Assembly (NCBI RefSeq): GCF_000346485.2
Contig: NZ_KQ976354.1
Location: forward strand, 10,560,341-10,624,340
From: Scytonema hofmannii PCC 7110
GTDB lineage: Bacteria > Cyanobacteriota > Cyanobacteriia > Cyanobacteriales > Nostocaceae
DNA length: 64,000 bases
Direction: 5' to 3'
Shown piece by piece: positions 1 to 64,000 of the stretch. A program made the translations under genes and the position numbers. Under the pieces are notes generated by a model. That model saw only the letters and a list, made by a program, of their open reading frames with translations. It searched no databases and was not told where the DNA came from. How positions within the stretch are numbered: the first letter of the stretch is position 1; every line of letters begins with the position of its first letter.

Positions 1-520
1 TAAACCAACGCACGAAAAATAGCTGACTTTGACGCCCTAACGCTAATAATATCCCTAGGGGAAAAGATATAAATATGCTGACTGCTGCTGTAAGTATAGT
101 CAGCAGCAAACCATTCCACAAACCGCTTTCTACAGGTTGCAGTCCCAAACCTCCCCCAATTAACCACAGAATAATTGGGAAAGATAGCGCCCACCCAAGG
201 GGTAACCAAGTGTTGAACCTGCTAGGAAACCGTTTTGCGATCGCTCCCCATGATAAACCGGTTAGACCAAGAATAATGACCAATGCTAGCCAAAGTCGCC
301 AATAGAGTTCTTGAGGAAAACGACCAACAAAAAATAAGGAGAAATTAGCTTGTATAACTGCCCATTTTGCTTGAGTCAATACCCACGTTAAGATGCTTTT
401 GATTGCCCAGACAAGCACCCACAGGCAAACAACAGTGAGGATACTGTTGTACCAGTTGTTAAACAAATTCTTTCGCAGCCATTGCCAGATTGTTGGACTT
501 TTGTTTTTTAAAAGGCTCAT
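1..520 (-). CDS. natH: Amino-acid ABC transporter permease, NatH/AapM type (partial, runs off the left edge)
   Basis: The reverse strand reads an open frame from an ATG at 520 to the window edge, about 173 residues. The protein starts MSLLKNKSPTIWQWLRKNLF and has several hydrophobic segments, ending in a segment beginning GLWNGLLLTILTAAVSIFIS that matches the start of the conserved permease core. The long N-terminal part before the core is typical of the second permease of polar amino-acid transporters of the Aap/Nat type. Its ATG overlaps the TGA of the preceding permease gene (ATGA), which indicates translational coupling in a binding protein-permease-permease order as in natFGH of Nostoc. 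The ATPase partner is not in the window. The family is clear; the exact substrate (acidic and neutral polar amino acids in NatFGH) is by analogy. Confidence 0.85.
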   Translation of the reverse strand, partial: MSLLKNKSPTIWQWLRKNLFNNWYNSILTVVCLWVLVWAIKSILTWVLTQAKWAVIQANFSLFFVGRFPQELYWRLWLALVIILGLTGLSWGAIAKRFPSRFNTWLPLGWALSFPIILWLIGGGLGLQPVESGLWNGLLLTILTAAVSIFISFPLGILLALGRQSQLFFVRWF

Positions 521-1434
521 CGCTCCTTCAATTGCACCTTAAGGTTAAAGAAATTCATTGTCAGAGAAATAATGAGGCTCATTGTGAGATAAGTCATCAT
601 GATTAAAAGCATAACTTCTACCGCTCTACCTGTTTGGTTAAAAGTTGTAGATGCAACAAAGTAAATATCAGCGTAGCCAATTGCGATCGCTAAACTGGAG
701 TTTTTGGCTATATTTAAGTACTGGCTCGTAAGTGGTGGTATAATTAACCGCAAAGCTTGAGGAAAAATCACCAGTCGCATAACTAGGTTGGGTTTTAAAC
801 CCAATGCTCTTGCTGCTTCCCATTGTCCCTTTGATACTGAGAGAATCCCGGCTCTCACAATTTCTGCTATGAAAGCAGCAGAGTAAAGAGTTAATCCCAA
901 AATCAATGCGGATAATTCTGGGGAAAAGTGTATTCCAAAAGGCAGTGTAAGTCCCTGGTTGCTAATATCGATCGAACCAAAAAGGGAAATTTGAGTTTCA
1001 GTTTTTGGCAAACTGAGAAAAACAGCAAAGTACCAGAAGAACAATTGTAGAAGTAGGGGAGTGTTGCGTAAAATTTCTACGTAAACTAGAGCCAGCTTTC
1101 GTACCAACCAATTATCTGATAGCTGTGCTACCCCTACAGTTATACCTATAATTGTTGCTGCAATGATACAAATAATCACAACTCTTAAAGAATTCAGCAG
1201 TCCAACCAGTAAAGCCCGACTGTAGGAGTCAGACGGCTGGAAAGAAATCGGGGTTTCGCCAATATCAAAGGATGCTTGGGACTGTAAAAAATCAAACCCT
1301 AGTTGGATACCCAGTCGTTGTAAATTGTATGTTACATTGTGCCAAAGTATCGCAACTACAATGACCACTGCAAGCACAACTATTAGCTGACTGATAACAG
1401 GCCAAAATCGTTTATCGCGCCAAAAAGGAGTCAT
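517..1434 (-). CDS. natG: Amino-acid ABC transporter permease, NatG/AapQ type
   Basis: This 305-residue inner-membrane protein forms half of the channel of a polar amino-acid importer. It has an N-terminal membrane helix (about residues 14-32), a periplasmic stretch, and the permease core from about residue 85. The ABC-contact loop is visible as EAARALGLKPNLVMRLVIFP, a standard EAA motif for this family. It overlaps natH by four bases and lies downstream of the binding protein, separated by about 280 bases filled mostly with heptamer repeats. The three genes therefore probably form one transcription unit with a repeat array inserted in it. The family assignment is firm; the gene symbol follows gene order in Nostoc. 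Confidence 0.9.
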   Translation of the reverse strand: MTPFWRDKRFWPVISQLIVVLAVVIVVAILWHNVTYNLQRLGIQLGFDFLQSQASFDIGETPISFQPSDSYSRALLVGLLNSLRVVIICIIAATIIGITVGVAQLSDNWLVRKLALVYVEILRNTPLLLQLFFWYFAVFLSLPKTETQISLFGSIDISNQGLTLPFGIHFSPELSALILGLTLYSAAFIAEIVRAGILSVSKGQWEAARALGLKPNLVMRLVIFPQALRLIIPPLTSQYLNIAKNSSLAIAIGYADIYFVASTTFNQTGRAVEVMLLIMMTYLTMSLIISLTMNFFNLKVQLKER

Positions 1435-1435
1435 A

Positions 1436-1708
1436 AGAATTTTGGATTTTGGATTTTGGATTTTGGATTTTTAAGGATTGTGGATTTTGGATTGTGGATT
1501 TTGGATTGTGGATTTTGGATTGTGGATTTTGGATTGTGGACTTGGGATTTTGGACTTGGGATTTTGGATTTTGGATTTTGGATTTTGGATTTTGGACTTG
1601 GGATTTTGGACTTGGGATTTTGGATTAACTCATGTATAAATTGACGATATAAATCTTTATCGTTGGCAAACATTCCTTAATCTAAAATCTAAAATCTAAA
1701 ATCCAAAA
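1436..1708. repeat. Heptamer short tandem repeat array (ATTTTGG/CCAAAAT), two opposed blocks
   Basis: From 1436 to about 1625 the plus strand is an almost pure array of TTTTGGA heptamers with variants (TTGTGGA, CTTGGGA). From about 1681 to 1708 the same motif appears in opposite orientation (AATCTAA, AATCCAA). The two blocks can pair, so transcripts could form a long AU-rich hairpin between natF and natG. An open frame of 80 codons runs through the array on the minus strand, but its product is only a repeat of NPKSKI-like units and I do not call it a gene. Confidence 0.9.
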
Positions 1709-1711
1709 TTC

Positions 1712-2749
1712 TCACCGAAATGGAGGTGCATAGAGAATACCGCCTTGGTTCCAAAGTTTGTTTGGACCTCTATCTAATTTCAATTCAGAGTTCTTGCCTA
1801 AATTACGCTCGTAAACTTCTCCATAGTTGCCTACATGCTTAATAATACGTATAACAAAATCATTTGTTAAACCAGTGCCTTTACCAAGATCGCCTTCTGC
1901 ACCTAGCAAGCGCTTCACTTCTGGATTGGGGCTGTTGGCTAGTTGACTGAAATTTTGGGAATTGACTCCTAACTCCTCAGCATTAATTAAAGCAAATACA
2001 GTCCATTTCACAACATCAAACCATTTAGAATCTCCATTAACAACAGCTGGTGCTAAGGGTTCTTTAGACAAAACGGCATCTAAAACAATATGGTCATTTG
2101 GGTTCTTCATAATAGCTCGGCGAGAAACCAACTGAGAACGATCTGAGGTTACAGCTTCGCAACGACCTTGTTCGTAAGTAGCAAAAGCTGTGTTAACATC
2201 TTCAAAAACCAGAGGCTTGTAATTAACGTCTATTTGACGCATTCGATCGGATAAGTTCTGTTCGTTGGTAGTTCCTGTTTGAGTACAGATAGATTTCCCT
2301 TTGAGTTCTTCTAGCTTTTTAATGTTGCTACTTTTTTTCACCATTATTCCTTGACCGTCGTAAAATACAACAGGAGCAAATTCCAACCCAACAGAAGTAT
2401 CTCGGCTAATTGTCCATGTTGTATTGCGGCTGAGGATGTCTACTTCACCTGTTTGTAAAGCCGTAAAGCGTTCTTTGGAGTTTAAGTTGCGGAACTCTAC
2501 TTTTTTGGGATCGTCAAAAAGTGCGGATGCGATCGCACGGCAAACATCTACATCGATTCCAGCATATTCGCCATCACGTTTGACATAACTAAAACCCGGT
2601 AACCCTCCACTGACACCACATATCAGCTTTCCACGATTTTTAATCGTATCCAACCGACTTACACTATTTCCTCCTGATGCTCCAGCACAGGCATTAAGTG
2701 ATAGAACTAGTGGTAAGGTAGCTAATAGTAATAACCGCCATTTACGCAT
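1712..2749 (-). CDS. natF: Amino-acid ABC transporter substrate-binding lipoprotein, NatF/AapJ type
   Basis: This periplasmic receptor of about 345 residues delivers polar amino acids to the NatG/NatH permeases. The N-terminus has a hydrophobic signal segment ending in LSLNAC, a lipobox, so it is probably a lipoprotein. The mature part starts with the family signature LDTIKNRGKLICGVSGG and continues with GIDVDVCRAIASALF and RFTALQTGEVDILSRNTTWT, typical of the polar amino-acid binding family in the BztA/AapJ branch. Two ATGs lie six bases apart. The second (2749) was chosen because the GAGGA ribosome-binding site sits about eight bases from it but only about three from the first (2755). It is the first gene of the transporter unit. 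Confidence 0.9.
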   Translation of the reverse strand: MRKWRLLLLATLPLVLSLNACAGASGGNSVSRLDTIKNRGKLICGVSGGLPGFSYVKRDGEYAGIDVDVCRAIASALFDDPKKVEFRNLNSKERFTALQTGEVDILSRNTTWTISRDTSVGLEFAPVVFYDGQGIMVKKSSNIKKLEELKGKSICTQTGTTNEQNLSDRMRQIDVNYKPLVFEDVNTAFATYEQGRCEAVTSDRSQLVSRRAIMKNPNDHIVLDAVLSKEPLAPAVVNGDSKWFDVVKWTVFALINAEELGVNSQNFSQLANSPNPEVKRLLGAEGDLGKGTGLTNDFVIRIIKHVGNYGEVYERNLGKNSELKLDRGPNKLWNQGGILYAPPFR

Positions 2750-2806
2750 TATCATTTTCCTCTTCTTTACAAATGCAGTACTCTAAAATCTATGTTTTTT
2801 AATCGT

Positions 2807-3448
2807 TCAACTGCTACCTGATTTAGTATTAAAAGACTGATTAGTTGGACGAGCAATTTCGTATAAATCGCGAGTGCGAGTATACCAGTTTCCTGACAAA
2901 CGTCCAATTGCGTGTAGTTTAGACACGTCTATTGTGTTTTGCGGAGTGAGCAGATCGTCACGTATGTGCCACAGGAGTGCTTCAGCAATAATTAACCCAG
3001 ATTGACTGCCTTCGTTTCCTACGTATACCACTTGCTTAACCTGACACTCTATATTAATTGGTGACTCAGCGACTCGCGGCGCACGTACCTTAACTGAGGG
3101 AATCGGTGTTAGTCCCGCCTCTTTGAACTCGTCCACTTCGGGTGGAAATTCGGCGCTGGAAATGTTCATTTGTTGCTCTATTTCTTCAACAACTACATTA
3201 ACCACCAATTCTCCGGATGATTCTGCATTTACCAAGGTATCCTTTTTACCAGCACCGCGTCGCAGCCCGGAGGAAATAGCCAGAGTTGGTGGATTGGCTG
3301 TCACGCCCATGAAGAAACTGAAAGGCGCAAGATTGTGTGTCCCATCTGTCGCAATAGTAGAAACCCATGCGATCGGTCGGGGAACAATTGAGCCAATCAG
3401 TAATTGATAACCTGTTCTTGGGTCGATTTGATTGGGGTCGATAATCAT
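2807..3448 (-). CDS. Flavin reductase-like (FMN-binding split-barrel) protein
   Basis: The 213-residue protein matches the flavin reductase-like domain family (DIM6/NTAB, flavoredoxin type), whose members bind FMN and often reduce it for a partner oxygenase. Family features are visible in order: GSIVPRPIAWVST near the N-terminus, NLAPFSFFMGVTANPPTLAI (FMN-binding loop), and KDTLVNAESSGELVVNVV. The ending GRLSGNWYTRTRDLYEIAR is typical of the longer subgroup of about 200 residues. The start is preceded by an AAAGGAAA-like ribosome-binding site. No oxygenase is adjacent, so the electron acceptor is unknown. Cytoplasmic location is expected because no signal peptide is seen. Confidence 0.88.
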   Translation of the reverse strand: MIIDPNQIDPRTGYQLLIGSIVPRPIAWVSTIATDGTHNLAPFSFFMGVTANPPTLAISSGLRRGAGKKDTLVNAESSGELVVNVVVEEIEQQMNISSAEFPPEVDEFKEAGLTPIPSVKVRAPRVAESPINIECQVKQVVYVGNEGSQSGLIIAEALLWHIRDDLLTPQNTIDVSKLHAIGRLSGNWYTRTRDLYEIARPTNQSFNTKSGSS

Positions 3449-3770
3449 TTACGTTTTCCTTTAAAAAGCTATAAATTCAGAAGAGATAAGGCATTGGCCA
3501 AAAAAATTATCAGCTTTTCCACTCAAAATAAGGAAGAAGAAAGAAACAATAATATTAAGTTAATATATAGCGATTTTTAACTAAGTGCAGTATATTTACG
3601 AGCTATCTGTGTCAACTTAAGCAAAAGTCATGTCTTGCCAAGCGTGAAAACGCCCTCACCCCCAACCCCCTCTCCCAATGGGAGAGGTGGCTTTTTAAGC
3701 CCATAATCGCTTGTACTTAACAACGGGGTGGAGTTCTTTTTCAAGCTAGAGCCTCGAAATACGGTTAAGG
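3449..3770. other. Intergenic region with a C-rich dispersed repeat
   Basis: No gene is seen. At about 3649-3705 lies a CCCTCACCCCCAACCCCCT element followed by an inverted CTCTCCCAATGGGAGAG stem. The same kind of element occurs inside the MITE near 51 kb and is a common dispersed repeat in cyanobacteria. Confidence 0.6.
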
Positions 3771-4280
3771 TTAAATCGCTGTAAGTCCCCCACTCAAAGA
3801 GTACTCAAACCGCATAACATAAAACAGTCCTACTTGCTTCGTGCTGTGTTTTTGAAAACCAAAGTTTTCATAAATAGTGCAGAGTTGTGGGCGAGAAGCA
3901 TCACAATCCAACCTAAGATATTTCAATCCTTGAGATTTTGACTTTTCAACTGCCCATTCCAAAAGGCGATAGGAAACAACACCACCAGAATAGCCACGTC
4001 TAACAGCAAGTTTGTGAATAAAAGCTGACTCGCCTCTCGGCACATCAGACCAAAACAATTCATCTTCAAGTTGGTATTTGAGAGTTCCAACAGCCTGACT
4101 TGCATCCCAAGCAAGATAAAAAAGCCCTGCATCTACATCTGACTGAATTGTGTCTGGCATAACTTCATCATGACGCCAAAGACTCATACCTTGTGCATCA
4201 AGCCAAGATATTGCCTCTAAAAGGATCTCAGAAACAAGATAAGTTTCTTCCGACCGAGCTTGCGTTACGAAGAAATTCAT
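3771..4280 (-). CDS. GNAT family N-acetyltransferase
   Basis: The 169-residue protein has the acetyl-CoA binding core of GNAT acetyltransferases. The clearest part is FIHKLAVRRGYSGGVVSYRL, in which VRRGYSGG corresponds to the R/Q-x-x-G-x-G/A pyrophosphate loop after a beta strand. This is followed by an amphipathic helix, then LRLDCDASRPQLCTIYENFG, the usual distal Asn-Tyr-Phe-Gly segment. The N-terminal third is the variable acceptor-binding part. No partner gene identifies the substrate; neighbours on both sides are unrelated and separated by more than 300 bases. The family is clear and the substrate unknown. Confidence 0.87.
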   Translation of the reverse strand: MNFFVTQARSEETYLVSEILLEAISWLDAQGMSLWRHDEVMPDTIQSDVDAGLFYLAWDASQAVGTLKYQLEDELFWSDVPRGESAFIHKLAVRRGYSGGVVSYRLLEWAVEKSKSQGLKYLRLDCDASRPQLCTIYENFGFQKHSTKQVGLFYVMRFEYSLSGGLTAI

Positions 4281-4690
4281 TTTGCATTAAAGACTAACAT
4301 AACTATTTGTTTACCATATTTCTACTGACTGCTGTAGGTAGGGCTAAAGCCCACCATTCTAAGCTTTTGTACGGCAGAACTACTACCTACGTAGATTTTA
4401 AGAATTCAATAAAATTCTATATAAGTTTAGCATATTCCAACTAATTAGATTAAATCCTATTTTTCGATAGATATACAGGAGTTAACATAAATAACCATTT
4501 ATGAGACAATTCATAATAAGTAGGTAAACGGAAATAAACAAAACTATGTTACAAAATGTAAAGAACTCTAAAACCTTTACCAATGACAAATGATAAATGA
4601 CAGTTTTTAGTACCCTCAACCCACAACAAAGTAACAACCTTTTATTACTCTTTATGTGTTCTTCCATCGGCTCGCGATATTAAAATATCT
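4281..4690. other. Intergenic region, no supported gene
   Basis: An AT-rich spacer. A 61-codon open frame on the minus strand has no recognisable domain or good ribosome-binding site. A segment near 4334-4390 (GTAGGTAGGGCTAAAGCCC ... ACTACCTACGTAG) is a dispersed imperfect palindrome, with a related sequence near 6300. Confidence 0.5.
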
Positions 4691-5128
4691 TTAGATGTAG
4701 TACATATTTTCTATTTGCTGTCTAGTTGCTTGTCGATCGCAAAGTTCTTGCAGAGTGTACTTTTGCAAGACTTGGTGTGCTGCTTGATTTGCTTCGAGCC
4801 AAACTTCTTGAATGGTTTCTGCTTCTACTGTGTCGCAAGCAGAATCGACTGTAGGCAAAGCAGCATCTACCCCTTCAATGCACTTCAAAATATCTAAAAC
4901 TGTAATTTTTTTTGGATCTCGTGCCAAAATATAACCACCTTTCGACCCTCGTATGCTTTTAATCAAACCTCCAGATCTCAAGGTTGCTAGCAGTTGTTCT
5001 AAATAACGATTTGGTATCTTTTGTAACGCTGCTATTTCTCGAATATGTAACGATTCGTTATTGTGGTATTTCTTAGCCAATGCTACCATAGCTAGAATTG
5101 CGTATTCAGATTTGTTGGAGAGTTTCAT
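4691..5128 (-). CDS. Rrf2 family transcriptional regulator
   Basis: This 145-residue protein is a winged-helix repressor of the Rrf2 family (IscR, CymR, NsrR relatives). The N-terminus MKLSNKSEYAILAMVALA is the hallmark of the family, followed by the recognition region IPNRYLEQLLATLRSGGLIK and the wing SIRGSKGGYILARDP. The central cysteine triplet that holds an iron-sulfur cluster in IscR is not present: only scattered cysteines are seen (LKCIEG, DSACDT, ELCDRQ). It may therefore be a CymR-like member that senses through a protein partner or small molecule. It stands alone, so the target genes cannot be inferred from context. Confidence 0.92.
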   Translation of the reverse strand: MKLSNKSEYAILAMVALAKKYHNNESLHIREIAALQKIPNRYLEQLLATLRSGGLIKSIRGSKGGYILARDPKKITVLDILKCIEGVDAALPTVDSACDTVEAETIQEVWLEANQAAHQVLQKYTLQELCDRQATRQQIENMYYI

Positions 5129-5309
5129 TGTAAATAGCCTAAGACTGGCTGGTCAATTTTACTTTAATCAACTCTATTGATAAGAGCAAATATTTATTTC
5201 TATTAATTTTATAAACAGAATTTATTGAATTTTTTCAGCCCCATTAAAAAGTGATTTTTTGAACCGCAGAGGACGCAGAGGACGCAGAGGAAAGAGAGAA
5301 CAGAGATTT
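5129..5309. repeat. Spacer with GACGCAGAG tandem repeat
   Basis: At about 5262-5291 the plus strand reads GAACCGCAGAGGACGCAGAG followed by further GACGCAGAGG units, a widespread cyanobacterial dispersed repeat. The remainder is AT-rich and holds the promoter side of the Rrf2 gene. Confidence 0.55.
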
Positions 5310-6068
5310 TTACCGAAGGGTAGAACCTGGGAATGAGATTGTTGAACTTGTGCCTTTTATCGGAAATGGGAGATCTGAAAGAATTGAGAGTTTAAGAACT
5401 CTTTGGTTGACTAAATCTTGTATGTGATTAGCTACTTCTGTGACTTCTTGTTTAAGTTGTGAAGCAATGTCCCAAATTGTATTTTCACCATTGACGTATT
5501 GGATGATTTTTACACAATCTTTGGACAATCTAAAGTTTTCTAAATGGAGATGGTTCACCACTGGTGCAACATCAGGGTGCAAATGCCCTAAACTCATATT
5601 TCGCCACTTTTTTCTTAGTTCAACGGCTGTATTTAAATAGGGTATTAAATCTAATAAAGCAATTGGATGTAGTTTTTTGGGCAACCAACAACTATTTAAT
5701 TTAGAATAACCTATAATATCGAACAAAACTTCATCAGTACTCTTGCTAAGAATGCTTTTTGCTTGAGTTAAAGTCAACTGTTTTTTTTCGATCCCCAACT
5801 TAAGCAAGCGATATTCCCAAAGTTCATCCTTTTTCAAATTTAGGTTATGTTCCTCAAAATTCCATTTAGGACAGATTTGTGTAACTGTTCTATACCAACG
5901 CCGAACGCGATGATTTCCCCCTGTAACATATAGTAAACGTCCCCAAAAAAAATATAAATACCAGTGTTTATTGACTGACGATAGAAATAGTTCTCCTGTT
6001 GCTCGTTGTTTACACAATACGGTTAAGCTCTTATTGACATTAACAAAGTCTGGGTATTCTAGTTCCAT
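5310..6068 (-). CDS. Stand-alone PATAN domain protein (PatA/PixG N-terminal type)
   Basis: The protein of about 252 residues resembles the N-terminal PATAN region of cyanobacterial PatA and PixG response regulators. It has a DUF4388-like segment (about residues 8-100, with KQRATGELFLSSVN and WYLYFFWGRLLYVTGG) followed by a helical and winged-helix-like part (IIQYVNGENTIWDIASQLKQ). The usual C-terminal receiver domain is absent, so it cannot be phosphorylated in the normal way. PATAN proteins act in pattern formation and phototaxis signalling in cyanobacteria. The start at 6068 was preferred over 6101 because an AAGGAA ribosome-binding site precedes it at good spacing. Partner kinases are not adjacent. 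Confidence 0.75.
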   Translation of the reverse strand: MELEYPDFVNVNKSLTVLCKQRATGELFLSSVNKHWYLYFFWGRLLYVTGGNHRVRRWYRTVTQICPKWNFEEHNLNLKKDELWEYRLLKLGIEKKQLTLTQAKSILSKSTDEVLFDIIGYSKLNSCWLPKKLHPIALLDLIPYLNTAVELRKKWRNMSLGHLHPDVAPVVNHLHLENFRLSKDCVKIIQYVNGENTIWDIASQLKQEVTEVANHIQDLVNQRVLKLSILSDLPFPIKGTSSTISFPGSTLR

Positions 6069-6109
6069 CACGGTTATTTCCTTAAAATACCGATCTCTCA
6101 AGTCGGTTA

Positions 6110-6140
6110 GATACCCGACTTCTTAGAGAAGTCGGGTATC
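6110..6140. repeat. Hyphenated perfect palindrome (14-bp arms)
   Basis: The arms GATACCCGACTTCT and AGAAGTCGGGTATC flank a three-base loop. This belongs to the same family as the palindromes at 10008 and 47227. It lies just upstream of the PATAN gene and could fold in either transcript direction. Confidence 0.9.
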
Positions 6141-6595
6141 TTGTAACACCCTTTTCAATACCATAGTAGATTATGGGTGGAATATTGTGTGATCGCTGCC
6201 CCAATTCCTACCTTTTCTATCAGGTTTTATAGGTACTAAACTAACATTATTGATTCTAAAATTCCTGAGAGGAATCCTCTTCCATTTTTGACATATACGT
6301 AGGTAGGGCTATGCTGCACAAAAGCCTGATTTAGTGAGATTTAGCTCTACCTAATAATATATTTACAATCAAATGACTTATTAATAGATGCTTGATAAGC
6401 TTGCTCATCATGAATATATAATTACTATTTAAGCTTTTATTTATTCGATGTTACGCAGTGAAGTTAGTTAACATAATAGAAATATACTTTATATTTCTAT
6501 AAAGAAAAATAAAGAAAAAGTGAAATATTACCTATTGAGAATTTGGAGAGACTTGAAATTTCGCATCTCTAGATCGCCGATCCAGTAATACTAAA

Positions 6596-6684
6596 AACCC
6601 GGTTTCTTTATCGTTGATCCTACGAGATATCAAGCTTTCCAGGAGAGAGCAACCGGGTTTTTTGCCCCCTTTTTGACTACTGTA
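6596..6684. repeat. AACCCGG dispersed element, copy 1
   Basis: The element begins AACCCGGTTT and closes with an inverted AACCGGGTTTTTTGCC. Its internal core CCTACGAGATATCAAGCTT and its tail ending ACTACTGTA are almost identical to the copy at 32364-32451. Short inverted ends and conserved interior suggest a small mobile or structured element. Confidence 0.75.
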
Positions 6685-6693
6685 TCGGATAAA

Positions 6694-6724
6694 GAAACTC
6701 GGTATCTGGGAGATACCGAGTTTC
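6694..6724. repeat. Palindrome GAAACTCGGTATCT / AGATACCGAGTTTC
   Basis: Two 14-base arms separated by GGG form a perfect hairpin ten bases after the AACCCGG element. Its function is unknown. Confidence 0.85.
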
Positions 6725-7054
6725 TAAGGTTCAGTTTTTAAGTATATAATTTTACCGGTACGAGAATACGTATGTAATCATGTAACTTAAATAAAACTTA
6801 TATGTAAGTGATTACTTCAATTAATTTTACTTTAGGTTAAGTATTTTAACTTTCAATTGCGTAATGAATACATACTGAGGTATTTGACAGAAATTAATTG
6901 AATAGCAAGCGTCTGCAATTGCTATAAATCGCATAGCAGTTGTCTCAACAGGGGTATCTATAATTTTTGCGCCTGCTATCAATGCTTCACATATAGAATG
7001 ATTATCGCTAAAAAATCAATTAACAATTTTTTTAATAGATTTTCCGAGGATTCA

Positions 7055-9028
7055 ATGAATTTTAGTAATCCAGAAAAAAACACCATTCTGATCGTTGATG
7101 ACAATCCTATCAACCTACAGATATTACTTGCTTTACTAGCAAATGCTAATTTTCAAGTTTTAGTGGCTGATGACGGGGAAGGTGCAATACAAATAGCAGA
7201 AATTTCTTGCCCAGATCTGATATTGTTAGATGTTTTAATGCCAAATATGGATGGCTTTGAAACTTGTCGTCGGTTGAAAAACAATGTAGCGACTCAGGAT
7301 ATCCCTATCATTTTTCTGACAGCCCTAGCACAAAAAGCAGACAAGGTCAAAGGTTTAAATCTTGGGGCTGTCGATTACATTACCAAGCCACTAGAAAATG
7401 AAGAAGTTTTAGCAAGAGTGAAAATTCATCTCAGCTTAAGAAATTTAACTAAAAGACTTAAAGAACAAAATACGCGTCTGGAAACAGAGATTTACGAGCG
7501 CCAGCAAGCAGAAAAGAAAATTCAAGAACAAGCAGCACTACTTGATATTACCACAGATGCAATTTTTGTTCGAGATGCAAACAACCTCATCCGTTATTGG
7601 AATAAAGGGGCTGAACATCTTTATGGATGGACAGCCGAAGAAGCTATTGGCAAAAATACTCGCGAAATTTTGTATAAATCGGAAACTTTTTCCCAACTTG
7701 ATGAGATCCAACAAACATTGGCTGATGTTGGCTCTTGGGAGGGTGAGTTACATCAAGTTACAAAAGGGGATAACTCAATTATTGTTGCTAGCCGATGGAC
7801 ATTGATAAATAATGTGGAAGGGCAACCGAATTCTATCCTGACCGTCAACACAAACATAACGGAGAAGAAACAACTAGAAGCACAATTTCTGCAAGCGCAA
7901 CGCATGGAAAGTTTGGGGACTCTAGCAAGTGGTATCGCTCACGATCTCAACAATACCCTAACCCCAATGATGATGATAATTCAACTGCTAGAAACCAAAT
8001 TGGTGGGTGGGCAAAGTCGCGAATGGATTTCTTTATTAGAAAACAATGTGAGACGTGCAGCCGACTTAGTCAAACAGGTATTGTACTTCTCACAAGGTAG
8101 TGAAGTTCAATTTGCTACTTTACAAGTCAGGCATTTAATTTTGGAAGTTGAGCAGATTCTCAAACAATCATTTCCCAAATCCATCAATATCGTTTTAGAT
8201 ATTCCCAAACCAAACCTCTGGAGTATCTATGGTGATGCTACCCAACTTCACCAAGTTCTTATGAATCTCTGTATCAATGCTCGCGATGCAATGCCAGTAG
8301 GCGGCTCTTTACGAATTTCTGCAAAAAACGTTTGGGTAGATGCTCAATATACGCGCAAAAATATTGATGCTAAAGTGGGACCTTATGTTGCGATCGCAAT
8401 ATCTGATACAGGAATAGGCATTCCTCAAGAAATCATAGACAGAATTTTTGAACCATTTTTCACAACAAAAGATGTGGGTCAAGGTACGGGACTTGGATTG
8501 TCCACAGTTATGGGTCTTGTTAAAAGCCACGGTGGATTTGTGAGCGTGAAAAGTGAGGCAAGGAAGGGAGCAGAATTTCAGATCTATTTACCAGTCAAGC
8601 AAACGATAGAAACAGACAGTATATTAACAATAGATAACGATGATTTATCGCTAGGACATGGAGAATTGGTTCTTGTCGTTGATGATGACGATTCAATTCG
8701 TGAAATGACTAAAACTTTGTTAGAAAGAAATGCTTATAAAGTTTTAGTTGCTCGTGATGGAATGGAGGCAATCGCCCTATACACGCAGCATATCCGCGAA
8801 ATCAACGTTGTCTTGATTGACATGATGATGCCTTCTATGGATGGTCCAACAACGATCCGCATTTTAAGAAAGATAAATCCAAACATTAAGATAGTTGGTT
8901 TTAGCGGACTTGGGTCAAACCATGAGATGTTAAAATTTTTGAAAGATCATGTCACAACTGTTTTACCAAAGCCTTTCTCTTTAGACGAGTTGTTAAGTAA
9001 TTTACAGCTTGTTTTGAATGCTACTTAG
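7055..9028 (+). CDS. Hybrid sensor histidine kinase: REC-PAS-HisKA-HATPase-REC
   Basis: The protein of about 657 residues is a cytoplasmic hybrid kinase with no membrane segment. An N-terminal receiver has ILIVDDNPINLQILL and the phospho-acceptor in LILLDVLMPNMDG. A short coiled coil and a PAS domain (near FVRDANNLIRYWNKGAEHLY) follow. The dimerisation helix carries the phospho-His in LASGIAHDLNNTLTP, and the ATPase domain has an N box (LMNLCINARDAM) and G boxes (DTGIGIP, GQGTGLGLSTVMG). A C-terminal receiver has the acceptor Asp in VVLIDMMMPSMDG. The start at 7055 is preferred over 6998 because a GAGGA site precedes it, although its spacing of four bases is short. The signal sensed by PAS is unknown. 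Confidence 0.92.
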   Translation: MNFSNPEKNTILIVDDNPINLQILLALLANANFQVLVADDGEGAIQIAEISCPDLILLDVLMPNMDGFETCRRLKNNVATQDIPIIFLTALAQKADKVKGLNLGAVDYITKPLENEEVLARVKIHLSLRNLTKRLKEQNTRLETEIYERQQAEKKIQEQAALLDITTDAIFVRDANNLIRYWNKGAEHLYGWTAEEAIGKNTREILYKSETFSQLDEIQQTLADVGSWEGELHQVTKGDNSIIVASRWTLINNVEGQPNSILTVNTNITEKKQLEAQFLQAQRMESLGTLASGIAHDLNNTLTPMMMIIQLLETKLVGGQSREWISLLENNVRRAADLVKQVLYFSQGSEVQFATLQVRHLILEVEQILKQSFPKSINIVLDIPKPNLWSIYGDATQLHQVLMNLCINARDAMPVGGSLRISAKNVWVDAQYTRKNIDAKVGPYVAIAISDTGIGIPQEIIDRIFEPFFTTKDVGQGTGLGLSTVMGLVKSHGGFVSVKSEARKGAEFQIYLPVKQTIETDSILTIDNDDLSLGHGELVLVVDDDDSIREMTKTLLERNAYKVLVARDGMEAIALYTQHIREINVVLIDMMMPSMDGPTTIRILRKINPNIKIVGFSGLGSNHEMLKFLKDHVTTVLPKPFSLDELLSNLQLVLNAT

Positions 9029-9137
9029 AAATGTTAGTGGTTAGTAGATAGTAGATAGTGGTTAGTGGTTAGTGGTTAGTGGTTAGTGGTTAGTAGTATC
9101 AACAACTAACCACTAACAACTAACAACCAACAACTAA
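9029..9137. repeat. GGTTAGT short tandem repeats, inverted arrangement
   Basis: Tandem GGTTAGT units on the plus strand are followed by ACTAACCACTAAC units in the opposite sense. They form a long hairpin between two convergent genes and could serve as a bidirectional terminator. Confidence 0.8.
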
Positions 9138-9740
9138 CTACTTAATATTAATATTTATCGTAATTGCCGTACCTTGAAATTTTCCACTGGTTAGGGAATG
9201 GTAAGACACAAATCCACGATGTGGTTGGTCAAAAAGATAACCACGAGATAAAGGTGGAACCTTACCTTGTTTAACTAAAGAAATAAAAGTTCCTAGATAG
9301 TTGCGTATACTTTTGCGATTTCCCTCAGTTGTACTTATATGTTTCTCAATTAACATCATAAATAAGTCCAAGCTTCGGTTTTCTTGACCGTCTGCCCAAT
9401 TGCCATTCTCTAAAAAAGAAGCTGCTATGAGTTTTTCACCTGTTTGTTGTACTTTAAACAGGGTATAGTAACGCCATTCTTTTTTTGAATCGCTAATATA
9501 ACAAACCCAAGAACCCTCCGAGTCTTGTACAAAACCTTGTTGTGCAAGATACGCAAATGGCGAACTACTTTGCTGACTTGCTATGGGGGGTAATAAATTT
9601 TCTACCGTATTAAAAGAACAAAGTTTTTGTGTTATTTTTTGTTGCAGAGGAATTGGAATTTCTTGCGCTATAGCCACAAAAGATAGAAATGCAAACGCCT
9701 GAATAGCGGATGCACTAAACAAATGAATAATGGTATGCAT
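9138..9740 (-). CDS. Secreted protein of unknown function
   Basis: I do not recognise this 200-residue protein. It starts with a short hydrophobic leader (residues 7-25, ending near FVAIAQ) that looks like a signal peptide, so it is probably periplasmic. Visible features are two cysteines (in KLCSFNT and SWVCYIS), an aromatic segment EWRYYTLFKVQQTGEKLIA, and a C-terminal strand-rich tail (GKFQGTAITININIK). It stands alone, convergent with the hybrid kinase and followed upstream by a long gene-poor stretch. The composition and codon use look like genuine coding sequence. Confidence 0.65.
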   Translation of the reverse strand: MHTIIHLFSASAIQAFAFLSFVAIAQEIPIPLQQKITQKLCSFNTVENLLPPIASQQSSSPFAYLAQQGFVQDSEGSWVCYISDSKKEWRYYTLFKVQQTGEKLIAASFLENGNWADGQENRSLDLFMMLIEKHISTTEGNRKSIRNYLGTFISLVKQGKVPPLSRGYLFDQPHRGFVSYHSLTSGKFQGTAITININIK

Positions 9741-10007
9741 ATTTTTTTTACTTATTAAGTTAAAAATGAGACCCTTTTTTTCATGTAAAGTAAAAAGTGT
9801 CTCTCTTCCATTTTTTTATTCGATAAGTTCTTTAGCACTCCGGAGGATATTTCTTTTTTTCTCTCTCTAAAAGCTATTTGTTTAAAACAGTATAAATTGA
9901 CATGATTTGAATTTAATTTTCTTGTTTAAAAATTTTTAAGATTTTATGAAGAGTATTTCTAGCTACTATTTTTGAGGATTTTTTTCATATAGGGTTGGCA
10001 ATGCTCT

Positions 10008-10040
10008 AGATCCCCGACTTCTCAAAGAAGTCGGGGATCT
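10008..10040. repeat. Hyphenated perfect palindrome (15-bp arms)
   Basis: AGATCCCCGACTTCT and AGAAGTCGGGGATCT flank a CAA loop, a close relative of the palindromes at 6110 and 47227. Confidence 0.9.
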
Positions 10041-10478
10041 AACTTGCTATATTAGTGTATTGAGTGGTGTGTCAGGCATTTCCCGTAAAGGATAAAGCTG
10101 TTGGCGTAACGGAGAATCTTCTGTCAGTGGTACTGAAATGACTTCAGACTCCTTCCCTAAAAGAACACTTTAGGCGCAGTATATATCTATACTGCTATTG
10201 GCAACAACACGCTTGGCAATTCTTTTAAATGAGAGCAGCGCTTCAACAGGAGAAACAATTGTAAAGAAATATGAATAATGCCTTCTGCCTTCTGCCCTAT
10301 GCCCTGGGCGCTTCAACATAGCTGCCTCCTGTCTTCTACCTCCTTCGTTACATTCACCTAACTTATATAAATTCTTTGTTAAATTCATTTACAGACATAG
10401 CTCTCGGTGTGTCACACTTACAAACTAGAACTGGTTAAAGATTTGGAGTAAAAAGTCCGCAACTCCTGACTTTTGCTT

Positions 10479-10672
10479 TTAAGTTACCCTGTAGGGGTGT
10501 AACGAATGATATGATGTGACGTTAGTATCAATCAAATCCATCACTACTAACTGCACTACATTCTGGCTCGTCTGACTTGTTTGTCATTACGAAATCTGGT
10601 ATCCTCTCGAAGGGAATTAAGCAGATCCGTCAAATCTTCTGGTGTGGCAAATCTTACCGCAACAGAAATCTT
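10479..10672 (-). pseudogene. Possible remnant of a vapBC-type toxin-antitoxin pair
   Basis: On the reverse strand, an open stretch with no start codon reads SVAVRFATPEDLTDLLNSLR and ends RRARM* at 10556. Fifteen bases later an ATG at 10541 opens MDLIDTNVTSYHS, which resembles the N-terminus of PIN-domain VapC toxins (hydrophobic strand, then Asp-Thr-Asn). That frame stops after 20 codons. The layout, antitoxin tail followed closely by a PIN start, fits a decayed toxin-antitoxin operon. The evidence is only a short motif, so this is tentative. Confidence 0.25.
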
Positions 10673-11688
10673 AATTTAACCAGGGAAAGTAGTGATTGGT
10701 TTGATGGATGTAACGGATAAGTCCGTCCTCTACAGATACAAATAGATTATGGAGGTATCTGTACGGATCGATCGTGTTCTACCAGTCAGGGATTTACTCG
10801 TTAGGCTGCAAACCTCCTTGCAACTTATCATATTGGCTGTTCTGGGTTAACAAAACCTAACCAGTCTCAGTATTGCTTTGACTATGTTTGAGAAAATGTT
10901 TATGTTCCTACCTTTAGGGTGCTCGCCAGCCCCAGAGTTACCGAAACTAGGTAGGTTGAGCATAAGTAGAGGCGCAAATTATTGCGTCTGTTTAAGCGTG
11001 CATCTCGAAACAGTAATTGACCCAGACATTAATGAAACTCTTATGACTGGGTTGATTGGAAGAGGCTTCACACCGCGCACCGAAGAGAACACCGGACGCG
11101 CAACGAGTTTGCCTCTTCCTTGAAAGTTCTGCAAGAGCGTGTCTCTTCAGAGCAAAGATTTGCGGTGAAATGACAACCAAAATTTTTTTGGCAATATTTT
11201 TTGTGTTGCCTTGATATTTTGCACAACCATAACTTACGTGACCTCAAAAATAAAGTCTGAAGTATGAAGTATGAAGTCAACCCTATGAATGAATTCGGGA
11301 GGAGGCGCTTTGCACGGAGAAGTTGGCTGAAAGGTTTTCCTCGCTCCCAACTTCGCCCCATGTCCTTTGGATATCCTACGCGCTTAGCTCCTTTGCAGGA
11401 GATAATAAAAGTTTCCACGGTAGTGCGTTGCTGTCGTCGAGAATGTTGTCGCAACTGCCTCCCTATTGCAACGACTGCCATGGGTTTAAAACTTAGATTG
11501 TATATTCTGCGTGCTACCAGAATAAGTTCGGGTACTTGTGCTGGCTTTAGCACTTTTTTATGCTCAATCCTTCATTTTTTAGACTTTATTTTTTATATCG
11601 GGAAAGCACTACATCATAAAGTAACTTGTCACTCTACCAAGTGGTTTGTCACTGTACACCTGTGAATTGTCCATAAACCCGTATTTGG
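10673..11688. other. Gene-poor region, no supported gene
   Basis: Open frames of 133 codons (plus strand, 11264-11665) and 161 codons (minus strand, 11068-11553) overlap one another. They are rich in Arg, Cys and Ser, lack recognisable domains and have poor start contexts. The part around 11280-11400 contains an inverted AGAAGTTGG ... CCCAACTTCG repeat. I regard the stretch as spacer with decayed sequence plus the promoter of the REC-AraC gene. Confidence 0.5.
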
Positions 11689-12657
11689 ATGGCAAAGGAA
11701 ACGGTGAAAAAGATTCTAGTGATTGAAAATAAAGCAGAAACCCGAAAACTTTTTCTTTCATGCCTAAAAGCTGAAGGTTTCCATGCGATCAGTGCTGAAA
11801 ACGGTGCGATCGCAGTTCAACGAGCACAACAAGAGTTACCCGATCTAATCATCAGCGAAGTTTTGTTGCCAAAACTCGATGGTTTTAAAGTTCTAACAGC
11901 ATTGCGCCAAAATCCAGCCACAGCAATTATTCCTTTTATTTTTGTTACAGCTAAAGTCAGTCGCACTGATATTCGCAAAGGCATGGAATTGGGAGCAGAT
12001 GATTACATCACAAAACCTTGTACATTAGATGAATTACTCAAAGCGATCGCAGCTCGCTTGCAGAGACAAGCCATTCTTCAAACGTTGTATGGAGCAGCAC
12101 CCACATCAGTAACAGAAAATCCTTCCGGAGATAGTTGCGGCGCGTCTAGGACGAACGCAGGGACTCCAAGGGGCAAAACCTCTACTGACACTTTTCTATA
12201 CTCTGGTTCTAAGAACCTGGAAGTAGCTTCTGCAAAGCGAAGCTTTTCACCCAATAGCATCATGAAATCGGACGAGCCTCAGTCAATTCTGCCCAACGAT
12301 CCGGAATTGAGAGAGGTCTTCCGCTTTATTGAAGCAAACTACAATCAACAGATAACTTTAAGTAACGTAGCTGAAGCTGTGGGTTATTCTCCAGCTTATC
12401 TCACTAATCTTGTGAGACGGCAAACAGGACAAACTGTACAAGGTTGGATTATCGAGCGTCGAATGGCAGCTGCACGTTCCTTACTGTTAGAAACTAATCA
12501 CAGAGTAGAAGAAATCGCTGCCCAAGTTGGGTATTTTCACACAGTTCATTTCTTTCGCCAGTTTCGCCAGTATCATGGAACAACTCCCCAAGCCTGGAGA
12601 AGAACACAGCTTGCTCAGTACAAAGCCCAATACAAGCAAGAGCAACAAAATGGTTAG
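11689..12657 (+). CDS. REC-AraC response regulator with Glu in place of the phospho-Asp
   Basis: This 322-residue protein has an N-terminal receiver domain (about 8-125), a linker rich in Ser/Thr/Gly, and a C-terminal AraC-type double helix-turn-helix (about 205-310). The AraC part contains QITLSNVAEAVGYSPAYLTN and VEEIAAQVGYFHTVHFFRQF, both standard. The receiver keeps the Thr/Lys switch residues (IFVTAKV, DDYITKP). The phospho-acceptor position reads ISEVLLPKLDG, so Asp is replaced by Glu57, and the acidic pair at the start reads IENK rather than EDD. It may therefore act constitutively or through another input. It lies upstream of, and on the same strand as, the biosynthetic cluster, and could be its regulator; that link is inferred. 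Confidence 0.9.
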   Translation: MAKETVKKILVIENKAETRKLFLSCLKAEGFHAISAENGAIAVQRAQQELPDLIISEVLLPKLDGFKVLTALRQNPATAIIPFIFVTAKVSRTDIRKGMELGADDYITKPCTLDELLKAIAARLQRQAILQTLYGAAPTSVTENPSGDSCGASRTNAGTPRGKTSTDTFLYSGSKNLEVASAKRSFSPNSIMKSDEPQSILPNDPELREVFRFIEANYNQQITLSNVAEAVGYSPAYLTNLVRRQTGQTVQGWIIERRMAAARSLLLETNHRVEEIAAQVGYFHTVHFFRQFRQYHGTTPQAWRRTQLAQYKAQYKQEQQNG

Positions 12658-13388
12658 CTCTTCCATGAAATACACTTACGGGACTTACGCAAACTCAATC
12701 TATTTTCCGGAATTCTAGACATTGGAGATCCCCCAACCCCCCTTAAAAAGGGGGGCTATGCGTCAGTCCTAACTTAATTGTAGGGACGCGGTGGTATTGC
12801 ACCGCTACTGAAAGATTTACATAGAAATAAACTTAAACCTGAAGCTAAAAATTACAATATTATTCTAATCTTTAAATAATTTTTTATAAAAATATTTTAT
12901 GATCCATATTTTTTTCCAGATGTTGCCAATTTTAAGCACTTTAATTACATATAAGAATCTCTGGAATTTTTGATATATATATGATCGTCTTTAGCTCTAC
13001 CTAAAATTTTTTTCCTTCGGCATCTGCCTTGTTTCTTGAGAGCGTCCGACAGGCGGAGCACCACCCGCAATGAATGAAAGAAACTTTCTTTCCCCTACTC
13101 CCCACTCCCTACTCCCCACTCCCCCAAAAGTGTTTCTTGAGAGACATTAATGAACAATACTAAACATATATATGCTTTCCGGAACAATCGCACTTTTGAT
13201 TTATTATGTTTTAAATTAAACATTAGCGAAAGAATTGTTACTTTTCAAAAGATAGACTGTTGGCAAGCGCTTTTGAACTACAGTAAGCTTTAAGAGACAA
13301 AGAAAAAGGGTGAAGATACAAAGACAACTGGTAACAACTGAATCACCGAACACCATAAACTGCTGTTATTTTAGGAGGATTCTCATAT
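12658..13388. other. Intergenic region upstream of the biosynthetic cluster
   Basis: No gene is seen. At about 12725-12756 a CCCCCAACCCCCCTTAAAAA segment followed by GGGGGGCT forms a strong hairpin, a common cyanobacterial dispersed repeat that could end transcription of the regulator. Around 13095-13125 there are CTCCCCACTCC repeats. The last 150 bases before 13389 are AT-rich and end in an AGGAGG ribosome-binding site. Confidence 0.55.
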
Positions 13389-14435
13389 ATGATTGTCGTC
13401 ATGAAATCTGGTAGCCCATCAGAAGAAATTGAACGAATCATTCAAGAAATCCGCAATTGGAATATCACTCCAGAAAAATCAATAGGTCAGCACAAAGTGG
13501 TGATTGGTTTAATAGGTGAAACAGCGGAGATTGACCCGAGACAAATTCAAAATTTGAGCCACTGCATTGAGCAGGTTGTCCGGGTGAAAAAGCCTTTCAA
13601 ACGAGCTTCTCTAGAATTTCACTCTCACCAACCAACAGATGTGGTTGTACCCACCCCAAATGGATCTGTAACTTTTGGGAAAAACCATCCTTTGGTGGTT
13701 GTAGCTGGACCCTGTTCTGTAGAAAATGAGGAGATGATTGTAGAAACAGCTCGGAGAGTGAAAGCTGCTGGAGCCAAATTTCTTCGAGGAGGAGCATACA
13801 AACCCCGTACATCCCCTTATGCGTTCCAAGGTCATGGAGAGAGTGCTTTATCACTCCTCGATAAAGCAAGAGAAGTCACTGGGTTGGGAATTATCACAGA
13901 AGTGATGGATACAACTGATATAGAGAAAGTTGCATTTGTCGCAGATGTGTTGCAGGTTGGTGCTCGCAATATGCAAAATTTCTCACTTCTTAAGAAGGTA
14001 GGTGCAACTGGAAAGCCGATTCTCTTAAAGCGCGGATTGTCAGCCACGATTGAAGAATGGTTGATGTCAGCCGAGTACATTTTGGCTGCTGGTAATCCCA
14101 ATGTCATTCTGTGCGAACGCGGCATCCGCAGTTTCGATCGCCAATACACTCGCAATATTTTTGATATATCTGCAATTCCCGTTTTGCGATCGCTCACTCA
14201 CCTACCCATTATGGTCGATCCCAGCCATGCCACTGGTAAATCAGAGTTGGTGCCAACAATGGCAAAAGCATCTGTAGCAGCTGGTGTTGATTCCTTAATG
14301 ATTGAAGTTCATCCTAACCCAAGCAAAGCCCTTTCTGATGGTCCTCAATCTCTCACATGGGAAGGATTTGAGGAATTAATGCGGGATTTGCCTAATATGG
14401 CTAATGCTTTTGAAAGTATGAAGGCTAAAGGATAA
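13389..14435 (+). CDS. aroF: 3-deoxy-7-phosphoheptulonate (DAHP) synthase, AroF type I-beta
   Basis: This 348-residue enzyme joins phosphoenolpyruvate and erythrose 4-phosphate in the first step of the shikimate pathway. An N-terminal ferredoxin-like regulatory domain (about 1-85, starting MIVVMKSGSPSEEIERII) precedes the TIM barrel. Barrel signatures are visible: VVAGPCSVENEEM, FLRGGAYKPRTSPYAFQG, LLKRGLSATIEEW, VDPSHATGKSELV, and DSLMIEVHPNP with the metal-binding His and Glu. A perfect AGGAGG ribosome-binding site precedes the start. It opens a same-strand series of tailoring genes, so it is likely a pathway-dedicated copy that boosts aromatic precursor supply, as in many aromatic natural-product clusters. 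That role is inferred from position. Confidence 0.95.
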   Translation: MIVVMKSGSPSEEIERIIQEIRNWNITPEKSIGQHKVVIGLIGETAEIDPRQIQNLSHCIEQVVRVKKPFKRASLEFHSHQPTDVVVPTPNGSVTFGKNHPLVVVAGPCSVENEEMIVETARRVKAAGAKFLRGGAYKPRTSPYAFQGHGESALSLLDKAREVTGLGIITEVMDTTDIEKVAFVADVLQVGARNMQNFSLLKKVGATGKPILLKRGLSATIEEWLMSAEYILAAGNPNVILCERGIRSFDRQYTRNIFDISAIPVLRSLTHLPIMVDPSHATGKSELVPTMAKASVAAGVDSLMIEVHPNPSKALSDGPQSLTWEGFEELMRDLPNMANAFESMKAKG

Positions 14436-14612
14436 AGGATCGTTAATTCTTTCATCCGACCTACGGAACACTTCATCCTTAAAATAAAACTTCTCCATTC
14501 AGGAAGGTCTTAGCAGCCTTGGAGAAAAGCAAGTTAAGCCTTACTTAACGGAGAAGTTAACTGAATTCGTTGTTCTCAGAACTCTACAACCAAAAAGGAA
14601 AAGAATCCTGTT

Positions 14613-16091
14613 ATGTCCAATATACCAAATTCCACTCAAATTTTAGTCATCGGTGGCGGGCCAGCTGGATCTACTGCTGCGACTTTGTTAGCGCGTGAAG
14701 GTTTTGACGTGACTTTGTTGGAACGAGATATTTTTCCGCGATATCACATTGGTGAGTCACTTTTGCCATCAGCTTTAGAAATATTTGACTTGCTTGGCGT
14801 GCGGGAAAAAGTTGAAGCACAAGGATTTCAACGCAAGCCCGGAGCTTATTTGGAGTGGGGCAAAGAAAAGTGGAGCCTCAATTTTGGGGAACTTAGCGGC
14901 GACCACACTTACAGCTTTCAAGTTCGTCGTGCTGAGTTTGACCACTTGCTTTTAGAACATTCCAAAAGCCAAGGTGTGAAGGTTTTTGAAGGAACTGAAA
15001 TCCGTCAAGTGTCTTTTGATGGAAATCGCCCAAAAAGCGCCACTTGGTCTCAATCCAATGGTGCGACTGGAGACATATCTTTTGATTTTGTCATTGATGC
15101 TTCAGGTCGTGCTGGTGTTTTGTCAACACGCTATCTGAAAAATCGCCGGAACCACAATGTATTCCAAAATATAGCCATCTGGGGCTATTGGAAGAATGTT
15201 AAAAGATTACCTCAAGGTCAAGAAGGCGCGATCGCAGTCGGTTCTATCCCAGAAGGTTGGCTGTGGGGAATTCCATTGGATGAAGAGATTATGAGTGTCG
15301 GCGTGGTTATGCACAAAGACCTTTACAAAGAAAGACGCAATAAGAAGTTGGAGGATATTTATTCAGAAGCCATTCAAGAATGCTCTCTAATCTCTGATAT
15401 GATTGCGCCAGGTGAGTTAGTTTCAGAAGTCAAAGTCGAGCAAGACTATTCTTACACCTCTGACTACTTCTCTGGTCCAGGCTACTTTGTGTCAGGAGAT
15501 GCTGCTTGCTTCCTAGATCCGCTCTTATCAAGTGGAGTTCATCTTGCCACTTACAGCGCACTATTAGCAGCCGCAAGTATCGCAAGCATTAAGCGCGGCG
15601 AGATTGACGAAGAACAAGCCGCCACCTTCTACGACAAGAGCTATCGACAAGCATATTTGCGTTTTCTCGTGTTTGTCTCAGCTTTCTACGACCAGAACCG
15701 TGGTAAAGATTCTTATTTCTGGGAAGCACAAAAATTAAGCCGCCACGACTTCAGTGGTGCTGATTTGAATCTTGCTTTCTTGAACCTAGTTTCTGGAGTT
15801 GAAGACTTAGTAGATGCACAAGAAGGTGCTACTGAGTTTGCTGTCAGCGAGATGTCAAAGCGGATCAAAGAAAACCATGACCTTCGCCAAGACAAAGAAA
15901 CCTTGGCATCAAAGGACAAGTCTACTGATTCTGCAATCCAATCCACAAACAATTTCTTCAATGCAGTAGAAGGGTTCTTCTCCCTCTCCGCTGCAGGGGC
16001 TATTGACGGTGTATATGTCGTCACTAAGCCAAATCTAGGCTTAGCACAAGTCACCCCAACACGCGAACTTCAAACAGGGGTTAGGGGTTAG
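14613..16091 (+). CDS. FAD-dependent halogenase-like oxidoreductase
   Basis: The 492-residue protein has the Rossmann motif GGGPAGS at residues 14-20 and a PHBH/halogenase fold. Three halogenase landmarks are visible: Lys75 in QRKPGAYLEWG, at the position of the catalytic lysine that carries or positions hypohalous acid; the WxWxIP motif as WLWGIP (216-221); and the Fx.Px.Sx.G signature as FLDPLLSSG (300-308). This combination is known from single-component-like and variant-B phenolic halogenases (CndH, PltM, CmlS types). The C-terminal 130 residues are a helical extension. The gene lies 177 bases after DAHP synthase on the same strand, consistent with halogenation of an aromatic precursor. 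It would need reduced FAD from a partner reductase, which is not adjacent. A non-halogenating oxidoreductase role remains possible. Confidence 0.82.
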   Translation: MSNIPNSTQILVIGGGPAGSTAATLLAREGFDVTLLERDIFPRYHIGESLLPSALEIFDLLGVREKVEAQGFQRKPGAYLEWGKEKWSLNFGELSGDHTYSFQVRRAEFDHLLLEHSKSQGVKVFEGTEIRQVSFDGNRPKSATWSQSNGATGDISFDFVIDASGRAGVLSTRYLKNRRNHNVFQNIAIWGYWKNVKRLPQGQEGAIAVGSIPEGWLWGIPLDEEIMSVGVVMHKDLYKERRNKKLEDIYSEAIQECSLISDMIAPGELVSEVKVEQDYSYTSDYFSGPGYFVSGDAACFLDPLLSSGVHLATYSALLAAASIASIKRGEIDEEQAATFYDKSYRQAYLRFLVFVSAFYDQNRGKDSYFWEAQKLSRHDFSGADLNLAFLNLVSGVEDLVDAQEGATEFAVSEMSKRIKENHDLRQDKETLASKDKSTDSAIQSTNNFFNAVEGFFSLSAAGAIDGVYVVTKPNLGLAQVTPTRELQTGVRG

Positions 16092-16291
16092 GGGGAGTGA
16101 GTGAGGGAGTGAGAGAGTGAGGGAGTGAGGGAGTGAGGGAGTGAGAGAGTGAGGGAAAGAATAATTTCTCTTGCTCCATCCCTAATACTCAATGCCCCCT
16201 CTCCCATCCCCAATCCAAAATCCAAAATCCAAAATCCAAAATCCAAAATCCAAAATCCAAAATCCAAAATCCAAAATCCAAAATCCAAAAT
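16092..16291. repeat. GTGAGGGA octamers and CCAAAAT heptamers in a gene spacer
   Basis: GTGAGGGA and GTGAGAGA units run from about 16096 to 16155. From about 16212 to 16290 the sequence is a pure array of about eleven AATCCAA heptamers. The array ends directly at the AAGGAG ribosome-binding site of the methyltransferase gene, so it forms most of that gene's leader. Confidence 0.9.
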
Positions 16292-16306
16292 CTAAGGAGC
16301 CTTCTC

Positions 16307-17176
16307 ATGTCGGTTTTTGTATCTGAAAACCCCCAAAATGATGTAAAATCTGAGGAAATCGATGTTGCCGCGCAGATGCGTAAAGGGCATCCCCAAATTC
16401 CTGAAGGTGACGCTTACATCATTAGGCTGATCAAACAACATTCCCAAAGATTGGAACGACCAATTCGCGTATTTGACGTTGGTTGTGGAACTGGATATTT
16501 TGCTTCAAAGTTAGCAAAACGATTACCTGAAATAGAACTCATTGCAAATGAGGATGAACCAGAAATTGTCGCTAAATTAGAACGTCGTTTAGCAACGGAT
16601 GCTAATGCTAAAGTGTTCTCTGGTTCATTTGAGGAGTGGAATGAAACTGTAGATATAGTTCTCTCCTGGGGAGCACATCACCATCTACCGAAAAACTACT
16701 TGACTCATGCCAAGCACATATTACATCAAGATGGTGTTATCATTGTAGGTGATGAGTTTTGCCCCGAATATTGCGAAAATCATCATGCAAAACGCATAGC
16801 TAACGCTGAATTGATCTACATTGCTAACGGGTATATCTTAACCACTGCAGAAGAAGTAGAGAATTATCAGCAAACGGGTCACATTCCAGAAGCTGCGTTA
16901 GATCTTGAACGTCTTCGGCAGCACGCACTTTGGACATGGTACAGGTATGTTGTGGACTTCGCTATGGATCGCAACTGTGTTGGCGTTGCGATCGAAGAAC
17001 TGCGAGCAACTCACGACGACCTAATTACAGGGTTAGGTATCGAACATAAAATGTCTCCACTGATTGTGGAGCAAGAGTTTAGACTCAGTAACTTCCGACA
17101 AATCTCCAAGAAAGTTTTTGGTCCTTCCTATGCACCGGAATACCAAAGCTTCGTTATTTACGAATTGGGAATTTAA
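16307..17176 (+). CDS. Class I SAM-dependent methyltransferase
   Basis: The 289-residue protein has the SAM-binding core near residues 55-150. Motif I is VFDVGCGTGYFASKLAKRLP, followed by an acidic strand end (IANEDEPEIV), and motif IV/post-I region VLSWGAHHHLPKNYLTHAKH, then GVIIVGDEFCPEY. The C-terminal half (about 160-289) is helical and probably forms the substrate pocket. An AAGGAG ribosome-binding site precedes the ATG. In its setting, between a halogenase-like enzyme and a threonine aldolase, an O- or N-methylation step on a small molecule is the likely job; the acceptor cannot be read from the sequence. Confidence 0.88.
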   Translation: MSVFVSENPQNDVKSEEIDVAAQMRKGHPQIPEGDAYIIRLIKQHSQRLERPIRVFDVGCGTGYFASKLAKRLPEIELIANEDEPEIVAKLERRLATDANAKVFSGSFEEWNETVDIVLSWGAHHHLPKNYLTHAKHILHQDGVIIVGDEFCPEYCENHHAKRIANAELIYIANGYILTTAEEVENYQQTGHIPEAALDLERLRQHALWTWYRYVVDFAMDRNCVGVAIEELRATHDDLITGLGIEHKMSPLIVEQEFRLSNFRQISKKVFGPSYAPEYQSFVIYELGI

Positions 17177-17351
17177 ATCAAATGGTTAGTTGTTAGTTGT
17201 TAGTTGTTCGTAGGGGCGCAAGGCTTTGCATCCGTACAGAATTAGTAAAAAATGCAACTAATTACTAACTACGAATTACCAACATCCAACCCCCAACCTC
17301 CATCTCCCAACCACTAACCACTAACCACTAACCACTAACCCTTTCCAAATT
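17177..17351. repeat. GTTAGTTGTTAGT array with inverted partner
   Basis: GTTAGTTGTTAGT units near 17185 are opposed by CCACTAACCACTAACC units near 17310-17342, giving a long potential hairpin between the methyltransferase and aldolase genes. A GGGGCGCAAGGC half-palindrome lies between. Confidence 0.8.
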
Positions 17352-18377
17352 ATGATTGACCTCCGCAGTGATACAGTAACGCAGCCAACACCTGCCATGC
17401 GTCAGGTTATGGCTTCTGCTAAAGTTGGTGATGATGTGTATGGTGAAGATCCCTCTGTCCGTCATCTAGAGGAGTATGCAGCCCATCTCACGGGTAAAGA
17501 AACTGCATTGTTTGTTCCTACAGGCACAATGGCAAACCAAATCGCACTAGGTGCGCTCACCAAACCGGGTGATGAAGTGATTATCGGTACAGGTAGCCAT
17601 TGTTACCTTTATGAAGGAGGTGCAGGTGCTGCTCTCAATGGTTTGCAATTTCAAACGGTTGGCAACAATGGTCGATTTACCGCTCATGATGTGAGTGCTG
17701 CTTACAAACCAGACAACCATCACCAAAGCCCAACAACTGTTGTTGCTTTTGAAAATACGCACAACCGTGGTGGTGGTTGGGTTTGGGATATTGATGAGTT
17801 GCGATCGCCTGCATCTGTTGCTCGCGAATATGGGATGTCACTGCACTTAGACGGTGCTCGTATTTTTAACGCTGAGGTTGCTAGTGGCGTGACTGTAAAA
17901 ACTTGGTCAGAGCCATTTGATACCGTCACTTTTTGCTTGTCTAAAGGCTTGGGAGCACCTGCAGGAAGTGTTGTTTGCGGTTCAAAAGCTCACATTCATC
18001 GCGCCCATCGCCTGCGGAAAATGTTTGGCGGTGCGATGAGGCAGGTAGGAATTCTGGCGGCGGCTGGTATGTATGCGCTACAGCATCATGTAGAACGATT
18101 GGCAGATGACCACGCCAACGCTCAGTTATTGGCTCAGATGTTAGCAAAGACGCCAGGTATTGTTCTCGATCCTGCAACAGTTGAAACAAACATCATTTGG
18201 TTTCAATTAGCACCCAATGTTCCTGATGCTCCAACTTTGGTTGCTGCTGCACGCGATCGCGGCGTGTTTCTAAGTTCTTCGGGGAAACGAGCCGTCAGAG
18301 CCGTAACCCATTTTGATATTACCCGAGATGACTGCGTAATAGCAGCTGGAATAGTGGGTGAAATTCTTGCACAGTAA
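17352..18377 (+). CDS. ltaE: Low-specificity L-threonine aldolase
   Basis: The 341-residue PLP enzyme cleaves or forms beta-hydroxy amino acids from glycine and an aldehyde. The N-terminus MIDLRSDTVTQPTPAMRQVM is the family hallmark. Further landmarks are VGDDVYGEDPSV, FVPTGTMANQIAL, HLDGARIFNAEV, and the PLP lysine in CLSKGLGAPAGSVVCGS. Length fits the family. Its place inside the tailoring-gene series, rather than near glycine metabolism, suggests it makes or breaks an aryl beta-hydroxy amino acid in the pathway. That is an inference; an ordinary threonine-degrading role is possible. Confidence 0.93.
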   Translation: MIDLRSDTVTQPTPAMRQVMASAKVGDDVYGEDPSVRHLEEYAAHLTGKETALFVPTGTMANQIALGALTKPGDEVIIGTGSHCYLYEGGAGAALNGLQFQTVGNNGRFTAHDVSAAYKPDNHHQSPTTVVAFENTHNRGGGWVWDIDELRSPASVAREYGMSLHLDGARIFNAEVASGVTVKTWSEPFDTVTFCLSKGLGAPAGSVVCGSKAHIHRAHRLRKMFGGAMRQVGILAAAGMYALQHHVERLADDHANAQLLAQMLAKTPGIVLDPATVETNIIWFQLAPNVPDAPTLVAAARDRGVFLSSSGKRAVRAVTHFDITRDDCVIAAGIVGEILAQ

Positions 18378-18506
18378 ACGTTAGTGGTTAGTTGTTATTA
18401 GTTAGTTGTTAGTCGTTAGTAAATTTTTTACTAATCATGTACGGGCGCAAGGCATTGCGCCCCTACTAACCATTAACCACTCACCACTAACAATTTCCTA
18501 AATTCT
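18378..18506. repeat. GTTAGT array and GGGCGCAAGGCATTGCGCCC palindrome
   Basis: GGTTAGTTGTTA units near 18385-18420 are opposed by ACCATTAACCACTCACC near 18466-18490. Between them is the palindrome GGGCGCAAGGCATTGCGCCC, also present near 49043. Together they make a large hairpin. Confidence 0.8.
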
Positions 18507-19829
18507 ATGTCTATGACATCAACTCCGAAATCCTCTTCATTAGATATACCAATGAGCGAACGTATTATTGTTGACATACAGCAAACGAGTTGTTGTATTG
18601 TTGGTGGCGGCCCTACAGGCGCTGTACTCGCACTTGCATTGGCGCGTCAAGGTGTTGCTGTAACATTGCTAGAGGCACATAAAACTTTTGACCGGGACTT
18701 CCGAGGCGACATTATGCATGCGGGAGCGATGGAAATCATGGATGAACTTGGTGTTGCTGAACGTTTGCTCCGGGAAATTCCTCACACAAAGACGGACAAA
18801 ATAGAATTCATGACACCCGAACAAAGTGTCACATTTGCAGACTTCAGCCGGTTGAAATCTCGACACCCTTATGCTACTATTATTCCTCAAGCAAAGTTTA
18901 TCGAATTCCTCACTACCGAAGCAAAACGCTACCCAAATTTTCAAATAATAATGGGTGCAAACGTACAGCAACTGATTGAGGAAGATGGAATTATCAGTGG
19001 TGTTCGATACCGAGGTAACGGTGGCTGGCATGAGGTGAGAGCCAAGCTGGTCGTTGGCGCAGATGGTCGCTTTTCTCGCATCCGTCAATTGGCAGGTATG
19101 CAACAGGATAAGACAACTGCTCCGATGGATTTGCTATGGTTGCGTCTTCCGCGACACTCTCACGAGCCACAAGGTCTGATTGCACGCTTTGGAGCCAAGC
19201 GCGTCATAGTTATGTACAATACCCATGACGATAATTGGCAATTTGCTTACCTCATTCGCAAAGGTTATTACAATCAACTCGTTGCGGCGGGTATAGAAGC
19301 ATTGCAAGAGTCCATCGTTGAAATCGTGCCAGAATTTAGCGATCGCGTGCATCATCTCAAAGATTGGAAGCAAGCGTCACTTCTCTCTGTTGACGTTGGT
19401 TGTCTCAAGCAGTGGTTCCGTCCTGGACTTCTTTTTATTGGTGATTCAGCCCATGTCATCTCACCTATCGGTGGAGTTGGCATCAACTATGCAATCCAGG
19501 ATGCAGCAACAGCAGCCAACATCCTTGGCGAACCACTCAGAAAAGGCGAGTTAAGACTGAGCCACCTCGCGCAAGTACAGCGCCGTCGCGAGTTGTCAGT
19601 GCGAACCCTCCAAGCTTTTCAGTCCTTTATTCAGACAAATATCACGGCCAAAGCCCTTCAATCAGACAATACATTAAAACTACCGTATTACCTGCATTTG
19701 CCAATTTTGCGCGATATCCCGGCTCAATTACTAGCTTTTGGTCTTTTTCCATCTCATTTAAAGATCAAATCCAGCTTGCAGGCAATGGTTGGAAATACGG
19801 CGAGTGGTTACTCTACCTTGCCAAATTAA
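18507..19829 (+). CDS. FAD-dependent aromatic monooxygenase (PHBH/UbiH fold)
   Basis: The 440-residue protein is a class A flavoprotein monooxygenase. It has the ADP-binding motif IVGGGPTGAVLALALARQG (about residues 35-53), the DG motif in KLVVGADGRFSRIRQLAG, and the GD motif in LLFIGDSAHVISPIGGVGIN, which contacts FAD and NAD(P)H. Such enzymes hydroxylate phenols, anthranilates or ubiquinone precursors. An ATG eight codons or more downstream of the first (MSERIIVD) is an alternative start. Its neighbours make hydroxylation of the shikimate-derived intermediate plausible. No halogenase motif WxWxIP is present, which separates it from the enzyme at 14613. Confidence 0.88.
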   Translation: MSMTSTPKSSSLDIPMSERIIVDIQQTSCCIVGGGPTGAVLALALARQGVAVTLLEAHKTFDRDFRGDIMHAGAMEIMDELGVAERLLREIPHTKTDKIEFMTPEQSVTFADFSRLKSRHPYATIIPQAKFIEFLTTEAKRYPNFQIIMGANVQQLIEEDGIISGVRYRGNGGWHEVRAKLVVGADGRFSRIRQLAGMQQDKTTAPMDLLWLRLPRHSHEPQGLIARFGAKRVIVMYNTHDDNWQFAYLIRKGYYNQLVAAGIEALQESIVEIVPEFSDRVHHLKDWKQASLLSVDVGCLKQWFRPGLLFIGDSAHVISPIGGVGINYAIQDAATAANILGEPLRKGELRLSHLAQVQRRRELSVRTLQAFQSFIQTNITAKALQSDNTLKLPYYLHLPILRDIPAQLLAFGLFPSHLKIKSSLQAMVGNTASGYSTLPN

Positions 19830-19974
19830 TAGCTTATATACCATTTTGGATTTTAGATTTTGGATTTTGGATTGAGGAAGCCTTACCTAGACTTAACTCT
19901 CGCCAAACTATCTGTCGCATTCTTTTTTCAAATTGGTATAGTTCAACTTTGTGACTTTTTTAAGGAGAATTATC

Positions 19975-21453
19975 ATGGCACACGATGGAACAACAACACT
20001 TCCAACTCAGTACAACACAAGCGCAGAAAATCTTACAGAAGAAGACACATTGGTAGCCAATTCTGAGATGCCAATGCAGTACAACACGAGCGCAGAAAAT
20101 CTCACAGTAGAAGACACATTGGTAGCTAATTCTGAGATGCCAATGCAGTACAACACGAGCGCAGAAAATCTCACAGCAGAAGACACATTGGTAGGAAATC
20201 CTGAAGAGCCAGTCGTACTACCCGATATAAATCGACCGGGTTACTGGTTAGTTGGCGATCACGCTACTTTTGTTGCAGATGGCGAAGATACCAACGGGCA
20301 ATACTCTCTGTTTGACTTCTACACTCTTCCCCAGGGCGGTCCTTTTCCCCACATCCACCGTACAGAAAATGAGTTTGCCTATATCCTAGATGGAGAAATT
20401 TCTTACCAACTGAATGACGAAGTTATCACTGCAACTCCTGGAACATTTGTCTACAAACACCAAGATGATATTCATGGATTTGTCAACTTAGGTGACACAC
20501 CATCACGGCATTTAGAGTTTACTTTACCACCAGGTTTGGAGAACGCATTTGCAACAGTTGGTGTACCCGGCTCAATTTTAGAACCACCTCCCAACGAAAT
20601 TCCCCCTAGCGAAATCTTAGATAACTACACAGAGGTTTTAGCTGAATATGGAGTAGAGGCTCAAAATTCAATCATCTTCCCTTCAGCCGGACTCAATGAG
20701 ACACTAACTGGTGTTCCTGAAGTGACATTACTTCGTCCCGGTCAAGCAGATACAGCAGTGAGTGCAACACTTGCTCTGAGTAACGGTACTGCAATTCCAG
20801 TTGATTTTGCCGCAGGGGAAAGAACAAAAACCGTAGAGATTCCCGTTGACGGTTCTGAAGTACCTGGACAAACTCTTGAATTAGCTATCACCAATCCCAC
20901 AGACGGTGCTATTGTTGGGCTATTACAAGACGAACTTGTTCTCACTTTTGGAGAAGACAATACCTACACTTTAGAAAACGGGGATAAACCCGACAGTTTT
21001 CCAACAATACTGCCAAACGACGAAGAACGTCTGAAAGTGTCCTTAGGTAACGACGAGTATACCTTTGTCGCAACTGCAGCAGATACAGATGGAAAAATTT
21101 CCCTGCTTGATGTTTCCGTTCGACCGGGAACTCAAAACGAATCCCTGCTTTCTGCACCTACAGATTTAGGATTTTATGTCGTAGATGGGAATGTGACATT
21201 TGAGCTTGGAGATGAATCATTTACAGCTGCTCAAGACACTTTTGTCTTTCTACCTGAAGGTAACTCCTTTGCATTAACAAATCAAGGAACGCTACCTGCA
21301 AGAACACTTGCATTCTCTACATCTCCAGAAATTGAGGAATATATTGCAAGCATGGGTATAGGTGATACCCAATCTAATTCTCCTCTCTCAATCATGGAAC
21401 CCCCGTTGACATCCGACCTCAGTACAATGATTTCAACAGAGTCCTTGGTTTAA
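19975..21453 (+). CDS. Bicupin protein with N-terminal 23-residue repeats and a Calx-beta-like middle
   Basis: The protein of about 492 residues starts with three 23-residue repeats (QYNTSAENLT-EDTLV-N-E). A first cupin follows (about 90-200) with PHIHRTENEFAYILDGEIS, which supplies His-His-Glu metal ligands, and HQDDIHGFVN for the last His. A middle part (about 235-325, VTLLRPGQADTAVSATLALS) looks like a Calx-beta domain. A second cupin-like domain (about 345-460) has lost the obvious His ligands. The start was set at 19975 because AAGGAG precedes it; the upstream ATG at 19951 has no such site. No signal peptide is seen. It could be a quercetinase-like dioxygenase or an isomerase in the pathway. 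Confidence 0.8.
   Translation: MAHDGTTTLPTQYNTSAENLTEEDTLVANSEMPMQYNTSAENLTVEDTLVANSEMPMQYNTSAENLTAEDTLVGNPEEPVVLPDINRPGYWLVGDHATFVADGEDTNGQYSLFDFYTLPQGGPFPHIHRTENEFAYILDGEISYQLNDEVITATPGTFVYKHQDDIHGFVNLGDTPSRHLEFTLPPGLENAFATVGVPGSILEPPPNEIPPSEILDNYTEVLAEYGVEAQNSIIFPSAGLNETLTGVPEVTLLRPGQADTAVSATLALSNGTAIPVDFAAGERTKTVEIPVDGSEVPGQTLELAITNPTDGAIVGLLQDELVLTFGEDNTYTLENGDKPDSFPTILPNDEERLKVSLGNDEYTFVATAADTDGKISLLDVSVRPGTQNESLLSAPTDLGFYVVDGNVTFELGDESFTAAQDTFVFLPEGNSFALTNQGTLPARTLAFSTSPEIEEYIASMGIGDTQSNSPLSIMEPPLTSDLSTMISTESLV
20008..20214 (+). repeat. Three in-frame 69-bp tandem repeats in the bicupin gene
   Basis: Units begin at 20008, 20077 and 20146, each starting CAGTACAACAC. The exact 69-base period keeps the reading frame, and the units differ at only a few positions, so the duplication is recent or is kept uniform by recombination. 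Confidence 0.95.
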
Positions 21454-21474
21454 GTTCGCGATAATTCCGGGACG

Positions 21475-21957
21475 ATGCTTACCGGATACAAATTAGCTTT
21501 CAGACCACAAGGTAGTTTTTCCAAATCGATTGTACGGAAAATGCTCAAGTATATTCCACTCATTGCACGCTCTTCACTATCCTCCGTTTTTCTTGAATCT
21601 GGCGTCAACAAGATTTTGCATCCCGTTGCAACACAACAATTTATGGCTGCTCATGGGATGCCTTTCACAGGTCTATTTTTAGTCAGTGCTATTGTCCTTG
21701 AACTAGTTGCTGGGCTAGCAGTATTACTGGGTTACAAAGCTCGTTGGGCTGCGATCGCACTCATCAAGTTTTTGATTACTGTCACATTTATTTTCCACAC
21801 AAATTTTTCCGATCCTATGCAGATAGGTCAGTTCATGAAGAATTTGGCTATTTTAGGTGGATTGATGATGGTAGTTCAATATGGACCGGGAGCAGTGAGT
21901 TTTGACCACCGAACCACTATAGTGAATTTGAAGAAGGGAGTAGGGAGTAGGGAATAG
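21475..21957 (+). CDS. DoxX family membrane protein
   Basis: The 160-residue protein has four hydrophobic segments and the DoxX signature LARSSLSSVFLESGVNKI-like start (here PLIARSSLSSVFLESGVNKI), then GLFLVSAIVLELVAGLAVLL and FHTNFSDPMQIGQFMKNLAI. DoxX proteins are small inner-membrane proteins linked to quinone or thiosulfate oxidation and redox stress; their exact reaction is often unknown. A start at 21541 (MLKYIPL) would fit family length better, but neither start has a strong ribosome-binding site. The gene follows the bicupin gene by 21 bases and is probably cotranscribed. Confidence 0.88.
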   Translation: MLTGYKLAFRPQGSFSKSIVRKMLKYIPLIARSSLSSVFLESGVNKILHPVATQQFMAAHGMPFTGLFLVSAIVLELVAGLAVLLGYKARWAAIALIKFLITVTFIFHTNFSDPMQIGQFMKNLAILGGLMMVVQYGPGAVSFDHRTTIVNLKKGVGSRE

Positions 21958-22091
21958 GGAGTAGGGAGTAGGGAGTGGGGAGTGGGGAGTGGGGAGTGGG
22001 GAGTGGGGAGTAAGAAGTAATAGATAGTTGGTTGAAATTAAGTCCCAGTCAGGCTTTTTCAATCCAAAATCTAAAATCTAAAATCCAAAAT
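21930..22091. repeat. GGGAGTA/GGGAGTG heptamers and CCAAAAT heptamers
   Basis: GAGTAGGGAGTAGGG and GTGGGGAGTGGGG units run from about 21935 to 22015, covering the end of the DoxX gene. A short AATCTAAAATCCAAAAT block at 22062-22091 lies just ahead of the dehydrogenase ribosome-binding site. Confidence 0.85.
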
Positions 22092-22116
22092 GGTATTAGA
22101 TTGAAGGAACGCAATT

Positions 22117-23136
22117 ATGGGTTTAATGAAAGCAGTTCAGGTCAGCAGACCTGGTGGAGATTTTGAAGTTGTCGAACGGGAAATTCCCGAACCCCAACAC
22201 AATCAAGTCCGCGTCAAAATAGAAGCCTGTGGTATCTGCCATGGTGATGTGTTTGTCAAAGAAGGTTTTTGGCACGGGCTAAAATATCCCCGCATACCAG
22301 GTCATGAGATTGTTGGGTCTATTGATAAAGTCGGAGAAGGCGTCACCACTTGGCAGCAAGGGCAACGTGTAGGTGTTGGCTGGCATGGTGGGCATTGTTT
22401 CCAGTGTGAACCTTGTCTTCAAGGCGACTTTAGCAATTGCCAAAATTCTGCAATCACAGGAATAGATTTTGATGGCGGTTATGCAGAATATACAGTTGTA
22501 CCAAGCTCAGCACTCGCTAGCATTCCAGAAGACTTTAGTTCCATTGAAGCAGCACCTTTATTATGTGCTGGAATTACAACCTTTAATGCCTTACGCAATT
22601 CTGGAGCAAGAGTAGGTGATATTGTTGCCGTACAAGGAGTCGGCGGATTGGGACATTTAGCCATTCAGTTTGCCCGTAAAATGGGTTTTAAAACGGTGGC
22701 AGTATCACGCGGACAAGATAAGAAAAAACTTGCCCTCGAAATGGGTGCTTCTGAATATGTTGACACTGAATTAGTTGATGCTGCACAAGCACTCATTGAT
22801 ATGGGGGGAGCAAAGGTTATCCTAGCCACAGCACCAAATAGCAAAGCAATGTCTTCTTTAGTTAATGGGTTAGCTGTTAATGGCAAGTTGTTAATTGTAG
22901 GGGCATCAGGAGAACCATTAGAAATATCTCCAATACAGTTAATTAAAGGCAGAAAATCCGTTCAAGGATGGCATAGCGGACACGCTAAAGATTCAGAAGA
23001 AACCTTAAGCTTTTGCATGATAAGTGAAATCCGTCCCTTAATTGAAGTATTTTCATTAGAAAATGTGGCAGAAGCTTACAAACGAATGCTCTACAACAAA
23101 GCTCGTTTTCGAGTAGTTTTGCAAATTTCCCCATAG
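22117..23136 (+). CDS. Zinc-dependent alcohol dehydrogenase
   Basis: The 339-residue medium-chain dehydrogenase has the catalytic zinc ligands in ACGICHGDVFV and PGHEIVG, the structural zinc cysteines in CFQCEPCLQGDFSNC, and the NAD(P)-binding loop VQGVGGLGHLAIQFARKMGF. It belongs to the AdhP/cinnamyl-alcohol-like class that interconverts primary alcohols and aldehydes. A GAAGGAA ribosome-binding site precedes the start. In context it could supply or remove the aldehyde used by the threonine aldolase; this is inference. It closes the series of enzyme genes before the copper-related genes. Confidence 0.93.
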   Translation: MGLMKAVQVSRPGGDFEVVEREIPEPQHNQVRVKIEACGICHGDVFVKEGFWHGLKYPRIPGHEIVGSIDKVGEGVTTWQQGQRVGVGWHGGHCFQCEPCLQGDFSNCQNSAITGIDFDGGYAEYTVVPSSALASIPEDFSSIEAAPLLCAGITTFNALRNSGARVGDIVAVQGVGGLGHLAIQFARKMGFKTVAVSRGQDKKKLALEMGASEYVDTELVDAAQALIDMGGAKVILATAPNSKAMSSLVNGLAVNGKLLIVGASGEPLEISPIQLIKGRKSVQGWHSGHAKDSEETLSFCMISEIRPLIEVFSLENVAEAYKRMLYNKARFRVVLQISP

Positions 23137-23249
23137 AAAGTATGAAGGATAAAGGATGAAAAATGAGATTCTACCCTTCATACTTTATCCTTCATACTTC
23201 GTAATTCATAATTTATACTTCATACTTCACACTTCAATTGGTAAGAACT

Positions 23250-23786
23250 ATGAACGCAATTGATACCGATTTTCTCAGCCAATTTAACGATCTGCCTTTC
23301 TTCTCGATACCACAAACTCAGCGACAAAAATTGTTCTCTCATGGTAAATTACGCAAAGTTCAATCTGGTGAAAGATTGATTGAAGAAGGCACCACAGAAC
23401 CAATTCTTCTCATCCTTTTTGAAGGAGTCTGCCAGGTTCGCAAACTTGCACCAGAACATGAATTGAGCCAATTTCGAGAAGTCACTTTACGGCGTACACT
23501 TGCGCCTGCGATTTTTGGTGAAATGTCTTTTATTGAGAGTAGACCTCATTCATCTTCTGTAGTAGCTACAACATCTTGTTTGGTCTGGGAATTGACTTCT
23601 GAAGCTTTCCACCGATTTATGGACGGCAATATCAATCTTGGCATAGCGATCAAGCGCAGTTTTACTTATTTGATTGCACAGCGTTTACGCGAGACCGAGA
23701 CAGCATTAGCCGCTATGCTTACCTATCAAGACGCAGTTTCCTTGAAATACAACGACATCAGTTTTGACGATTGTTCTCACTCCTAA
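23250..23786 (+). CDS. Cyclic nucleotide-binding-fold protein without DNA-binding domain
   Basis: The protein of about 178 residues has a single cNMP-binding beta barrel (about 15-135: FFSIPQTQRQKLFSHG, ERLIEEGTTEPILLILFEGV, FGEMSFIESRPHSSSVVA) and a short helical tail. No helix-turn-helix follows, so it is not a CRP-type transcription factor. In the phosphate-binding cassette the expected Arg is His (RPHSSS), so nucleotide binding may be weak or lost. The ATG at 23250 was chosen; the upstream TTG at 23238 has no support. It ends six bases before the copper chaperone gene and is probably in the same operon. Confidence 0.85.
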   Translation: MNAIDTDFLSQFNDLPFFSIPQTQRQKLFSHGKLRKVQSGERLIEEGTTEPILLILFEGVCQVRKLAPEHELSQFREVTLRRTLAPAIFGEMSFIESRPHSSSVVATTSCLVWELTSEAFHRFMDGNINLGIAIKRSFTYLIAQRLRETETALAAMLTYQDAVSLKYNDISFDDCSHS

Positions 23787-23792
23787 CAAGAC

Positions 23793-23993
23793 ATGACTAT
23801 GGCATTCCAATTAACAATTCCAAAAATGGCTTGTTCTGCCTGTGCAAACAAGATTATCAAAGCAATTCAATCCATCGATCCGAACGCTACAGTGCAAACA
23901 GAACCAAAACTAAAGCTTGTGAGTGTCGCTACAAAAGTATCAGAAGTCACAATCAGACAAGCACTAGTCACAATTGGTTATCCTGCCATTTAA
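23793..23993 (+). CDS. Small heavy-metal-associated (HMA) copper chaperone, copy 1
   Basis: The 66-residue protein is a single HMA ferredoxin-like domain of the Atx1/CopZ kind. The metal site is the MACSACANK segment (CxxC), with the expected beta strands AFQLTIPK and KLVSVATKVS. A second ATG two codons in is an equally good start. It lies between the CNB protein and the copper ATPase genes. It is closely similar to the chaperone at 56260, so the two are paralogues. It would hand Cu(I) to the ATPase at 24620. Confidence 0.9.
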   Translation: MTMAFQLTIPKMACSACANKIIKAIQSIDPNATVQTEPKLKLVSVATKVSEVTIRQALVTIGYPAI

Positions 23994-24089
23994 AAAGTAT
24001 GAAGATCAAAGATAAAAGAATACAAAGTTTATCTTTTACACTTCACACTTCACACTTCACACTTCACACTTCAAGGAACAAAATAACTT

Positions 24090-24380
24090 ATGGCAACCGT
24101 TTCATCTTTATTTCGCAAATACCATCGACAACTATCAATTATGGTATCCTTACCTCTAATGTTGATGGCTTTAACAGGAACTGTTTCACCTATCTTGGAA
24201 GAGATGCATTTTGACGCTGCAGTTAAAGTCATCCGTAAAATCCATAGTGGCAAGATTTTTTTTGGTTCTGGTTACGTAGTTTATTCAGCTCTAAGCGGTT
24301 TGGCATTGTTAGGGTTACTAGTAACTGGGTTTAGTATGCTACGGATATTTAACGGGCGTAAACATATCAAAAGACAGTGA
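24090..24380 (+). CDS. Small two-helix PepSY-associated-type membrane protein
   Basis: The 96-residue protein has two hydrophobic helices (about 15-35 and 60-85). Segments RKYHRQLSIMVSLPLMLMAL, TGTVSPILEE and KIHSGKIFFGSGYVVYSALS resemble the membrane part of PepSY-associated TM proteins, which often accompany metal uptake genes. The large periplasmic PepSY portion is absent, so it is a mini-form. It is flanked by the chaperone and ATPase genes and may assist copper handling; the function is unknown. Confidence 0.75.
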   Translation: MATVSSLFRKYHRQLSIMVSLPLMLMALTGTVSPILEEMHFDAAVKVIRKIHSGKIFFGSGYVVYSALSGLALLGLLVTGFSMLRIFNGRKHIKRQ

Positions 24381-24619
24381 CCAGTGACCAGTGACCAGTG
24401 ACCGATTAATCTCCATACTCAAAAGTAGGGGATTTAAAGAATGAATCTATTTCTTTTTTTTACCTAAATCAATTTAGTGGCTTTTAAAGTATACGTAATT
24501 GGTCATTTGTCACTAGTTACTGCTCACTGGTCACTGCTCACTGCTCACTGCTCACTGGTCACTGCTCACTGCTCACTGGTCACTGGTCACTGCTCACTGA
24601 TTAATGAGGTTAATCTTAC
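24377..24619. repeat. GACCAGT and CACTGGT/CACTGCT short repeats
   Basis: GTGACCAGTGACCAGTGACC at the left is opposed by CACTGGTCACTGCTCACTGC units from about 24508 to 24600. The two arms can pair, enclosing an AT-rich loop ahead of the ATPase gene. Confidence 0.9.
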
Positions 24620-26950
24620 ATGGAAACTCTCACCTTAAAATTAAGTGGTATGAGTTGTGCAGCTTGCGCCCACAGTGTTGAAGCAGCAATTAGTTCTGTA
24701 CCTGGGGTATTGCAGTGCAATGTTAACTTTGGTGCAGAAATTGCTACTGTTCGGTATGAAAAGTGGCGAACTAATTTAGAAAAAATTCAAGCTGCTATCA
24801 ATGATGCTGGATACTCTTCTTACTCTGGCTCGGATGAGGTCATAAATACTGTTGAAGAGGATGCAAAAAGTGCAGCCTATCTGGCAAAGTCACGCAACCT
24901 TACACGCAAATTGATATTTGCCAGTATTCACAGCATCCAAATTCTTTTGGGATCGCTACCACATATGATAGGAATGCACTTATCCTTTGTTCCGTCAGTT
25001 TTGAGTAATCATTGGGTACAATTACTATTAGCAACTCCCGTACAATTCTGGTGTGGTGCTTTCTTTTATCGTAATGCCTGGAAAGCTTTTAAACATCGGA
25101 CAGCAACAATGGATACATTAGTTGTTTTAGGGACGAGCGCAGCTTATTTTTATTCACTATTTGTCACTGTTTTTCCTGAATTGTTTACATCTCACGGTTT
25201 AATGGCTGATGTGTATTATGAAGCCGCAACAGTTGTTATTACCTTAATTTTATTAGGTCGGCTGTTGGAACATCATGCTAAAAGTCAAACCTACGAATCT
25301 ATACGTAAATTGATGGGATTGCAACCAAAAACCGCTTGTATTATCCGCGATAGTGTAGAAATTCATATTCCAATTCAAGAAGTGACTGTTGGTGATGTTA
25401 TCTTAGTACGTCCAGGAGAAAAAATTCCGGTAGATGGAGAAGTGATTGATGGACTTTCTTCTGTGGATGAAGCCATGATTACAGGTGAAAGTATGCCTGT
25501 CAAAAAACAACCACCCGATGAAGTTATTGGTGCTACGATTAATAAAACAGGTTTTTTGATGTTCCGAGCAACACGAGTGGGACGCGATACAGTACTGTCC
25601 CAAATCGTTAAGCTAGTGCAAGAAGCCCAAGGTTCAAAAGCACCAATTCAGCGCTTGGCAGATCGAGTGACAGGATGGTTTGTACCAGCAGTTATCGCGA
25701 TCGCGATCGTCACTTTTCTCATCTGGTTTAGTATTGTAGGTAACCTCACCCTTGCCTTGATAACAGCAATCGGGGTACTGATTATAGCTTGTCCCTGCGC
25801 TTTAGGTTTAGCAACTCCCACATCAGTTATGGTAGGAACGGGTATAGGTGCAGAACATGGCATTTTAATCAAAGGGGCTGAAAGCTTAGAACTAGCGCAC
25901 AAAATAGAAACTATTGTGCTAGATAAAACTGGAACTCTCACAGAGGGAAAGCCAACTGTAACCGACTTTTTCACTACTAAAGGTACGCAAGATAACAACG
26001 AACTTAAACTCCTGCAAATGGTTGCGGCGGTAGAACAAGATTCGGAACATCCCTTAGCTGAAGCAATAATTAAGTACGCTAAATCTCAAGGTATTGACAC
26101 GCGAAAGCTCCAGTCTCTACGAGCCAGGAATTTCCAAGCATTTCCAGGGATGGGTATTCAAGGTGGAGTTTCAGGTTGTTTGCTTCAAATAGGAACACAA
26201 CGTTGGCTAGAAGAACAAGGTATTAATACATACAGATTCCACAAACAAAAAACAATTTTAGAAGCAACAGGTAAAACCTTAGTGTGGATTGCAGTAGATG
26301 GATCGATTCAAGGCTTAGTCGGAATCTCAGATGCTTTAAAACCTTCATCAAAAGAAGTTGTCAGAACGCTCCAAAAAATGGGTTTAGAAGTTATCATGCT
26401 GACTGGTGACAATCGTGCATCTGCGATCGCAATGGCTCTACAACTAGGTATCAAGCGAGTGTTTGCAGAAGTTCGACCCAATCAAAAAGCTCAAGTCATT
26501 CAGTCTTTGCAGAGTGAGGGATTGGTAAATAAAGACAGGGGATTGGGAAAACCATCGCTCATGGCTAATCGCCCATCACTTGTCGCTATGGTAGGCGATG
26601 GTATTAATGATGCACCCGCCCTTGCACAAGCCGATGTTGGGATTGCCATAGGAACCGGGACAGATGTTGCGATCGCCGCTAGCGATATCACCCTCATATC
26701 TGGCGACTTAGAAGGAATCATTACAGCGATTCAGTTAAGCCGTGCGACTATTCGCAACATTCGCCAAAATTTGCTTTTTGCCTTCATTTACAACCTTGCT
26801 GGAATTCCCATTGCTGCTGGAATTCTCTTTCCTTTCTTTGGATGGTTACTAAATCCAGTTATTGCAGGAGCCGCAATGGCTTTTAGCTCATTTTCTGTCA
26901 TTACTAATGCCTTACGCCTGCGTTCATTTCAACCCAAAATTTATTTTTAG
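24620..26950 (+). CDS. copA: Cu(I)-transporting P1B-type ATPase, copy 1
   Basis: This 776-residue ATPase moves Cu(I) across a membrane. It has an N-terminal HMA domain with GMSCAACAH, then six to eight membrane helices, the actuator motif TGES, the CPC ion site in [14 protein letters not shown], the phosphorylation motif DKTGTLTEG, the ATP-binding HP motif (SEHPLAEA) and the hinge [16 protein letters not shown]. Relative to the paralogue at 57050 it carries an extra segment of about 19 residues ([19 protein letters not shown]) just before the hinge. In cyanobacteria such pumps are CtaA/PacS/CopA types; direction (export versus thylakoid supply) cannot be decided here. Confidence 0.95.
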
Positions 26951-27065
26951 GTTAGTGGTTATTTGTCATTTAACCACTAACAACTTGACAGGCGAGACGC
27001 CTGTCCTACACCACTAATAACTTGACAGGCGAGACGCCTGTCCTACACCACCAACCATTAAAAAA
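26951..27065. repeat. GACAGGCGAGACGCCTGTC palindromes, two direct copies
   Basis: After a GGTTAGTGG/CCACTAAC pair, two copies of the palindrome GACAGGCGAGACGCCTGTC followed by CTACACCA start at 26987 and 27024. The same motif occurs four times in opposite orientation at 30876-31030, beyond the porin and pentapeptide genes. Confidence 0.9.
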
Positions 27066-29747
27066 ATGAATTTACGACACCGATTTCCCAATTTATCTGT
27101 GATTGGTAGCTTGAGTCTTCTTGGCATAGTTACCCAACAACATCCAACTCGCGCTGAAACAGAAATACCTGAAAATATTCCTTTTGAGAAAATTTTCGCT
27201 GTGGAAACGAATTTACCTTCTAAGGTATTACCTCCCCCTAGAGCAGTTATATATTCTCGTGAGCAAGCTCAAAAAAATAAGCTCTTTACAGCAGAAGCCG
27301 TCATACCTTGCGATTTTTCAAACACCAACTTATTGCAATACTGCTCGGATAAACCGGGTTTCTCACAGCACGAACAACTCTATCCCTTGCCGGATTGCAA
27401 CTTATTGTGCTTTAATAAAGACTCTGAAAAACGTTCTTCTACTGATTTAGAGTTTTTAAAAGGCCAGGAAAAAATTCCCCAAGAACCCAAATCTAAAAGT
27501 CTGGCACAATTAATGATTGAAAAATCAAAGGTTTTGGGAAGGAAAACCACGCAAAAGACTCAAAAGCCAGCAAATTCTTCATCTCCATATTCTTTACGTC
27601 CATATAAAAGCAAGAACTCAAAACGAAAATTTTCACGTTCGGACAATCTTACTAATTCTTTAGAATTATTCTCAGAAACTGCTGCGACTCCCCAGTCTTT
27701 ACAATCATCATCCGAAATGGCTGATTCTACACAAAACTCTTCATCTCAATCTTCTCCTCCTTACTCTTTAGCTGCATACGATCTTGTTGATTCTGTAAAA
27801 TTCTTCTCTACAGCTTCTCCAACTACCAACTCGTCACAACCCCAAGAAATTGCTGATTCTACAGAAGTACCTACACAGATATCTTCAAAAAAAACTTTCC
27901 GTGCGCCTTATTCTTTACGTCCATACAGCTCTAGTTTTACAGAAGAAGAACTTTCTGAAAAAACACCTGCTGTCTTAGAATTAGTTGAACTTTGGGAACC
28001 AGAAGATAATATAACTTTCCCTGCTTATCCTACTACCACAGCCCAAATAGAAAGACATAACACCATCTTAGAGCCAAAAAAAAACTCAAAAGAACAAGCC
28101 GTTTCAAGCTCAGCTAAAGATTTATCATTAGAACTGACAATAGAAGAAGCCCCCGATACTAGCGTTCCTCCCATTGAACAAACTGTCCGCAGACAAATAG
28201 ATGCAGTCAAGCGTAAAGATTTGGATAATCGGCAAATTGCAGAAGTTAAGATAACTCCTGTGAGTCAACTAGAGAATCGGCAAAGATCGGAAGTTGATAT
28301 CACCCCCGTCAGTCAACTGGACGATCTCCAACCATCTGACTGGGCTTTTCAAGCACTTCATTCTTTAAACGATCGCTATGGGATTAATAAAGCCAATCCA
28401 AAGGGTGGATTTCGGGGTAACCGAGCATTGACTCGTTATGAATTTGCTAGCGCACTCCAAACAACAATTGAGCAAATCAACGAGCTCGTAGCACAAGGGA
28501 GCACCCCAGTTATTTCCCGTGATGATATAGCTCTCTTAGAACGGCTTCAAGAAGAGTTTGCTGCTGAGTTAACTAGGTTGCAGGGACGTGTAGACGCATT
28601 AGAGGTTCGTACTTCTGAACTGCAAGCAAACCAGTTTTCGACAACAACCCAGTTAACAGGTCAAGTCATCTTTGGTGTAACGGGAGGTAGTTTTAGTGGC
28701 GATCGCATCGTTGACGTGACCGGTAGAGAGATTACGACAAAACAACCTAATACGACCTTTGTTTATCGAGCCGCCTTAGATTTTAACACGAGTTTTAGTG
28801 GTTCCGATTTGTTGAAAATTCGATTGGATGCAGGAAGCGATGGTGCAGATGATAACGCTGCAGGATTTCTTGAACCCAGTCTTGGTAGCGTCTTAGATTT
28901 TGCCGCAAAACCTCCAGTAGAACAATTTGGTATTTCCCGCCTCTTTTATACCTTCTCTCCCCTCAAAAACGTAACTCTTTCCCTCGGTCCAAAGATAGTT
29001 CTTAGCGACTACATAGACACAAATCGCTACGCCAACCTTAGCTTTTTAGATTTTTCCACTCAAGCATTTGTTAACAACTATCTTCTGTTTCCAGTTCAGG
29101 GCTTGGGTGCAGGTGCTGTCATTAGTTGGAACCCAGGCGATGGTCCATTTACAGCACGAGCAGGTTATATAGCGGCTGCTGCTAATGAACCCACTTCAAG
29201 AGATTCGACCTCCTTTGTTCCTGGTCTTTTTCCAATAGGGTACACTCTTTACCCTAATGGAGGTAGTACTGGGGGATTGTTTGGCGACCCTTACCAAGGG
29301 ATAGCTGAAGTAGAATATGCACCTGCTAAAAACTTCGCAGTTCGTCTCCAGTATGCCTTTGGTAATATTTTAGGTGGACAATTTAATGTCTTTGGAGCCA
29401 ACTTTGAATTCGCTTTTTCAGATCGAGTTGCTGTCTTTGGGCGCTATGGTCACGCTAGTTATAAAGACACAACCTTTGGCGACATCAACCCCAGTTATTG
29501 GATGCTGGGTCTAGCTTTTCCTGACCTATTTGTACGTGGGGCTAAAGCAGGGATTGCTGTTGGTCAGCCTTTCATTTCTCGTGATGTTGGCAATGCCACT
29601 CAAACTAATTTTGAAGCTTTTTACAACTATCCTATCAGCAACAATATTCAAATTACCCCAGTCGTACAGGTCATTACAAACCCAGGCAATCAGGAAAGCA
29701 ATGGTACCGTTTTTACAGGTACACTCCGCACAGTGTTTTCTTTCTAA
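27066..29747 (+). CDS. Iron-uptake-type SLH/OprB porin with a long N-terminal extension
   Basis: The 893-residue protein ends in a cyanobacterial outer-membrane porin. An SLH domain (about 415-475, DWAFQALHSLNDRYGINKAN and RGNRALTRYEFASALQ) precedes a coiled coil (about 490-535, LLERLQEEFAAELTRLQGRV) and a beta barrel ending in F. These porins pass inorganic ions including iron. Usual length is about 550; here about 330 extra residues sit before the SLH. That part has a signal-like N-terminus, cysteines at about 82, 93, 111 and 115, and three PYSLRPY-like repeats (about 174, 232, 281) in a Ser/Thr/Pro-rich linker. It follows the copper ATPase on the same strand. Confidence 0.9.
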   Translation: MNLRHRFPNLSVIGSLSLLGIVTQQHPTRAETEIPENIPFEKIFAVETNLPSKVLPPPRAVIYSREQAQKNKLFTAEAVIPCDFSNTNLLQYCSDKPGFSQHEQLYPLPDCNLLCFNKDSEKRSSTDLEFLKGQEKIPQEPKSKSLAQLMIEKSKVLGRKTTQKTQKPANSSSPYSLRPYKSKNSKRKFSRSDNLTNSLELFSETAATPQSLQSSSEMADSTQNSSSQSSPPYSLAAYDLVDSVKFFSTASPTTNSSQPQEIADSTEVPTQISSKKTFRAPYSLRPYSSSFTEEELSEKTPAVLELVELWEPEDNITFPAYPTTTAQIERHNTILEPKKNSKEQAVSSSAKDLSLELTIEEAPDTSVPPIEQTVRRQIDAVKRKDLDNRQIAEVKITPVSQLENRQRSEVDITPVSQLDDLQPSDWAFQALHSLNDRYGINKANPKGGFRGNRALTRYEFASALQTTIEQINELVAQGSTPVISRDDIALLERLQEEFAAELTRLQGRVDALEVRTSELQANQFSTTTQLTGQVIFGVTGGSFSGDRIVDVTGREITTKQPNTTFVYRAALDFNTSFSGSDLLKIRLDAGSDGADDNAAGFLEPSLGSVLDFAAKPPVEQFGISRLFYTFSPLKNVTLSLGPKIVLSDYIDTNRYANLSFLDFSTQAFVNNYLLFPVQGLGAGAVISWNPGDGPFTARAGYIAAAANEPTSRDSTSFVPGLFPIGYTLYPNGGSTGGLFGDPYQGIAEVEYAPAKNFAVRLQYAFGNILGGQFNVFGANFEFAFSDRVAVFGRYGHASYKDTTFGDINPSYWMLGLAFPDLFVRGAKAGIAVGQPFISRDVGNATQTNFEAFYNYPISNNIQITPVVQVITNPGNQESNGTVFTGTLRTVFSF

Positions 29748-30017
29748 GGTTAGTTGTTAGTGGTTAGTTGTTAGTGGTTAGTTGTTAGTGGTTAGTTGTT
29801 AGTGGTTAGTTGTTAGTGGTTAGTTGTTAGTGGTTAGTTCTCTAGCATTTTACCATTATTTTACCGGAAAGTTGACAGGAGTTTAGAAGAAAGTCATCAT
29901 GCGCTCAAAGCACTCAGTGTAGTAGTAGCTGCTAAGGAAGTTGATCGCAAACAAAGCAGGCATACAAATTAAAAAAGTATTTACCAGTCAATCCGCTTTC
30001 TAAAAAGTCTGTATTAT
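29748..30017. repeat. GGTTAGTTGTTAGT array, then short spacer
   Basis: About six tandem units of the 14-mer GGTTAGTTGTTAGT run from 29751 to 29838. The rest, to 30017, has no gene and no obvious promoter motif. Confidence 0.9.
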
Positions 30018-30863
30018 ATGAAACACAATTCACTGAAAATTCCTCTAACTGTTGCGATCGGTAGTATGGCTCTAGTAACAACTCCGGTGTATGCTGCCAA
30101 TCCCGCACATATAGAGCAACTGCTGACAACAAAAAAGTGTATTAAATGCGATTTATCACAAGCTAAGCTGCGAGGAGCCGATCTAGATTATGCCAATCTT
30201 CAGGACACTAACTTATCAGGAGCTATTCTATCAGGAGCTAACCTTCAGTATGCCAACTTTCAAAACGCTAACTTGTCAGGCTCTGACCTGACACAAGCTA
30301 ACTTGTCGCAAGCCAATTTGTCATCTGCAAATCTTCAGAAAGCTAACCTTTCCCAAGTGAACTTGTCATCAGCAAGTCTTCAACAAACAAATCTATCGCA
30401 AGCCAATCTTTTGCAAGCTAATTTATCGCGAGCTATCTTTTGGCAAGCAAACCTACGAAAAGCTAACTTATCCAAAGCAAACTTGTGGCAAGCAAACCTG
30501 TCAGTTGTAGGTAGCCTTCAACAAGCTAATTTCACAGGAGCTAAGCTATGGCAAGCCAATCTACGACAAGCAAATCTACGGGAAGCGAACTTTACACAAG
30601 CCGATCTCTCACAAGCAGATCTAACATCAGCAAGTATTCAGAAAACCAAGCTGTGGTATGCTAACTTGTCGCAATCCGTTCTTGAGGGAGTTAACCTTCA
30701 AGACGCAGACCTTGAGGAAACTAACCTTCAGGGAGCAAAAATGCCCAATGGTGAAATTTATTCTTCTTCACCTGCTCCCAGTATACCTATTCTTCATCTT
30801 CTTCTCAGCACTTTTAGCATTTTTGGGGCGGCGATCGCATTTTGGCGGTTGGCAAAAAGTTAA
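30018..30863 (+). CDS. Secreted pentapeptide-repeat protein with C-terminal membrane anchor
   Basis: The 281-residue protein has a signal peptide (cleavage near VYAAN), a short cysteine motif KKCIKCDLSQAKL typical of this cyanobacterial group, and then about 35 A(N/D)Lxx repeats forming a right-handed quadrilateral helix (about 45-240). A hydrophobic segment near the C-terminus (HLLLSTFSIFGAAIAFWRL) is a likely membrane anchor. Many repeats carry Gln (ANLxQ), giving a Gln-rich face. The biochemical role is unknown. It is flanked by repeat arrays and follows the porin gene. Confidence 0.92.
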   Translation: MKHNSLKIPLTVAIGSMALVTTPVYAANPAHIEQLLTTKKCIKCDLSQAKLRGADLDYANLQDTNLSGAILSGANLQYANFQNANLSGSDLTQANLSQANLSSANLQKANLSQVNLSSASLQQTNLSQANLLQANLSRAIFWQANLRKANLSKANLWQANLSVVGSLQQANFTGAKLWQANLRQANLREANFTQADLSQADLTSASIQKTKLWYANLSQSVLEGVNLQDADLEETNLQGAKMPNGEIYSSSPAPSIPILHLLLSTFSIFGAAIAFWRLAKS

Positions 30864-31121
30864 TAAAAGGTTAGTTGTGTAGGACAGGCGTCTCGCCTGT
30901 CATGGTTAATGGTTAGTTGTGTAGGACAGGCGTCTCGCCTGTCATAGTTAGTGGTTAGTTGTGTAGGACAGGCGTCTCGCCTGTCATGGTTAATGGTTAG
31001 TTGTGTAGGACAGGCGTCTCGCCTGTCATAGTTAGTGGTTATACCAAAGCGAACTGCATAAGTTCAGGTGGCTTACACCTATAAGCAGTTGTTCCGCTTT
31101 GTGTTTACATTTTGAAATAAT
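30864..31121. repeat. Four tandem units with GACAGGCGTCTCGCCTGTC palindromes
   Basis: Four copies about 42 bases apart (starting near 30876, 30918, 30959 and 31002) each hold TGTAGGACAGGCGTCTCGCC followed by TGTCAT and a GGTTA(G/A)T linker. They face the two copies at 26987-27050 in inverted orientation. Confidence 0.9.
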
Positions 31122-31529
31122 ATGGAAAGTAATCTTTTAGATTCGCAGATCAAAGACTTCCTTTTTGGTAAATGGCGATTTGAAACAAGTCGAGGAGGTT
31201 TTATGCTGATCTTAAAAGATGATTATACTTATGAACAAACTTGGAATCAAAAAACATCGGTTATCAATGAACTGATGCAATTACCTTTCGGTAATAAAAC
31301 GATTGGTGAATGGTATGTAGAAAACGCTACCTTATTTTTGAAGTATAAAAACACACCCCATTCTGTTTTGAATATTGATTTTTTTCCAATGTCTATTACA
31401 ACTGTTCTAAACAGCACTCTTAGTTTCTTTATTCCTGATACATATAGAATACTGACGATTATCGATCAAAGACGTATTTATATGCAGTGTGAGGAAACTG
31501 ATGATTCGTTTATTGCTATCAGGGATTGA
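31122..31529 (+). CDS. Small protein of unknown function (lipocalin-like composition)
   Basis: I do not recognise this 135-residue protein with confidence. It is probably cytoplasmic, since no signal peptide is seen. Segments such as FLFGKWRFETSRGGFMLILK, TIGEWYVENATLFLKYKN and ILTIIDQRRIYMQCE form alternating strands with the GxW start seen in small beta-barrel proteins, but that is only a resemblance. No clear ribosome-binding site or operon partner was seen. Its coding nature is supported by its length and composition. Confidence 0.6.
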   Translation: MESNLLDSQIKDFLFGKWRFETSRGGFMLILKDDYTYEQTWNQKTSVINELMQLPFGNKTIGEWYVENATLFLKYKNTPHSVLNIDFFPMSITTVLNSTLSFFIPDTYRILTIIDQRRIYMQCEETDDSFIAIRD

Positions 31530-31949
31530 ATGTAATACGTAAATTGCTTACGTTATCAAAAATTTTTTTATCCGTCATGAGAAAAATTTCATGATTTTTT
31601 CATCATTGTTTCATGTAATAGCGAAATTATTATTAGTATGCAAACGCAAACAGACTGAACTACTATCTCCCATATGCCGTAATGCAGTTATCAGGTATGG
31701 GTTTTTTCTGTTGCTAGCAATAAAGTGAACAACCAGCCTTAGAGCCTGTGCCAGGAACTCTTTTTTGGACGTGACGGGGATTGAAATACATCAAACCCCT
31801 GTTCAACCCTAGCGCGGGCTTTTTTGTGCTGGGCGATCGCCAATCCTAAGTAGAGTTAGCCCGCAGTCACTACAAAATCCTACAAATTGCACTGAGAGTC
31901 AAACGGTTGTCACGCCTATGTGTAGTACGTTTGTAGTACAAGGGAGGGG
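31530..31949. other. Intergenic region with a terminator-like hairpin
   Basis: No gene is seen. Near 31669-31707 the segment CCCATATGCC ... GGTATGGGTTTTTT could form a stem followed by a T run and may terminate transcription from the left. A second T-run segment follows CTAGCGCGGGC near 31810. Confidence 0.45.
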
Positions 31950-32252
31950 TTGACTACCAAAATCCACTCTGTTGCGGCTATGTTTGTAATCCGCTATGGC
32001 GACCCCACAGAAAAAACATCCTTTGACATAGACTATAATGGTTGGCTAAAGCAAAATGGGTACAAGCAATTACCCGTTTTCACTCACAGCACTACCGACG
32101 ATGAATTTTTGCTATTTGAAGGAAAGAGCGAAAAATTAGCTGTATATACGCACTCGCAATCTGGCGACTTCTTGTATTACGATATTCCTTCTTGGGACGA
32201 TGCTTTAAACTTATTCAAGAAGTTCGCTCAACAAACAAGTATTGAGAAATAG
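31950..32252 (+). CDS. Small protein of unknown function
   Basis: The 100-codon frame starts with TTG after a GGGAGGGG purine run, or with ATG at 31980 (MFVIRYGDPTEK). I do not recognise it. The composition is protein-like, with acidic and aromatic residues (FDIDYNGWLKQNGYKQLPVF, SGDFLYYDIPSWDDALNLFK) and no membrane segment. It may be a small cytoplasmic protein; no context points to a role. Confidence 0.5.
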   Translation: MTTKIHSVAAMFVIRYGDPTEKTSFDIDYNGWLKQNGYKQLPVFTHSTTDDEFLLFEGKSEKLAVYTHSQSGDFLYYDIPSWDDALNLFKKFAQQTSIEK

Positions 32253-32363
32253 AGCGGTAGATCCCGCCCAAAAAATTTTACCGTAATGAACCCAAATTTT
32301 TGTGCGTATGCTGGAAACGTTATGATTATTGAGAACTAGAGCATCGGTACAGAAATCACACTC

Positions 32364-32451
32364 AACCCGGTTTTTCCGAGTTGAGCCTACGACATATCAA
32401 GCTTGACCACAGAGAGAAACCGGGTTTTTTGCCTCCTTTTGGAATACTGTA
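32364..32451. repeat. AACCCGG dispersed element, copy 2
   Basis: It shares with the copy at 6596 the starting AACCCGGTTT, the core CCTACGACATATCAAGCTT, the closing AAACCGGGTTTTTTGCC and the tail ATACTGTA. The T-run after the second arm could also work as a rho-independent terminator on the plus strand. Confidence 0.75.
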
Positions 32452-32578
32452 CTGGCGCTCTAGAGCCTGTGATTAACCTCACAAAAGCTTATTTTCGTAT
32501 TAAATCCCAAACATTACGCTTAACTAAGCAGCGAGGGGTGGTTGGGAGGGTTTCAAATTTTTATTCCTAAGCTACTTA

Positions 32579-35026
32579 TCAAACATTTGCTGTTGCATCC
32601 TGAAAGCGATTGGATGTTAACGTTGATGATTGAACTCCAGTTAAAATGGCAAGAATTTTCTGAGTGCTACTTTCAAAAATAAACGTGTTGTCAAGGATTT
32701 GAGTTATGGATAACTGAGCGTAAGTTAAACCGCCTACCAACCCAATGATGTCATACTCTTGGAAGTCGTTAATGGTATCAGTACCCTCATTTGAAGACAC
32801 AACAAAAACATCATTGCCTTGTCCTCCTGTAAGGTAATCATTACCTTCTCCTCCCCAAATCAGGTCAAACCCATCGTTACCCCATATCTTATCGTTGCCA
32901 GCATCACCGTATAGCTTGTCGTCTCCGTCGCCGCCAAAGATGAGATCGCTACCATTAGCACCTTTTACCGTATCGTTGTTCTCAGAGGTAACATCGGCTA
33001 CAGATATGATTTCGTCACCGAATACAGTATCTTCGCCCTCGCCAGCATTTATCGTGTCAGAACCCAGTTTGCCGATAATAGTTTCATTCCCTGCTAACCC
33101 AGAGATTTCATCGCTTCCATCAGTTCCTACTAAGGTATTTGGACTAGCATCATTAGCCGCAATAGTGAGAGTCGTTGTGTTGATTGTGCCAACAACCGCA
33201 CCTTGAATAGTGCCAAAGTTAAACACTATTGTTTCGTCGTTCTCTGGTAAGTTATCGGCTTTGATCGTGATATTAAGTTGTTGTGTTAATGCTGTACCTG
33301 TGACTCCGGGATTAAAACTGAGAGTTGTCGGAGCAAAGGAATAGTCATTGTCTGATGTGGCGGTGCTACTTGAACTGATAGCTATAGGAACAGTCACAGT
33401 AGTGGATGGAATGCTATCTAGGGTAACGGGAATAGTCACTGTCGTATCGCTATTACCTTCTGTCTTGTGATAGCTAGCCGCACCAAAACTAACTTTGGAA
33501 GGATAGGGATTAACTTCAAATGCACCAATGTCAACTGTACCGTCAACAATTCGCGGATTGCCTCGTTGATCCGTCGTCAGTACACCCGTATTATCACCTG
33601 CATTAATAGCTGGACTACCTTGAAGTAGGGCATGAGTTAGGGTAGAACCACCGTTATCAGCTAGAGGTGCAAGCAGAGGGTTCGTATTTTGTAAATCACC
33701 TGTTGATGTAAAACCAGCGTCTGTACCGCTTTCTATGTTATGCCCAAAGGATACGATTTTACCATTACCTGGAGCGGCAAAATTTTGTTCGCCATCATCA
33801 TTTTTATTTCCTGCTAAGATAGAATTTTTGATATTTACGGTCAACGTGATGAGATCGATACCACCTCCACCAGCACTTGAAAAGTTATTGTAAATAGTGG
33901 TGTTGGAAATGTTGACAGTACCAGTAGCTATTACATCCGCGATAGCACCTCCACCAAACTTAGCTGTATTACCACTGATAGTACTGTTGGCAATACTGAA
34001 GCCCGTTGCAGCACCAATACCTCCACCTACAACTTGAGCAGTATTCCCACTAATGGTGCTGTTGGAGATCGTTAATGTGCCTTCGTTATAGATACCACCC
34101 CCCGTCTGAGTCACCTGATTGTCACTAATGATGCTATCTGCGATCGCTAATGTGCCTTCGTTATAGATACCCCCACCAAATTCGCTATTTCCATTGGTGA
34201 GAGTCAACCCTTCAATATTGACTGTCTGACCGTTATTAATGGTTAAGATACTGTAATCTCCCCCTGAGTTTCGGCGAATTGTTAAATTTTTCGCCCCTGT
34301 GGAGTTAATAATATTGACGCTATCAGTAAGGTTGGGGAGTGCTGAAGCTAAGTTAACGATCGCACTTGTAGGTAAACTAAAGACAATATCCTGAGTTCCA
34401 GAAGTGCTGTTGGAATTAAGAATTGCTTGTCGTAAAGAACCAACACCACTGTCGTTGGTGTTAGTGACAATAAACTGACTGAGGACTTCACCATAGGCTT
34501 CCATTACCTCAGATTGAAACGCTAGAGATGCTTCAATCGACCCAGTAACAACTTCTAAATTCCAATCCCCGCCCAAAGCAGCATTTCCCGTTAAATCATC
34601 TGATGCAATAATATCGGCACCTGTTAACTGGCTGAGTTGCAGTATAAAAGTTTTTCCCTCCTCCCCAAATGCCACATCGCAACCATAAAGCAAAATATCA
34701 GCATCATCACTTAAAGCCTTTGCCCAATGCTGCAAATCCTTGTCATGGGATTTCAGAGTATCGCTGTTCAGTTGCGTTGAACCCAGTTGCAAACCAGCTT
34801 TTATACCGTGGGAAGTCAAATGAATTGATTTGACGACTCCACCTTCTTTAAGAAAGGGATTGGTTTGTAGGAACTCACTGATTTGTGCAACCCCGTCTTT
34901 TGTTGAATCTAGGATAACGACTTGATGGTCTGACTTAACGCTAGCTATCAAGTTTTGGTAATTGAGAACGGTCGGATCTATAAAAACAAGATTTAATTCT
35001 TGAATATGATTATTTTGTTGTGTCAT
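32579..35026 (-). CDS. Surface or secreted protein: DUF4347, beta-helix, Calx-beta, RTX repeats
   Basis: The 815-residue protein has modules in order. A DUF4347 domain (about 10-165, LVFIDPTVLNYQ, SIHLTSHG, ILLYGCDVAFGEEG) resembles a caspase-like fold. A right-handed beta helix with ISGNTA repeats follows (about 185-415), ending in a choice-of-anchor Q motif (SPAINAGDNTG, DIGAFEV). Then come a Calx-beta domain (about 515-625) and RTX calcium-binding repeats (about 640-760, GGDGDDKLYGDAGNDKIWG). There is no N-terminal signal peptide; RTX repeats suggest type I secretion through a C-terminal signal. Such proteins are common as cyanobacterial exoproteins. No secretion genes lie nearby. Confidence 0.9.
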   Translation of the reverse strand: MTQQNNHIQELNLVFIDPTVLNYQNLIASVKSDHQVVILDSTKDGVAQISEFLQTNPFLKEGGVVKSIHLTSHGIKAGLQLGSTQLNSDTLKSHDKDLQHWAKALSDDADILLYGCDVAFGEEGKTFILQLSQLTGADIIASDDLTGNAALGGDWNLEVVTGSIEASLAFQSEVMEAYGEVLSQFIVTNTNDSGVGSLRQAILNSNSTSGTQDIVFSLPTSAIVNLASALPNLTDSVNIINSTGAKNLTIRRNSGGDYSILTINNGQTVNIEGLTLTNGNSEFGGGIYNEGTLAIADSIISDNQVTQTGGGIYNEGTLTISNSTISGNTAQVVGGGIGAATGFSIANSTISGNTAKFGGGAIADVIATGTVNISNTTIYNNFSSAGGGGIDLITLTVNIKNSILAGNKNDDGEQNFAAPGNGKIVSFGHNIESGTDAGFTSTGDLQNTNPLLAPLADNGGSTLTHALLQGSPAINAGDNTGVLTTDQRGNPRIVDGTVDIGAFEVNPYPSKVSFGAASYHKTEGNSDTTVTIPVTLDSIPSTTVTVPIAISSSSTATSDNDYSFAPTTLSFNPGVTGTALTQQLNITIKADNLPENDETIVFNFGTIQGAVVGTINTTTLTIAANDASPNTLVGTDGSDEISGLAGNETIIGKLGSDTINAGEGEDTVFGDEIISVADVTSENNDTVKGANGSDLIFGGDGDDKLYGDAGNDKIWGNDGFDLIWGGEGNDYLTGGQGNDVFVVSSNEGTDTINDFQEYDIIGLVGGLTYAQLSITQILDNTFIFESSTQKILAILTGVQSSTLTSNRFQDATANV

Positions 35027-35814
35027 GATTACTTTTTCTTAATAAAATAATGCAATACTTATTTTTTTCACTCCACATATCACAATTTATGCTGTGTGCC
35101 AGTTAATAACTAGCGTATCGGTACGGAAAAAAGCATCAAGATTCAATTAAGAGATAGATATTGGTTGAAATGAAGTCCCGGCAAGGTTGTCTTCATCCAA
35201 AATCCAAAATTATGACTTGTTGGAAGGCGCTAAAGAGGAATTGGGGACTTCCAAGAAATAATTCTCCATCTTGTGGGGCGGGCGTCCTCGCCTGCTTTCC
35301 AAGTGCTGAGGCTTGCCTGCTTTCCAAGTGCTGAGGCTTGCCTGCTTTCCAAGTGCTGAGGCTTGCCTGCTTTCCAAGTGCTGACGGGCGAGACGCCCGT
35401 ACCACAAGAGATATTTGAAGACTTTTTTATTTGGAAGTCCCTTGGGAACAAGACGATAGGCGGTGAGTGCGATTAATTTTTGTATCAATAATGCCCAAAA
35501 TCCTGAATTCCTCACAACTTCCTCACAACGATCTCCTAAATTTTGAATGAGAGCGGAAAATTGTTGCAATTTATACGGCTTATCAACTGTGAATAAAAAG
35601 GTTGGTAATGAGGATGATGCAAGCTAGAAAGCCTAATTGGCTCTTAATTACAAAGAATATTTATTCTGAGGATAGGGGTTCTGGTAGGAAATCCATATTT
35701 AGTATAAAAAAAGAGTAGTGTTCCGCTTGCCATTTACGAAAATCTAAGGTATTTGCAAGGCGCAAAGTCCGAAAGAAAAGCTTTGCGACGAGTCCGCCTT
35801 GGTATGAAACTTTT
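35027..35814. other. Intergenic region with tandem repeats; possible decayed gene
   Basis: No intact gene is supported. On the minus strand about 55 codons from 35569 down (MQQFSALIQNLGDRCEEVVR) look protein-like, but the frame then enters a 25-base tandem repeat and loses meaning. The region also holds GGCGGGCGTCCTCGCC and GGGCGAGACGCCCG palindromic segments around the repeat. Confidence 0.5.
35290..35384. repeat. 25-bp tandem repeat, 3.8 copies
   Basis: Units start at 35290, 35315, 35340 and 35365, each beginning GCCTGCTTTCCAAGTGCTGA. The last is partial. They are essentially identical and sit between two GC-rich palindromic segments. Confidence 0.95.
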
Positions 35815-38800
35815 TCAAGAATTCCTCAGCTGGTCACTTACCTTAAATGTCCGAACGGTGGCTTGCAATTGCTGGGAAATATCGACTGTCTTTTGTAAAG
35901 ATGAAGAAACTTGACGTGAAGAATTGCTAGTCATTTCTGAGACTTTGGCAATTTCTTGGATCAAATTCGAGACTTCTTTGGAGGTTTGTACCTGAGAGAC
36001 TGTCGCCGTAGAAATGGAATGTACCAATAGATCGATTTGGCGACACACATCTAAAATATGATTCAAACTTTGTTTGGTATTTTGAACGAGACGAGTTCCT
36101 TCAACGACCTGTGTTGTCCCCAACTCCATGGCTTTGACAACTTGGCTGGTTTCACGTTGGATATTAGCCACAATTTCTTCGATTTCGGAAGTCGCCGCAG
36201 TACTTTGCGCTGCCAGTACAGTGATTTCTTCAGCAATGACGGCAAAACCTTGAGCATCTTCACCTGCACGATTCGCTTCAATACCAGTGTTAATAGCGAG
36301 CAAGTTGGTTTGCATCGCTATTTGGTTGATTAATCCTACGACGCGAGAGATTTGTTGTGAAGATTCACCAAGTCTTTTGACTTTTTTGGCAGTTTCTCCT
36401 ACGGTTTCTCGCAAGGACAGAATATTTTCTACTGTCAAATCCATTGCTATACCACCAGTTTCAGCTGCATGATAGGCAGTCCGAGCAACTTCTGCGGCTT
36501 GTTTAGCACTTTTTGATACGGCTGTAATGGAGAGCTTCATTTGGTCAATAGTATCTAGGGTATGACCGATTTCTTTGGTTTGTTTGAGCGATTGCGTTGC
36601 TAATTGACTCATGGCTCCAGAATTCTCTGCGATCGCCGCATTCACTTCAGTCGCAGCCACTTTCACTTGAATCACAATTTCTCGCAAATTCTCCAGTATA
36701 GAGTTAAAAAAGTCAGCTACAGTGCCAATTTCTCCGGAGGTAACATCAGCGCGTACAGTCAAATCGCCTCTAGATGCAGCTTCTACATCATCAATAAGTT
36801 TTAGCAATTGTAGTTGCAGCCTTTCTTTTTGTTGACGTTGTTCTCTAGAGACTTGTTCTGCTGTCAAACGTCCTTTTTCTGCTTGAGCTAAAAGATTGGT
36901 TCTCTCCAAAGCTAAGCCCACAATTCTGACAAATTGCTCAAACAAATCTACTTCGGATTGCTGCCACAGACGCGGTTGCGAACATTGATGGGCAATTAAT
37001 AAACCAAACAATTTGTCACCCAGTAGAATGGGGGCTACTAAATTGGCTTTCACCTCAAAGGTTTCTAGTTGTTGAATGTAACATTCAGATAAATTTGCTT
37101 GATAAATATTGCTAATTGCTACAACACGACCTTGTTGATACTTTTCGGCATAATCTTTTAAACAAGGATCTGAAATCTCTGCCCCAAGAAAACAAGACCA
37201 ACCATCTGCAACTGATTCTGCAATAACGCTTCCTTGAAAATTTTCATCTATCTTGTAAATGACAGTTCGATCTGCCTTCAAAGCTTTTCGGATAGTTTGA
37301 ACTGCAAAATTGTAAATTTCTTGTGAGTTGTGAGTGTTAGACAAGTGAATAGCAAGGTCTTTCAATGTTTGTGTCACTTCCAACAAACTCACTCGTTCTA
37401 AAGTCAATCCTACTTGAATTGCCAACTGCCTTAAAAAATTAATTTCGTAGGGTTGCCACAAATGAGGTTCTTGGCAGTGATGGGCAATTAAAAATCCAAA
37501 GATGTAATTGTCTTTGATAATTGGGGTGACTAAATTTGCTTTGATTTGCAATCGTTTTAACAACTTGAGGTGGTCGAAGGAAAAGCCTGCTTCCAAAACA
37601 TTATTAGTAGCCAATACGCGACCTTTGCTATAAGCTTCTATGATTTCTCGGTCAATACAACTATCTTCAATTGTCTTTTGTAAAGCAACAGGGAAGCCTA
37701 AATCTACTGACTCAGCTATAACTTTTCCACCTCCTTCGGTGTAAAATTGATAAATAACAACTCGGTCGGCTTTGAGAGCAATTCTTGCTTCTTTAACTGT
37801 TGTGTTAAACAATTCTGCTGAATCTAATGACTGACGAATTGAAAGCAAGACATTTGTAAAAACTTTTAAGCGTTCGGCTTCCTCAGTTTGTTCTTGTAAC
37901 AGAAGTTGCAGTTGATCTGCCATTAGATTAATGTTAGAACCCAAGATGGCAAGTTCATCTTTGCCTTCAATAGCAATTCGGGTATCAAGATTCCCCTGTC
38001 CTAATTTCTTGACAGCTGTACTAGCAGTTACAATTGGATACACGAGCCGGTTAGCAAAAATGGCTGAAATTCCCCCAACAATCAATGCTGTTACTAATGT
38101 TCCAATCTGGAAGACTAGCAATAAATCTCTTTGTGCGGCTAGGGCTGTTGCTGGATTTGTACTTAAAACAAGTTTCCATTTCAAATCTGGCAACTTTTCT
38201 AGTTTTTGCCAAGGGACATAAGTTATAAGTTCCTCGACATTTTCTTGTTTGTTAAAAAGAATTGCTGTTGTCACTTTTTCGCTGTCAGACATCTGCTTCC
38301 AGTTAGGAATTTTATCTCGTGCATATTTACCGACAGAGGCTCCATCTCTACACAAGAAAATTCTCCCATAAGTATCTACTAAATGGTAATTATCCTGACT
38401 TGTTTGTGTGGTGAAAACAACAGATTCTAAATATTTTAAAGGGATAATCGCTCGGATAATATGAAGAATTTCTCCTGTATTGTTTTTGATAGGCAATGCT
38501 AAATATATTTTGCCCAATTCTGGATCTTTTGTTTCTATAGGCTGACTAATGTAAGGCGATCGCGTTTTGAGGACTGCTTGAAAATAGTTCTCATTTTTTT
38601 GATTGGAAATTAACTGCCCTTTTGATGCTGCGATCGCATTCCCATTAATATCCAGTATGGCAATACTCTCATAGCTTTTTTCACTGTCTAGATAATCATT
38701 TAGTTTTGTTTCTATCTGCGTGCGGTTTATCCCTTCATTGAATTTCCCATTTGACAGAGATATTAGCTGAGCGATGATTTGAAGATTGTCATAACTTCTC

Positions 38801-39030
38801 AGCATAAATCTGTTGGCGCTGTCTGCTAGCAACCTAGCTTTATCTTGCTTGTTATTGGATATCTCTCTTGTTGTTGATTGGTTGACCATTTGGTAGGTTA
38901 GCATTCCAATAACGAACACTGGCAAAGTACCGATAGCAAAAGCAAAAGCGATCGCTTTTGTCCGTAAACTTGCACGTTGGAACCAAGAAGTCAAACGACG
39001 GGCGTAAAAATCTGGCCTGTTGGTCTGCAT
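35815..39030 (-). CDS. PixJ-like methyl-accepting chemoreceptor with two GAF domains, one dual-cysteine
   Basis: This 1071-residue receptor has TM1 (about 27-48), a periplasmic Cache-like sensor (49-300), TM2 (about 305-327), HAMP (328-380), GAF1 (about 395-545), GAF2 (about 555-712), a second HAMP-like part (735-790) and a C-terminal MCP signalling domain (about 800-1060, tip region VGLINQIAMQTNLLAINTGI). GAF2 keeps both cysteines used by DXCF-type cyanobacteriochromes: Cys623 in DPCL and Cys650 in SECY. In GAF1 the second position is Asp486 (FSFDH), so it should not bind bilin. This mirrors PixJ, where one GAF is degenerate. It may be a phototaxis receptor; bilin binding is not proven by sequence alone. 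It lies downstream of a CheY-like gene. Confidence 0.92.
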   Translation of the reverse strand: MQTNRPDFYARRLTSWFQRASLRTKAIAFAFAIGTLPVFVIGMLTYQMVNQSTTREISNNKQDKARLLADSANRFMLRSYDNLQIIAQLISLSNGKFNEGINRTQIETKLNDYLDSEKSYESIAILDINGNAIAASKGQLISNQKNENYFQAVLKTRSPYISQPIETKDPELGKIYLALPIKNNTGEILHIIRAIIPLKYLESVVFTTQTSQDNYHLVDTYGRIFLCRDGASVGKYARDKIPNWKQMSDSEKVTTAILFNKQENVEELITYVPWQKLEKLPDLKWKLVLSTNPATALAAQRDLLLVFQIGTLVTALIVGGISAIFANRLVYPIVTASTAVKKLGQGNLDTRIAIEGKDELAILGSNINLMADQLQLLLQEQTEEAERLKVFTNVLLSIRQSLDSAELFNTTVKEARIALKADRVVIYQFYTEGGGKVIAESVDLGFPVALQKTIEDSCIDREIIEAYSKGRVLATNNVLEAGFSFDHLKLLKRLQIKANLVTPIIKDNYIFGFLIAHHCQEPHLWQPYEINFLRQLAIQVGLTLERVSLLEVTQTLKDLAIHLSNTHNSQEIYNFAVQTIRKALKADRTVIYKIDENFQGSVIAESVADGWSCFLGAEISDPCLKDYAEKYQQGRVVAISNIYQANLSECYIQQLETFEVKANLVAPILLGDKLFGLLIAHQCSQPRLWQQSEVDLFEQFVRIVGLALERTNLLAQAEKGRLTAEQVSREQRQQKERLQLQLLKLIDDVEAASRGDLTVRADVTSGEIGTVADFFNSILENLREIVIQVKVAATEVNAAIAENSGAMSQLATQSLKQTKEIGHTLDTIDQMKLSITAVSKSAKQAAEVARTAYHAAETGGIAMDLTVENILSLRETVGETAKKVKRLGESSQQISRVVGLINQIAMQTNLLAINTGIEANRAGEDAQGFAVIAEEITVLAAQSTAATSEIEEIVANIQRETSQVVKAMELGTTQVVEGTRLVQNTKQSLNHILDVCRQIDLLVHSISTATVSQVQTSKEVSNLIQEIAKVSEMTSNSSRQVSSSLQKTVDISQQLQATVRTFKVSDQLRNS

Positions 39031-39341
39031 ATCATTGTTTTCCTTTAATCTGCCAACTTCTCTGCCATAAGGAGGATGTTTTTTAAAGTCGCGATCGCGA
39101 TACTAGATGCTATAAGGGAAATAGTGAGTACTTGTTTCAGCAATAGTTCTTCAAGCCAATACTGTCTGAGTTGTGAACTTTTCAGGACAAAAATTGCAAT
39201 CTATACACAGGCGTTGCTTGTTAACAATTATTCTCATAATCAGTTTAAAAAAGTAGCTTACTCAAGAAAGGGCAAAATGCGGGTCGTACATAATTTAAAA
39301 ATATACAAAGAAAATGAGGAAATTCTGAGGACTACGCTTTA
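39031..39341. other. Spacer upstream of the chemoreceptor gene
   Basis: No gene is supported. An 89-codon plus-strand frame lacks domain features. The region should hold the promoter of the receptor. Confidence 0.5.
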
Positions 39342-39722
39342 TTAGCTACTCCACTTAAGTATGTTAGCGATCTGATGTGAAAGCTTTAAAGGGTCGAATG
39401 GTTTAGTTATAACCCCCGCAACCCCTAACTTGGTAAATCGCTCTAAGTCAAGCTTCTGGGCTTTAGCAGTGAGTAAGATAACTGGAATTTTTTGGGTCAC
39501 CGGATGACTTTGCAATGTATCAAAGAGTGCTAAACCATTTATATCTGGCATCATGACATCAAGTAAAATAGCATCAGGTTGCTCAGTTTCCGCTTTTCTC
39601 AATCCCTCAATACCAGATAAAGATGTTAGCACTTGCCAACGTCCTATTTTTTCTAAGCTAGCCCTAATCACAGTACACAAATTTTTTTCGTCATCAATAA
39701 TCAAAATGCGCTTCGCTGACAT
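39342..39722 (-). CDS. CheY-like single-domain response regulator
   Basis: The 126-residue receiver has the acidic pair in ILIIDDEKNLCTV, the phospho-acceptor Asp in AILLDVMMPDING, the switch Thr in VILLTAKAQ and Lys in GVITKPFDP. It has no output domain. Its start lies four bases after the stop of the PAS kinase, so the two are almost certainly cotranscribed and a phosphotransfer pair. It may also link to the chemoreceptor downstream. Confidence 0.93.
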   Translation of the reverse strand: MSAKRILIIDDEKNLCTVIRASLEKIGRWQVLTSLSGIEGLRKAETEQPDAILLDVMMPDINGLALFDTLQSHPVTQKIPVILLTAKAQKLDLERFTKLGVAGVITKPFDPLKLSHQIANILKWSS

Positions 39723-39726
39723 AAAT

Positions 39727-41733
39727 TTAACCTTCGTGCGGGGATAATTTAGGAATTGTGAAGTAAAAAACGCTACCTTTTCCTAAAACACTTTCCGCCC
39801 AGATTTTACCACCATGTTGCTGTACAATGAAGCGACAGATAGCTAAGCCCAAACCGATTCCTCCGTTTTGGCGCGAGTCGCTAGCATCAACTTGTTGAAA
39901 CCTTTCAAAAATAGCCTCTAGCTTATCTTGAGGAATACCCCGTCCCCAATCTTGAACTTTAAATAAAACGCAATCTGGTAAATCTTTAGCACTCAAGATA
40001 ACCTGACTGTTTGGGGGTGAAAATTTAATTGCGTTACTCACTAAATTGATGAGAGTTTGAAGAATTTGGTCTGGATCTGCCCATATCTGTACAGAAACAG
40101 GCAAGATAGAGAGGGTGATGTTGCTTTCTACTGCGAGAGATTGTAAGGTTTCTACGGACTGTCGCATGAGTGCGCTAGCGTCACACTGCTGTTTGACTAA
40201 AATGGCTTTGTTGGATTCCAGGCGTTCTAAATCTAGAATGTTATCAACCAATCTAACTAAACGTTCTGTATCGCTAGTGGCGATGGTTAGCATTTGTTGG
40301 ACAACTTCCGGTTGATCGTTGAAGACTCCAGCAGCAAGAAGCCCCAAAGAACCGCGAATTGATGCAAGAGGCGTGCGAAGTTCGTGGCTGACAATTGAGA
40401 TAAATTCATTTTTCATTTTCTCAATTGCTCGATCTTCCGTAATATCTTCTATTGTGCCAACATGACCTATCAGTTCGCCTAACTCGGAAATTATTGGAAC
40501 TGAGTTCATGTGGCAAAATCGTATCGTTCCATCCCGATGAAGAGATCGAAACTCGCAAGAAAATTCCTGGGGCGCTGCTACTGTTGCATTCCACTGAGGC
40601 ATGATGATATCTAAGTCTTCAGGATGAATAAACTGCATCCAGCCATTCCCCAAACCATCTTCTAAAGTAAAGCCGCCAATGGTCTGACAGCAGGGATTTG
40701 AGTAAATATTTTTTCCTTGTGGATCGGCTTTAAAAATACCTACAGGTGCAAACTCGCAGAGAGAACGAAACAAAGTTTCACTACGCCGTAAGGCAAGTTC
40801 TACGCGTTGACGTTCGTAGAGTTCTGCTTGCAGTTGTTGATAGAGTTGTTGTAAGGTTGATTGAGAAGTGTCTAGCTCGTAAGTTCGTTGTTGAACTCGC
40901 ATTTCTAGTTTTTCATTAAGTTGCTGAAGGCTGGCTTCTGCTTGTTTGAGATCGCTAATGTCCTGTGCAATCCCCACTAAGCATTTAACTTGCTCGAGCT
41001 CATCCCTAATTGTATACCCCCGGTCTCGAATCCACCTCACCGTTCCATCAGGAAGGATGATACGATACTCCTTATCAAAATCTCCTTCAACAATTCTGTC
41101 ATAAAAAACCGTTTTCACATACTCTCGCTCTTCGGGATGAATGCTATCTATCCATTCTTGACTATTGGCGTACAAGCTTTCCCTCTTGCGTCCCCAGATT
41201 TTTTTGTATGCGGGACTAATATATAAGACTTGGGAATTTGTTGCATTTGAAATCCAAAAAACATCCTGGATAGTTTCCGCTAGCAGTCGAAATCTCTCCT
41301 CACTTTCTTTCAGTGCAACTTCTGCTTGCTTTCTCTCAGTAATCTCCATAACAGTTCCCAGCATTCGTACTGCTTGAGCTTCATCGTTATAGACACATTT
41401 TCCTTTCGATTCTATCCAATGGATGCTACGATCCGGCCAAATAACGCGGAATTCTTGATGAAAATCATACCCCGGAGTACAAGCTTGATACGAAGCTGAA
41501 ATCACTTTTTCTCTGTCATCTGGATGAATACAATCAAGAACAGCGTTGTAAGTTCCTAGAAAAGTTCCCGGTGGTAACCCAAACAATCGTTCGTGACCGA
41601 TTGACCAAATAACATGGTTAGTCAGCAAATCCCAGTCCCAAATGCCCATATTAGCTGCTTCTAGAGCTAGGGTAAGTTGTTCATTAATCTTCGCTAATTC
41701 TGTACAATTACACATAAGTTTGTCACTGGTCAC
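39727..41733 (-). CDS. PAS-containing sensor histidine kinase
   Basis: The 668-residue cytoplasmic kinase has three PAS/PAC units (about 18-135, 145-268 and 325-445, each with IHPDDREKV- or IHPEEREYV-like PAS core and PAC end), a coiled coil between the second and third (about 270-320), then HisKA with the phospho-His in EFISIVSHELRTPLASIRGS and the ATPase domain (LINLVSNAIKFSPP, DWGRGIPQDKLEAIF, GGIGLGLAICR). There is no membrane segment. It is encoded between a multi-domain regulator and a CheY-like protein on the same strand, forming a likely phosphorelay. PAS ligands cannot be read from the sequence. Confidence 0.95.
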   Translation of the reverse strand: MTSDKLMCNCTELAKINEQLTLALEAANMGIWDWDLLTNHVIWSIGHERLFGLPPGTFLGTYNAVLDCIHPDDREKVISASYQACTPGYDFHQEFRVIWPDRSIHWIESKGKCVYNDEAQAVRMLGTVMEITERKQAEVALKESEERFRLLAETIQDVFWISNATNSQVLYISPAYKKIWGRKRESLYANSQEWIDSIHPEEREYVKTVFYDRIVEGDFDKEYRIILPDGTVRWIRDRGYTIRDELEQVKCLVGIAQDISDLKQAEASLQQLNEKLEMRVQQRTYELDTSQSTLQQLYQQLQAELYERQRVELALRRSETLFRSLCEFAPVGIFKADPQGKNIYSNPCCQTIGGFTLEDGLGNGWMQFIHPEDLDIIMPQWNATVAAPQEFSCEFRSLHRDGTIRFCHMNSVPIISELGELIGHVGTIEDITEDRAIEKMKNEFISIVSHELRTPLASIRGSLGLLAAGVFNDQPEVVQQMLTIATSDTERLVRLVDNILDLERLESNKAILVKQQCDASALMRQSVETLQSLAVESNITLSILPVSVQIWADPDQILQTLINLVSNAIKFSPPNSQVILSAKDLPDCVLFKVQDWGRGIPQDKLEAIFERFQQVDASDSRQNGGIGLGLAICRFIVQQHGGKIWAESVLGKGSVFYFTIPKLSPHEG

Positions 41734-41774
41734 TGGTCACTGGTCACTGGTCACTGGTCACTGGTCACTGGTCA
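41727..41774. repeat. CACTGGT heptamer array
   Basis: Seven nearly identical CACTGGT units fill the short gap between the regulator and kinase genes and reach into both coding ends. Confidence 0.9.
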
Positions 41775-44105
41775 TGTGTTTCGTTCCAAACGATTAAAAA
41801 TATGAGTAATTAATTCATGTTCTACAATTGGTTTCTTTACATAAGAGTCTGCTCCTACTGCATAAACTTGATGCAAAATTTTTTCATCGGAATGCACGGA
41901 AAGAAATAAGATGGGCAACCAACTCCAACGGCTGTCGTTACGTACTGCCTGACATAGTTCAATACCGTTAAAGTACGGCATTTCAATATCTAAAATCAGC
42001 AGATCGGGAGTTGTCGCTTCTAATATTTGCCAAAATTGTTGAGGGCATTGCAGGGTAGTGACTTGAAGTTCCCAAGGTAGTAGCAATGTTTTGATACGAT
42101 GGAGTATTAGGGGATCATCATCTACAATCATGACTTTTGCTTTGTTCACAGAAGATTGATTAACAACTTCTGTGATTTTGGAAAGCACTTCATCGACAGG
42201 TGTATTTTTTTGTAAAAAAGTATATGCTCCCAATCGTGCAACTTCTACTCGATAGTGCAGTTGATTAGATGTGGTAAAAACTATAACGGGAAGTTCAGGT
42301 TTTGCTTCCGTAAGTTGAGCTAAAAAGTTTAAGCCATTTTCATAACTATTACCGAGATTAATATCTAGCAGAACAACATTAGGAGGGCGTGAAGCAACTA
42401 TACTTTTTGCCAAGGTGAGATTTGCTGCCACCTCCACCTGCAAACCATTAGTAACTGCCTCTTGTTTAATGCGTTCGGTGAGCACGGTATCATAGTCAAC
42501 AATGAGTAATCTTGTTGATGGTAATTGACGAATAACAGGACTTACAGGTATATATGGCTGCTGCTGTAAGGTCTCTTTTAGCCATATTGTTAATTTTTCA
42601 AATCTATTTAGTAATAAAGCTGTATGTTGTCTCCAATTTGTCAAAGTTTGTAATAAAAATTCAGCTTCTCGAGCAACTTTGGAACCTGTTGGCAAACCAT
42701 AGTTGCCAAAAGAGCTTGCGAGATGATGAGCTTCTGCTTGTGCTTGTTGAAGTAATTGACTATCTAGTACTCCAATAGATAAATGACTGAGGACTTTCTC
42801 AAACAATTCCAATCGTTCTGCCAAATTGACTTGTAACTCTTTTTGTTTCTCCAATCCGCTAGCTAAGGCTTCTATTCTAACTTCTTGACTTTTTTTTGAG
42901 GATAAATGGTTTGATATTATTGGAGTCTTGAGTTGACTTTTTTGTTGTTTGGCGATCGCAGATTTTTTCTGAGTCGCAAAAACTTTTTTTGCGAGATAAC
43001 TATTCTTATCTTCTTCATCACACGGTTGCTCTTGTAATGTTTTTTTTAAGTCCGTTGTTAATTTTTCCAATCTATTCAATAGTAAGGCTGCATTTTCCTT
43101 CCAAGTTATTAAGGTTTGCAACAGAAATTCGATTTCTCCAGCCACTTTTGAACCCAATGGCAAACCGTAACTTCCCAAGGAGCCAGCCAAACGATGAGCT
43201 TCTGCTTGTGCTTGTTTAAGCAAGTGAATGTCTGGAGTTTCAGTTGATAAATTGTTTAATGCCAATTCAAATAACCCAAACCGTTCTCTGAGAAAACTTT
43301 CTCTAAAATCTTCCCAAGCCTTTGCTACTACAGCCAAGACTTCTACTTCAACGGTAGAGGAAGATGAGGGAGATATAGGCGACAAGGTAGAAGAATTTTC
43401 TTCCTTGCTCCCCTGCTCCTCTACCCCCCCATTTTTTTCCCTTAACCGATACCCTAATCCATAAACTGTTTCAATCAAATCTGCAGTCATTCCTGCTGCT
43501 TTTAGTTTTTGTCGCAAACCCTTAATTTGAGTTGTGACAGCCTCCTCTCCAGGAGACTCTGAGGATGACCAAAGACGATTGAGTAATTCATTTCGACTGA
43601 AGATTTTGCCCGGATTGCGTAAAAAAAGCTCTAATAAACCGTATTCTTTAGGTGTGAGGTGCAAGCGCTTTTTTTCATAAGACACTTCTTTAGTATTCAC
43701 ATCTAACTGTAAATTTTCCCAAGCGAACACTATCGGTAAGATTTCTCTTCCCCGCCGCAGTAACGCTCGGACTCGGGCAATTAATTCTGATAATTCGCAG
43801 GGTTTGACAACATATTCATCTGCGCCTGCTTCTAATCCTCTGACGCGATCGCTTGTGCTGTCTTTGGCGGTTATCATCATAATAGGCAGTTGAAAGCCTT
43901 CTTGGCGAAGTTGGCTGCAAAGGCTGATTCCGTCTAACCCAGGAAGCATCACATCCAGTAAAATTAGGTCGTAGTTAAACGCTCTTATCAACTCCAGCGC
44001 TGTTTGACCGTCTTTTACTGTCTCGGTTTGGTAGTGATAGCTTAAGAGTGCTTTTGATAAGAATAAAGCACTGTGTTCATTATCTTCTACCAAGAGAATC
44101 TTCAT
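41772..44105 (-). CDS. Multi-domain response regulator: REC-OmpR-Hpt-Hpt-REC-REC
   Basis: The protein of about 777 residues begins with a receiver (ILLVEDNEHSALFLS, acceptor in LILLDVMLPGLDG) and an OmpR winged helix (HLTPKEYGLLELFLRNPGKI, VYGLGYRLRE). Two Hpt-like helical units follow, each with the phospho-His context (EAHRLAGSLGSYGL and EAHHLASSFGNYGL). Two more receivers end the protein (acceptors in VVLLDINLG and LLILDIEMPYFNG). The start at 44105 (MKILLVEDN) is chosen because GAGGT precedes it; an upstream ATG at 44120 would add five residues. It heads the signalling unit with the PAS kinase and CheY-like genes, and could integrate several phosphate inputs into one promoter output. Confidence 0.94.
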   Translation of the reverse strand: MKILLVEDNEHSALFLSKALLSYHYQTETVKDGQTALELIRAFNYDLILLDVMLPGLDGISLCSQLRQEGFQLPIMMITAKDSTSDRVRGLEAGADEYVVKPCELSELIARVRALLRRGREILPIVFAWENLQLDVNTKEVSYEKKRLHLTPKEYGLLELFLRNPGKIFSRNELLNRLWSSSESPGEEAVTTQIKGLRQKLKAAGMTADLIETVYGLGYRLREKNGGVEEQGSKEENSSTLSPISPSSSSTVEVEVLAVVAKAWEDFRESFLRERFGLFELALNNLSTETPDIHLLKQAQAEAHRLAGSLGSYGLPLGSKVAGEIEFLLQTLITWKENAALLLNRLEKLTTDLKKTLQEQPCDEEDKNSYLAKKVFATQKKSAIAKQQKSQLKTPIISNHLSSKKSQEVRIEALASGLEKQKELQVNLAERLELFEKVLSHLSIGVLDSQLLQQAQAEAHHLASSFGNYGLPTGSKVAREAEFLLQTLTNWRQHTALLLNRFEKLTIWLKETLQQQPYIPVSPVIRQLPSTRLLIVDYDTVLTERIKQEAVTNGLQVEVAANLTLAKSIVASRPPNVVLLDINLGNSYENGLNFLAQLTEAKPELPVIVFTTSNQLHYRVEVARLGAYTFLQKNTPVDEVLSKITEVVNQSSVNKAKVMIVDDDPLILHRIKTLLLPWELQVTTLQCPQQFWQILEATTPDLLILDIEMPYFNGIELCQAVRNDSRWSWLPILFLSVHSDEKILHQVYAVGADSYVKKPIVEHELITHIFNRLERNT

Positions 44106-44120
44106 GACTACCTCACGCAA

Positions 44121-44618
44121 GTGGAAAAACTATTTAGCTAAAAGAGGAAACATTTCTAGCGAGAGACTTCAGTTGCCGTCAAGATACTCTCGGCAACACG
44201 TATAAATTTTCTCAAAAAAAATGAGGTTCGTTTTGTTGCTACTTGTGAAACTTAACACCCATTTGAATAAGGCAGATAAAAATTTCTTTTTATTATAAGA
44301 AAATGTATACTTAGATTCAGGGTTAACTGTTTTGAAAAAGCCACTTTATCCATATTTTAGACTAAGTTCAATTGTATTATTTTGTATAATCACCCTGAAT
44401 AACTAAAGATAGCAAACTTTTGCTCTAATAACAAACTTGTTAAAATTCGAGTGTTAGCTTGTGACTAGACACTATCATCTAGGATACTATAAATTTTCAG
44501 ATTATTTCTACAGAATTATTCTGAAATTTTGTATGACTACTCATAATACAATATAAAAAATCTTGCCAGAGGATGAAGATCGGGTTAAAAATAACGTTGT
44601 CAACTAGATCGAAATTTT
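44121..44618. other. Divergent promoter region, AT-rich
   Basis: No gene is seen. The spacer separates the minus-strand signalling unit from the plus-strand VOC gene and must hold promoters for both. Confidence 0.5.
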
Positions 44619-45662
44619 ATGTTTTCCCCTAATATATCTCAAGATCGACAAACTGCTATTCGAGGTATCTACGAGGTCTGTATTGGAATTCAAGAACCAA
44701 TTTCTGCCATCCAGTATTGGGAACAATTTGGCTACCGTATTGGTCAGATAGGGGAATTACCTGCGGATAGAGCCTACCAACTTTACGGGGTCAATTCATC
44801 TTTACGCTCAATTCGCCTTTATCACCAAAATGCAGATCATGGGTTGATTCGTCTGATGATTTGGCAAAACCCCACAAATGAAGGATTGAAGATGGGGTCA
44901 ATGAAAGTGAAGGGAAATCGTTGGGCTACGACCCTCACTGCTGATGTACTAAATATTTTAAACCATATAGAGGATGCAAAAGCAGCAGGTTGGGCTATCT
45001 GGTACACTTACCCTCGTTGGGAAGTTATTTACAACAAAGAGAGAAAAAGCCGTCCTTTTATTGAACCTGCTGTCGGGGTACGAGAAATGCTTCTGTTGCA
45101 ACCCCTGACGCGACAGGTTTTATTTGAGAGGTTTGGTTACACCGTACCAAACTATGGAGTCATTAACGAAAGTTCTGCTTTGAAAACCAGCCAATTTACT
45201 CATATGGGTATGGTGATTCAGGACGACTCTAAAGAAACTTTAAAATTTTATGACGAGGTTTTGGGTCTGCTGCGAGTACGGGATGATGTGGAGACTAGTT
45301 ATGAATCTTCCTTAGCAGGGCGGGAGATTTTTAACCTCCAACCAAAGGAAAAGTTTTATGTAACAGCTTTTGACGATCCCCGTTCTTCAAAAACAGACTT
45401 GTCTGCAGCTCGTTCTGGTAGACTTTACATCATTCGCTTTCCCGATTCTGTCAAATTAGATTCCCGCTTTGAATTCGCACAACCAGGGTGTTTGGGAACG
45501 TGTTTGTACACTTACCAAGTCAAAGGACTGAATGTGTACTGCGATCGCATCAAAGCCAGTCCAGTACAAAAATATACAACGGTAGTGACCAATGAGTTTG
45601 GGGAAATGAGTTTTTCCTTCGTTTCGCCAGATGGTTACTTTTGGACGTTGTTAGAATCCTAA
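44619..45662 (+). CDS. VOC (glyoxalase/dioxygenase fold) family protein
   Basis: The 347-residue protein has two vicinal-oxygen-chelate units: an N-terminal one (about 15-150, YEVCIGIQEPISAIQYWEQF) and a C-terminal one (about 190-345, FTHMGMVIQDDSKETLKFYD, ending DGYFWTLLES). The His and Glu positions expected for metal ligands are only partly evident (THMGMV). VOC proteins include glyoxalases, dioxygenases and resistance proteins; which applies is unknown. It starts a pair with the YdcF gene 57 bases downstream. Confidence 0.8.
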   Translation: MFSPNISQDRQTAIRGIYEVCIGIQEPISAIQYWEQFGYRIGQIGELPADRAYQLYGVNSSLRSIRLYHQNADHGLIRLMIWQNPTNEGLKMGSMKVKGNRWATTLTADVLNILNHIEDAKAAGWAIWYTYPRWEVIYNKERKSRPFIEPAVGVREMLLLQPLTRQVLFERFGYTVPNYGVINESSALKTSQFTHMGMVIQDDSKETLKFYDEVLGLLRVRDDVETSYESSLAGREIFNLQPKEKFYVTAFDDPRSSKTDLSAARSGRLYIIRFPDSVKLDSRFEFAQPGCLGTCLYTYQVKGLNVYCDRIKASPVQKYTTVVTNEFGEMSFSFVSPDGYFWTLLES

Positions 45663-45719
45663 AAGAATTGTTACAAAGGTTAAACAAGTTTATTAATTTG
45701 AAATCGGGGAATTTTCACA

Positions 45720-46325
45720 ATGCCCAGTTATCAGACGAGAAAATACTGGTTAGCCTTGGTGTTGCTTGGCATTGCATCTGCAACTTTACTTGTGTTTGTA
45801 ACAACAGCATTTAGTATTTACTTTTACGGCAATCCCAACAATGTTGTCAAGGCTGATGCAGCGATAGTCCTGGGAGCAGCCGTTTGGGGAGAACAACCAT
45901 CTCCAGTGTTTCGCGAAAGAATCAGTCATGCCATCAATCTTTATAAAAGAGGAACAGTTCGTACCATAATTTTTACTGGCGGTGTTGGTGCGGAAAAAGC
46001 AGTAGCCGAAGCGATCGTTGGCAAACGCTATGCTATGGAAAGGGGAGTTAAAGAAGCCGACATTCTGATTGAGACTGAATCTCACACAACTCACCAAAAC
46101 TTAAAAAATGCCCAAGAAGTCGCTGCTAAGAAGAAATTGAGAAAATTTCTGATTGTCAGTGACCCCTTGCATCTCAAACGAGCAGTGTTAATGGCGCAAG
46201 ACATGGGAATAGACGCGTATCCATCCCCCACACCCACTACCCGCTATCGCAGTTTCAAAAGCCAATTTGAGTTTTTGATGAGAGAAACTTACTTTTACTT
46301 TGTGTACCTTGTGTTAAAATTTTGA
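45720..46325 (+). CDS. YdcF family (DUF218) membrane-anchored protein
   Basis: The 201-residue protein has an N-terminal membrane helix (about 9-30) and a DUF218 domain: ADAAIVLGAAVWGEQPSPVF, IIFTGGVGAEKAVAEAI, IETESHTTHQNLKNAQEV and FLIVSDPLHLKRAVLMAQDM. Members (YdcF, SanA, ElyC) are linked to envelope or cofactor metabolism. The active side is probably periplasmic. It follows the VOC gene on the same strand. Confidence 0.92.
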   Translation: MPSYQTRKYWLALVLLGIASATLLVFVTTAFSIYFYGNPNNVVKADAAIVLGAAVWGEQPSPVFRERISHAINLYKRGTVRTIIFTGGVGAEKAVAEAIVGKRYAMERGVKEADILIETESHTTHQNLKNAQEVAAKKKLRKFLIVSDPLHLKRAVLMAQDMGIDAYPSPTPTTRYRSFKSQFEFLMRETYFYFVYLVLKF

Positions 46326-46370
46326 CCACTCACTGGTTACTGATAAAAACGAAATGTTGGGTTTCGTTCC

Positions 46371-47189
46371 TCAACCCAACCTACTGGTCACTGGCAACGG
46401 AAACCTTTCTCCAGCCAGGTAAGCATCAAAGTGCTTTTGAAAGTAAAGCCAGGAAGTCATATCGTCCCCCTCCATAAAAGCTTTGGGCGCATCCCTATAC
46501 AAAGGAAGGCGTTCATCAATCTCATTTTGAAGCAATTGTGGCAATCCTCTAAAGCCATCAACTTTGCTGCCATAAGCACTATAAATAAGATGACCGGGGC
46601 TAGCACCCATTTTCATCCAAGGAAGCCACTGGCCGATCCTATCCCAACTCAGCCTCAGTTCAGTGACAGAGACAACTTCGGGGTTTAATAGATCTGCAGT
46701 TGGCACTGTTAATTTAAACAACTCTGCAGCTTGATAAGTCGTATAGGGGCTATAGGCTGCAAACTTAGGATCTCCTCCGAGTGGATTGGGGTAGACAGGA
46801 AAGATATCAAACACAAAAGTTGTACTATCTCCCTCTACGGGTGCGGAAAACTTTCCTTTGAAATGACCTTGTACTGGATTATTTGCAACGTGCATTACCG
46901 AAACAGTTTCGTTCGTCCAAGGATTATCCCATTTGTGCAAAATTTCATCTGTTTCGGGGTTAAGGTAATAAGTCAATTCGCGAGAGGTAAAATCCCAGAT
47001 ACCTTCTTCTGTGGGTATACACCTACTGACACTCATGCCCATTATTTTAAATAAAAGTTTTTTCTTCTCTCCTGGGATAAAAGCGTAAATGTTCCCCTTC
47101 CAAGCAAGAAAGGTAGATTCGCTGGGATTCAGAGAGGAACGAGTTTTTACCCAGTGCTGGGCATCAAATTCTTTGATTTCAGCAACCAT
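46371..47189 (-). CDS. DUF1838 family protein
   Basis: The 272-residue protein matches the DUF1838 family: LAWKGNIYAFIPGEKKKLLF, the tract SRELTYYLNPETDEILHKWD, TNETVSVMHVANNPVQGHF and the C-terminal GASPGHLIYSAYGSKVDGF. The family's biochemical role is unknown. No signal peptide is present. It is convergent with the YdcF gene and separated from the NagX-like gene by a palindrome. Confidence 0.85.
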   Translation of the reverse strand: MVAEIKEFDAQHWVKTRSSLNPSESTFLAWKGNIYAFIPGEKKKLLFKIMGMSVSRCIPTEEGIWDFTSRELTYYLNPETDEILHKWDNPWTNETVSVMHVANNPVQGHFKGKFSAPVEGDSTTFVFDIFPVYPNPLGGDPKFAAYSPYTTYQAAELFKLTVPTADLLNPEVVSVTELRLSWDRIGQWLPWMKMGASPGHLIYSAYGSKVDGFRGLPQLLQNEIDERLPLYRDAPKAFMEGDDMTSWLYFQKHFDAYLAGERFPLPVTSRLG

Positions 47190-47226
47190 TGATTAACCTT
47201 TATTTTTGTAATAATTATATCTGCTC

Positions 47227-47260
47227 AGATCCCCGACTTCGCATGAGTTGTCGGGGACCT
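47227..47260. repeat. Hyphenated imperfect palindrome, AGATCCCCGACTTC type
   Basis: AGATCCCCGAC and GTCGGGGACCT arms flank TTCGCATGAGTT. It is a diverged member of the family at 6110 and 10008. Confidence 0.85.
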
Positions 47261-47280
47261 AAACCGCTAGCTTTATAATT

Positions 47281-48414
47281 CTAAACCTTAACAAACCAGC
47301 GTTGTCGATACATTCCGTAAGCAACTGCCAACCATAGCAGAACAGTGACAATGGCGAACAATAAAGAACCGTTGACTGTACCTGTCCAGGAGGCAAAAAG
47401 ATTTTGATAAATCCACTCGTAAGTGCTTAGCGCCTTCTCTCCAGAACCAATTTTGGTTCTTACTAAGATTTTAATTAACAATATTGAAGCCACAAAGATT
47501 GCTATGGCATTTAATCCCATCACTTCAAAAGGTTTACTCCAACGCCGTATCCGTCGCACTTCAATCAATTCGTAACAAGCTGCAAGTAATAATAATGCCC
47601 AACCACTTGTAAAAATTACATAGGAACTAGTCCACAGCTTTTTATTCATAGGAAATGCTAAATCCCAGATTCCACCTATAACTAGGCAACTTAGTCCAAA
47701 CAAAACTAAATCCATACTGGTTTCAGAATGAGTGTATTTTTTATTCCGTATCCACTGTCCGGTAAAGTAACCGATAAGAACACTCACAACGGCGGGTATC
47801 GTGCTGAAAAGCCCTTCTGGATCTCCCAAGTTATTAAACCCATCTCCCTTATATAAATGTGCTGCGGGAATAATCAAACGATCTACGTAAGCACCGAAAT
47901 TCCCGAATCGTGTCAGCACTCCAGCACCATAACCGGGAACTGGTACGTACATCATTGTTAACCAGTAGCCAAGGAGTAAAACTCCTGCTAGTATCCACTG
48001 TCCCTTACGAGGTAAATTGAGAACTGCAAGCGAAGCAAGTAGGTACGACAAACTGATACGTTGCAGCACTCCCATGATACGGATGGTACTTAAATCAAAT
48101 GTCCAAAGCCCTTTATTCCAAAAGCCGTTAAGTAGCAATCCCAAAGCAAATAGAATAGCAGTACGACGTAGAATACGCCAGTAAACAGATGCATCTGGTT
48201 TATTTTTCTCGGTGTATTTTGACAATGAAAAAGCCATTGCCACACCGACAATAAACAAAAAGAAAGGAAAAACCAAATCAGTTGGAGTACAACCATGCCA
48301 TGGTGCATGGAGTAATGGTGCGTAAACATTAGGTTCGGCAAGACTCGCCATGTTGACAAGAATCATACCAGCGATAGTGATGCCCCGAAAAACATCAAGA
48401 GAAGTCAGACGCAT
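47281..48414 (-). CDS. NagX/HGSNAT-like membrane acyltransferase (DUF5009/DUF1624 type)
   Basis: The 377-residue protein has about ten membrane helices and the start SLDVFRGITIAGMILVNMAS seen in heparan-alpha-glucosaminide N-acetyltransferase relatives. The segment PWHGCTPTDLVFPFFLFIVG holds the conserved His and Asp of the family. Such proteins transfer acetyl groups to sugars across a membrane. The cyanobacterial substrate is unknown, possibly an envelope glycan. It is divergent from the peroxiredoxin gene. Confidence 0.9.
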   Translation of the reverse strand: MRLTSLDVFRGITIAGMILVNMASLAEPNVYAPLLHAPWHGCTPTDLVFPFFLFIVGVAMAFSLSKYTEKNKPDASVYWRILRRTAILFALGLLLNGFWNKGLWTFDLSTIRIMGVLQRISLSYLLASLAVLNLPRKGQWILAGVLLLGYWLTMMYVPVPGYGAGVLTRFGNFGAYVDRLIIPAAHLYKGDGFNNLGDPEGLFSTIPAVVSVLIGYFTGQWIRNKKYTHSETSMDLVLFGLSCLVIGGIWDLAFPMNKKLWTSSYVIFTSGWALLLLAACYELIEVRRIRRWSKPFEVMGLNAIAIFVASILLIKILVRTKIGSGEKALSTYEWIYQNLFASWTGTVNGSLLFAIVTVLLWLAVAYGMYRQRWFVKV

Positions 48415-48551
48415 AAGACAGAATATTGCAAAAGATATTCTAAAGTACTCCGCCTGATACTACCGATCGAGACTAAGCAAACCAATAACCAAGTAAAATT
48501 TTGTTAAGTCAATACCATCGAACGAATTCCACCTTTAAATCTAAACTACCT

Positions 48552-49010
48552 ATGTCAATTAAAGTAGGCGACACTGCCCCCGACTTTACGTTACCTTCTC
48601 AAAATGGTACGCCCATCAGCCTTAAAGATTTTCGTGGCAAAAGATTTGTCATCTTGTATTTTTATCCTAAAGATGACACACCAGGATGTACAGCCGAATC
48701 CTGTGCTTTCCGCGACCAGTATGAAGTTTTTCAAAATGCTGGTGCAGAGGTTATTGGGGTGAGTGGTGACTCACCCGAATCGCATCAAAAATTTGCCACA
48801 AAATATCAGCTACCCTTTACCCTCTTAAGCGATAAAGGAGACCAAATCCGTAAGTCTTACGGTGCAACCGCAGCTTTTGGTTTGTTTCCAGGTCGCGTGA
48901 CTTATGTCATTGACAAAGAAGGGATAGTACAATATGTTTTCGACTCCATGTTTAATTTCAAAGGACATGTCGAAGAAGCACTAAAAATACTGCAAAAGAT
49001 TGGGGTTTAG
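48552..49010 (+). CDS. bcp: Thioredoxin-dependent peroxiredoxin, PrxQ/Bcp type
   Basis: The protein of 152 residues reduces hydroperoxides. It starts MSIKVGDTAPDFTLPSQNG, and carries the peroxidatic Cys in DDTPGCTAESCAFRDQY with the resolving Cys five residues later, the atypical two-cysteine arrangement of PrxQ. The ATG at 48552 is chosen because the upstream in-frame ATG at 48501 would add 17 unconserved residues. It ends before a GC-rich palindrome and convergent hpf. Confidence 0.95.
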   Translation: MSIKVGDTAPDFTLPSQNGTPISLKDFRGKRFVILYFYPKDDTPGCTAESCAFRDQYEVFQNAGAEVIGVSGDSPESHQKFATKYQLPFTLLSDKGDQIRKSYGATAAFGLFPGRVTYVIDKEGIVQYVFDSMFNFKGHVEEALKILQKIGV

Positions 49011-49040
49011 TTAGTGGTTAGTGGAAACAACTAACTACTG

Positions 49041-49066
49041 TAGGGGCGCAATGCCTTGCGCCCCTA
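49041..49066. terminator. GC-rich palindrome between convergent genes, possible terminator
   Basis: TAGGGGCGCAA and TTGCGCCCCTA form an 11-base perfect stem around TGCC. It lies between the peroxiredoxin and hpf genes, so it could stop transcription both ways, but it is also a dispersed repeat (see 18430-18465) and lacks a T run. Confidence 0.5.
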
Positions 49067-49070
49067 CTTA

Positions 49071-49727
49071 CTATTTCTGATAATATTTCTCAGGAACGGC
49101 AACGTGGGCTGTTTTGCCGTTCTTGCCGTTTGTGTGACCGTTATGAGTGTGACCGTTATTATTGCGTGGTTGGATCACACCGTATCCACCATGATTGCGT
49201 TCGTAAACAACGTTTATTTCTCCAGTGTCTGCATTACGGAACATATAAAAATCGTGACCGACTGATTGCAGTTGATCTAAAGCTTCTGCAACAGTCATTG
49301 GGGGCATAGAAAAATATTTGCATCGCACTACTTCTTCTGGTAGTTCGGGAGTGCGATCGCCTATTAAATCTTTTACAACAGTTTCTTGAACAACTCCATC
49401 AATAGTCGTTTGAGCATGAGTTTTCTGTTCGTGACGCCGTTCTTTATATTTACGCAGTTGACGAGCTATTTTATCAGCTACTAAATCTATGCTAGCGTAT
49501 AAGTTCTCGCTGTTTTCCTCTGCACGGATGACATTGCCATTTGCGTAAATGGTAACTTCAGCCGACTGCTTTGGACTAATTCTGGGGTTGCGAGCCACGC
49601 TTAAATGCACATCCACTTCGTTTGTGATGTTTTGAAAATGATTTACCGCCTTTTCAATTTTTTGATGCACGTAATCCCTAATCGCTTCGGTAATTTCAAT
49701 ATTTTTGCCGTGGATGACAAGCTTCAT
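49071..49727 (-). CDS. hpf: Long-form ribosome hibernation promoting factor (LrtA)
   Basis: The protein of about 218 residues dimerises ribosomes under stress or darkness. The N-terminal domain starts [20 protein letters not shown] and includes [20 protein letters not shown]-like strands and [14 protein letters not shown]. The C-terminal dimerisation domain is [20 protein letters not shown] through [19 protein letters not shown]. The last 35 residues are a Gly/Asn/His-rich tail. The ATG at 49727 was chosen; GGGAG lies eight bases upstream, and an upstream frame from 49814 would add unconserved sequence. In cyanobacteria this is lrtA, a light-repressed transcript with a long leader. Confidence 0.95.
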
Positions 49728-50276
49728 GTAAACTCTCCCGCTCAATGCTGTATATAAATATTGGCTTGGATGAAAAGGAATTGCGGTAAGGTCTAACAAC
49801 TGCCGCCAGAACAATATAGTACTGGGATGACACCTACCCCGATGCCAACTGAAGCTGAAATTTCAGAAATTCCTTAGCTCAAAGTTACCTACAAAACTTG
49901 CCAATATTTCCAACTGTATTGAAAGGCAATTGGAATTGGTGCAGACATCGTAGATTGAGCTTCTTCAGTGGCTTGTTGCCTTTTAAGAAAAAAACGAGTT
50001 TTTACAGATTTTTTCTATTGTATGCTGTCCATCGCTTAGGCGTCATCATCGGTGTTCATTCTTAACTATATGTTTTGGCGTGACGGTTATTGCAGAGAAT
50101 TCCTCCCAACACCATTGAGGTTAATATATCAAAACTAGCATCTTGTATTCTGGAAAACCACTTCCCGTGACTTTCCTTTAAAATCCTTTGCATAGCTTGA
50201 CAATTTTTGTTACTTAGTTGGTAACATGAAATACATTTTATTCTCACACTACTTGATTTTTTAGGTTATCTGTAGT
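49728..50276. other. Divergent region with the long leader of hpf
   Basis: About 550 bases lie between hpf and lipB with no supported gene. A long 5' leader is known to govern light-dependent stability of lrtA mRNA in other cyanobacteria, and the space here would allow one. A T-rich stretch and small inverted repeats are visible but no defined riboswitch. Confidence 0.45.
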
Positions 50277-50939
50277 ATGTTTCTGCGCCAACGTCGATGT
50301 TTGTTATATAACCAAGAAGTAATGTGTTACGTAGAAACACTGAGATTGCAGCGTCAACTTCAAATGGAACGCATTAACGACGTTCGTCTAGATGACGTGC
50401 TGATATTGCTAGAACACCCACCAGTCTATACTTTAGGACAAGGAGCGAACCCAGAATTTCTCAAGTTTGACCCAAGCAAAAGCCAGTATGAAATCCATCG
50501 GGTTGAAAGAGGTGGTGAAGTGACTTATCACTGTCCCGGACAACTGGTTGGGTATCCAATTTTAAATTTGCATTATTATTGTAAAGACCTCCACTGGTAC
50601 CTGCGGCAACTAGAAGAAGTGCTAATACTCACATTAAAATCCTACGGGTTAGCAGGGGAACGCAATCCTGGATTCACAGGAGTGTGGCTCGAAGGACGTA
50701 AAGTCGCAGCGATTGGCATTAAAGTCAGCCGTTGGATTACTATGCACGGTTTCTCATTAAATGTTTGTCCCGATTTAAGAGGATTTCAACATATTGTCCC
50801 CTGTGGCATTGTTGATAAACCTGTGGGTAGTTTAGCCCAATGGCTTCCCAGTATAACTTGTTCTGAGGTACGCTCTCAAGTGGCAAAGAATTTCGCAGAT
50901 GTCTTTAATGTTGATATGATAAATGTGGAATCGCTATGA
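50277..50939 (+). CDS. lipB: Octanoyl-[acyl carrier protein]:protein octanoyltransferase LipB
   Basis: The 220-residue enzyme transfers octanoyl groups to lipoyl domains, the first step in lipoate attachment. Landmarks in order are [40 protein letters not shown], the lysine segment [20 protein letters not shown], and the catalytic Cys in [15 protein letters not shown]. Length fits. It stands alone upstream of a MITE. Confidence 0.96.
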
Positions 50940-50999
50940 AAGCGATAAATCTGTCGCGCCCGCCAGAGACGAACTCAGCTAACATTCTGAAAGAAATTG

Positions 51000-51159
51000 G
51001 GCGTTGCTGAATCAAGGTATGAATCCTAGTTAAACCCTTAAGATTTGCCCTCACCCTAGCCCTCTCCCAAAGGGAGAGGGGACAAGAATTCTAGCTCCCA
51101 AATCCCTTTGGGAGAAGGGTTGGGGATGAGGGTAATTCATACTGTTATTCAGCAACGCC
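51000..51159. mobile_element. MITE-like element with 25-bp inverted ends and a 7-bp target duplication
   Basis: The ends GGCGTTGCTGAAT ... GTATGAAT and ATTCATAC ... ATTCAGCAACGCC are 25-base imperfect inverted repeats. AGAAATT occurs at 50992-50998 and again at 51160-51166, a likely target-site duplication. The interior (about 51048-51134) is itself a C-rich/G-rich inverted repeat with CTCTCCCAAAGGGAGAGG. No transposase is encoded, so a full element elsewhere must supply it. Confidence 0.8.
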
Positions 51160-51283
51160 AGAAATTCAATGAGGGAAACTCATCCATTAATGTAGTATTA
51201 AGCTACAATGTAACTCTGCCTTTCTAAATCATAATGAATATGATTTCTGAGGACTAATTATCGGGGTAATTTCCGTAGTTCCT

Positions 51284-52732
51284 ATGAGTTACATAATATT
51301 AAAATCCAGGGTCATCGCTGAAATTAAAGAGTGTCTAATTCTAGCAGTTCCTTTAGCTGGAGCACAGCTATCTCAAGGAGCGACAACGTTTGTCGATACA
51401 GTCATGATGGGCATTTTGGGAAGCCAAATCATTGCAGCCGGAGCATTAGGAGCGTCTATATTTCACATACTTATGTATATGGGTTCTGGAATCGTTTCCT
51501 CCGTGAGTCCGCTAGCTGCTGAAGCCTATGGAGCCGGACGAGTCGAGCAAGTGAGTCGGGTGGTACGACAAGGTTTGTTGTTATCACTCATCTTGGCAGT
51601 TCCGACAACATTAATTATATGGCATGGTGGAACACTACTGCGCTTGTTCGGGCAAGAACCGAAAACTGTGGCATTAGCAGAAGAGTATTTGAGGGCGATC
51701 GCATGGGGCTATCTACCAGGGTTGGGGTTTGCCGTTCTGAAAAGTTTTGTCTCAGCCTTATCAAAACCCCGTCCCGTGATTGCGATCGTCATAGGTGGTA
51801 CGTTGCTCAACATTGTAGGTAACTATATTTTAATGTTCGGTAAATATGGCTTTCCTGCATTAGGTTTAGCGGGAATTGGTTATGCAAGCGCTTTCTCCTT
51901 TTGGGCAATGTTTGCTGCTTTGGCAATTTACATCCTCAACCACCCTCAACTGCGAATCTACGTTGCATTTTCTGCATTGCATCAATTTGAACGTAAAGTC
52001 TTTTGGGAATTGATGCAAGTTGGTGTACCCATTGGCGTACTAGCAGGAGTCGAAGGTGGGTTTTTCACCTGCGTCACTTTTTTAATGGGACAATTGGGAA
52101 CAGTGACATTAGCAGCCCATCAAATTGCTTTTCAGACAGCAATTCTTACCTTTATGATTCCAGTTGGACTTTCAATAGCAACAACTGTGAGAGTTGGGCA
52201 ACTCGTGGGGCAAGAAAACCCCAAAGGGGCGCGACTGGCAGGATTTGTCGGTATTGGCATGGCTGCAGTGTTCATGGCAGCAATGGGCATTTTGTTCTGG
52301 GCATTTCCAGAGAGGATCGTGTCACTTTATATTGATACTACCGATCCTAAGAATGTAGCTGTCGTCAGTTTGGCAAAGCAACTTCTGGGAGTAGCAGCAA
52401 TGTTCCAAATTGCAGATGGCATTCAAGTGGCTGCGGCTGGTGCGTTGCGAGGATTAAAGGATACTCGAATTCCCCTTTTGATAGGTGCTTTAGCATATTG
52501 GGGCATTGGCTTAACCTGTGGTTACACACTTGGTTTGTTGTTGGGATTGGGTGGCGTTGGCTTATGGTGGGGCTTTGTCATGGGTGATCCTGAGAGATGG
52601 AAGTTATCGGAATTTTTAGTACTTCTCTCTCCTTTTCTCGCTCCCGATGGGTATGCCTCGTCAATAGCTTTGCAGGCTTGCTGCTACTATATATGCACGG
52701 GTAATCCAAACACGTCGAGAACGCATGGGTAG
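51284..52732 (+). pseudogene. MATE family efflux transporter, 3' end replaced by an IS607-type insertion
   Basis: The first about 434 residues are a good MATE/NorM transporter with eleven membrane helices (AVPLAGAQLSQGATTFVDTV, MMGILGSQIIAAGALGASIF, GMAAVFMAAMGILFWAFPER, DGIQVAAAGALRGLKDTRIP). After GLWWGFVMG the sequence changes abruptly into 48 residues without membrane character (GDPERWKLSEFLVLLSPFLA and onward), read from the end of the inserted element. The last helix and tail of the transporter are missing. No clear continuation is seen on the far side at 55.1 kb, apart from a short possible stretch. It could still make a shortened product, but function is doubtful. Confidence 0.82.
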
Positions 52733-52744
52733 AACCACTAACCC
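52583..52744 (-). ncRNA. Candidate TnpB guide RNA (reRNA/omega RNA) region
   Basis: In IS200/IS605/IS607 elements the guide RNA overlaps the end of tnpB and extends to the element end, with the guide taken from flanking DNA. The 160 bases after the tnpB stop fit that position and read toward the MATE gene. I see no diagnostic structure, so the call is positional only. Confidence 0.35.
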
Positions 52745-54280
52745 TTACACAGCTACCATGCCAAATGCCTTTCTGGCTGCTTGGGTAGCAAGTAAACCCT
52801 GTTTTTCAACTTTCAACCTGGGCTTTTGGTAATATCTCGCAAAAAAACGTAGACCTATATTTCGGGCGGCGTTCAGATCGGCATTGCCTCTATGTTCAAC
52901 GGTGTCGGAACAAATATAATTTGGCGCTCCCGTACTGTAATCAACTTTCTCCAATGATTTATTCATGATTATTTGAAAAAGTCTGGCGACATCAGTACTA
53001 AATTGAGCTTCTATTCTGGAAACTAACGAATCTTCTTCTTCGTTGCCATTACATAATGCACAATGCCTGCTTGTATCTTTTGGTGAGACTTGAGCCGTGA
53101 TAATTCCATAAGACTGAAAAGCTTTGTATTTGGTTCGTTTCCGAATTTTCGACGAGAGCCAATAAGCTCTTTTTTGATTAGAACGACGGCTAAATTTCGC
53201 TCTATCGGGTCGAAGATTAGTTAAACACTCAAATACAATTACTGTCGCTCCATACTGATGAGCAAAGTCAGCTATACGTTTAGAGATTCGATGAGATTCG
53301 TAATTATCTCTATTCTTAATTTTCTCAAAGCGTTGAGAATTATCACCAATCTTTTTAACTCCAAAACCTTTATTTGTCTTGGAACTAGCTACTGCAATTA
53401 AACCTAACTCACGCTTCCTACGATGTTGGATAGTATCATTACCCTTAACAAAGAGAGTGGCAATCTCGGTAACGCTACCCGTAACGTCGGAGTGTAGAAT
53501 TGTTGCTACAGCTATATCACCATCAAGATTTAGATCTACGTTGCAAGTTGTTAATCCATCAGGGTTCAATGCTTGTTGAGCCAGTTTCCCGTTGGATTTG
53601 ACTTGTTTAATCACAGGAACATGAAGATGTAACCTATCTTTTAAAACCAGCGTGGGACTTCCCCATTCATAACCATAAGGAAGTTCTCTACCTTCTAGGT
53701 TGATAGGCTGCTTCATAAAAACCCATCTGTTGCCTGTCCACAGTTTTAATATGATTGATGAACCGTCAAACTCCTTGTACATCCCACGATAGAAAGTAGG
53801 ATGAATGTTTGTATAATTACGAGGTGGTAGCGGTGGTTTATCTGTGAACTTTTTCGGAGTGTATTTCTGGCCCTTAGCTTCAGAAATGGCTAATTTCTTG
53901 GCTTGTTTTTCTTCATGCTTATCTCTACGTAACTCCCATTTTTTATAGTTCGAGTCCCAAGACTTTGCTATACCAAAAGCGGTTTTAATGCAAGAACGAC
54001 GCATGTCTTGAACTGTGTTGATCTGCAAGGGAATTTCCGGGGAGGGTCTTTGTTTGGTAATTAATGTTAATTTCTCTACAACGCTATACAAGTCATCAGA
54101 TTTTAAATTGAGTAGCTCTAAATTCTCCAGAAATACCAAAACATAAAACTCAGTTGTATCTGCGTACAATTGTTTGGTAGTAATAATATGTTTAACTATT
54201 TCTTCCCTGTAAGCAGTTTCACTTTTAGCTCTTAATATCACTGTCTTTTGAACTTCAATATGTCCTTTGACTCGCCCCAC
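52745..54280 (-). CDS. tnpB: TnpB RNA-guided endonuclease of an IS607-type element
   Basis: The 511-residue protein is longer than classical TnpB (about 400). RuvC residues are visible: Asp249 in CNVDLNLDGDIAVATI, Glu351 in ATVIVFECLTNL, and Asp468 in EHRGNADLNAARNIG. The zinc-finger part has CALC (407-410) but the second pair is reduced to one Cys (YICSDT), so the zinc site may be altered. A basic segment RRSNQKRAYWLSSKIRKRTK lies between. It probably cuts DNA using a guide made from the element end, helping the element persist. tnpA lies just upstream on the same strand. Confidence 0.9.
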   Translation of the reverse strand: MGRVKGHIEVQKTVILRAKSETAYREEIVKHIITTKQLYADTTEFYVLVFLENLELLNLKSDDLYSVVEKLTLITKQRPSPEIPLQINTVQDMRRSCIKTAFGIAKSWDSNYKKWELRRDKHEEKQAKKLAISEAKGQKYTPKKFTDKPPLPPRNYTNIHPTFYRGMYKEFDGSSIILKLWTGNRWVFMKQPINLEGRELPYGYEWGSPTLVLKDRLHLHVPVIKQVKSNGKLAQQALNPDGLTTCNVDLNLDGDIAVATILHSDVTGSVTEIATLFVKGNDTIQHRRKRELGLIAVASSKTNKGFGVKKIGDNSQRFEKIKNRDNYESHRISKRIADFAHQYGATVIVFECLTNLRPDRAKFSRRSNQKRAYWLSSKIRKRTKYKAFQSYGIITAQVSPKDTSRHCALCNGNEEEDSLVSRIEAQFSTDVARLFQIIMNKSLEKVDYSTGAPNYICSDTVEHRGNADLNAARNIGLRFFARYYQKPRLKVEKQGLLATQAARKAFGMVAV

Positions 54281-54341
54281 GTTGTATCACCTCCTTCGCT
54301 TGACTGTTTTAGTATACAAAAATGTCCCCGACATTTCCGAT

Positions 54342-54950
54342 TTAGACATCATTCTTCATGGAATCTTCATCTAATTTTTCTACTTCTAAAGTTTTTCTGA
54401 TCGGTTTTTCATACTTTCGCAAGCCGTAAAGCCTTGCAGAAAAACAATGCATGATTGCTAGCAGATCTTGCACTAACTCTTGTTGAGGAGAAAGCACGAC
54501 TTGATTCAACACAATAACTTTACAATCAAATTGAGCACAAAGCCAAACTACAAGGTCAAAACCGAACCTGACCAACCGATCTGAATAAGCTACTACTATT
54601 TCTTTTACTTCGCGATTAATCACTCTTTCTAATATCGATAAAAGCTTTTTCCGCTTAAAGTTCAACCCCGAACCTACTTCGTAAATCATCTCTCCTTTAG
54701 GGTAGCGCGAGCGTAAAAAATCTAACTGCCGTTGCAAATCATCCTTTTGAGAATGCGTTGAGACTCGTCCATATATGATGACTGCTCGGTCGTCCTCCCC
54801 AATCATCTTTCTGAGGGAGGTCACATCGTATCGGCGATAACCACTCTCAGCTTTGATAAAGTCAATTTTCCCGGCGTCTGCCCACTTAGCTAGAGTTTTT
54901 GGATGAAAGCCTGTTAGTTCTGCGGCGTCTTTAGGACTGATATAAGGCAT
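54342..54950 (-). CDS. tnpA: IS607-family serine recombinase TnpA
   Basis: The protein of about 202 residues starts with a MerR-like helix-turn-helix (MPYISPKDAAELTGFHPKTL, then YRRYDVTSLRKMIG) and continues into a serine recombinase catalytic domain with the nucleophile in IIYGRVSTHSQKDDLQRQL and the Arg segment VAYSDRLVRFGFDLV. Typical IS607 TnpA length and N-terminus favour the ATG at 54950. Longer in-frame starts at 55007 and 55106 add residues that do not look like the family. It lies 61 bases upstream of tnpB. Confidence 0.9.
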   Translation of the reverse strand: MPYISPKDAAELTGFHPKTLAKWADAGKIDFIKAESGYRRYDVTSLRKMIGEDDRAVIIYGRVSTHSQKDDLQRQLDFLRSRYPKGEMIYEVGSGLNFKRKKLLSILERVINREVKEIVVAYSDRLVRFGFDLVVWLCAQFDCKVIVLNQVVLSPQQELVQDLLAIMHCFSARLYGLRKYEKPIRKTLEVEKLDEDSMKNDV

Positions 54951-55198
54951 AAACTCAGAAATAGTATTAGATATCTTAAAATTAACACTAATTCCGACTT
55001 GTTCCATGAAACCGTTACTAGCTACGTCTCTTGCTTTAGCAGCCGCCATTTTAACATGGCGGTTTAGCACGATTGAGATACAGCAGCAATTTACAGCAGT
55101 TTTCAAGGTCTAAAACCACACCGCTGTGGCGTTTGATTCGTTGGGCGCTGTTCATACAAAGTTAGAAGCACGGGAGTTTTGCACTTCTCGTCTTACTG

Positions 55199-56077
55199 TT
55201 AAACAGCATTTATCCAAAAATCAGCTGTGACGATTTTACCATTGCGATTGAACTGACCCCAGAGCTTATACTTTCCTGCTTGAGGAAAGCTAGTTATAAA
55301 ATGAACCTGTCCTGCGGGGGTATCTTTCAGCGCGTGAGCATGAATGTAATTTTCTGCTTTCAATGGATTTGACTGCCGTAAGATGACTAAATGTCCTCTT
55401 TCTCCCAAGTAAGGCTGCAAGTCTGTAAGCGGTTGATTATTAGAAGCATCTAGTAATTTAAACATCAAAGTAACTTCTTTACCTGCTTTCACAGTTGGTT
55501 TAGAAAGAGCGAGATTGATTTTAGTATCATTGAAAGTTTTACTGTGATTTAGGTCAATTTCTGGAGCAGCAATACTGTTTCCAGTAACTTGTGTTTTTAA
55601 TACTGAGACTTGTTCTATTTGACCAGCAGGTTTGTAGTCACTAAAAAATGTGTAACCACCTGCTTGCGGAAAATGGGCTTCAACTTCAAACTGCCCATTT
55701 TCTTTATATGTGGGATGAAGATGACTAAAAAACTGAAGATCATCACTGACAAGAATGAGGTGCATTAACTTTTCTTGGAAAGTGTCAAAGTTTGCAATTG
55801 CTTTCCCATCAGAATCTTGAACGCCAATCACTATCGGAATATTTTTATTATGGGTAATGATGCTTGGAACTTTGAGTTTTGCCTGAGTAAATGCTTTCTT
55901 CCTATTACCCGCGCCACTTGTTGAATGTTCTCTGCGATCGCTCTCATCCATCGAATGCTCCTCATGCTGATGTGTGGCAGCAGATATTGGTTTCCCTTCT
56001 TCTCTAAGTAATAAGGAGCAACTTTGAGCTAGTATCAAAGTAGTTGTTATAGTAATTGCATTCAGAAATCGATTCAT
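55199..56077 (-). CDS. Secreted His-rich protein of the copper locus
   Basis: The 292-residue protein has a signal segment with Cys at its end (LILAQSCS), perhaps a lipoprotein although the lipobox is unusual, and a His-rich stretch (HQHEEHSMDESDRREHS). Two repeats of an Ig-like/YtkA-like unit follow (about 75-165 with HLILVSDDLQFFSHLHP; about 185-290 with GHLVILRQ and YIHAHALKD), each ending FPQAGKY/GGYTF-like. The paired His motifs suggest metal binding in the periplasm. Next to a copper chaperone, cupredoxin remnant and CopA on the same strand, copper storage or delivery is plausible. I cannot assign a named family. Confidence 0.75.
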   Translation of the reverse strand: MNRFLNAITITTTLILAQSCSLLLREEGKPISAATHQHEEHSMDESDRREHSTSGAGNRKKAFTQAKLKVPSIITHNKNIPIVIGVQDSDGKAIANFDTFQEKLMHLILVSDDLQFFSHLHPTYKENGQFEVEAHFPQAGGYTFFSDYKPAGQIEQVSVLKTQVTGNSIAAPEIDLNHSKTFNDTKINLALSKPTVKAGKEVTLMFKLLDASNNQPLTDLQPYLGERGHLVILRQSNPLKAENYIHAHALKDTPAGQVHFITSFPQAGKYKLWGQFNRNGKIVTADFWINAV

Positions 56078-56259
56078 TGATTTTGCTCCATTTTTTAAAC
56101 AGATAACTAACTCCTAGACAAATCGTCAGTGGGATCGGAAAAAGCTAGCCCATACGATTCACATCTCTTGCTAAAAGCAGAAGAACTTTTTTGAAATAAA
56201 TATTTGACTATCAGCAATTAGTTAAATGCTAATTACTGATAGTAGAAAAGCTCAAATTC

Positions 56260-56454
56260 CTAAACAGATGGATAGCCGATAGCAGCTATTATTTCTTTAA
56301 TTTTTGTCTCAGATACTTGAGTTTTTATACTGACAAGTTTTGTTTTTGGATCGGCTTGCACTGTGGCTGTAGAATCAATTGATTGAATTGCTTTGGTAAT
56401 AGTCTTCGCGCAAGCAAAACAAGCCAGTTTGGGAACCGTTAGTTGCAGAGTCAT
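56260..56454 (-). CDS. Small HMA copper chaperone, copy 2
   Basis: The 64-residue protein is a single HMA domain with the metal site in LACFACAKT (CxxC) and the strands TLQLTVPK and KLVSIKTQVS. It is a close paralogue of the chaperone at 23793; both end IGYP followed by two residues. The ATG at 56454 is preferred, with AAGGAA upstream; the frame could start at 56505. It lies downstream of the copper ATPase and broken cupredoxin genes. Confidence 0.9.
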   Translation of the reverse strand: MTLQLTVPKLACFACAKTITKAIQSIDSTATVQADPKTKLVSIKTQVSETKIKEIIAAIGYPSV

Positions 56455-56527
56455 AGTATTGAATTCCTTATTGAGGATGGCTAAGTCAAAGTCCGGTATT
56501 AGCAATTTATCAAAGCACTTGCTCAGA

Positions 56528-57038
56528 TTATGACGTTGGAAGTTCTGGTGTTTTCACTGCTTTTGATGCTGACTCTGTAGGCAAAGAAAGCTCTGGTTGG
56601 ATCTGGTGAGTAGATTGAGAAGTCGTTACTGGAGTTGCTTTTGCAGTGGAGTCAGTAGGTTGAACTTCTATAACTCCTCGGAACATATTCATCCCGCAGT
56701 TGAAGGTATAAGTACCTGCTTTGTCGGGTCTGAACTCAATGGATGTGACCTCCATCTACAGTAATGCTAACTTCTTGAATACCATCATGGGCTTCGGCTT
56801 TTTGGGACTTAGGTTTACTCAAGAGAAACCACCAGATTTCTAGTCCGATTAACCCCAAGCCGCCTGTTGTCACTGCACCTTTTACCCAGAATGGTTGCTC
56901 AATAGGGCGGAACTGAGTTGTCTGCGATCGCTCAGTCGTTGGCATTTCATGATTCATCTGTGTAACTGCTTTACCTGAGGCAACACTAAATACCAATCCT
57001 AAGCTTGCTATACTGCCAAGAATTACTTTACTCAACAT
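56528..57038 (-). pseudogene. Cupredoxin-domain membrane protein with internal deletion and frameshift
   Basis: The first frame (57038 to 56736) encodes a membrane-anchored N-terminal part (TGGLGLIGLEIWWFLLSKPK) and the start of a cupredoxin (IQEVSITVDGGHIH), then a stop. An overlapping frame (56755 to 56528) continues with the end of the domain (TSIEFRPDKAGTYTFNCGMN) and a Ser/Thr-rich tail. Relatives found next to copper ATPases have about 45 more residues between these parts, with a copper-binding Cys. So a deletion joined the two halves out of frame. One Cys-Met site (NCGMNMF) survives in the second half. The C-terminal piece has an ATG but no signal, so a working product is unlikely. Confidence 0.75.
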
Positions 57039-57049
57039 TTGCTACCTCC

Positions 57050-59311
57050 TTATGCTACTGCTTTAGCTTGAAATTTACGCAAACGTAGCGCATTTGTCAC
57101 AACTGAAACCGAGCTAAATGCCATTGCTGCACCCGCAATGATGGGGTTAAGCAACCAACCGAAGATGGGGAAGAGAATTCCAGCTGCAATTGGAATTCCA
57201 GCAACATTGTAGATGAAGGCGAAGAATAAGTTTTGTCGAATATTGCGAATTGTAGCGCGGCTTAATTGAATGGCAGTGACTATGCTTCGTAAATCACCGG
57301 AGATGAGCGTGATGTCACTGGCGGCGATCGCGACATCTGTACCAGTGCCAATTGCCATTCCCACATCGGCTTGGGCTAACGCTGGTGCATCATTGATACC
57401 ATCTCCAACCATGGCCACAATCTTTCCTTCTGATTGCAGTTTCTGCACTGTAGCGGCTTTTTGCTCCGGGCGGACTTCTGCCAAAACGCGCTTGATACCA
57501 ACTTCACGAGCAATGGTTTCTGCGGTGCGGCGATTATCACCCGTAAGCATCACCACTTCTAAACCTAGTTTTTGCAAAGCGCGAATTGCTTGTATGGAGG
57601 TGGGTTTGATAGCATCAGAAATACCCATCAATCCCTGAATTTGTCCGTCAACCGCAATCCAAATCGCAGTTTTACCTAAATACTCCAAACGCTCTTTATC
57701 TTGTTGCAAGGCTTGAGTGTTAATACCCAATTCTTCCATCCAGCGTTGCGTACCAATTTGCACAAGATGACCAGAAACTATACCCCGTACACCACTGCCT
57801 GTAATTGCTTCAAACTCCTTGACATCTACTAACTTCACTTCTTGAGATTGGGCGTATCTCACAACCGCTTCCGCCAGTGGATGTTCAGAATTGCGTTCCA
57901 CAGATGCCGTAAGTTGCACCAACCTCATTTCGTTACCATTAGCAGTACCGTTAACGGTGACAAAATCGGTGACTGTTGGTTTACCCTGAGTAATGGTTCC
58001 AGTTTTGTCCAGCACGATTGTTTGGATTTTATGCGCTAGTTCCAAGCTTTCGGCACCTTTAATCAAAATGCCATTTTCTGCACCAATACCCGTTCCTACC
58101 ATGACAGAAGTTGGTGTGGCTAAACCCAGCGCACAAGGACAGGCGATAATGAGTACTCCAACTGTGGTGATGAGTGCCAAAGTAACGTTGCCCGTGAAAT
58201 TAAACCAAATGATGAAAGTCAGCAGTGCGATCGCAATCACCGCAGGTACAAACCATCCAGTTACTTGGTCTGCTAATCTCTGAATTGGGGCTTTGGAACC
58301 CTGTGCTTGCTGTACTAGCTGGACAATCTGCGCCAGCACAGTATCGCTTCCGACTCGTGTCGCCCGAAACTTGAAACTCCCAGTTTTGTTAATGGTAGCT
58401 CCAATCACTTCATCGCCTGGTTGCTTTTTCACGGGCAAACTTTCCCCTGTCACCATCGCTTCATCAATTGTGGATGCTCCCTCAATGACTTCCCCGTCAA
58501 CAGGAATTTTCTCGCCCGGACGAACCAGTATCACATTTCCTATCTGTACTTCTTCAATTGGGACATCTACTTCTTGTCCATTGCGAATCAAACGCGCCGT
58601 TTTAGCTTGTAACCCAATTAGCTTGCGGATAGCTTCTGAGGTTTGTCCTTTAGCGCGATTTTCAAATAGTCTTCCTAGCAAAATCAGGGTCATGACGACA
58701 GCAGCAGTTTCATAATATACATCTTGCGTTAATCCCTGATTGATGAAAAAGCTGGGAAATAAGGTGGGAAACAGCGAATAAAAATACGCTGCACTTGTAC
58801 CCAAAGCAATTAGGGTATCCATTGTGGCAGCATGACGTTTTAAAGCTTTCCAAGCATTGATGTAGAAGGAGTAACCACACCAGAACTGTACTGGGGTAGT
58901 GAGTATCAACTGCACCCAAGGATTATGCAACCACATGGGGATAAAGGGTAAGTGCAACCCTGTCATCATTGGCAGTGACCCAATGAGCAATACAATGCTA
59001 ATGATGCCCCCCACCGTCACTTTTCGCATTAAATCGCGGGATTCTCTTAAGCGATGTCTTTTCTCAGCATCATCTTCTCCCGCCATCAGGTTTTGTTCTA
59101 GGAGTGGGTAGGCAGAGTAACCTGCTGCATCTACCGCCTCTTGAATGGCTTCTAAATCAGTTCTTCTAGGGTCATATTCAACTGTTGCCTGTTCTGCTCC
59201 AAAATTCACGATACATTCATTGACACCGGGGACAGAATTAATCGCGTCTTCAATGCTGCTGGCACAAGAGGCACAACTCATGCCGCGCAGTTTGAGTGTG
59301 GTATTCTCCAT
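57050..59311 (-). CDS. copA: Cu(I)-transporting P1B-type ATPase, copy 2
   Basis: The protein of about 753 residues exports or routes Cu(I). It has an HMA domain with [10 protein letters not shown], membrane helices, actuator TGES, ion site [14 protein letters not shown], phosphorylation motif [17 protein letters not shown] and hinge [16 protein letters not shown]. The paralogue at 24620 has an extra segment before the hinge that this one lacks. The ATG at 59311 is chosen: GGAG lies upstream, and the earlier ATG at 59371 is inside the MerR-type promoter. It is the first gene of the minus-strand copper unit that continues to 55199. Confidence 0.95.
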
Positions 59312-59350
59312 CTGACTGCTCCAATGACTAAATGGCGCTAACGCTCTTTC

Positions 59351-59382
59351 ATCTTGAATGCTCCAGTACACTGGAGAGTCAA
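59351..59382 (-). promoter_or_regulatory. MerR-family (CueR-like) promoter with 20-base spacer
   Basis: On the minus strand a TTGACT -35 box (59382-59377) and a CAAGAT -10 box (59356-59351) are 20 bases apart. The dyad CTCCAGTGTACTGGAG (59376-59361) fills the spacer. Long spacers with a central dyad are the hallmark of metal-sensing MerR-type regulators such as CueR, ZntR and CadR. The start codon of copA copy 2 is 40 bases downstream of the -10. No MerR-type gene is in the window. Confidence 0.8.
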
Positions 59383-59602
59383 GGGTCGGGCTGAAAATTT
59401 TTTCAAGCGCATATTAGATGCGGCGCTATGAGTGCTTACACTTAGAGATGTAGATAATGAAAGCATCATGCGGAGACAGAGAAGAAACTTTAGAGTACCC
59501 ACCGCTCCTATCTCCCATATTCTCCCCACCTCATACTCACTACCGATGACAAAAATCGCTAAAGATTGATGTAATAAAAATGCTGTGAATCGTACTGGAG
59601 CA

Positions 59603-60694
59603 ATGACAAATCGGGTTTTGATTCTTGGAGGACGCGGACGGATTGGCAGTAGCGTTGCCCAGGATATTCTCACTCATACACAAGCAGAAGTTACTATTAC
59701 TGGACGTACCCCAGATAACGGAAGCCCCAATCCGCGACTCCATTATCTGGTTTTAGATTTGGCAGATGTGGAGAAACTTAGAAAAGCGATCGCATCTTCT
59801 AACATAGTTATCCATTGTGCAGGTCCGTTTCATTATAGAGACGCTAACGTTCTTAAAATCTGTATTGAACAAGGCGTTCACTATGCTGATGTCAGCGATC
59901 ACCGTTCTTTCACCAGAAAAGCCTTAGAGTATCATGATGCTGCTGTCAACGCTGGAGTGACTGCAATAATTAATACAGGAATATTCCCAGGTATTTCTAA
60001 CAGCATGGTACGTCAGGGCGTAGAACAATTGGATGAACCAGAAAAAATTCATTTAAGTTATTTAGTCTCTGGTTCCGGCGGTGCTGGTATCACCGTCATG
60101 CGAACAACTTTTTTAGGCTTGCAACAACCTTTTGAAGCTTGGATAGATGGTAATTGGCAGATAGTAAAACCTTACAGCCAGCGCGAAAACATTGATTTTC
60201 CCAACCCATACGGTCGCAGTGGAGTTTATTGGTTTGATATGCCAGAAACCTATACACTGCCTCATGCTTATCCATCTGTCAAAACTGTTATCACTAAATT
60301 TGGCTCAGTTCCTGATTTTTACAATCACATGACATGGATAGCTGCTCATATTTTTCCCAAATGGGTCATGCAGCAGCGAAGTGCAATTGAATTTTTAGCT
60401 CATGTCAGTCACTTCATGACTGATGTAACCAATCGCTTTAGCGGTATTGGTGTAGTAGTGCGCTCGGAAATTACTGGTCAAAAAGATGGAAAAGAAGCTG
60501 TTTTTTGCTCGACTTTAGTGCATAGAAACACAGCAGTTGCTTCTGGTTGCGGTACGGGTAGTATTGCCCAAATGTTACTTGATGGAAAGCTGAAAAAACC
60601 TGGTGTGACACCAGTGGAAGAAGCATTGCCAACAAACTTATTTGAACAAGCCATGCAAAGCCGAGGCATCAAAATTAATCATGAATGGTTTTGA
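59603..60694 (+). CDS. Saccharopine dehydrogenase-like NAD(P)-binding protein
   Basis: The 363-residue protein starts MTNRVLILGGRGRIGSSVAQ, a Rossmann fold, and continues with VVIHCAGPFHYRDANVLK-like sequence (here IVIHCAGPFHYRDANVLKIC), the conserved Cys/Ala-Gly-Pro-Phe turn of the saccharopine dehydrogenase-like family. VHYADVSDHRSF and TGIFPGISNSMV follow. Members include saccharopine reductases and lipid-linked oxidoreductases; the substrate is unknown. GGAG precedes the ATG at 59603. It is divergent from copA copy 2. Confidence 0.88.
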   Translation: MTNRVLILGGRGRIGSSVAQDILTHTQAEVTITGRTPDNGSPNPRLHYLVLDLADVEKLRKAIASSNIVIHCAGPFHYRDANVLKICIEQGVHYADVSDHRSFTRKALEYHDAAVNAGVTAIINTGIFPGISNSMVRQGVEQLDEPEKIHLSYLVSGSGGAGITVMRTTFLGLQQPFEAWIDGNWQIVKPYSQRENIDFPNPYGRSGVYWFDMPETYTLPHAYPSVKTVITKFGSVPDFYNHMTWIAAHIFPKWVMQQRSAIEFLAHVSHFMTDVTNRFSGIGVVVRSEITGQKDGKEAVFCSTLVHRNTAVASGCGTGSIAQMLLDGKLKKPGVTPVEEALPTNLFEQAMQSRGIKINHEWF

Positions 60695-60723
60695 TGCAAA
60701 ATTGGGTTTGAATTTGAAACACT

Positions 60724-60779
60724 TCAAATCCAAAATCTAAAATCCAAAATCCAAAATCTAAAATCCAAAATCCAAAATA
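60724..60779. repeat. CCAAAAT/CTAAAAT heptamer array
   Basis: Eight AATCCAA or AATCTAA units follow the saccharopine dehydrogenase-like gene, the same family as the arrays at 1436, 16212 and 22062. Confidence 0.9.
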
Positions 60780-60916
60780 GCATAACCTTTCTTTTGGCAG
60801 AAGTCAAAGTTGCATCCAGACGCGTAATATTCCTGTGAGGCTAAGAGTGTGTATCAGTATTTATCCCTACACTCAGCAAATCCAACCGCACAATGTATAA
60901 TCAGGAGGGTAGTCGT

Positions 60917-61285
60917 ATGCAAACGTTTTTAGCCATTGTTAATAAAGCATTACGTCAAAGCGTTGTTGTTTTAGGGTTGATGCTTTTCATCAGCCTATCG
61001 GGTTTATTTTTTTTTACTCAGCAGCCTAGCTATGCCGTAACATCTCGTGCCAATCAACTAACACCAGAAGAAAAGATTGACCGCGCTTACGAATACAACG
61101 AAGCTGCTGGGCTGCGAGAAGAAGATAGACAAAAAGCTTACGAACAAGCCATCGAAGACTCTAACAGCCCTAAAACCATAGAGAAAACTTACGAAAGAAA
61201 TATAAAAGCTGAAGAACAAGAAAATCAGAGTCCCAACATCCTTGAACAAACTAAAGAATTAGTCGATCAAGTCACAACAAAATAA
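60917..61285 (+). CDS. Small secreted or membrane-anchored acidic protein of unknown function
   Basis: The protein of about 122 residues has a hydrophobic N-terminal helix (about 15-37, VVVLGLMLFISLSGLFFFTQ) ending PSYAV, a likely signal peptide or anchor. The remainder is charged and probably helical (PEEKIDRAYEYNEAAGLREE, NSPKTIEKTYERNIKAEEQE). A strong AGGAGG ribosome-binding site precedes the ATG at 60917. I do not recognise the family; similar short lumenal or periplasmic proteins occur in cyanobacteria. Confidence 0.7.
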   Translation: MQTFLAIVNKALRQSVVVLGLMLFISLSGLFFFTQQPSYAVTSRANQLTPEEKIDRAYEYNEAAGLREEDRQKAYEQAIEDSNSPKTIEKTYERNIKAEEQENQSPNILEQTKELVDQVTTK

Positions 61286-61539
61286 GCATCGGATGGGCAT
61301 GGGGCATGGGGCATTTGTAATTGATGATTCTCCCTTGTCCCTTTCCCTAAACCCAAAAAACCCTTACCCCCATGAGATTTTTAGCCTATAAATAGTTCAA
61401 AAAGTAGTACAGATTAACAGCCGTAGTGAATAAACGCTCAAGAGAAGTACACAAAACGGAGCAATTCGTAATAAATCGGAGTCATTCGATTTATTGACTT
61501 CACCATGACTCAGCGTAGAACTGTTTATTCTGCGTTACC
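61286..61539. other. Spacer; possible left end of the iscB element
   Basis: No gene is seen. GCATGGGGCATGGGGCAT repeats lie near 61297-61317. From about 61480 the sequence may already belong to the IscB element; a CGTAGAA ... TTCTGCG stem is at about 61515-61543. Confidence 0.4.
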
Positions 61540-61703
61540 TGCAAAGGTTTAAGTCCGCTTTTAAATCATGACTTAATGGGATTTGCCAGTCCCAAGCGTC
61601 GAGGGAGGAACATGGCTGCTTTGTGCCAGTGCAACACCGAACCTTTTCGAGAAGTTTAAAAGCAGTGTCGAGGCATACCATACCCCGTAAGGGAGCTAAT
61701 CAA
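61540..61703 (+). ncRNA. Candidate omega RNA upstream of iscB
   Basis: IscB guide RNAs lie directly 5' of the gene. Here the leader is rich in paired segments: GGGATTTGCCAGTCCC is a hairpin much like the one in described IscB omega RNAs, CTGCTTT (about 61616) can pair with AAAGCAG (about 61660), and ATGG (about 61613) with CCAT (about 61678). A CCCCGTAAGGG hairpin precedes the start codon and includes the ribosome-binding site. The guide would be the DNA at the 5' end of the RNA, whose exact position is unknown. Confidence 0.65.
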
Positions 61704-63077
61704 ATGATTACTAATTCCGTATTCGTCGAGAGTAAAAATGGCAAAATACTAAAGCCAACAACACCTGCAAGAGCGAGAATTCTACAATCTGTTGGCAAAG
61801 CTAAAAAGCTGAAATTATTTCCATTTACTTTAATTTTAGAGAAGGAGGTAGATGAAGATGTAGAACCGTATTTAGAACTGAGGATCGATCCAGGCTCAAA
61901 ATTTACAGGCATTTCTCTAGTGGATTTAAATAAGAATGAAGTCATCTGGGCGATGGAATTAGAACATCGGGGTCTAGCCATAAAAATGGAGATGATTAAA
62001 AGAGCAGGTGTTCGACGTTCTAGAAGGTCAAGAAGACTTCGCTATCGCCAAAAGAGATTTGACCGGAAAAGACCAGATGGCTGGCTAGCACCGTCTTTAA
62101 GACACAGATTGTTAACCACTGAAACTTGGATAAAAAGGTTACTGAAATTAGCACCAATTAAATCCATTGCAATTGAATCGGTTAAATTCGACTTGCAAAA
62201 AATGGAGACACCAGACATAGAAGGCATTGAATACCAGCAGGGGACACTATGGGGTTACACCTTACGCGAAGCACTTCTAGAACACTGGGGTAGAAAGTGT
62301 GTTTATTGCGGTAAGACAGACGTTCCCTTACAGATAGAACATATTAATGCACGAAGTAAAGGTGGTAGTGACCGATTTTCAAATCTCACATTATCTTGCG
62401 AGAAATGTAACCAAAAAAAAGGAAATAAATCAGTAGAACAATTTCTTAAAGCTCAACCGGAAATCCTCAAAAAAATTAAATCGCATCAGAAAAAGTCATT
62501 AAGTGATGCTGCTGCTGTTAACTCTACCCGTAAAGCCATATTTGAAATGGCGCATCAATTCGGATTACCAGTTATCAGTGGGAATGGTGCATCTACAAAG
62601 ATGATTCGGATTAAAAGTGGATTGCCAAAAGCTCACTGGATTGATAGTGCTTGTGTAGGAACATCAGAAATAGTTAAATTGTGTATCTATCAACCATTGC
62701 GCGTTACTTGCAAAGGACACGGTACAAGACAAGTACAAAGAATGAATGCTAAAGGCTTTCCCGCCATAGCCAGCATTAAAAAGAATCCCATTACTGGTAA
62801 AAAAGAAGTTAAGCTAGTAGCCAAAAATCAGAAATATACTCATGCGACAGCTGGTGACTATGTGATTTGCAATTTGCTGAAAGATCGGAAACACATTAAA
62901 GCGGGAATTTATCGAGCTAGAATTAAAACTCCAACTCAAAAAGGGGTAGAAGTGCTAATTAGCGATCATCGGATTGCTGTAGATCGACACTACATTAAAC
63001 TAATTCACCGCTCTGACGGTTATGAATACAGTTTTACTACGATTGACCAAGATTTACTACGTTTTAGCGCTATTTGA
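61704..63077 (+). CDS. iscB: IscB RNA-guided HNH/RuvC endonuclease
   Basis: The protein of 457 residues is a compact ancestor-type relative of Cas9. The N-terminal PLMP-like domain (SVFVESKNGKILKPTTPARA) is followed by RuvC-I with Asp62 (LRIDPGSKFTGISLV), an Arg-rich bridge helix (about 104-123), RuvC-II with Glu158 (IAIESVKFD), an HNH domain (Cys199/Cys202, His213 in LQIEHINARSKGGSDRFSNL, Cys232/Cys235) and RuvC-III with His311 and Asp314 (AHWIDSACVG). All catalytic residues are present. The ATG at 61704 is chosen because AAGGGAG precedes it and the family starts here; an upstream frame from 61623 overlaps the guide RNA. No TnpA is adjacent. Confidence 0.94.
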   Translation: MITNSVFVESKNGKILKPTTPARARILQSVGKAKKLKLFPFTLILEKEVDEDVEPYLELRIDPGSKFTGISLVDLNKNEVIWAMELEHRGLAIKMEMIKRAGVRRSRRSRRLRYRQKRFDRKRPDGWLAPSLRHRLLTTETWIKRLLKLAPIKSIAIESVKFDLQKMETPDIEGIEYQQGTLWGYTLREALLEHWGRKCVYCGKTDVPLQIEHINARSKGGSDRFSNLTLSCEKCNQKKGNKSVEQFLKAQPEILKKIKSHQKKSLSDAAAVNSTRKAIFEMAHQFGLPVISGNGASTKMIRIKSGLPKAHWIDSACVGTSEIVKLCIYQPLRVTCKGHGTRQVQRMNAKGFPAIASIKKNPITGKKEVKLVAKNQKYTHATAGDYVICNLLKDRKHIKAGIYRARIKTPTQKGVEVLISDHRIAVDRHYIKLIHRSDGYEYSFTTIDQDLLRFSAI

Positions 63078-63262
63078 TAACATGACAAGTGAAGCTTCGT
63101 TGTAATGTATGTGGTGCAATAATTTACTTTCCCAGTTGAGACTCTTTATTTTTGTTATGGCTTAAGCCGAATGCTGTTTCTAAAGAAATATAAAGACAGC
63201 AAACTCAGGCGATCGCTTCAAATGAAGATTGATTTTGAAGCAATATAGTAGTCATCTCAAAA

Positions 63263-63961
63263 ATGAAAACCGATATCTTTAAGTGGGTTGTCATCTGTGC
63301 TTTGTGTGCTTTCCTAACAACTTCGCTCCCCGCCTTTGGTCAGGTTAAGAGCACACAGAATTCCTTTACAAACGAAGCTCTCAAAATCCCAACCGCAAAG
63401 GCGTTTCCCAATTTTCCCTTGGTATACTTTGGATCGGGAAGGTTTAAGGAGGTCGGCAATCCCCAAAATCAATTGGTGTCTACGTATGAGTTTGATATAA
63501 AGCAGGGCGTCAACCGCGAACTCGCCTACTATATTGACAAGGAGATTCTGATCTACAACGTATATGACCTCGACCCATCTGATGGTAAAGACCCAGATAA
63601 AGAGTACTTCATCCAAAAAGATCCGAACACCGGGGTGACTACCTGTACTCTCAACCCCTTACCACTGCCTAATGTCTTTAGTCGCGACTGGTGGTTAGCC
63701 AACAACATGGTTTACAAGGGCACAACTACCATCAACGGGTTCGCTGTTGATTGCTGGACGGGCGTTATTCCCGGAACGGAAATACCCAGTCGGTTCTGCA
63801 ATCGCGCCGACAAATACCCCGAGTTTGCTCCTATTCTCAAGAAAATCGGAACCTTCGAGTTCTACGATCACTATGGCGAGTCTAGGGAGGACTTCCGCTA
63901 CCCCACAGACTTTTTCAAGGTGCCGGAACTTTGCGATGCCAACAGCCAACAACATTCTTGA
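63263..63961 (+). CDS. Secreted protein of unknown function
   Basis: I do not recognise this 232-residue protein. A signal peptide is clear (residues 7-26, ending LPAFGQV). The mature part holds four cysteines (TTCTLNP, VDCWTGV, SRFCNRA, PELCDAN) that could form disulfides, and aromatic strands such as FPLVYFGSGRFKEVGNPQNQ, WWLANNMVYKGTTTINGFAV and GTFEFYDHYGESREDFRYPT. It is probably periplasmic or extracellular. Base composition is a little more GC-rich than neighbouring genes. No context helps beyond its position after iscB. Confidence 0.72.
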   Translation: MKTDIFKWVVICALCAFLTTSLPAFGQVKSTQNSFTNEALKIPTAKAFPNFPLVYFGSGRFKEVGNPQNQLVSTYEFDIKQGVNRELAYYIDKEILIYNVYDLDPSDGKDPDKEYFIQKDPNTGVTTCTLNPLPLPNVFSRDWWLANNMVYKGTTTINGFAVDCWTGVIPGTEIPSRFCNRADKYPEFAPILKKIGTFEFYDHYGESREDFRYPTDFFKVPELCDANSQQHS

Positions 63962-64000
63962 TTTTCTAAGCAACCAAGCGCGAGCGATCGCCTTAAAGCA

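What the first reader, a model, noticed from the sequence alone, without database searches (positions are those of the whole stretch)
13389..23136. Candidate new biosynthetic cluster for a halogenated, methylated aromatic product
DAHP synthase, a halogenase-like flavoenzyme, a methyltransferase, threonine aldolase, an FAD monooxygenase, a bicupin protein, DoxX and a zinc dehydrogenase lie on one strand. Motifs support each family. The set has no PKS or NRPS core, so standard cluster finders could miss it. I know of no described cyanobacterial pathway with this exact set; whether it is new is inference.
Basis: partly seen in the sequence, partly recalled or inferred. Interest (0 to 1): 0.82.

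Follow-up and report, generated by a model that had tools for sequence, protein, structure and literature searches.

The report
Cyanobacterial genes for a halogenated phenol
A block of cyanobacterial genes that is kept together in relatives looks like an undescribed pathway that puts a halogen on a small phenol without the usual large assembly-line enzymes; its product is not known.

Summary
They behave as a unit. Same-genus genome G018 keeps DAHPS, halogenase (HAL), methyltransferase (MT), aldolase (TA), monooxygenase (FMO), bicupin and DoxX in order, with the upstream AraC-type response regulator. Nostoc sp. XA010 has HAL-MT-TA-FMO on one contig and bicupin...dehydrogenase on another, probably split only by an IS element. 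A contig of the window's own genome holds decayed DAHPS, FMO and bicupin pieces in the same order. MT was found in 3 of 192 family genomes, all three with the block. HAL has both flavin-halogenase motifs and the Lys and Asp essential in the phenol halogenase RadH. DAHPS is an accessory paralog. The block is mosaic: window and G018 share about 90% DNA identity up to 18.4 kb, then 63-75% through FMO. The regulator belongs; DAHPS, DoxX and dehydrogenase are not in every copy. Best reading: an uncharacterised PKS/NRPS-free pathway to a halogenated, probably methylated aromatic, of the kind of the cyanobacterin cluster but with another gene set, which six literature searches did not find. Product and all reactions are inferred.

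The parts
11689..12657 (+). Response regulator with AraC-type DNA-binding domain, likely regulator of the block
   Evidence: Response_reg + HTH_18; 89% in G018 in the same place; a 57% relative stands directly upstream of an 81% DAHPS in G007 (L154)
13389..14435 (+). DAHP synthase, accessory paralog
   Evidence: PRK13396 647 bits, cut-off 486; 1 of 5 full copies in the genome; accessory clade of 11 of 35 rows, support 99/98; absent from the 703 bp upstream of HAL in XA010
14613..16091 (+). Flavin-dependent halogenase, RadH/CndH/CmlS type
   Evidence: Trp_halogenase 140 bits; WLWGIP at 216, FLDPLLSSG at 300; K75 and D302 align with RadH K74 and D325 and are invariant in 13 homologs
16307..17176 (+). 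Class I SAM methyltransferase, acceptor unknown
   Evidence: Methyltransf_25; 3 of 192 family genomes, 1 of 386 phylum genomes, the own one; weak match to the O-methyltransferase CysG, E 6e-5
17352..18377 (+). PLP aldolase of the GntG / L-allo-threonine aldolase type
   Evidence: GntG subfamily 420 bits, cut-off 230; nearest solved chains are L-allo-threonine aldolases
18507..19829 (+). FAD monooxygenase (PRK06185-like), cluster-type clade
   Evidence: FAD_binding_3 177 bits; PRK06185.1-3 451 bits, below its cut-off of 500; in a clade of 6 rows (98/100) apart from the common cyanobacterial copy
19951..21453 (+). Bicupin; first cupin keeps conserved His/Glu residues, second does not show them
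   Evidence: Cupin_2, two stretches; H134, H136, E141, H175 invariant in three sequences; 64% in G018, 54.5% in XA010, 72.5% piece on own contig C2
21475..21957 (+). DoxX-type membrane protein, variable member
   Evidence: DoxX; 74% in G018; not found in the XA010 contig pieces examined
22117..23136 (+). Zinc alcohol/aldehyde dehydrogenase, variable member
   Evidence: ADH_N + ADH_zinc_N; Ahr model 258 bits, below its cut-off of 470; 79.5% homolog three genes after the bicupin in XA010; not found in the 19 kb of G018 examined

Best explanation
The block 11.7-23.1 kb is a small specialised-metabolite gene cluster. An accessory DAHP synthase pushes carbon into the shikimate pathway. A RadH-type flavin halogenase puts Cl or Br on a small phenol, next to its hydroxyl. 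The FAD monooxygenase oxidises the ring, and the methyltransferase caps the product or an intermediate. The GntG-type aldolase cleaves (or, less likely, forms) a beta-hydroxy-alpha-amino acid, giving glycine and an aromatic aldehyde, which the dehydrogenase can reduce where it is present. The bicupin does a metal-dependent oxidation. The upstream AraC-type response regulator controls the unit. Shown by sequence: the genes, their families, intact catalytic motifs of HAL, co-inheritance, accessory status of DAHPS, an exchanged back half. Inferred: every reaction, their order and the product. If the methylated group is the phenol that guides the halogenase, halogenation comes first, because RadH does not accept O-methylated phenols. 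The confidence is for 'dedicated pathway to a halogenated small aromatic'; for this exact set of reactions I would say 0.25.
For: Order kept in G018 (L025) and, for HAL-MT-TA-FMO, in XA010 (L015). XA010 contig ends lie in the two ends of one IS5-type element with TTA on both sides and one open frame of 569 codons over the joined flanks, and the second contig carries bicupin and the 79.5% dehydrogenase. Decayed copy on own contig C2 with DAHPS, FMO and bicupin pieces in order. MT in 3 of 192 genomes, all with HAL. HAL: motifs, K75/D302 aligned with RadH K74/D325, essential in RadH (passages of PMC5637929), invariant in 13. HAL relatives next to phenol-type genes: 3,4-AHBA synthesis (L029), cyanobacterin-like (L030, L031), ketosynthase-like/O-methyltransferase loci (L021). 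DAHPS in the accessory clade, 99/98. TA in the subfamily of GntG, reported as a retro-aldol enzyme (passage of PMC10367076).
Against: No product, transcript or enzyme datum. XA010 has no DAHPS in the 703 bp upstream of HAL, the decayed copy shows no HAL, MT or TA, and G007 has regulator + DAHPS while no HAL match at E<=1e-100 was found in its genome: the members do not always travel together. FMO and bicupin of G018 are only 64-66% identical while the genes before are 93-95%, so part of the block may be foreign. The two nearest HAL homologs outside the block (77%) sit beside NRPS genes, so a carrier-bound substrate is possible, though no carrier protein was found here. No flavin reductase lies in the block (nearest: 2807-3448, minus strand). 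No gene was assigned that would make the beta-hydroxy group for TA. The MT acceptor is unknown. In XA010 the IS element interrupts the bicupin frame. The XA010 join could be false if that genome holds several copies of the element.
Confidence: 0.68

Rival explanations
1. The halogenase works in trans for a cyanobacterin-like cluster elsewhere in the same genome (C1 about 1.247-1.263 Mb: DAHPS, aromatic ammonia lyase, AMP ligase, ScyA-related TPP enzyme, ketosynthase III-like, two P450-like genes), and the rest of the window block is only partly its own pathway.
For: No HAL match lies near that cluster (all 7 own-genome matches at E<=0.001 listed), while the two similar clusters of G123 (ketosynthase 79% and 68%) have a HAL relative inside and the cyanobacterin cluster has its own flavin halogenase CybI (passages of PMC8777810, and PMC12481558).
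Against: HAL keeps MT, TA and FMO as neighbours in XA010 as well as in G018. The G123 enzymes are no closer to the window HAL (50-59% identity) than other branches. A second HAL paralog, 58%, exists in the own genome and could do the job as well.
Confidence: 0.12
2. Two independent units lie side by side: a front one (regulator, DAHPS, HAL, MT, TA) and a back one (FMO, bicupin, DoxX, dehydrogenase) with separate products.
For: A sharp drop of DNA identity to G018 at about 18.4 kb; FMO family common, 110 of 192 genomes; FMO-like and bicupin-like genes also adjoin in G077 (L157, weak, 25% and 40%).
Against: FMO follows HAL-MT-TA in all three copies, and the decayed copy joins DAHPS with FMO and bicupin pieces in order. 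The drop is better read as exchange of the back half inside one locus.
Confidence: 0.15
3. The halogenase-like enzyme is really a monooxygenase and the block is degradative or makes an unhalogenated aromatic.
For: The best NCBIfam model CmlS is far below its cut-off (307 against 900 bits) and the monooxygenase QhpG also scores 210 bits against a cut-off of 240; cupins, DoxX and dehydrogenases are also usual in degradation (general knowledge).
Against: WxWxIP and FxxPxxSxG are both intact, with the Lys and Asp essential in RadH; the nearest solved chains are halogenases. A dedicated DAHPS points to synthesis.
Confidence: 0.05

Closest known systems
Cyanobacterin (cyb) cluster of Tolypothrix sp. 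PCC 9009
   Same: Aromatic product made without a large PKS/NRPS; flavin halogenase (CybI, from passages of PMC8777810 and PMC12481558). The cyb-like clusters of G123 carry a HAL 50-59% identical to the window's, and the cyb-like cluster of the own genome has its own accessory DAHPS.
   Different: The window block has no ammonia lyase, AMP ligase, TPP enzyme or ketosynthase in the ORFs scanned, and instead has MT, GntG-type aldolase, FMO and bicupin. CybI itself was not compared; its sequence was not at hand.
RadH, fungal phenol halogenase (radicicol pathway)
   Same: HAL aligns over residues 3-387 with 276 bits; both essential residues K74 and D325 have counterparts.
   Different: RadH belongs to a fungal polyketide pathway (recalled); substrate of HAL untested.
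GntG of the guanitoxin pathway
   Same: Same aldolase subfamily, above cut-off; the nearest TA outside the block in 145 genomes, 48%, lies in a guanitoxin-like locus (L158).
   Different: No other guanitoxin-type gene was seen in the block; substrate must differ (inference). L-allo-threonine aldolases of primary metabolism are similarly close.
Ambigol cluster of Fischerella ambigua (recalled, not examined)
   Same: Recalled as a PKS/NRPS-free cyanobacterial pathway to polychlorinated phenols with halogenase and DAHP synthase.
   Different: Recalled as using P450 coupling; neither cluster nor paper was available here (one search lists only papers that mention ambigol).

Membership tests
Flavin-dependent halogenase | FAD-binding GxGxxG | tested here: met
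   GGGPAG at 14
Flavin-dependent halogenase | WxWxIP motif | tested here: met
   WLWGIP at 216; W216, W218, I220, P221 invariant in 13
Flavin-dependent halogenase | FxxPxxSxG motif (name recalled) | tested here: met
   FLDPLLSSG at 300; F300, P303, S306, G308 invariant in 13
RadH-like phenol halogenase | Essential Lys (RadH K74) and Asp (RadH D325) | tested here: met
   K75 and D302 at the aligned places, counted on the alignment; essential role from passages of PMC5637929
RadH-like phenol halogenase | RadH F328, conserved in fungal phenol halogenases | tested here: not met
   L305 at the aligned place
Flavin-dependent halogenase | Halogenation activity with FADH2 | not testable with these tools
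   No assay; no flavin reductase in the block
Cyanobacterin-type (cyb) cluster | CybC ligase, CybE TPP enzyme, CybF ketosynthase-like protein | tested here: not met
   None in the 30 window ORFs scanned
Cyanobacterin-type (cyb) cluster | Flavin halogenase of the CybI type | tested here: inconclusive
   50-59% identity to HALs inside cyb-like clusters of G123; CybI not at hand; inner HAL branches unresolved
Accessory (pathway-dedicated) DAHP synthase | Extra copy, outside the clade of the common copies | tested here: met
   5 full copies; 11-row clade 99/98 against a 24-row clade 99/98
GntG / L-allo-threonine aldolase | Curated subfamily score | tested here: met
   420 bits, cut-off 230
GntG / L-allo-threonine aldolase | Retro-aldol activity on a beta-hydroxy amino acid | not testable with these tools
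   SKGL stretch at 197 holds the expected PLP lysine (recalled motif)
CysG-type metal-dependent O-methyltransferase | His-His-Asp metal motif | tested here: inconclusive
   His-His of MT (HHH at 124) aligns with His-His of CysG; the Asp lies outside the aligned part (motif from passages of PMC11408123)

The most novel reading that the evidence does not exclude
A new class of small halogenated aromatic metabolites: halogenation of a free beta-hydroxy aromatic amino acid (or its precursor) is coupled to GntG-type retro-aldol cleavage, and a conserved front cassette (HAL, MT, TA, often with regulator and DAHPS) is fitted with interchangeable back cassettes (FMO, bicupin, then hydrolase, acyltransferase or dehydrogenase), so that each strain makes a different end product.
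Probability: 0.22. Interest if true: 0.68.

Novelty: new variant of a known kind. Interest (0 to 1): 0.52.

Why it matters
It is a concrete, testable orphan pathway without a PKS or NRPS core, with a halogenase that probably acts on free phenols. Conserved front half and exchanged back half make product diversification directly testable. The rare methyltransferase (3 of 192 family genomes) is a clean probe for finding more producers.

Tried and rejected
Methyltransferase fold: the AlphaFold model from three sequences has mean pLDDT 63 and 794 chains match it at E<=0.001, so it does not tell the acceptor. N-methylation by analogy with Asc-Orf2 was dropped: the better match, CysG, is an O-methyltransferase (passages), and even that match is weak.

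FMO as a marker of the pathway: rejected. 110 of 192 family genomes have it at E<=1e-90, at 52-61% identity outside the cluster-type clade. In 8 of the 10 neighbourhoods fetched it lies beside an ABC-transporter ATPase-like ORF, in 7 of 10 also near a single-strand-binding-protein-like ORF (read by eye). HAL matches in those loci are cross-matches of the FAD fold.

Sampling limits: the TA search (16 of 145) and the bicupin search (5 of 145) do not list XA010 (G172); it was searched apart for the bicupin only. The phylum search with MT found only the own genome among 386, and G018 and G172 evidently were not drawn. The 17 loci include one contig twice (L016 and L027).

Trees: 19-row HAL tree, 6 of 16 inner branches open; L018 (Nostoc sp. 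WHI) dropped out because its HAL frame is interrupted. FMO tree: support for window + XA010 is 94/88, below the starred level. DAHPS: which accessory copy is sister to the block copy is unresolved.

No information: promoter scan, 24 hits against 23.7 expected; Rfam, no match in the window. Literature: one search found 0 papers with all four terms; the listings and abstract starts show nothing on this gene set. The cyanobacterin biosynthesis paper itself is not held. That a 12.3 Mb Scytonema-like genome recalls Scytonema hofmannii PCC 7110 is a recollection, not a result.
Full report
What is there. The eight ORFs of the finding are real, on one strand, and belong to the named families. Gaps are 21-215 bp inside the block and 731 bp from the regulator to DAHPS. 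The window lies in a genome of 12.29 Mb in 39 contigs. Named records that hold HAL relatives at 77-86% are Nostoc sp. XA010 and an uncultured Scytonema, so it is a cyanobacterium of that group.

Is it a unit? Three lines say yes. (1) G018, same genus, keeps regulator, DAHPS, HAL, MT, TA, FMO, bicupin and DoxX in order. As a close relative with collinear flanks this alone proves little. (2) Nostoc sp. XA010 (L015; G172 contig C2 has the same length and match position) has HAL-MT-TA-FMO at 69-86% identity. That contig then runs into an insertion element. A second XA010 contig starts in the other end of the same element type and goes on with the bicupin (54.5%), a second dehydrogenase, a PapA-type acyltransferase and a 79.5% homolog of the window's dehydrogenase. 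Both contig ends hit NC_007410.1 on the same strand 0.7 kb apart (86859-86924 and 87591-87717), and some of the listed hits are annotated IS5 family transposase. Both flanks carry TTA, and the joined flanks give one open frame of 569 codons. If that genome holds several copies of the element, the join could still be false. (3) Contig C2 of the own genome (308 kb) holds, on one strand and in order, pieces of DAHPS (residues 1-70 and 237-267), FMO (243-310) and bicupin (58-212); four DNA pieces match at 73-81%. This is a decayed older copy. HAL, MT and TA gave no match there at E<=1e-3.

How rare? HAL at E<=1e-100: 6 of 192 family genomes. MT at E<=1e-40: 3 of 192, the three with the block, and at E<=1e-25 1 of 386 across the phylum, the own genome. 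TA at E<=1e-60: 16 of 145; apart from own and G018 none exceeds 48% identity. Bicupin at E<=1e-30: 5 of 145, near full length only in own and G018. FMO is common: 110 of 192. Of the 17 loci compared, MT and TA appear only in L015 and L025.

Genes. DAHPS: 5 full copies in the genome. The 35-row tree splits into an accessory clade (11 rows, 99/98) with this copy and a 24-row clade. Other accessory copies lie by trp-type genes (L108, by eye) or in the cyanobacterin-like cluster (L107). In G007 a relative of the regulator and of DAHPS stand together (57% and 81%) on a 3.2 kb contig, and no HAL was found in that genome at E<=1e-100. HAL: CndH, RadH, CmlS and another halogenase are the nearest solved chains; motifs and catalytic residues are intact, except that RadH F328 is Leu here. 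Relatives of HAL serve many pathways: NRPS genes (L016; L028 with P450 and TauD), 3,4-AHBA synthesis genes with an AvaA6-like ligase below its cut-off (L029), cyanobacterin-like clusters (L030, L031), and ketosynthase-like and methyltransferase-like ORFs in a Pseudonocardiales record, with an FMO 39% identical (L021). TA: L-allo-threonine aldolase type, subfamily of the retro-aldol enzyme GntG. Bicupin: the first cupin keeps H134, H136, E141 and H175 in three sequences; nearest solved relative is quercetin dioxygenase, weak (E 1e-7). MT: acceptor unknown.

Mosaic. Between window and G018 the aligned DNA is 86-91% identical from 9.3 to 17.2 kb and 86-96% per 100 bp over TA; it falls at 18.35-18.55 kb, is 63-75% per 100 bp over FMO and 71% over bicupin-DoxX, and returns to 87.5-90.5% from 23.24 kb on. 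G018 has an extra alpha/beta hydrolase, and no dehydrogenase homolog was found in its 19 kb. FMO of G018 falls outside the group of window and XA010 (moderate support). So the back half has probably been exchanged in one lineage.

Interpretation. The block is most likely a pathway without PKS/NRPS to a halogenated, probably methylated aromatic, with strain-specific late steps. The closest known kind is the cyanobacterin cluster. The own genome has a cluster of that kind at C1 1.247-1.263 Mb with no halogenase match near it (the P450 and TyrA-like ORFs there were named by eye). That leaves open that HAL serves it in trans. I judge this less likely because HAL keeps its own partners in XA010.

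Novelty. Nothing on this set appeared in the listings. The library is partial and no cluster database was at hand. I file it as a new variant of a known kind.

Noticed in passing
L106 (own genome C2:178000-196000), about 8661-9967, minus strand: Decayed second copy of the block: DAHPS, FMO and bicupin pieces in order, next to metal-related genes (ArsR-like and P-type ATPase, by eye and by match to the window's ATPase).
   Followed up: partly
L107 and L112 (own genome C1 about 1.247-1.263 Mb): Cyanobacterin-like cluster (DAHPS, aromatic lyase, ligase, ScyA-related TPP enzyme, ketosynthase III-like, Coq4-like, P450-like ORFs) without a halogenase match nearby.
   Followed up: partly
L029 (G123 contig C312), about 3213-11138, minus strand: Halogenase with 3-dehydroquinate synthase II and ADH-synthase genes (as for 3-amino-4-hydroxybenzoate), a cupin and a ligase closest to the diazotase AvaA6 (414 bits, cut-off 975): possible halogenated, perhaps diazo, AHBA pathway in a cyanobacterium.
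   Followed up: partly
L032 4221-12581 (own genome C1:11.16 Mb), also L017 and L018 (Nostoc): Second HAL paralog (58%) in a conserved set: glyoxalase-fold protein, 188 aa and 605 aa proteins without Pfam match, PfpI-like, SIS-like and (L032, L018) an O-methyltransferase; in L018 the HAL frame is interrupted.
   Followed up: partly
L075 (G073 contig C2), about 3900-17700, minus strand: Two tandem FMO genes of the cluster type next to polyketide-synthase-like and cyclase-like ORFs (by eye): an aromatic polyketide locus.
   Followed up: no
window 2807-3448, minus strand: Flavin-reductase-like gene beside amino-acid-type ABC transporter genes, 10 kb from the halogenase; could supply reduced flavin, but nothing links it to the block.
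   Followed up: no
L026 end and L156 end (Nostoc sp. XA010): An IS5-type element apparently splits the bicupin frame of the XA010 copy, so that copy may be impaired.
   Followed up: partly
L022, L023, L024 (Amycolatopsis), about 10001-12688: Two tandem halogenases, about 54% and 35% identical to the window enzyme, in three Amycolatopsis genomes; neighbourhood not worked out.
   Followed up: no
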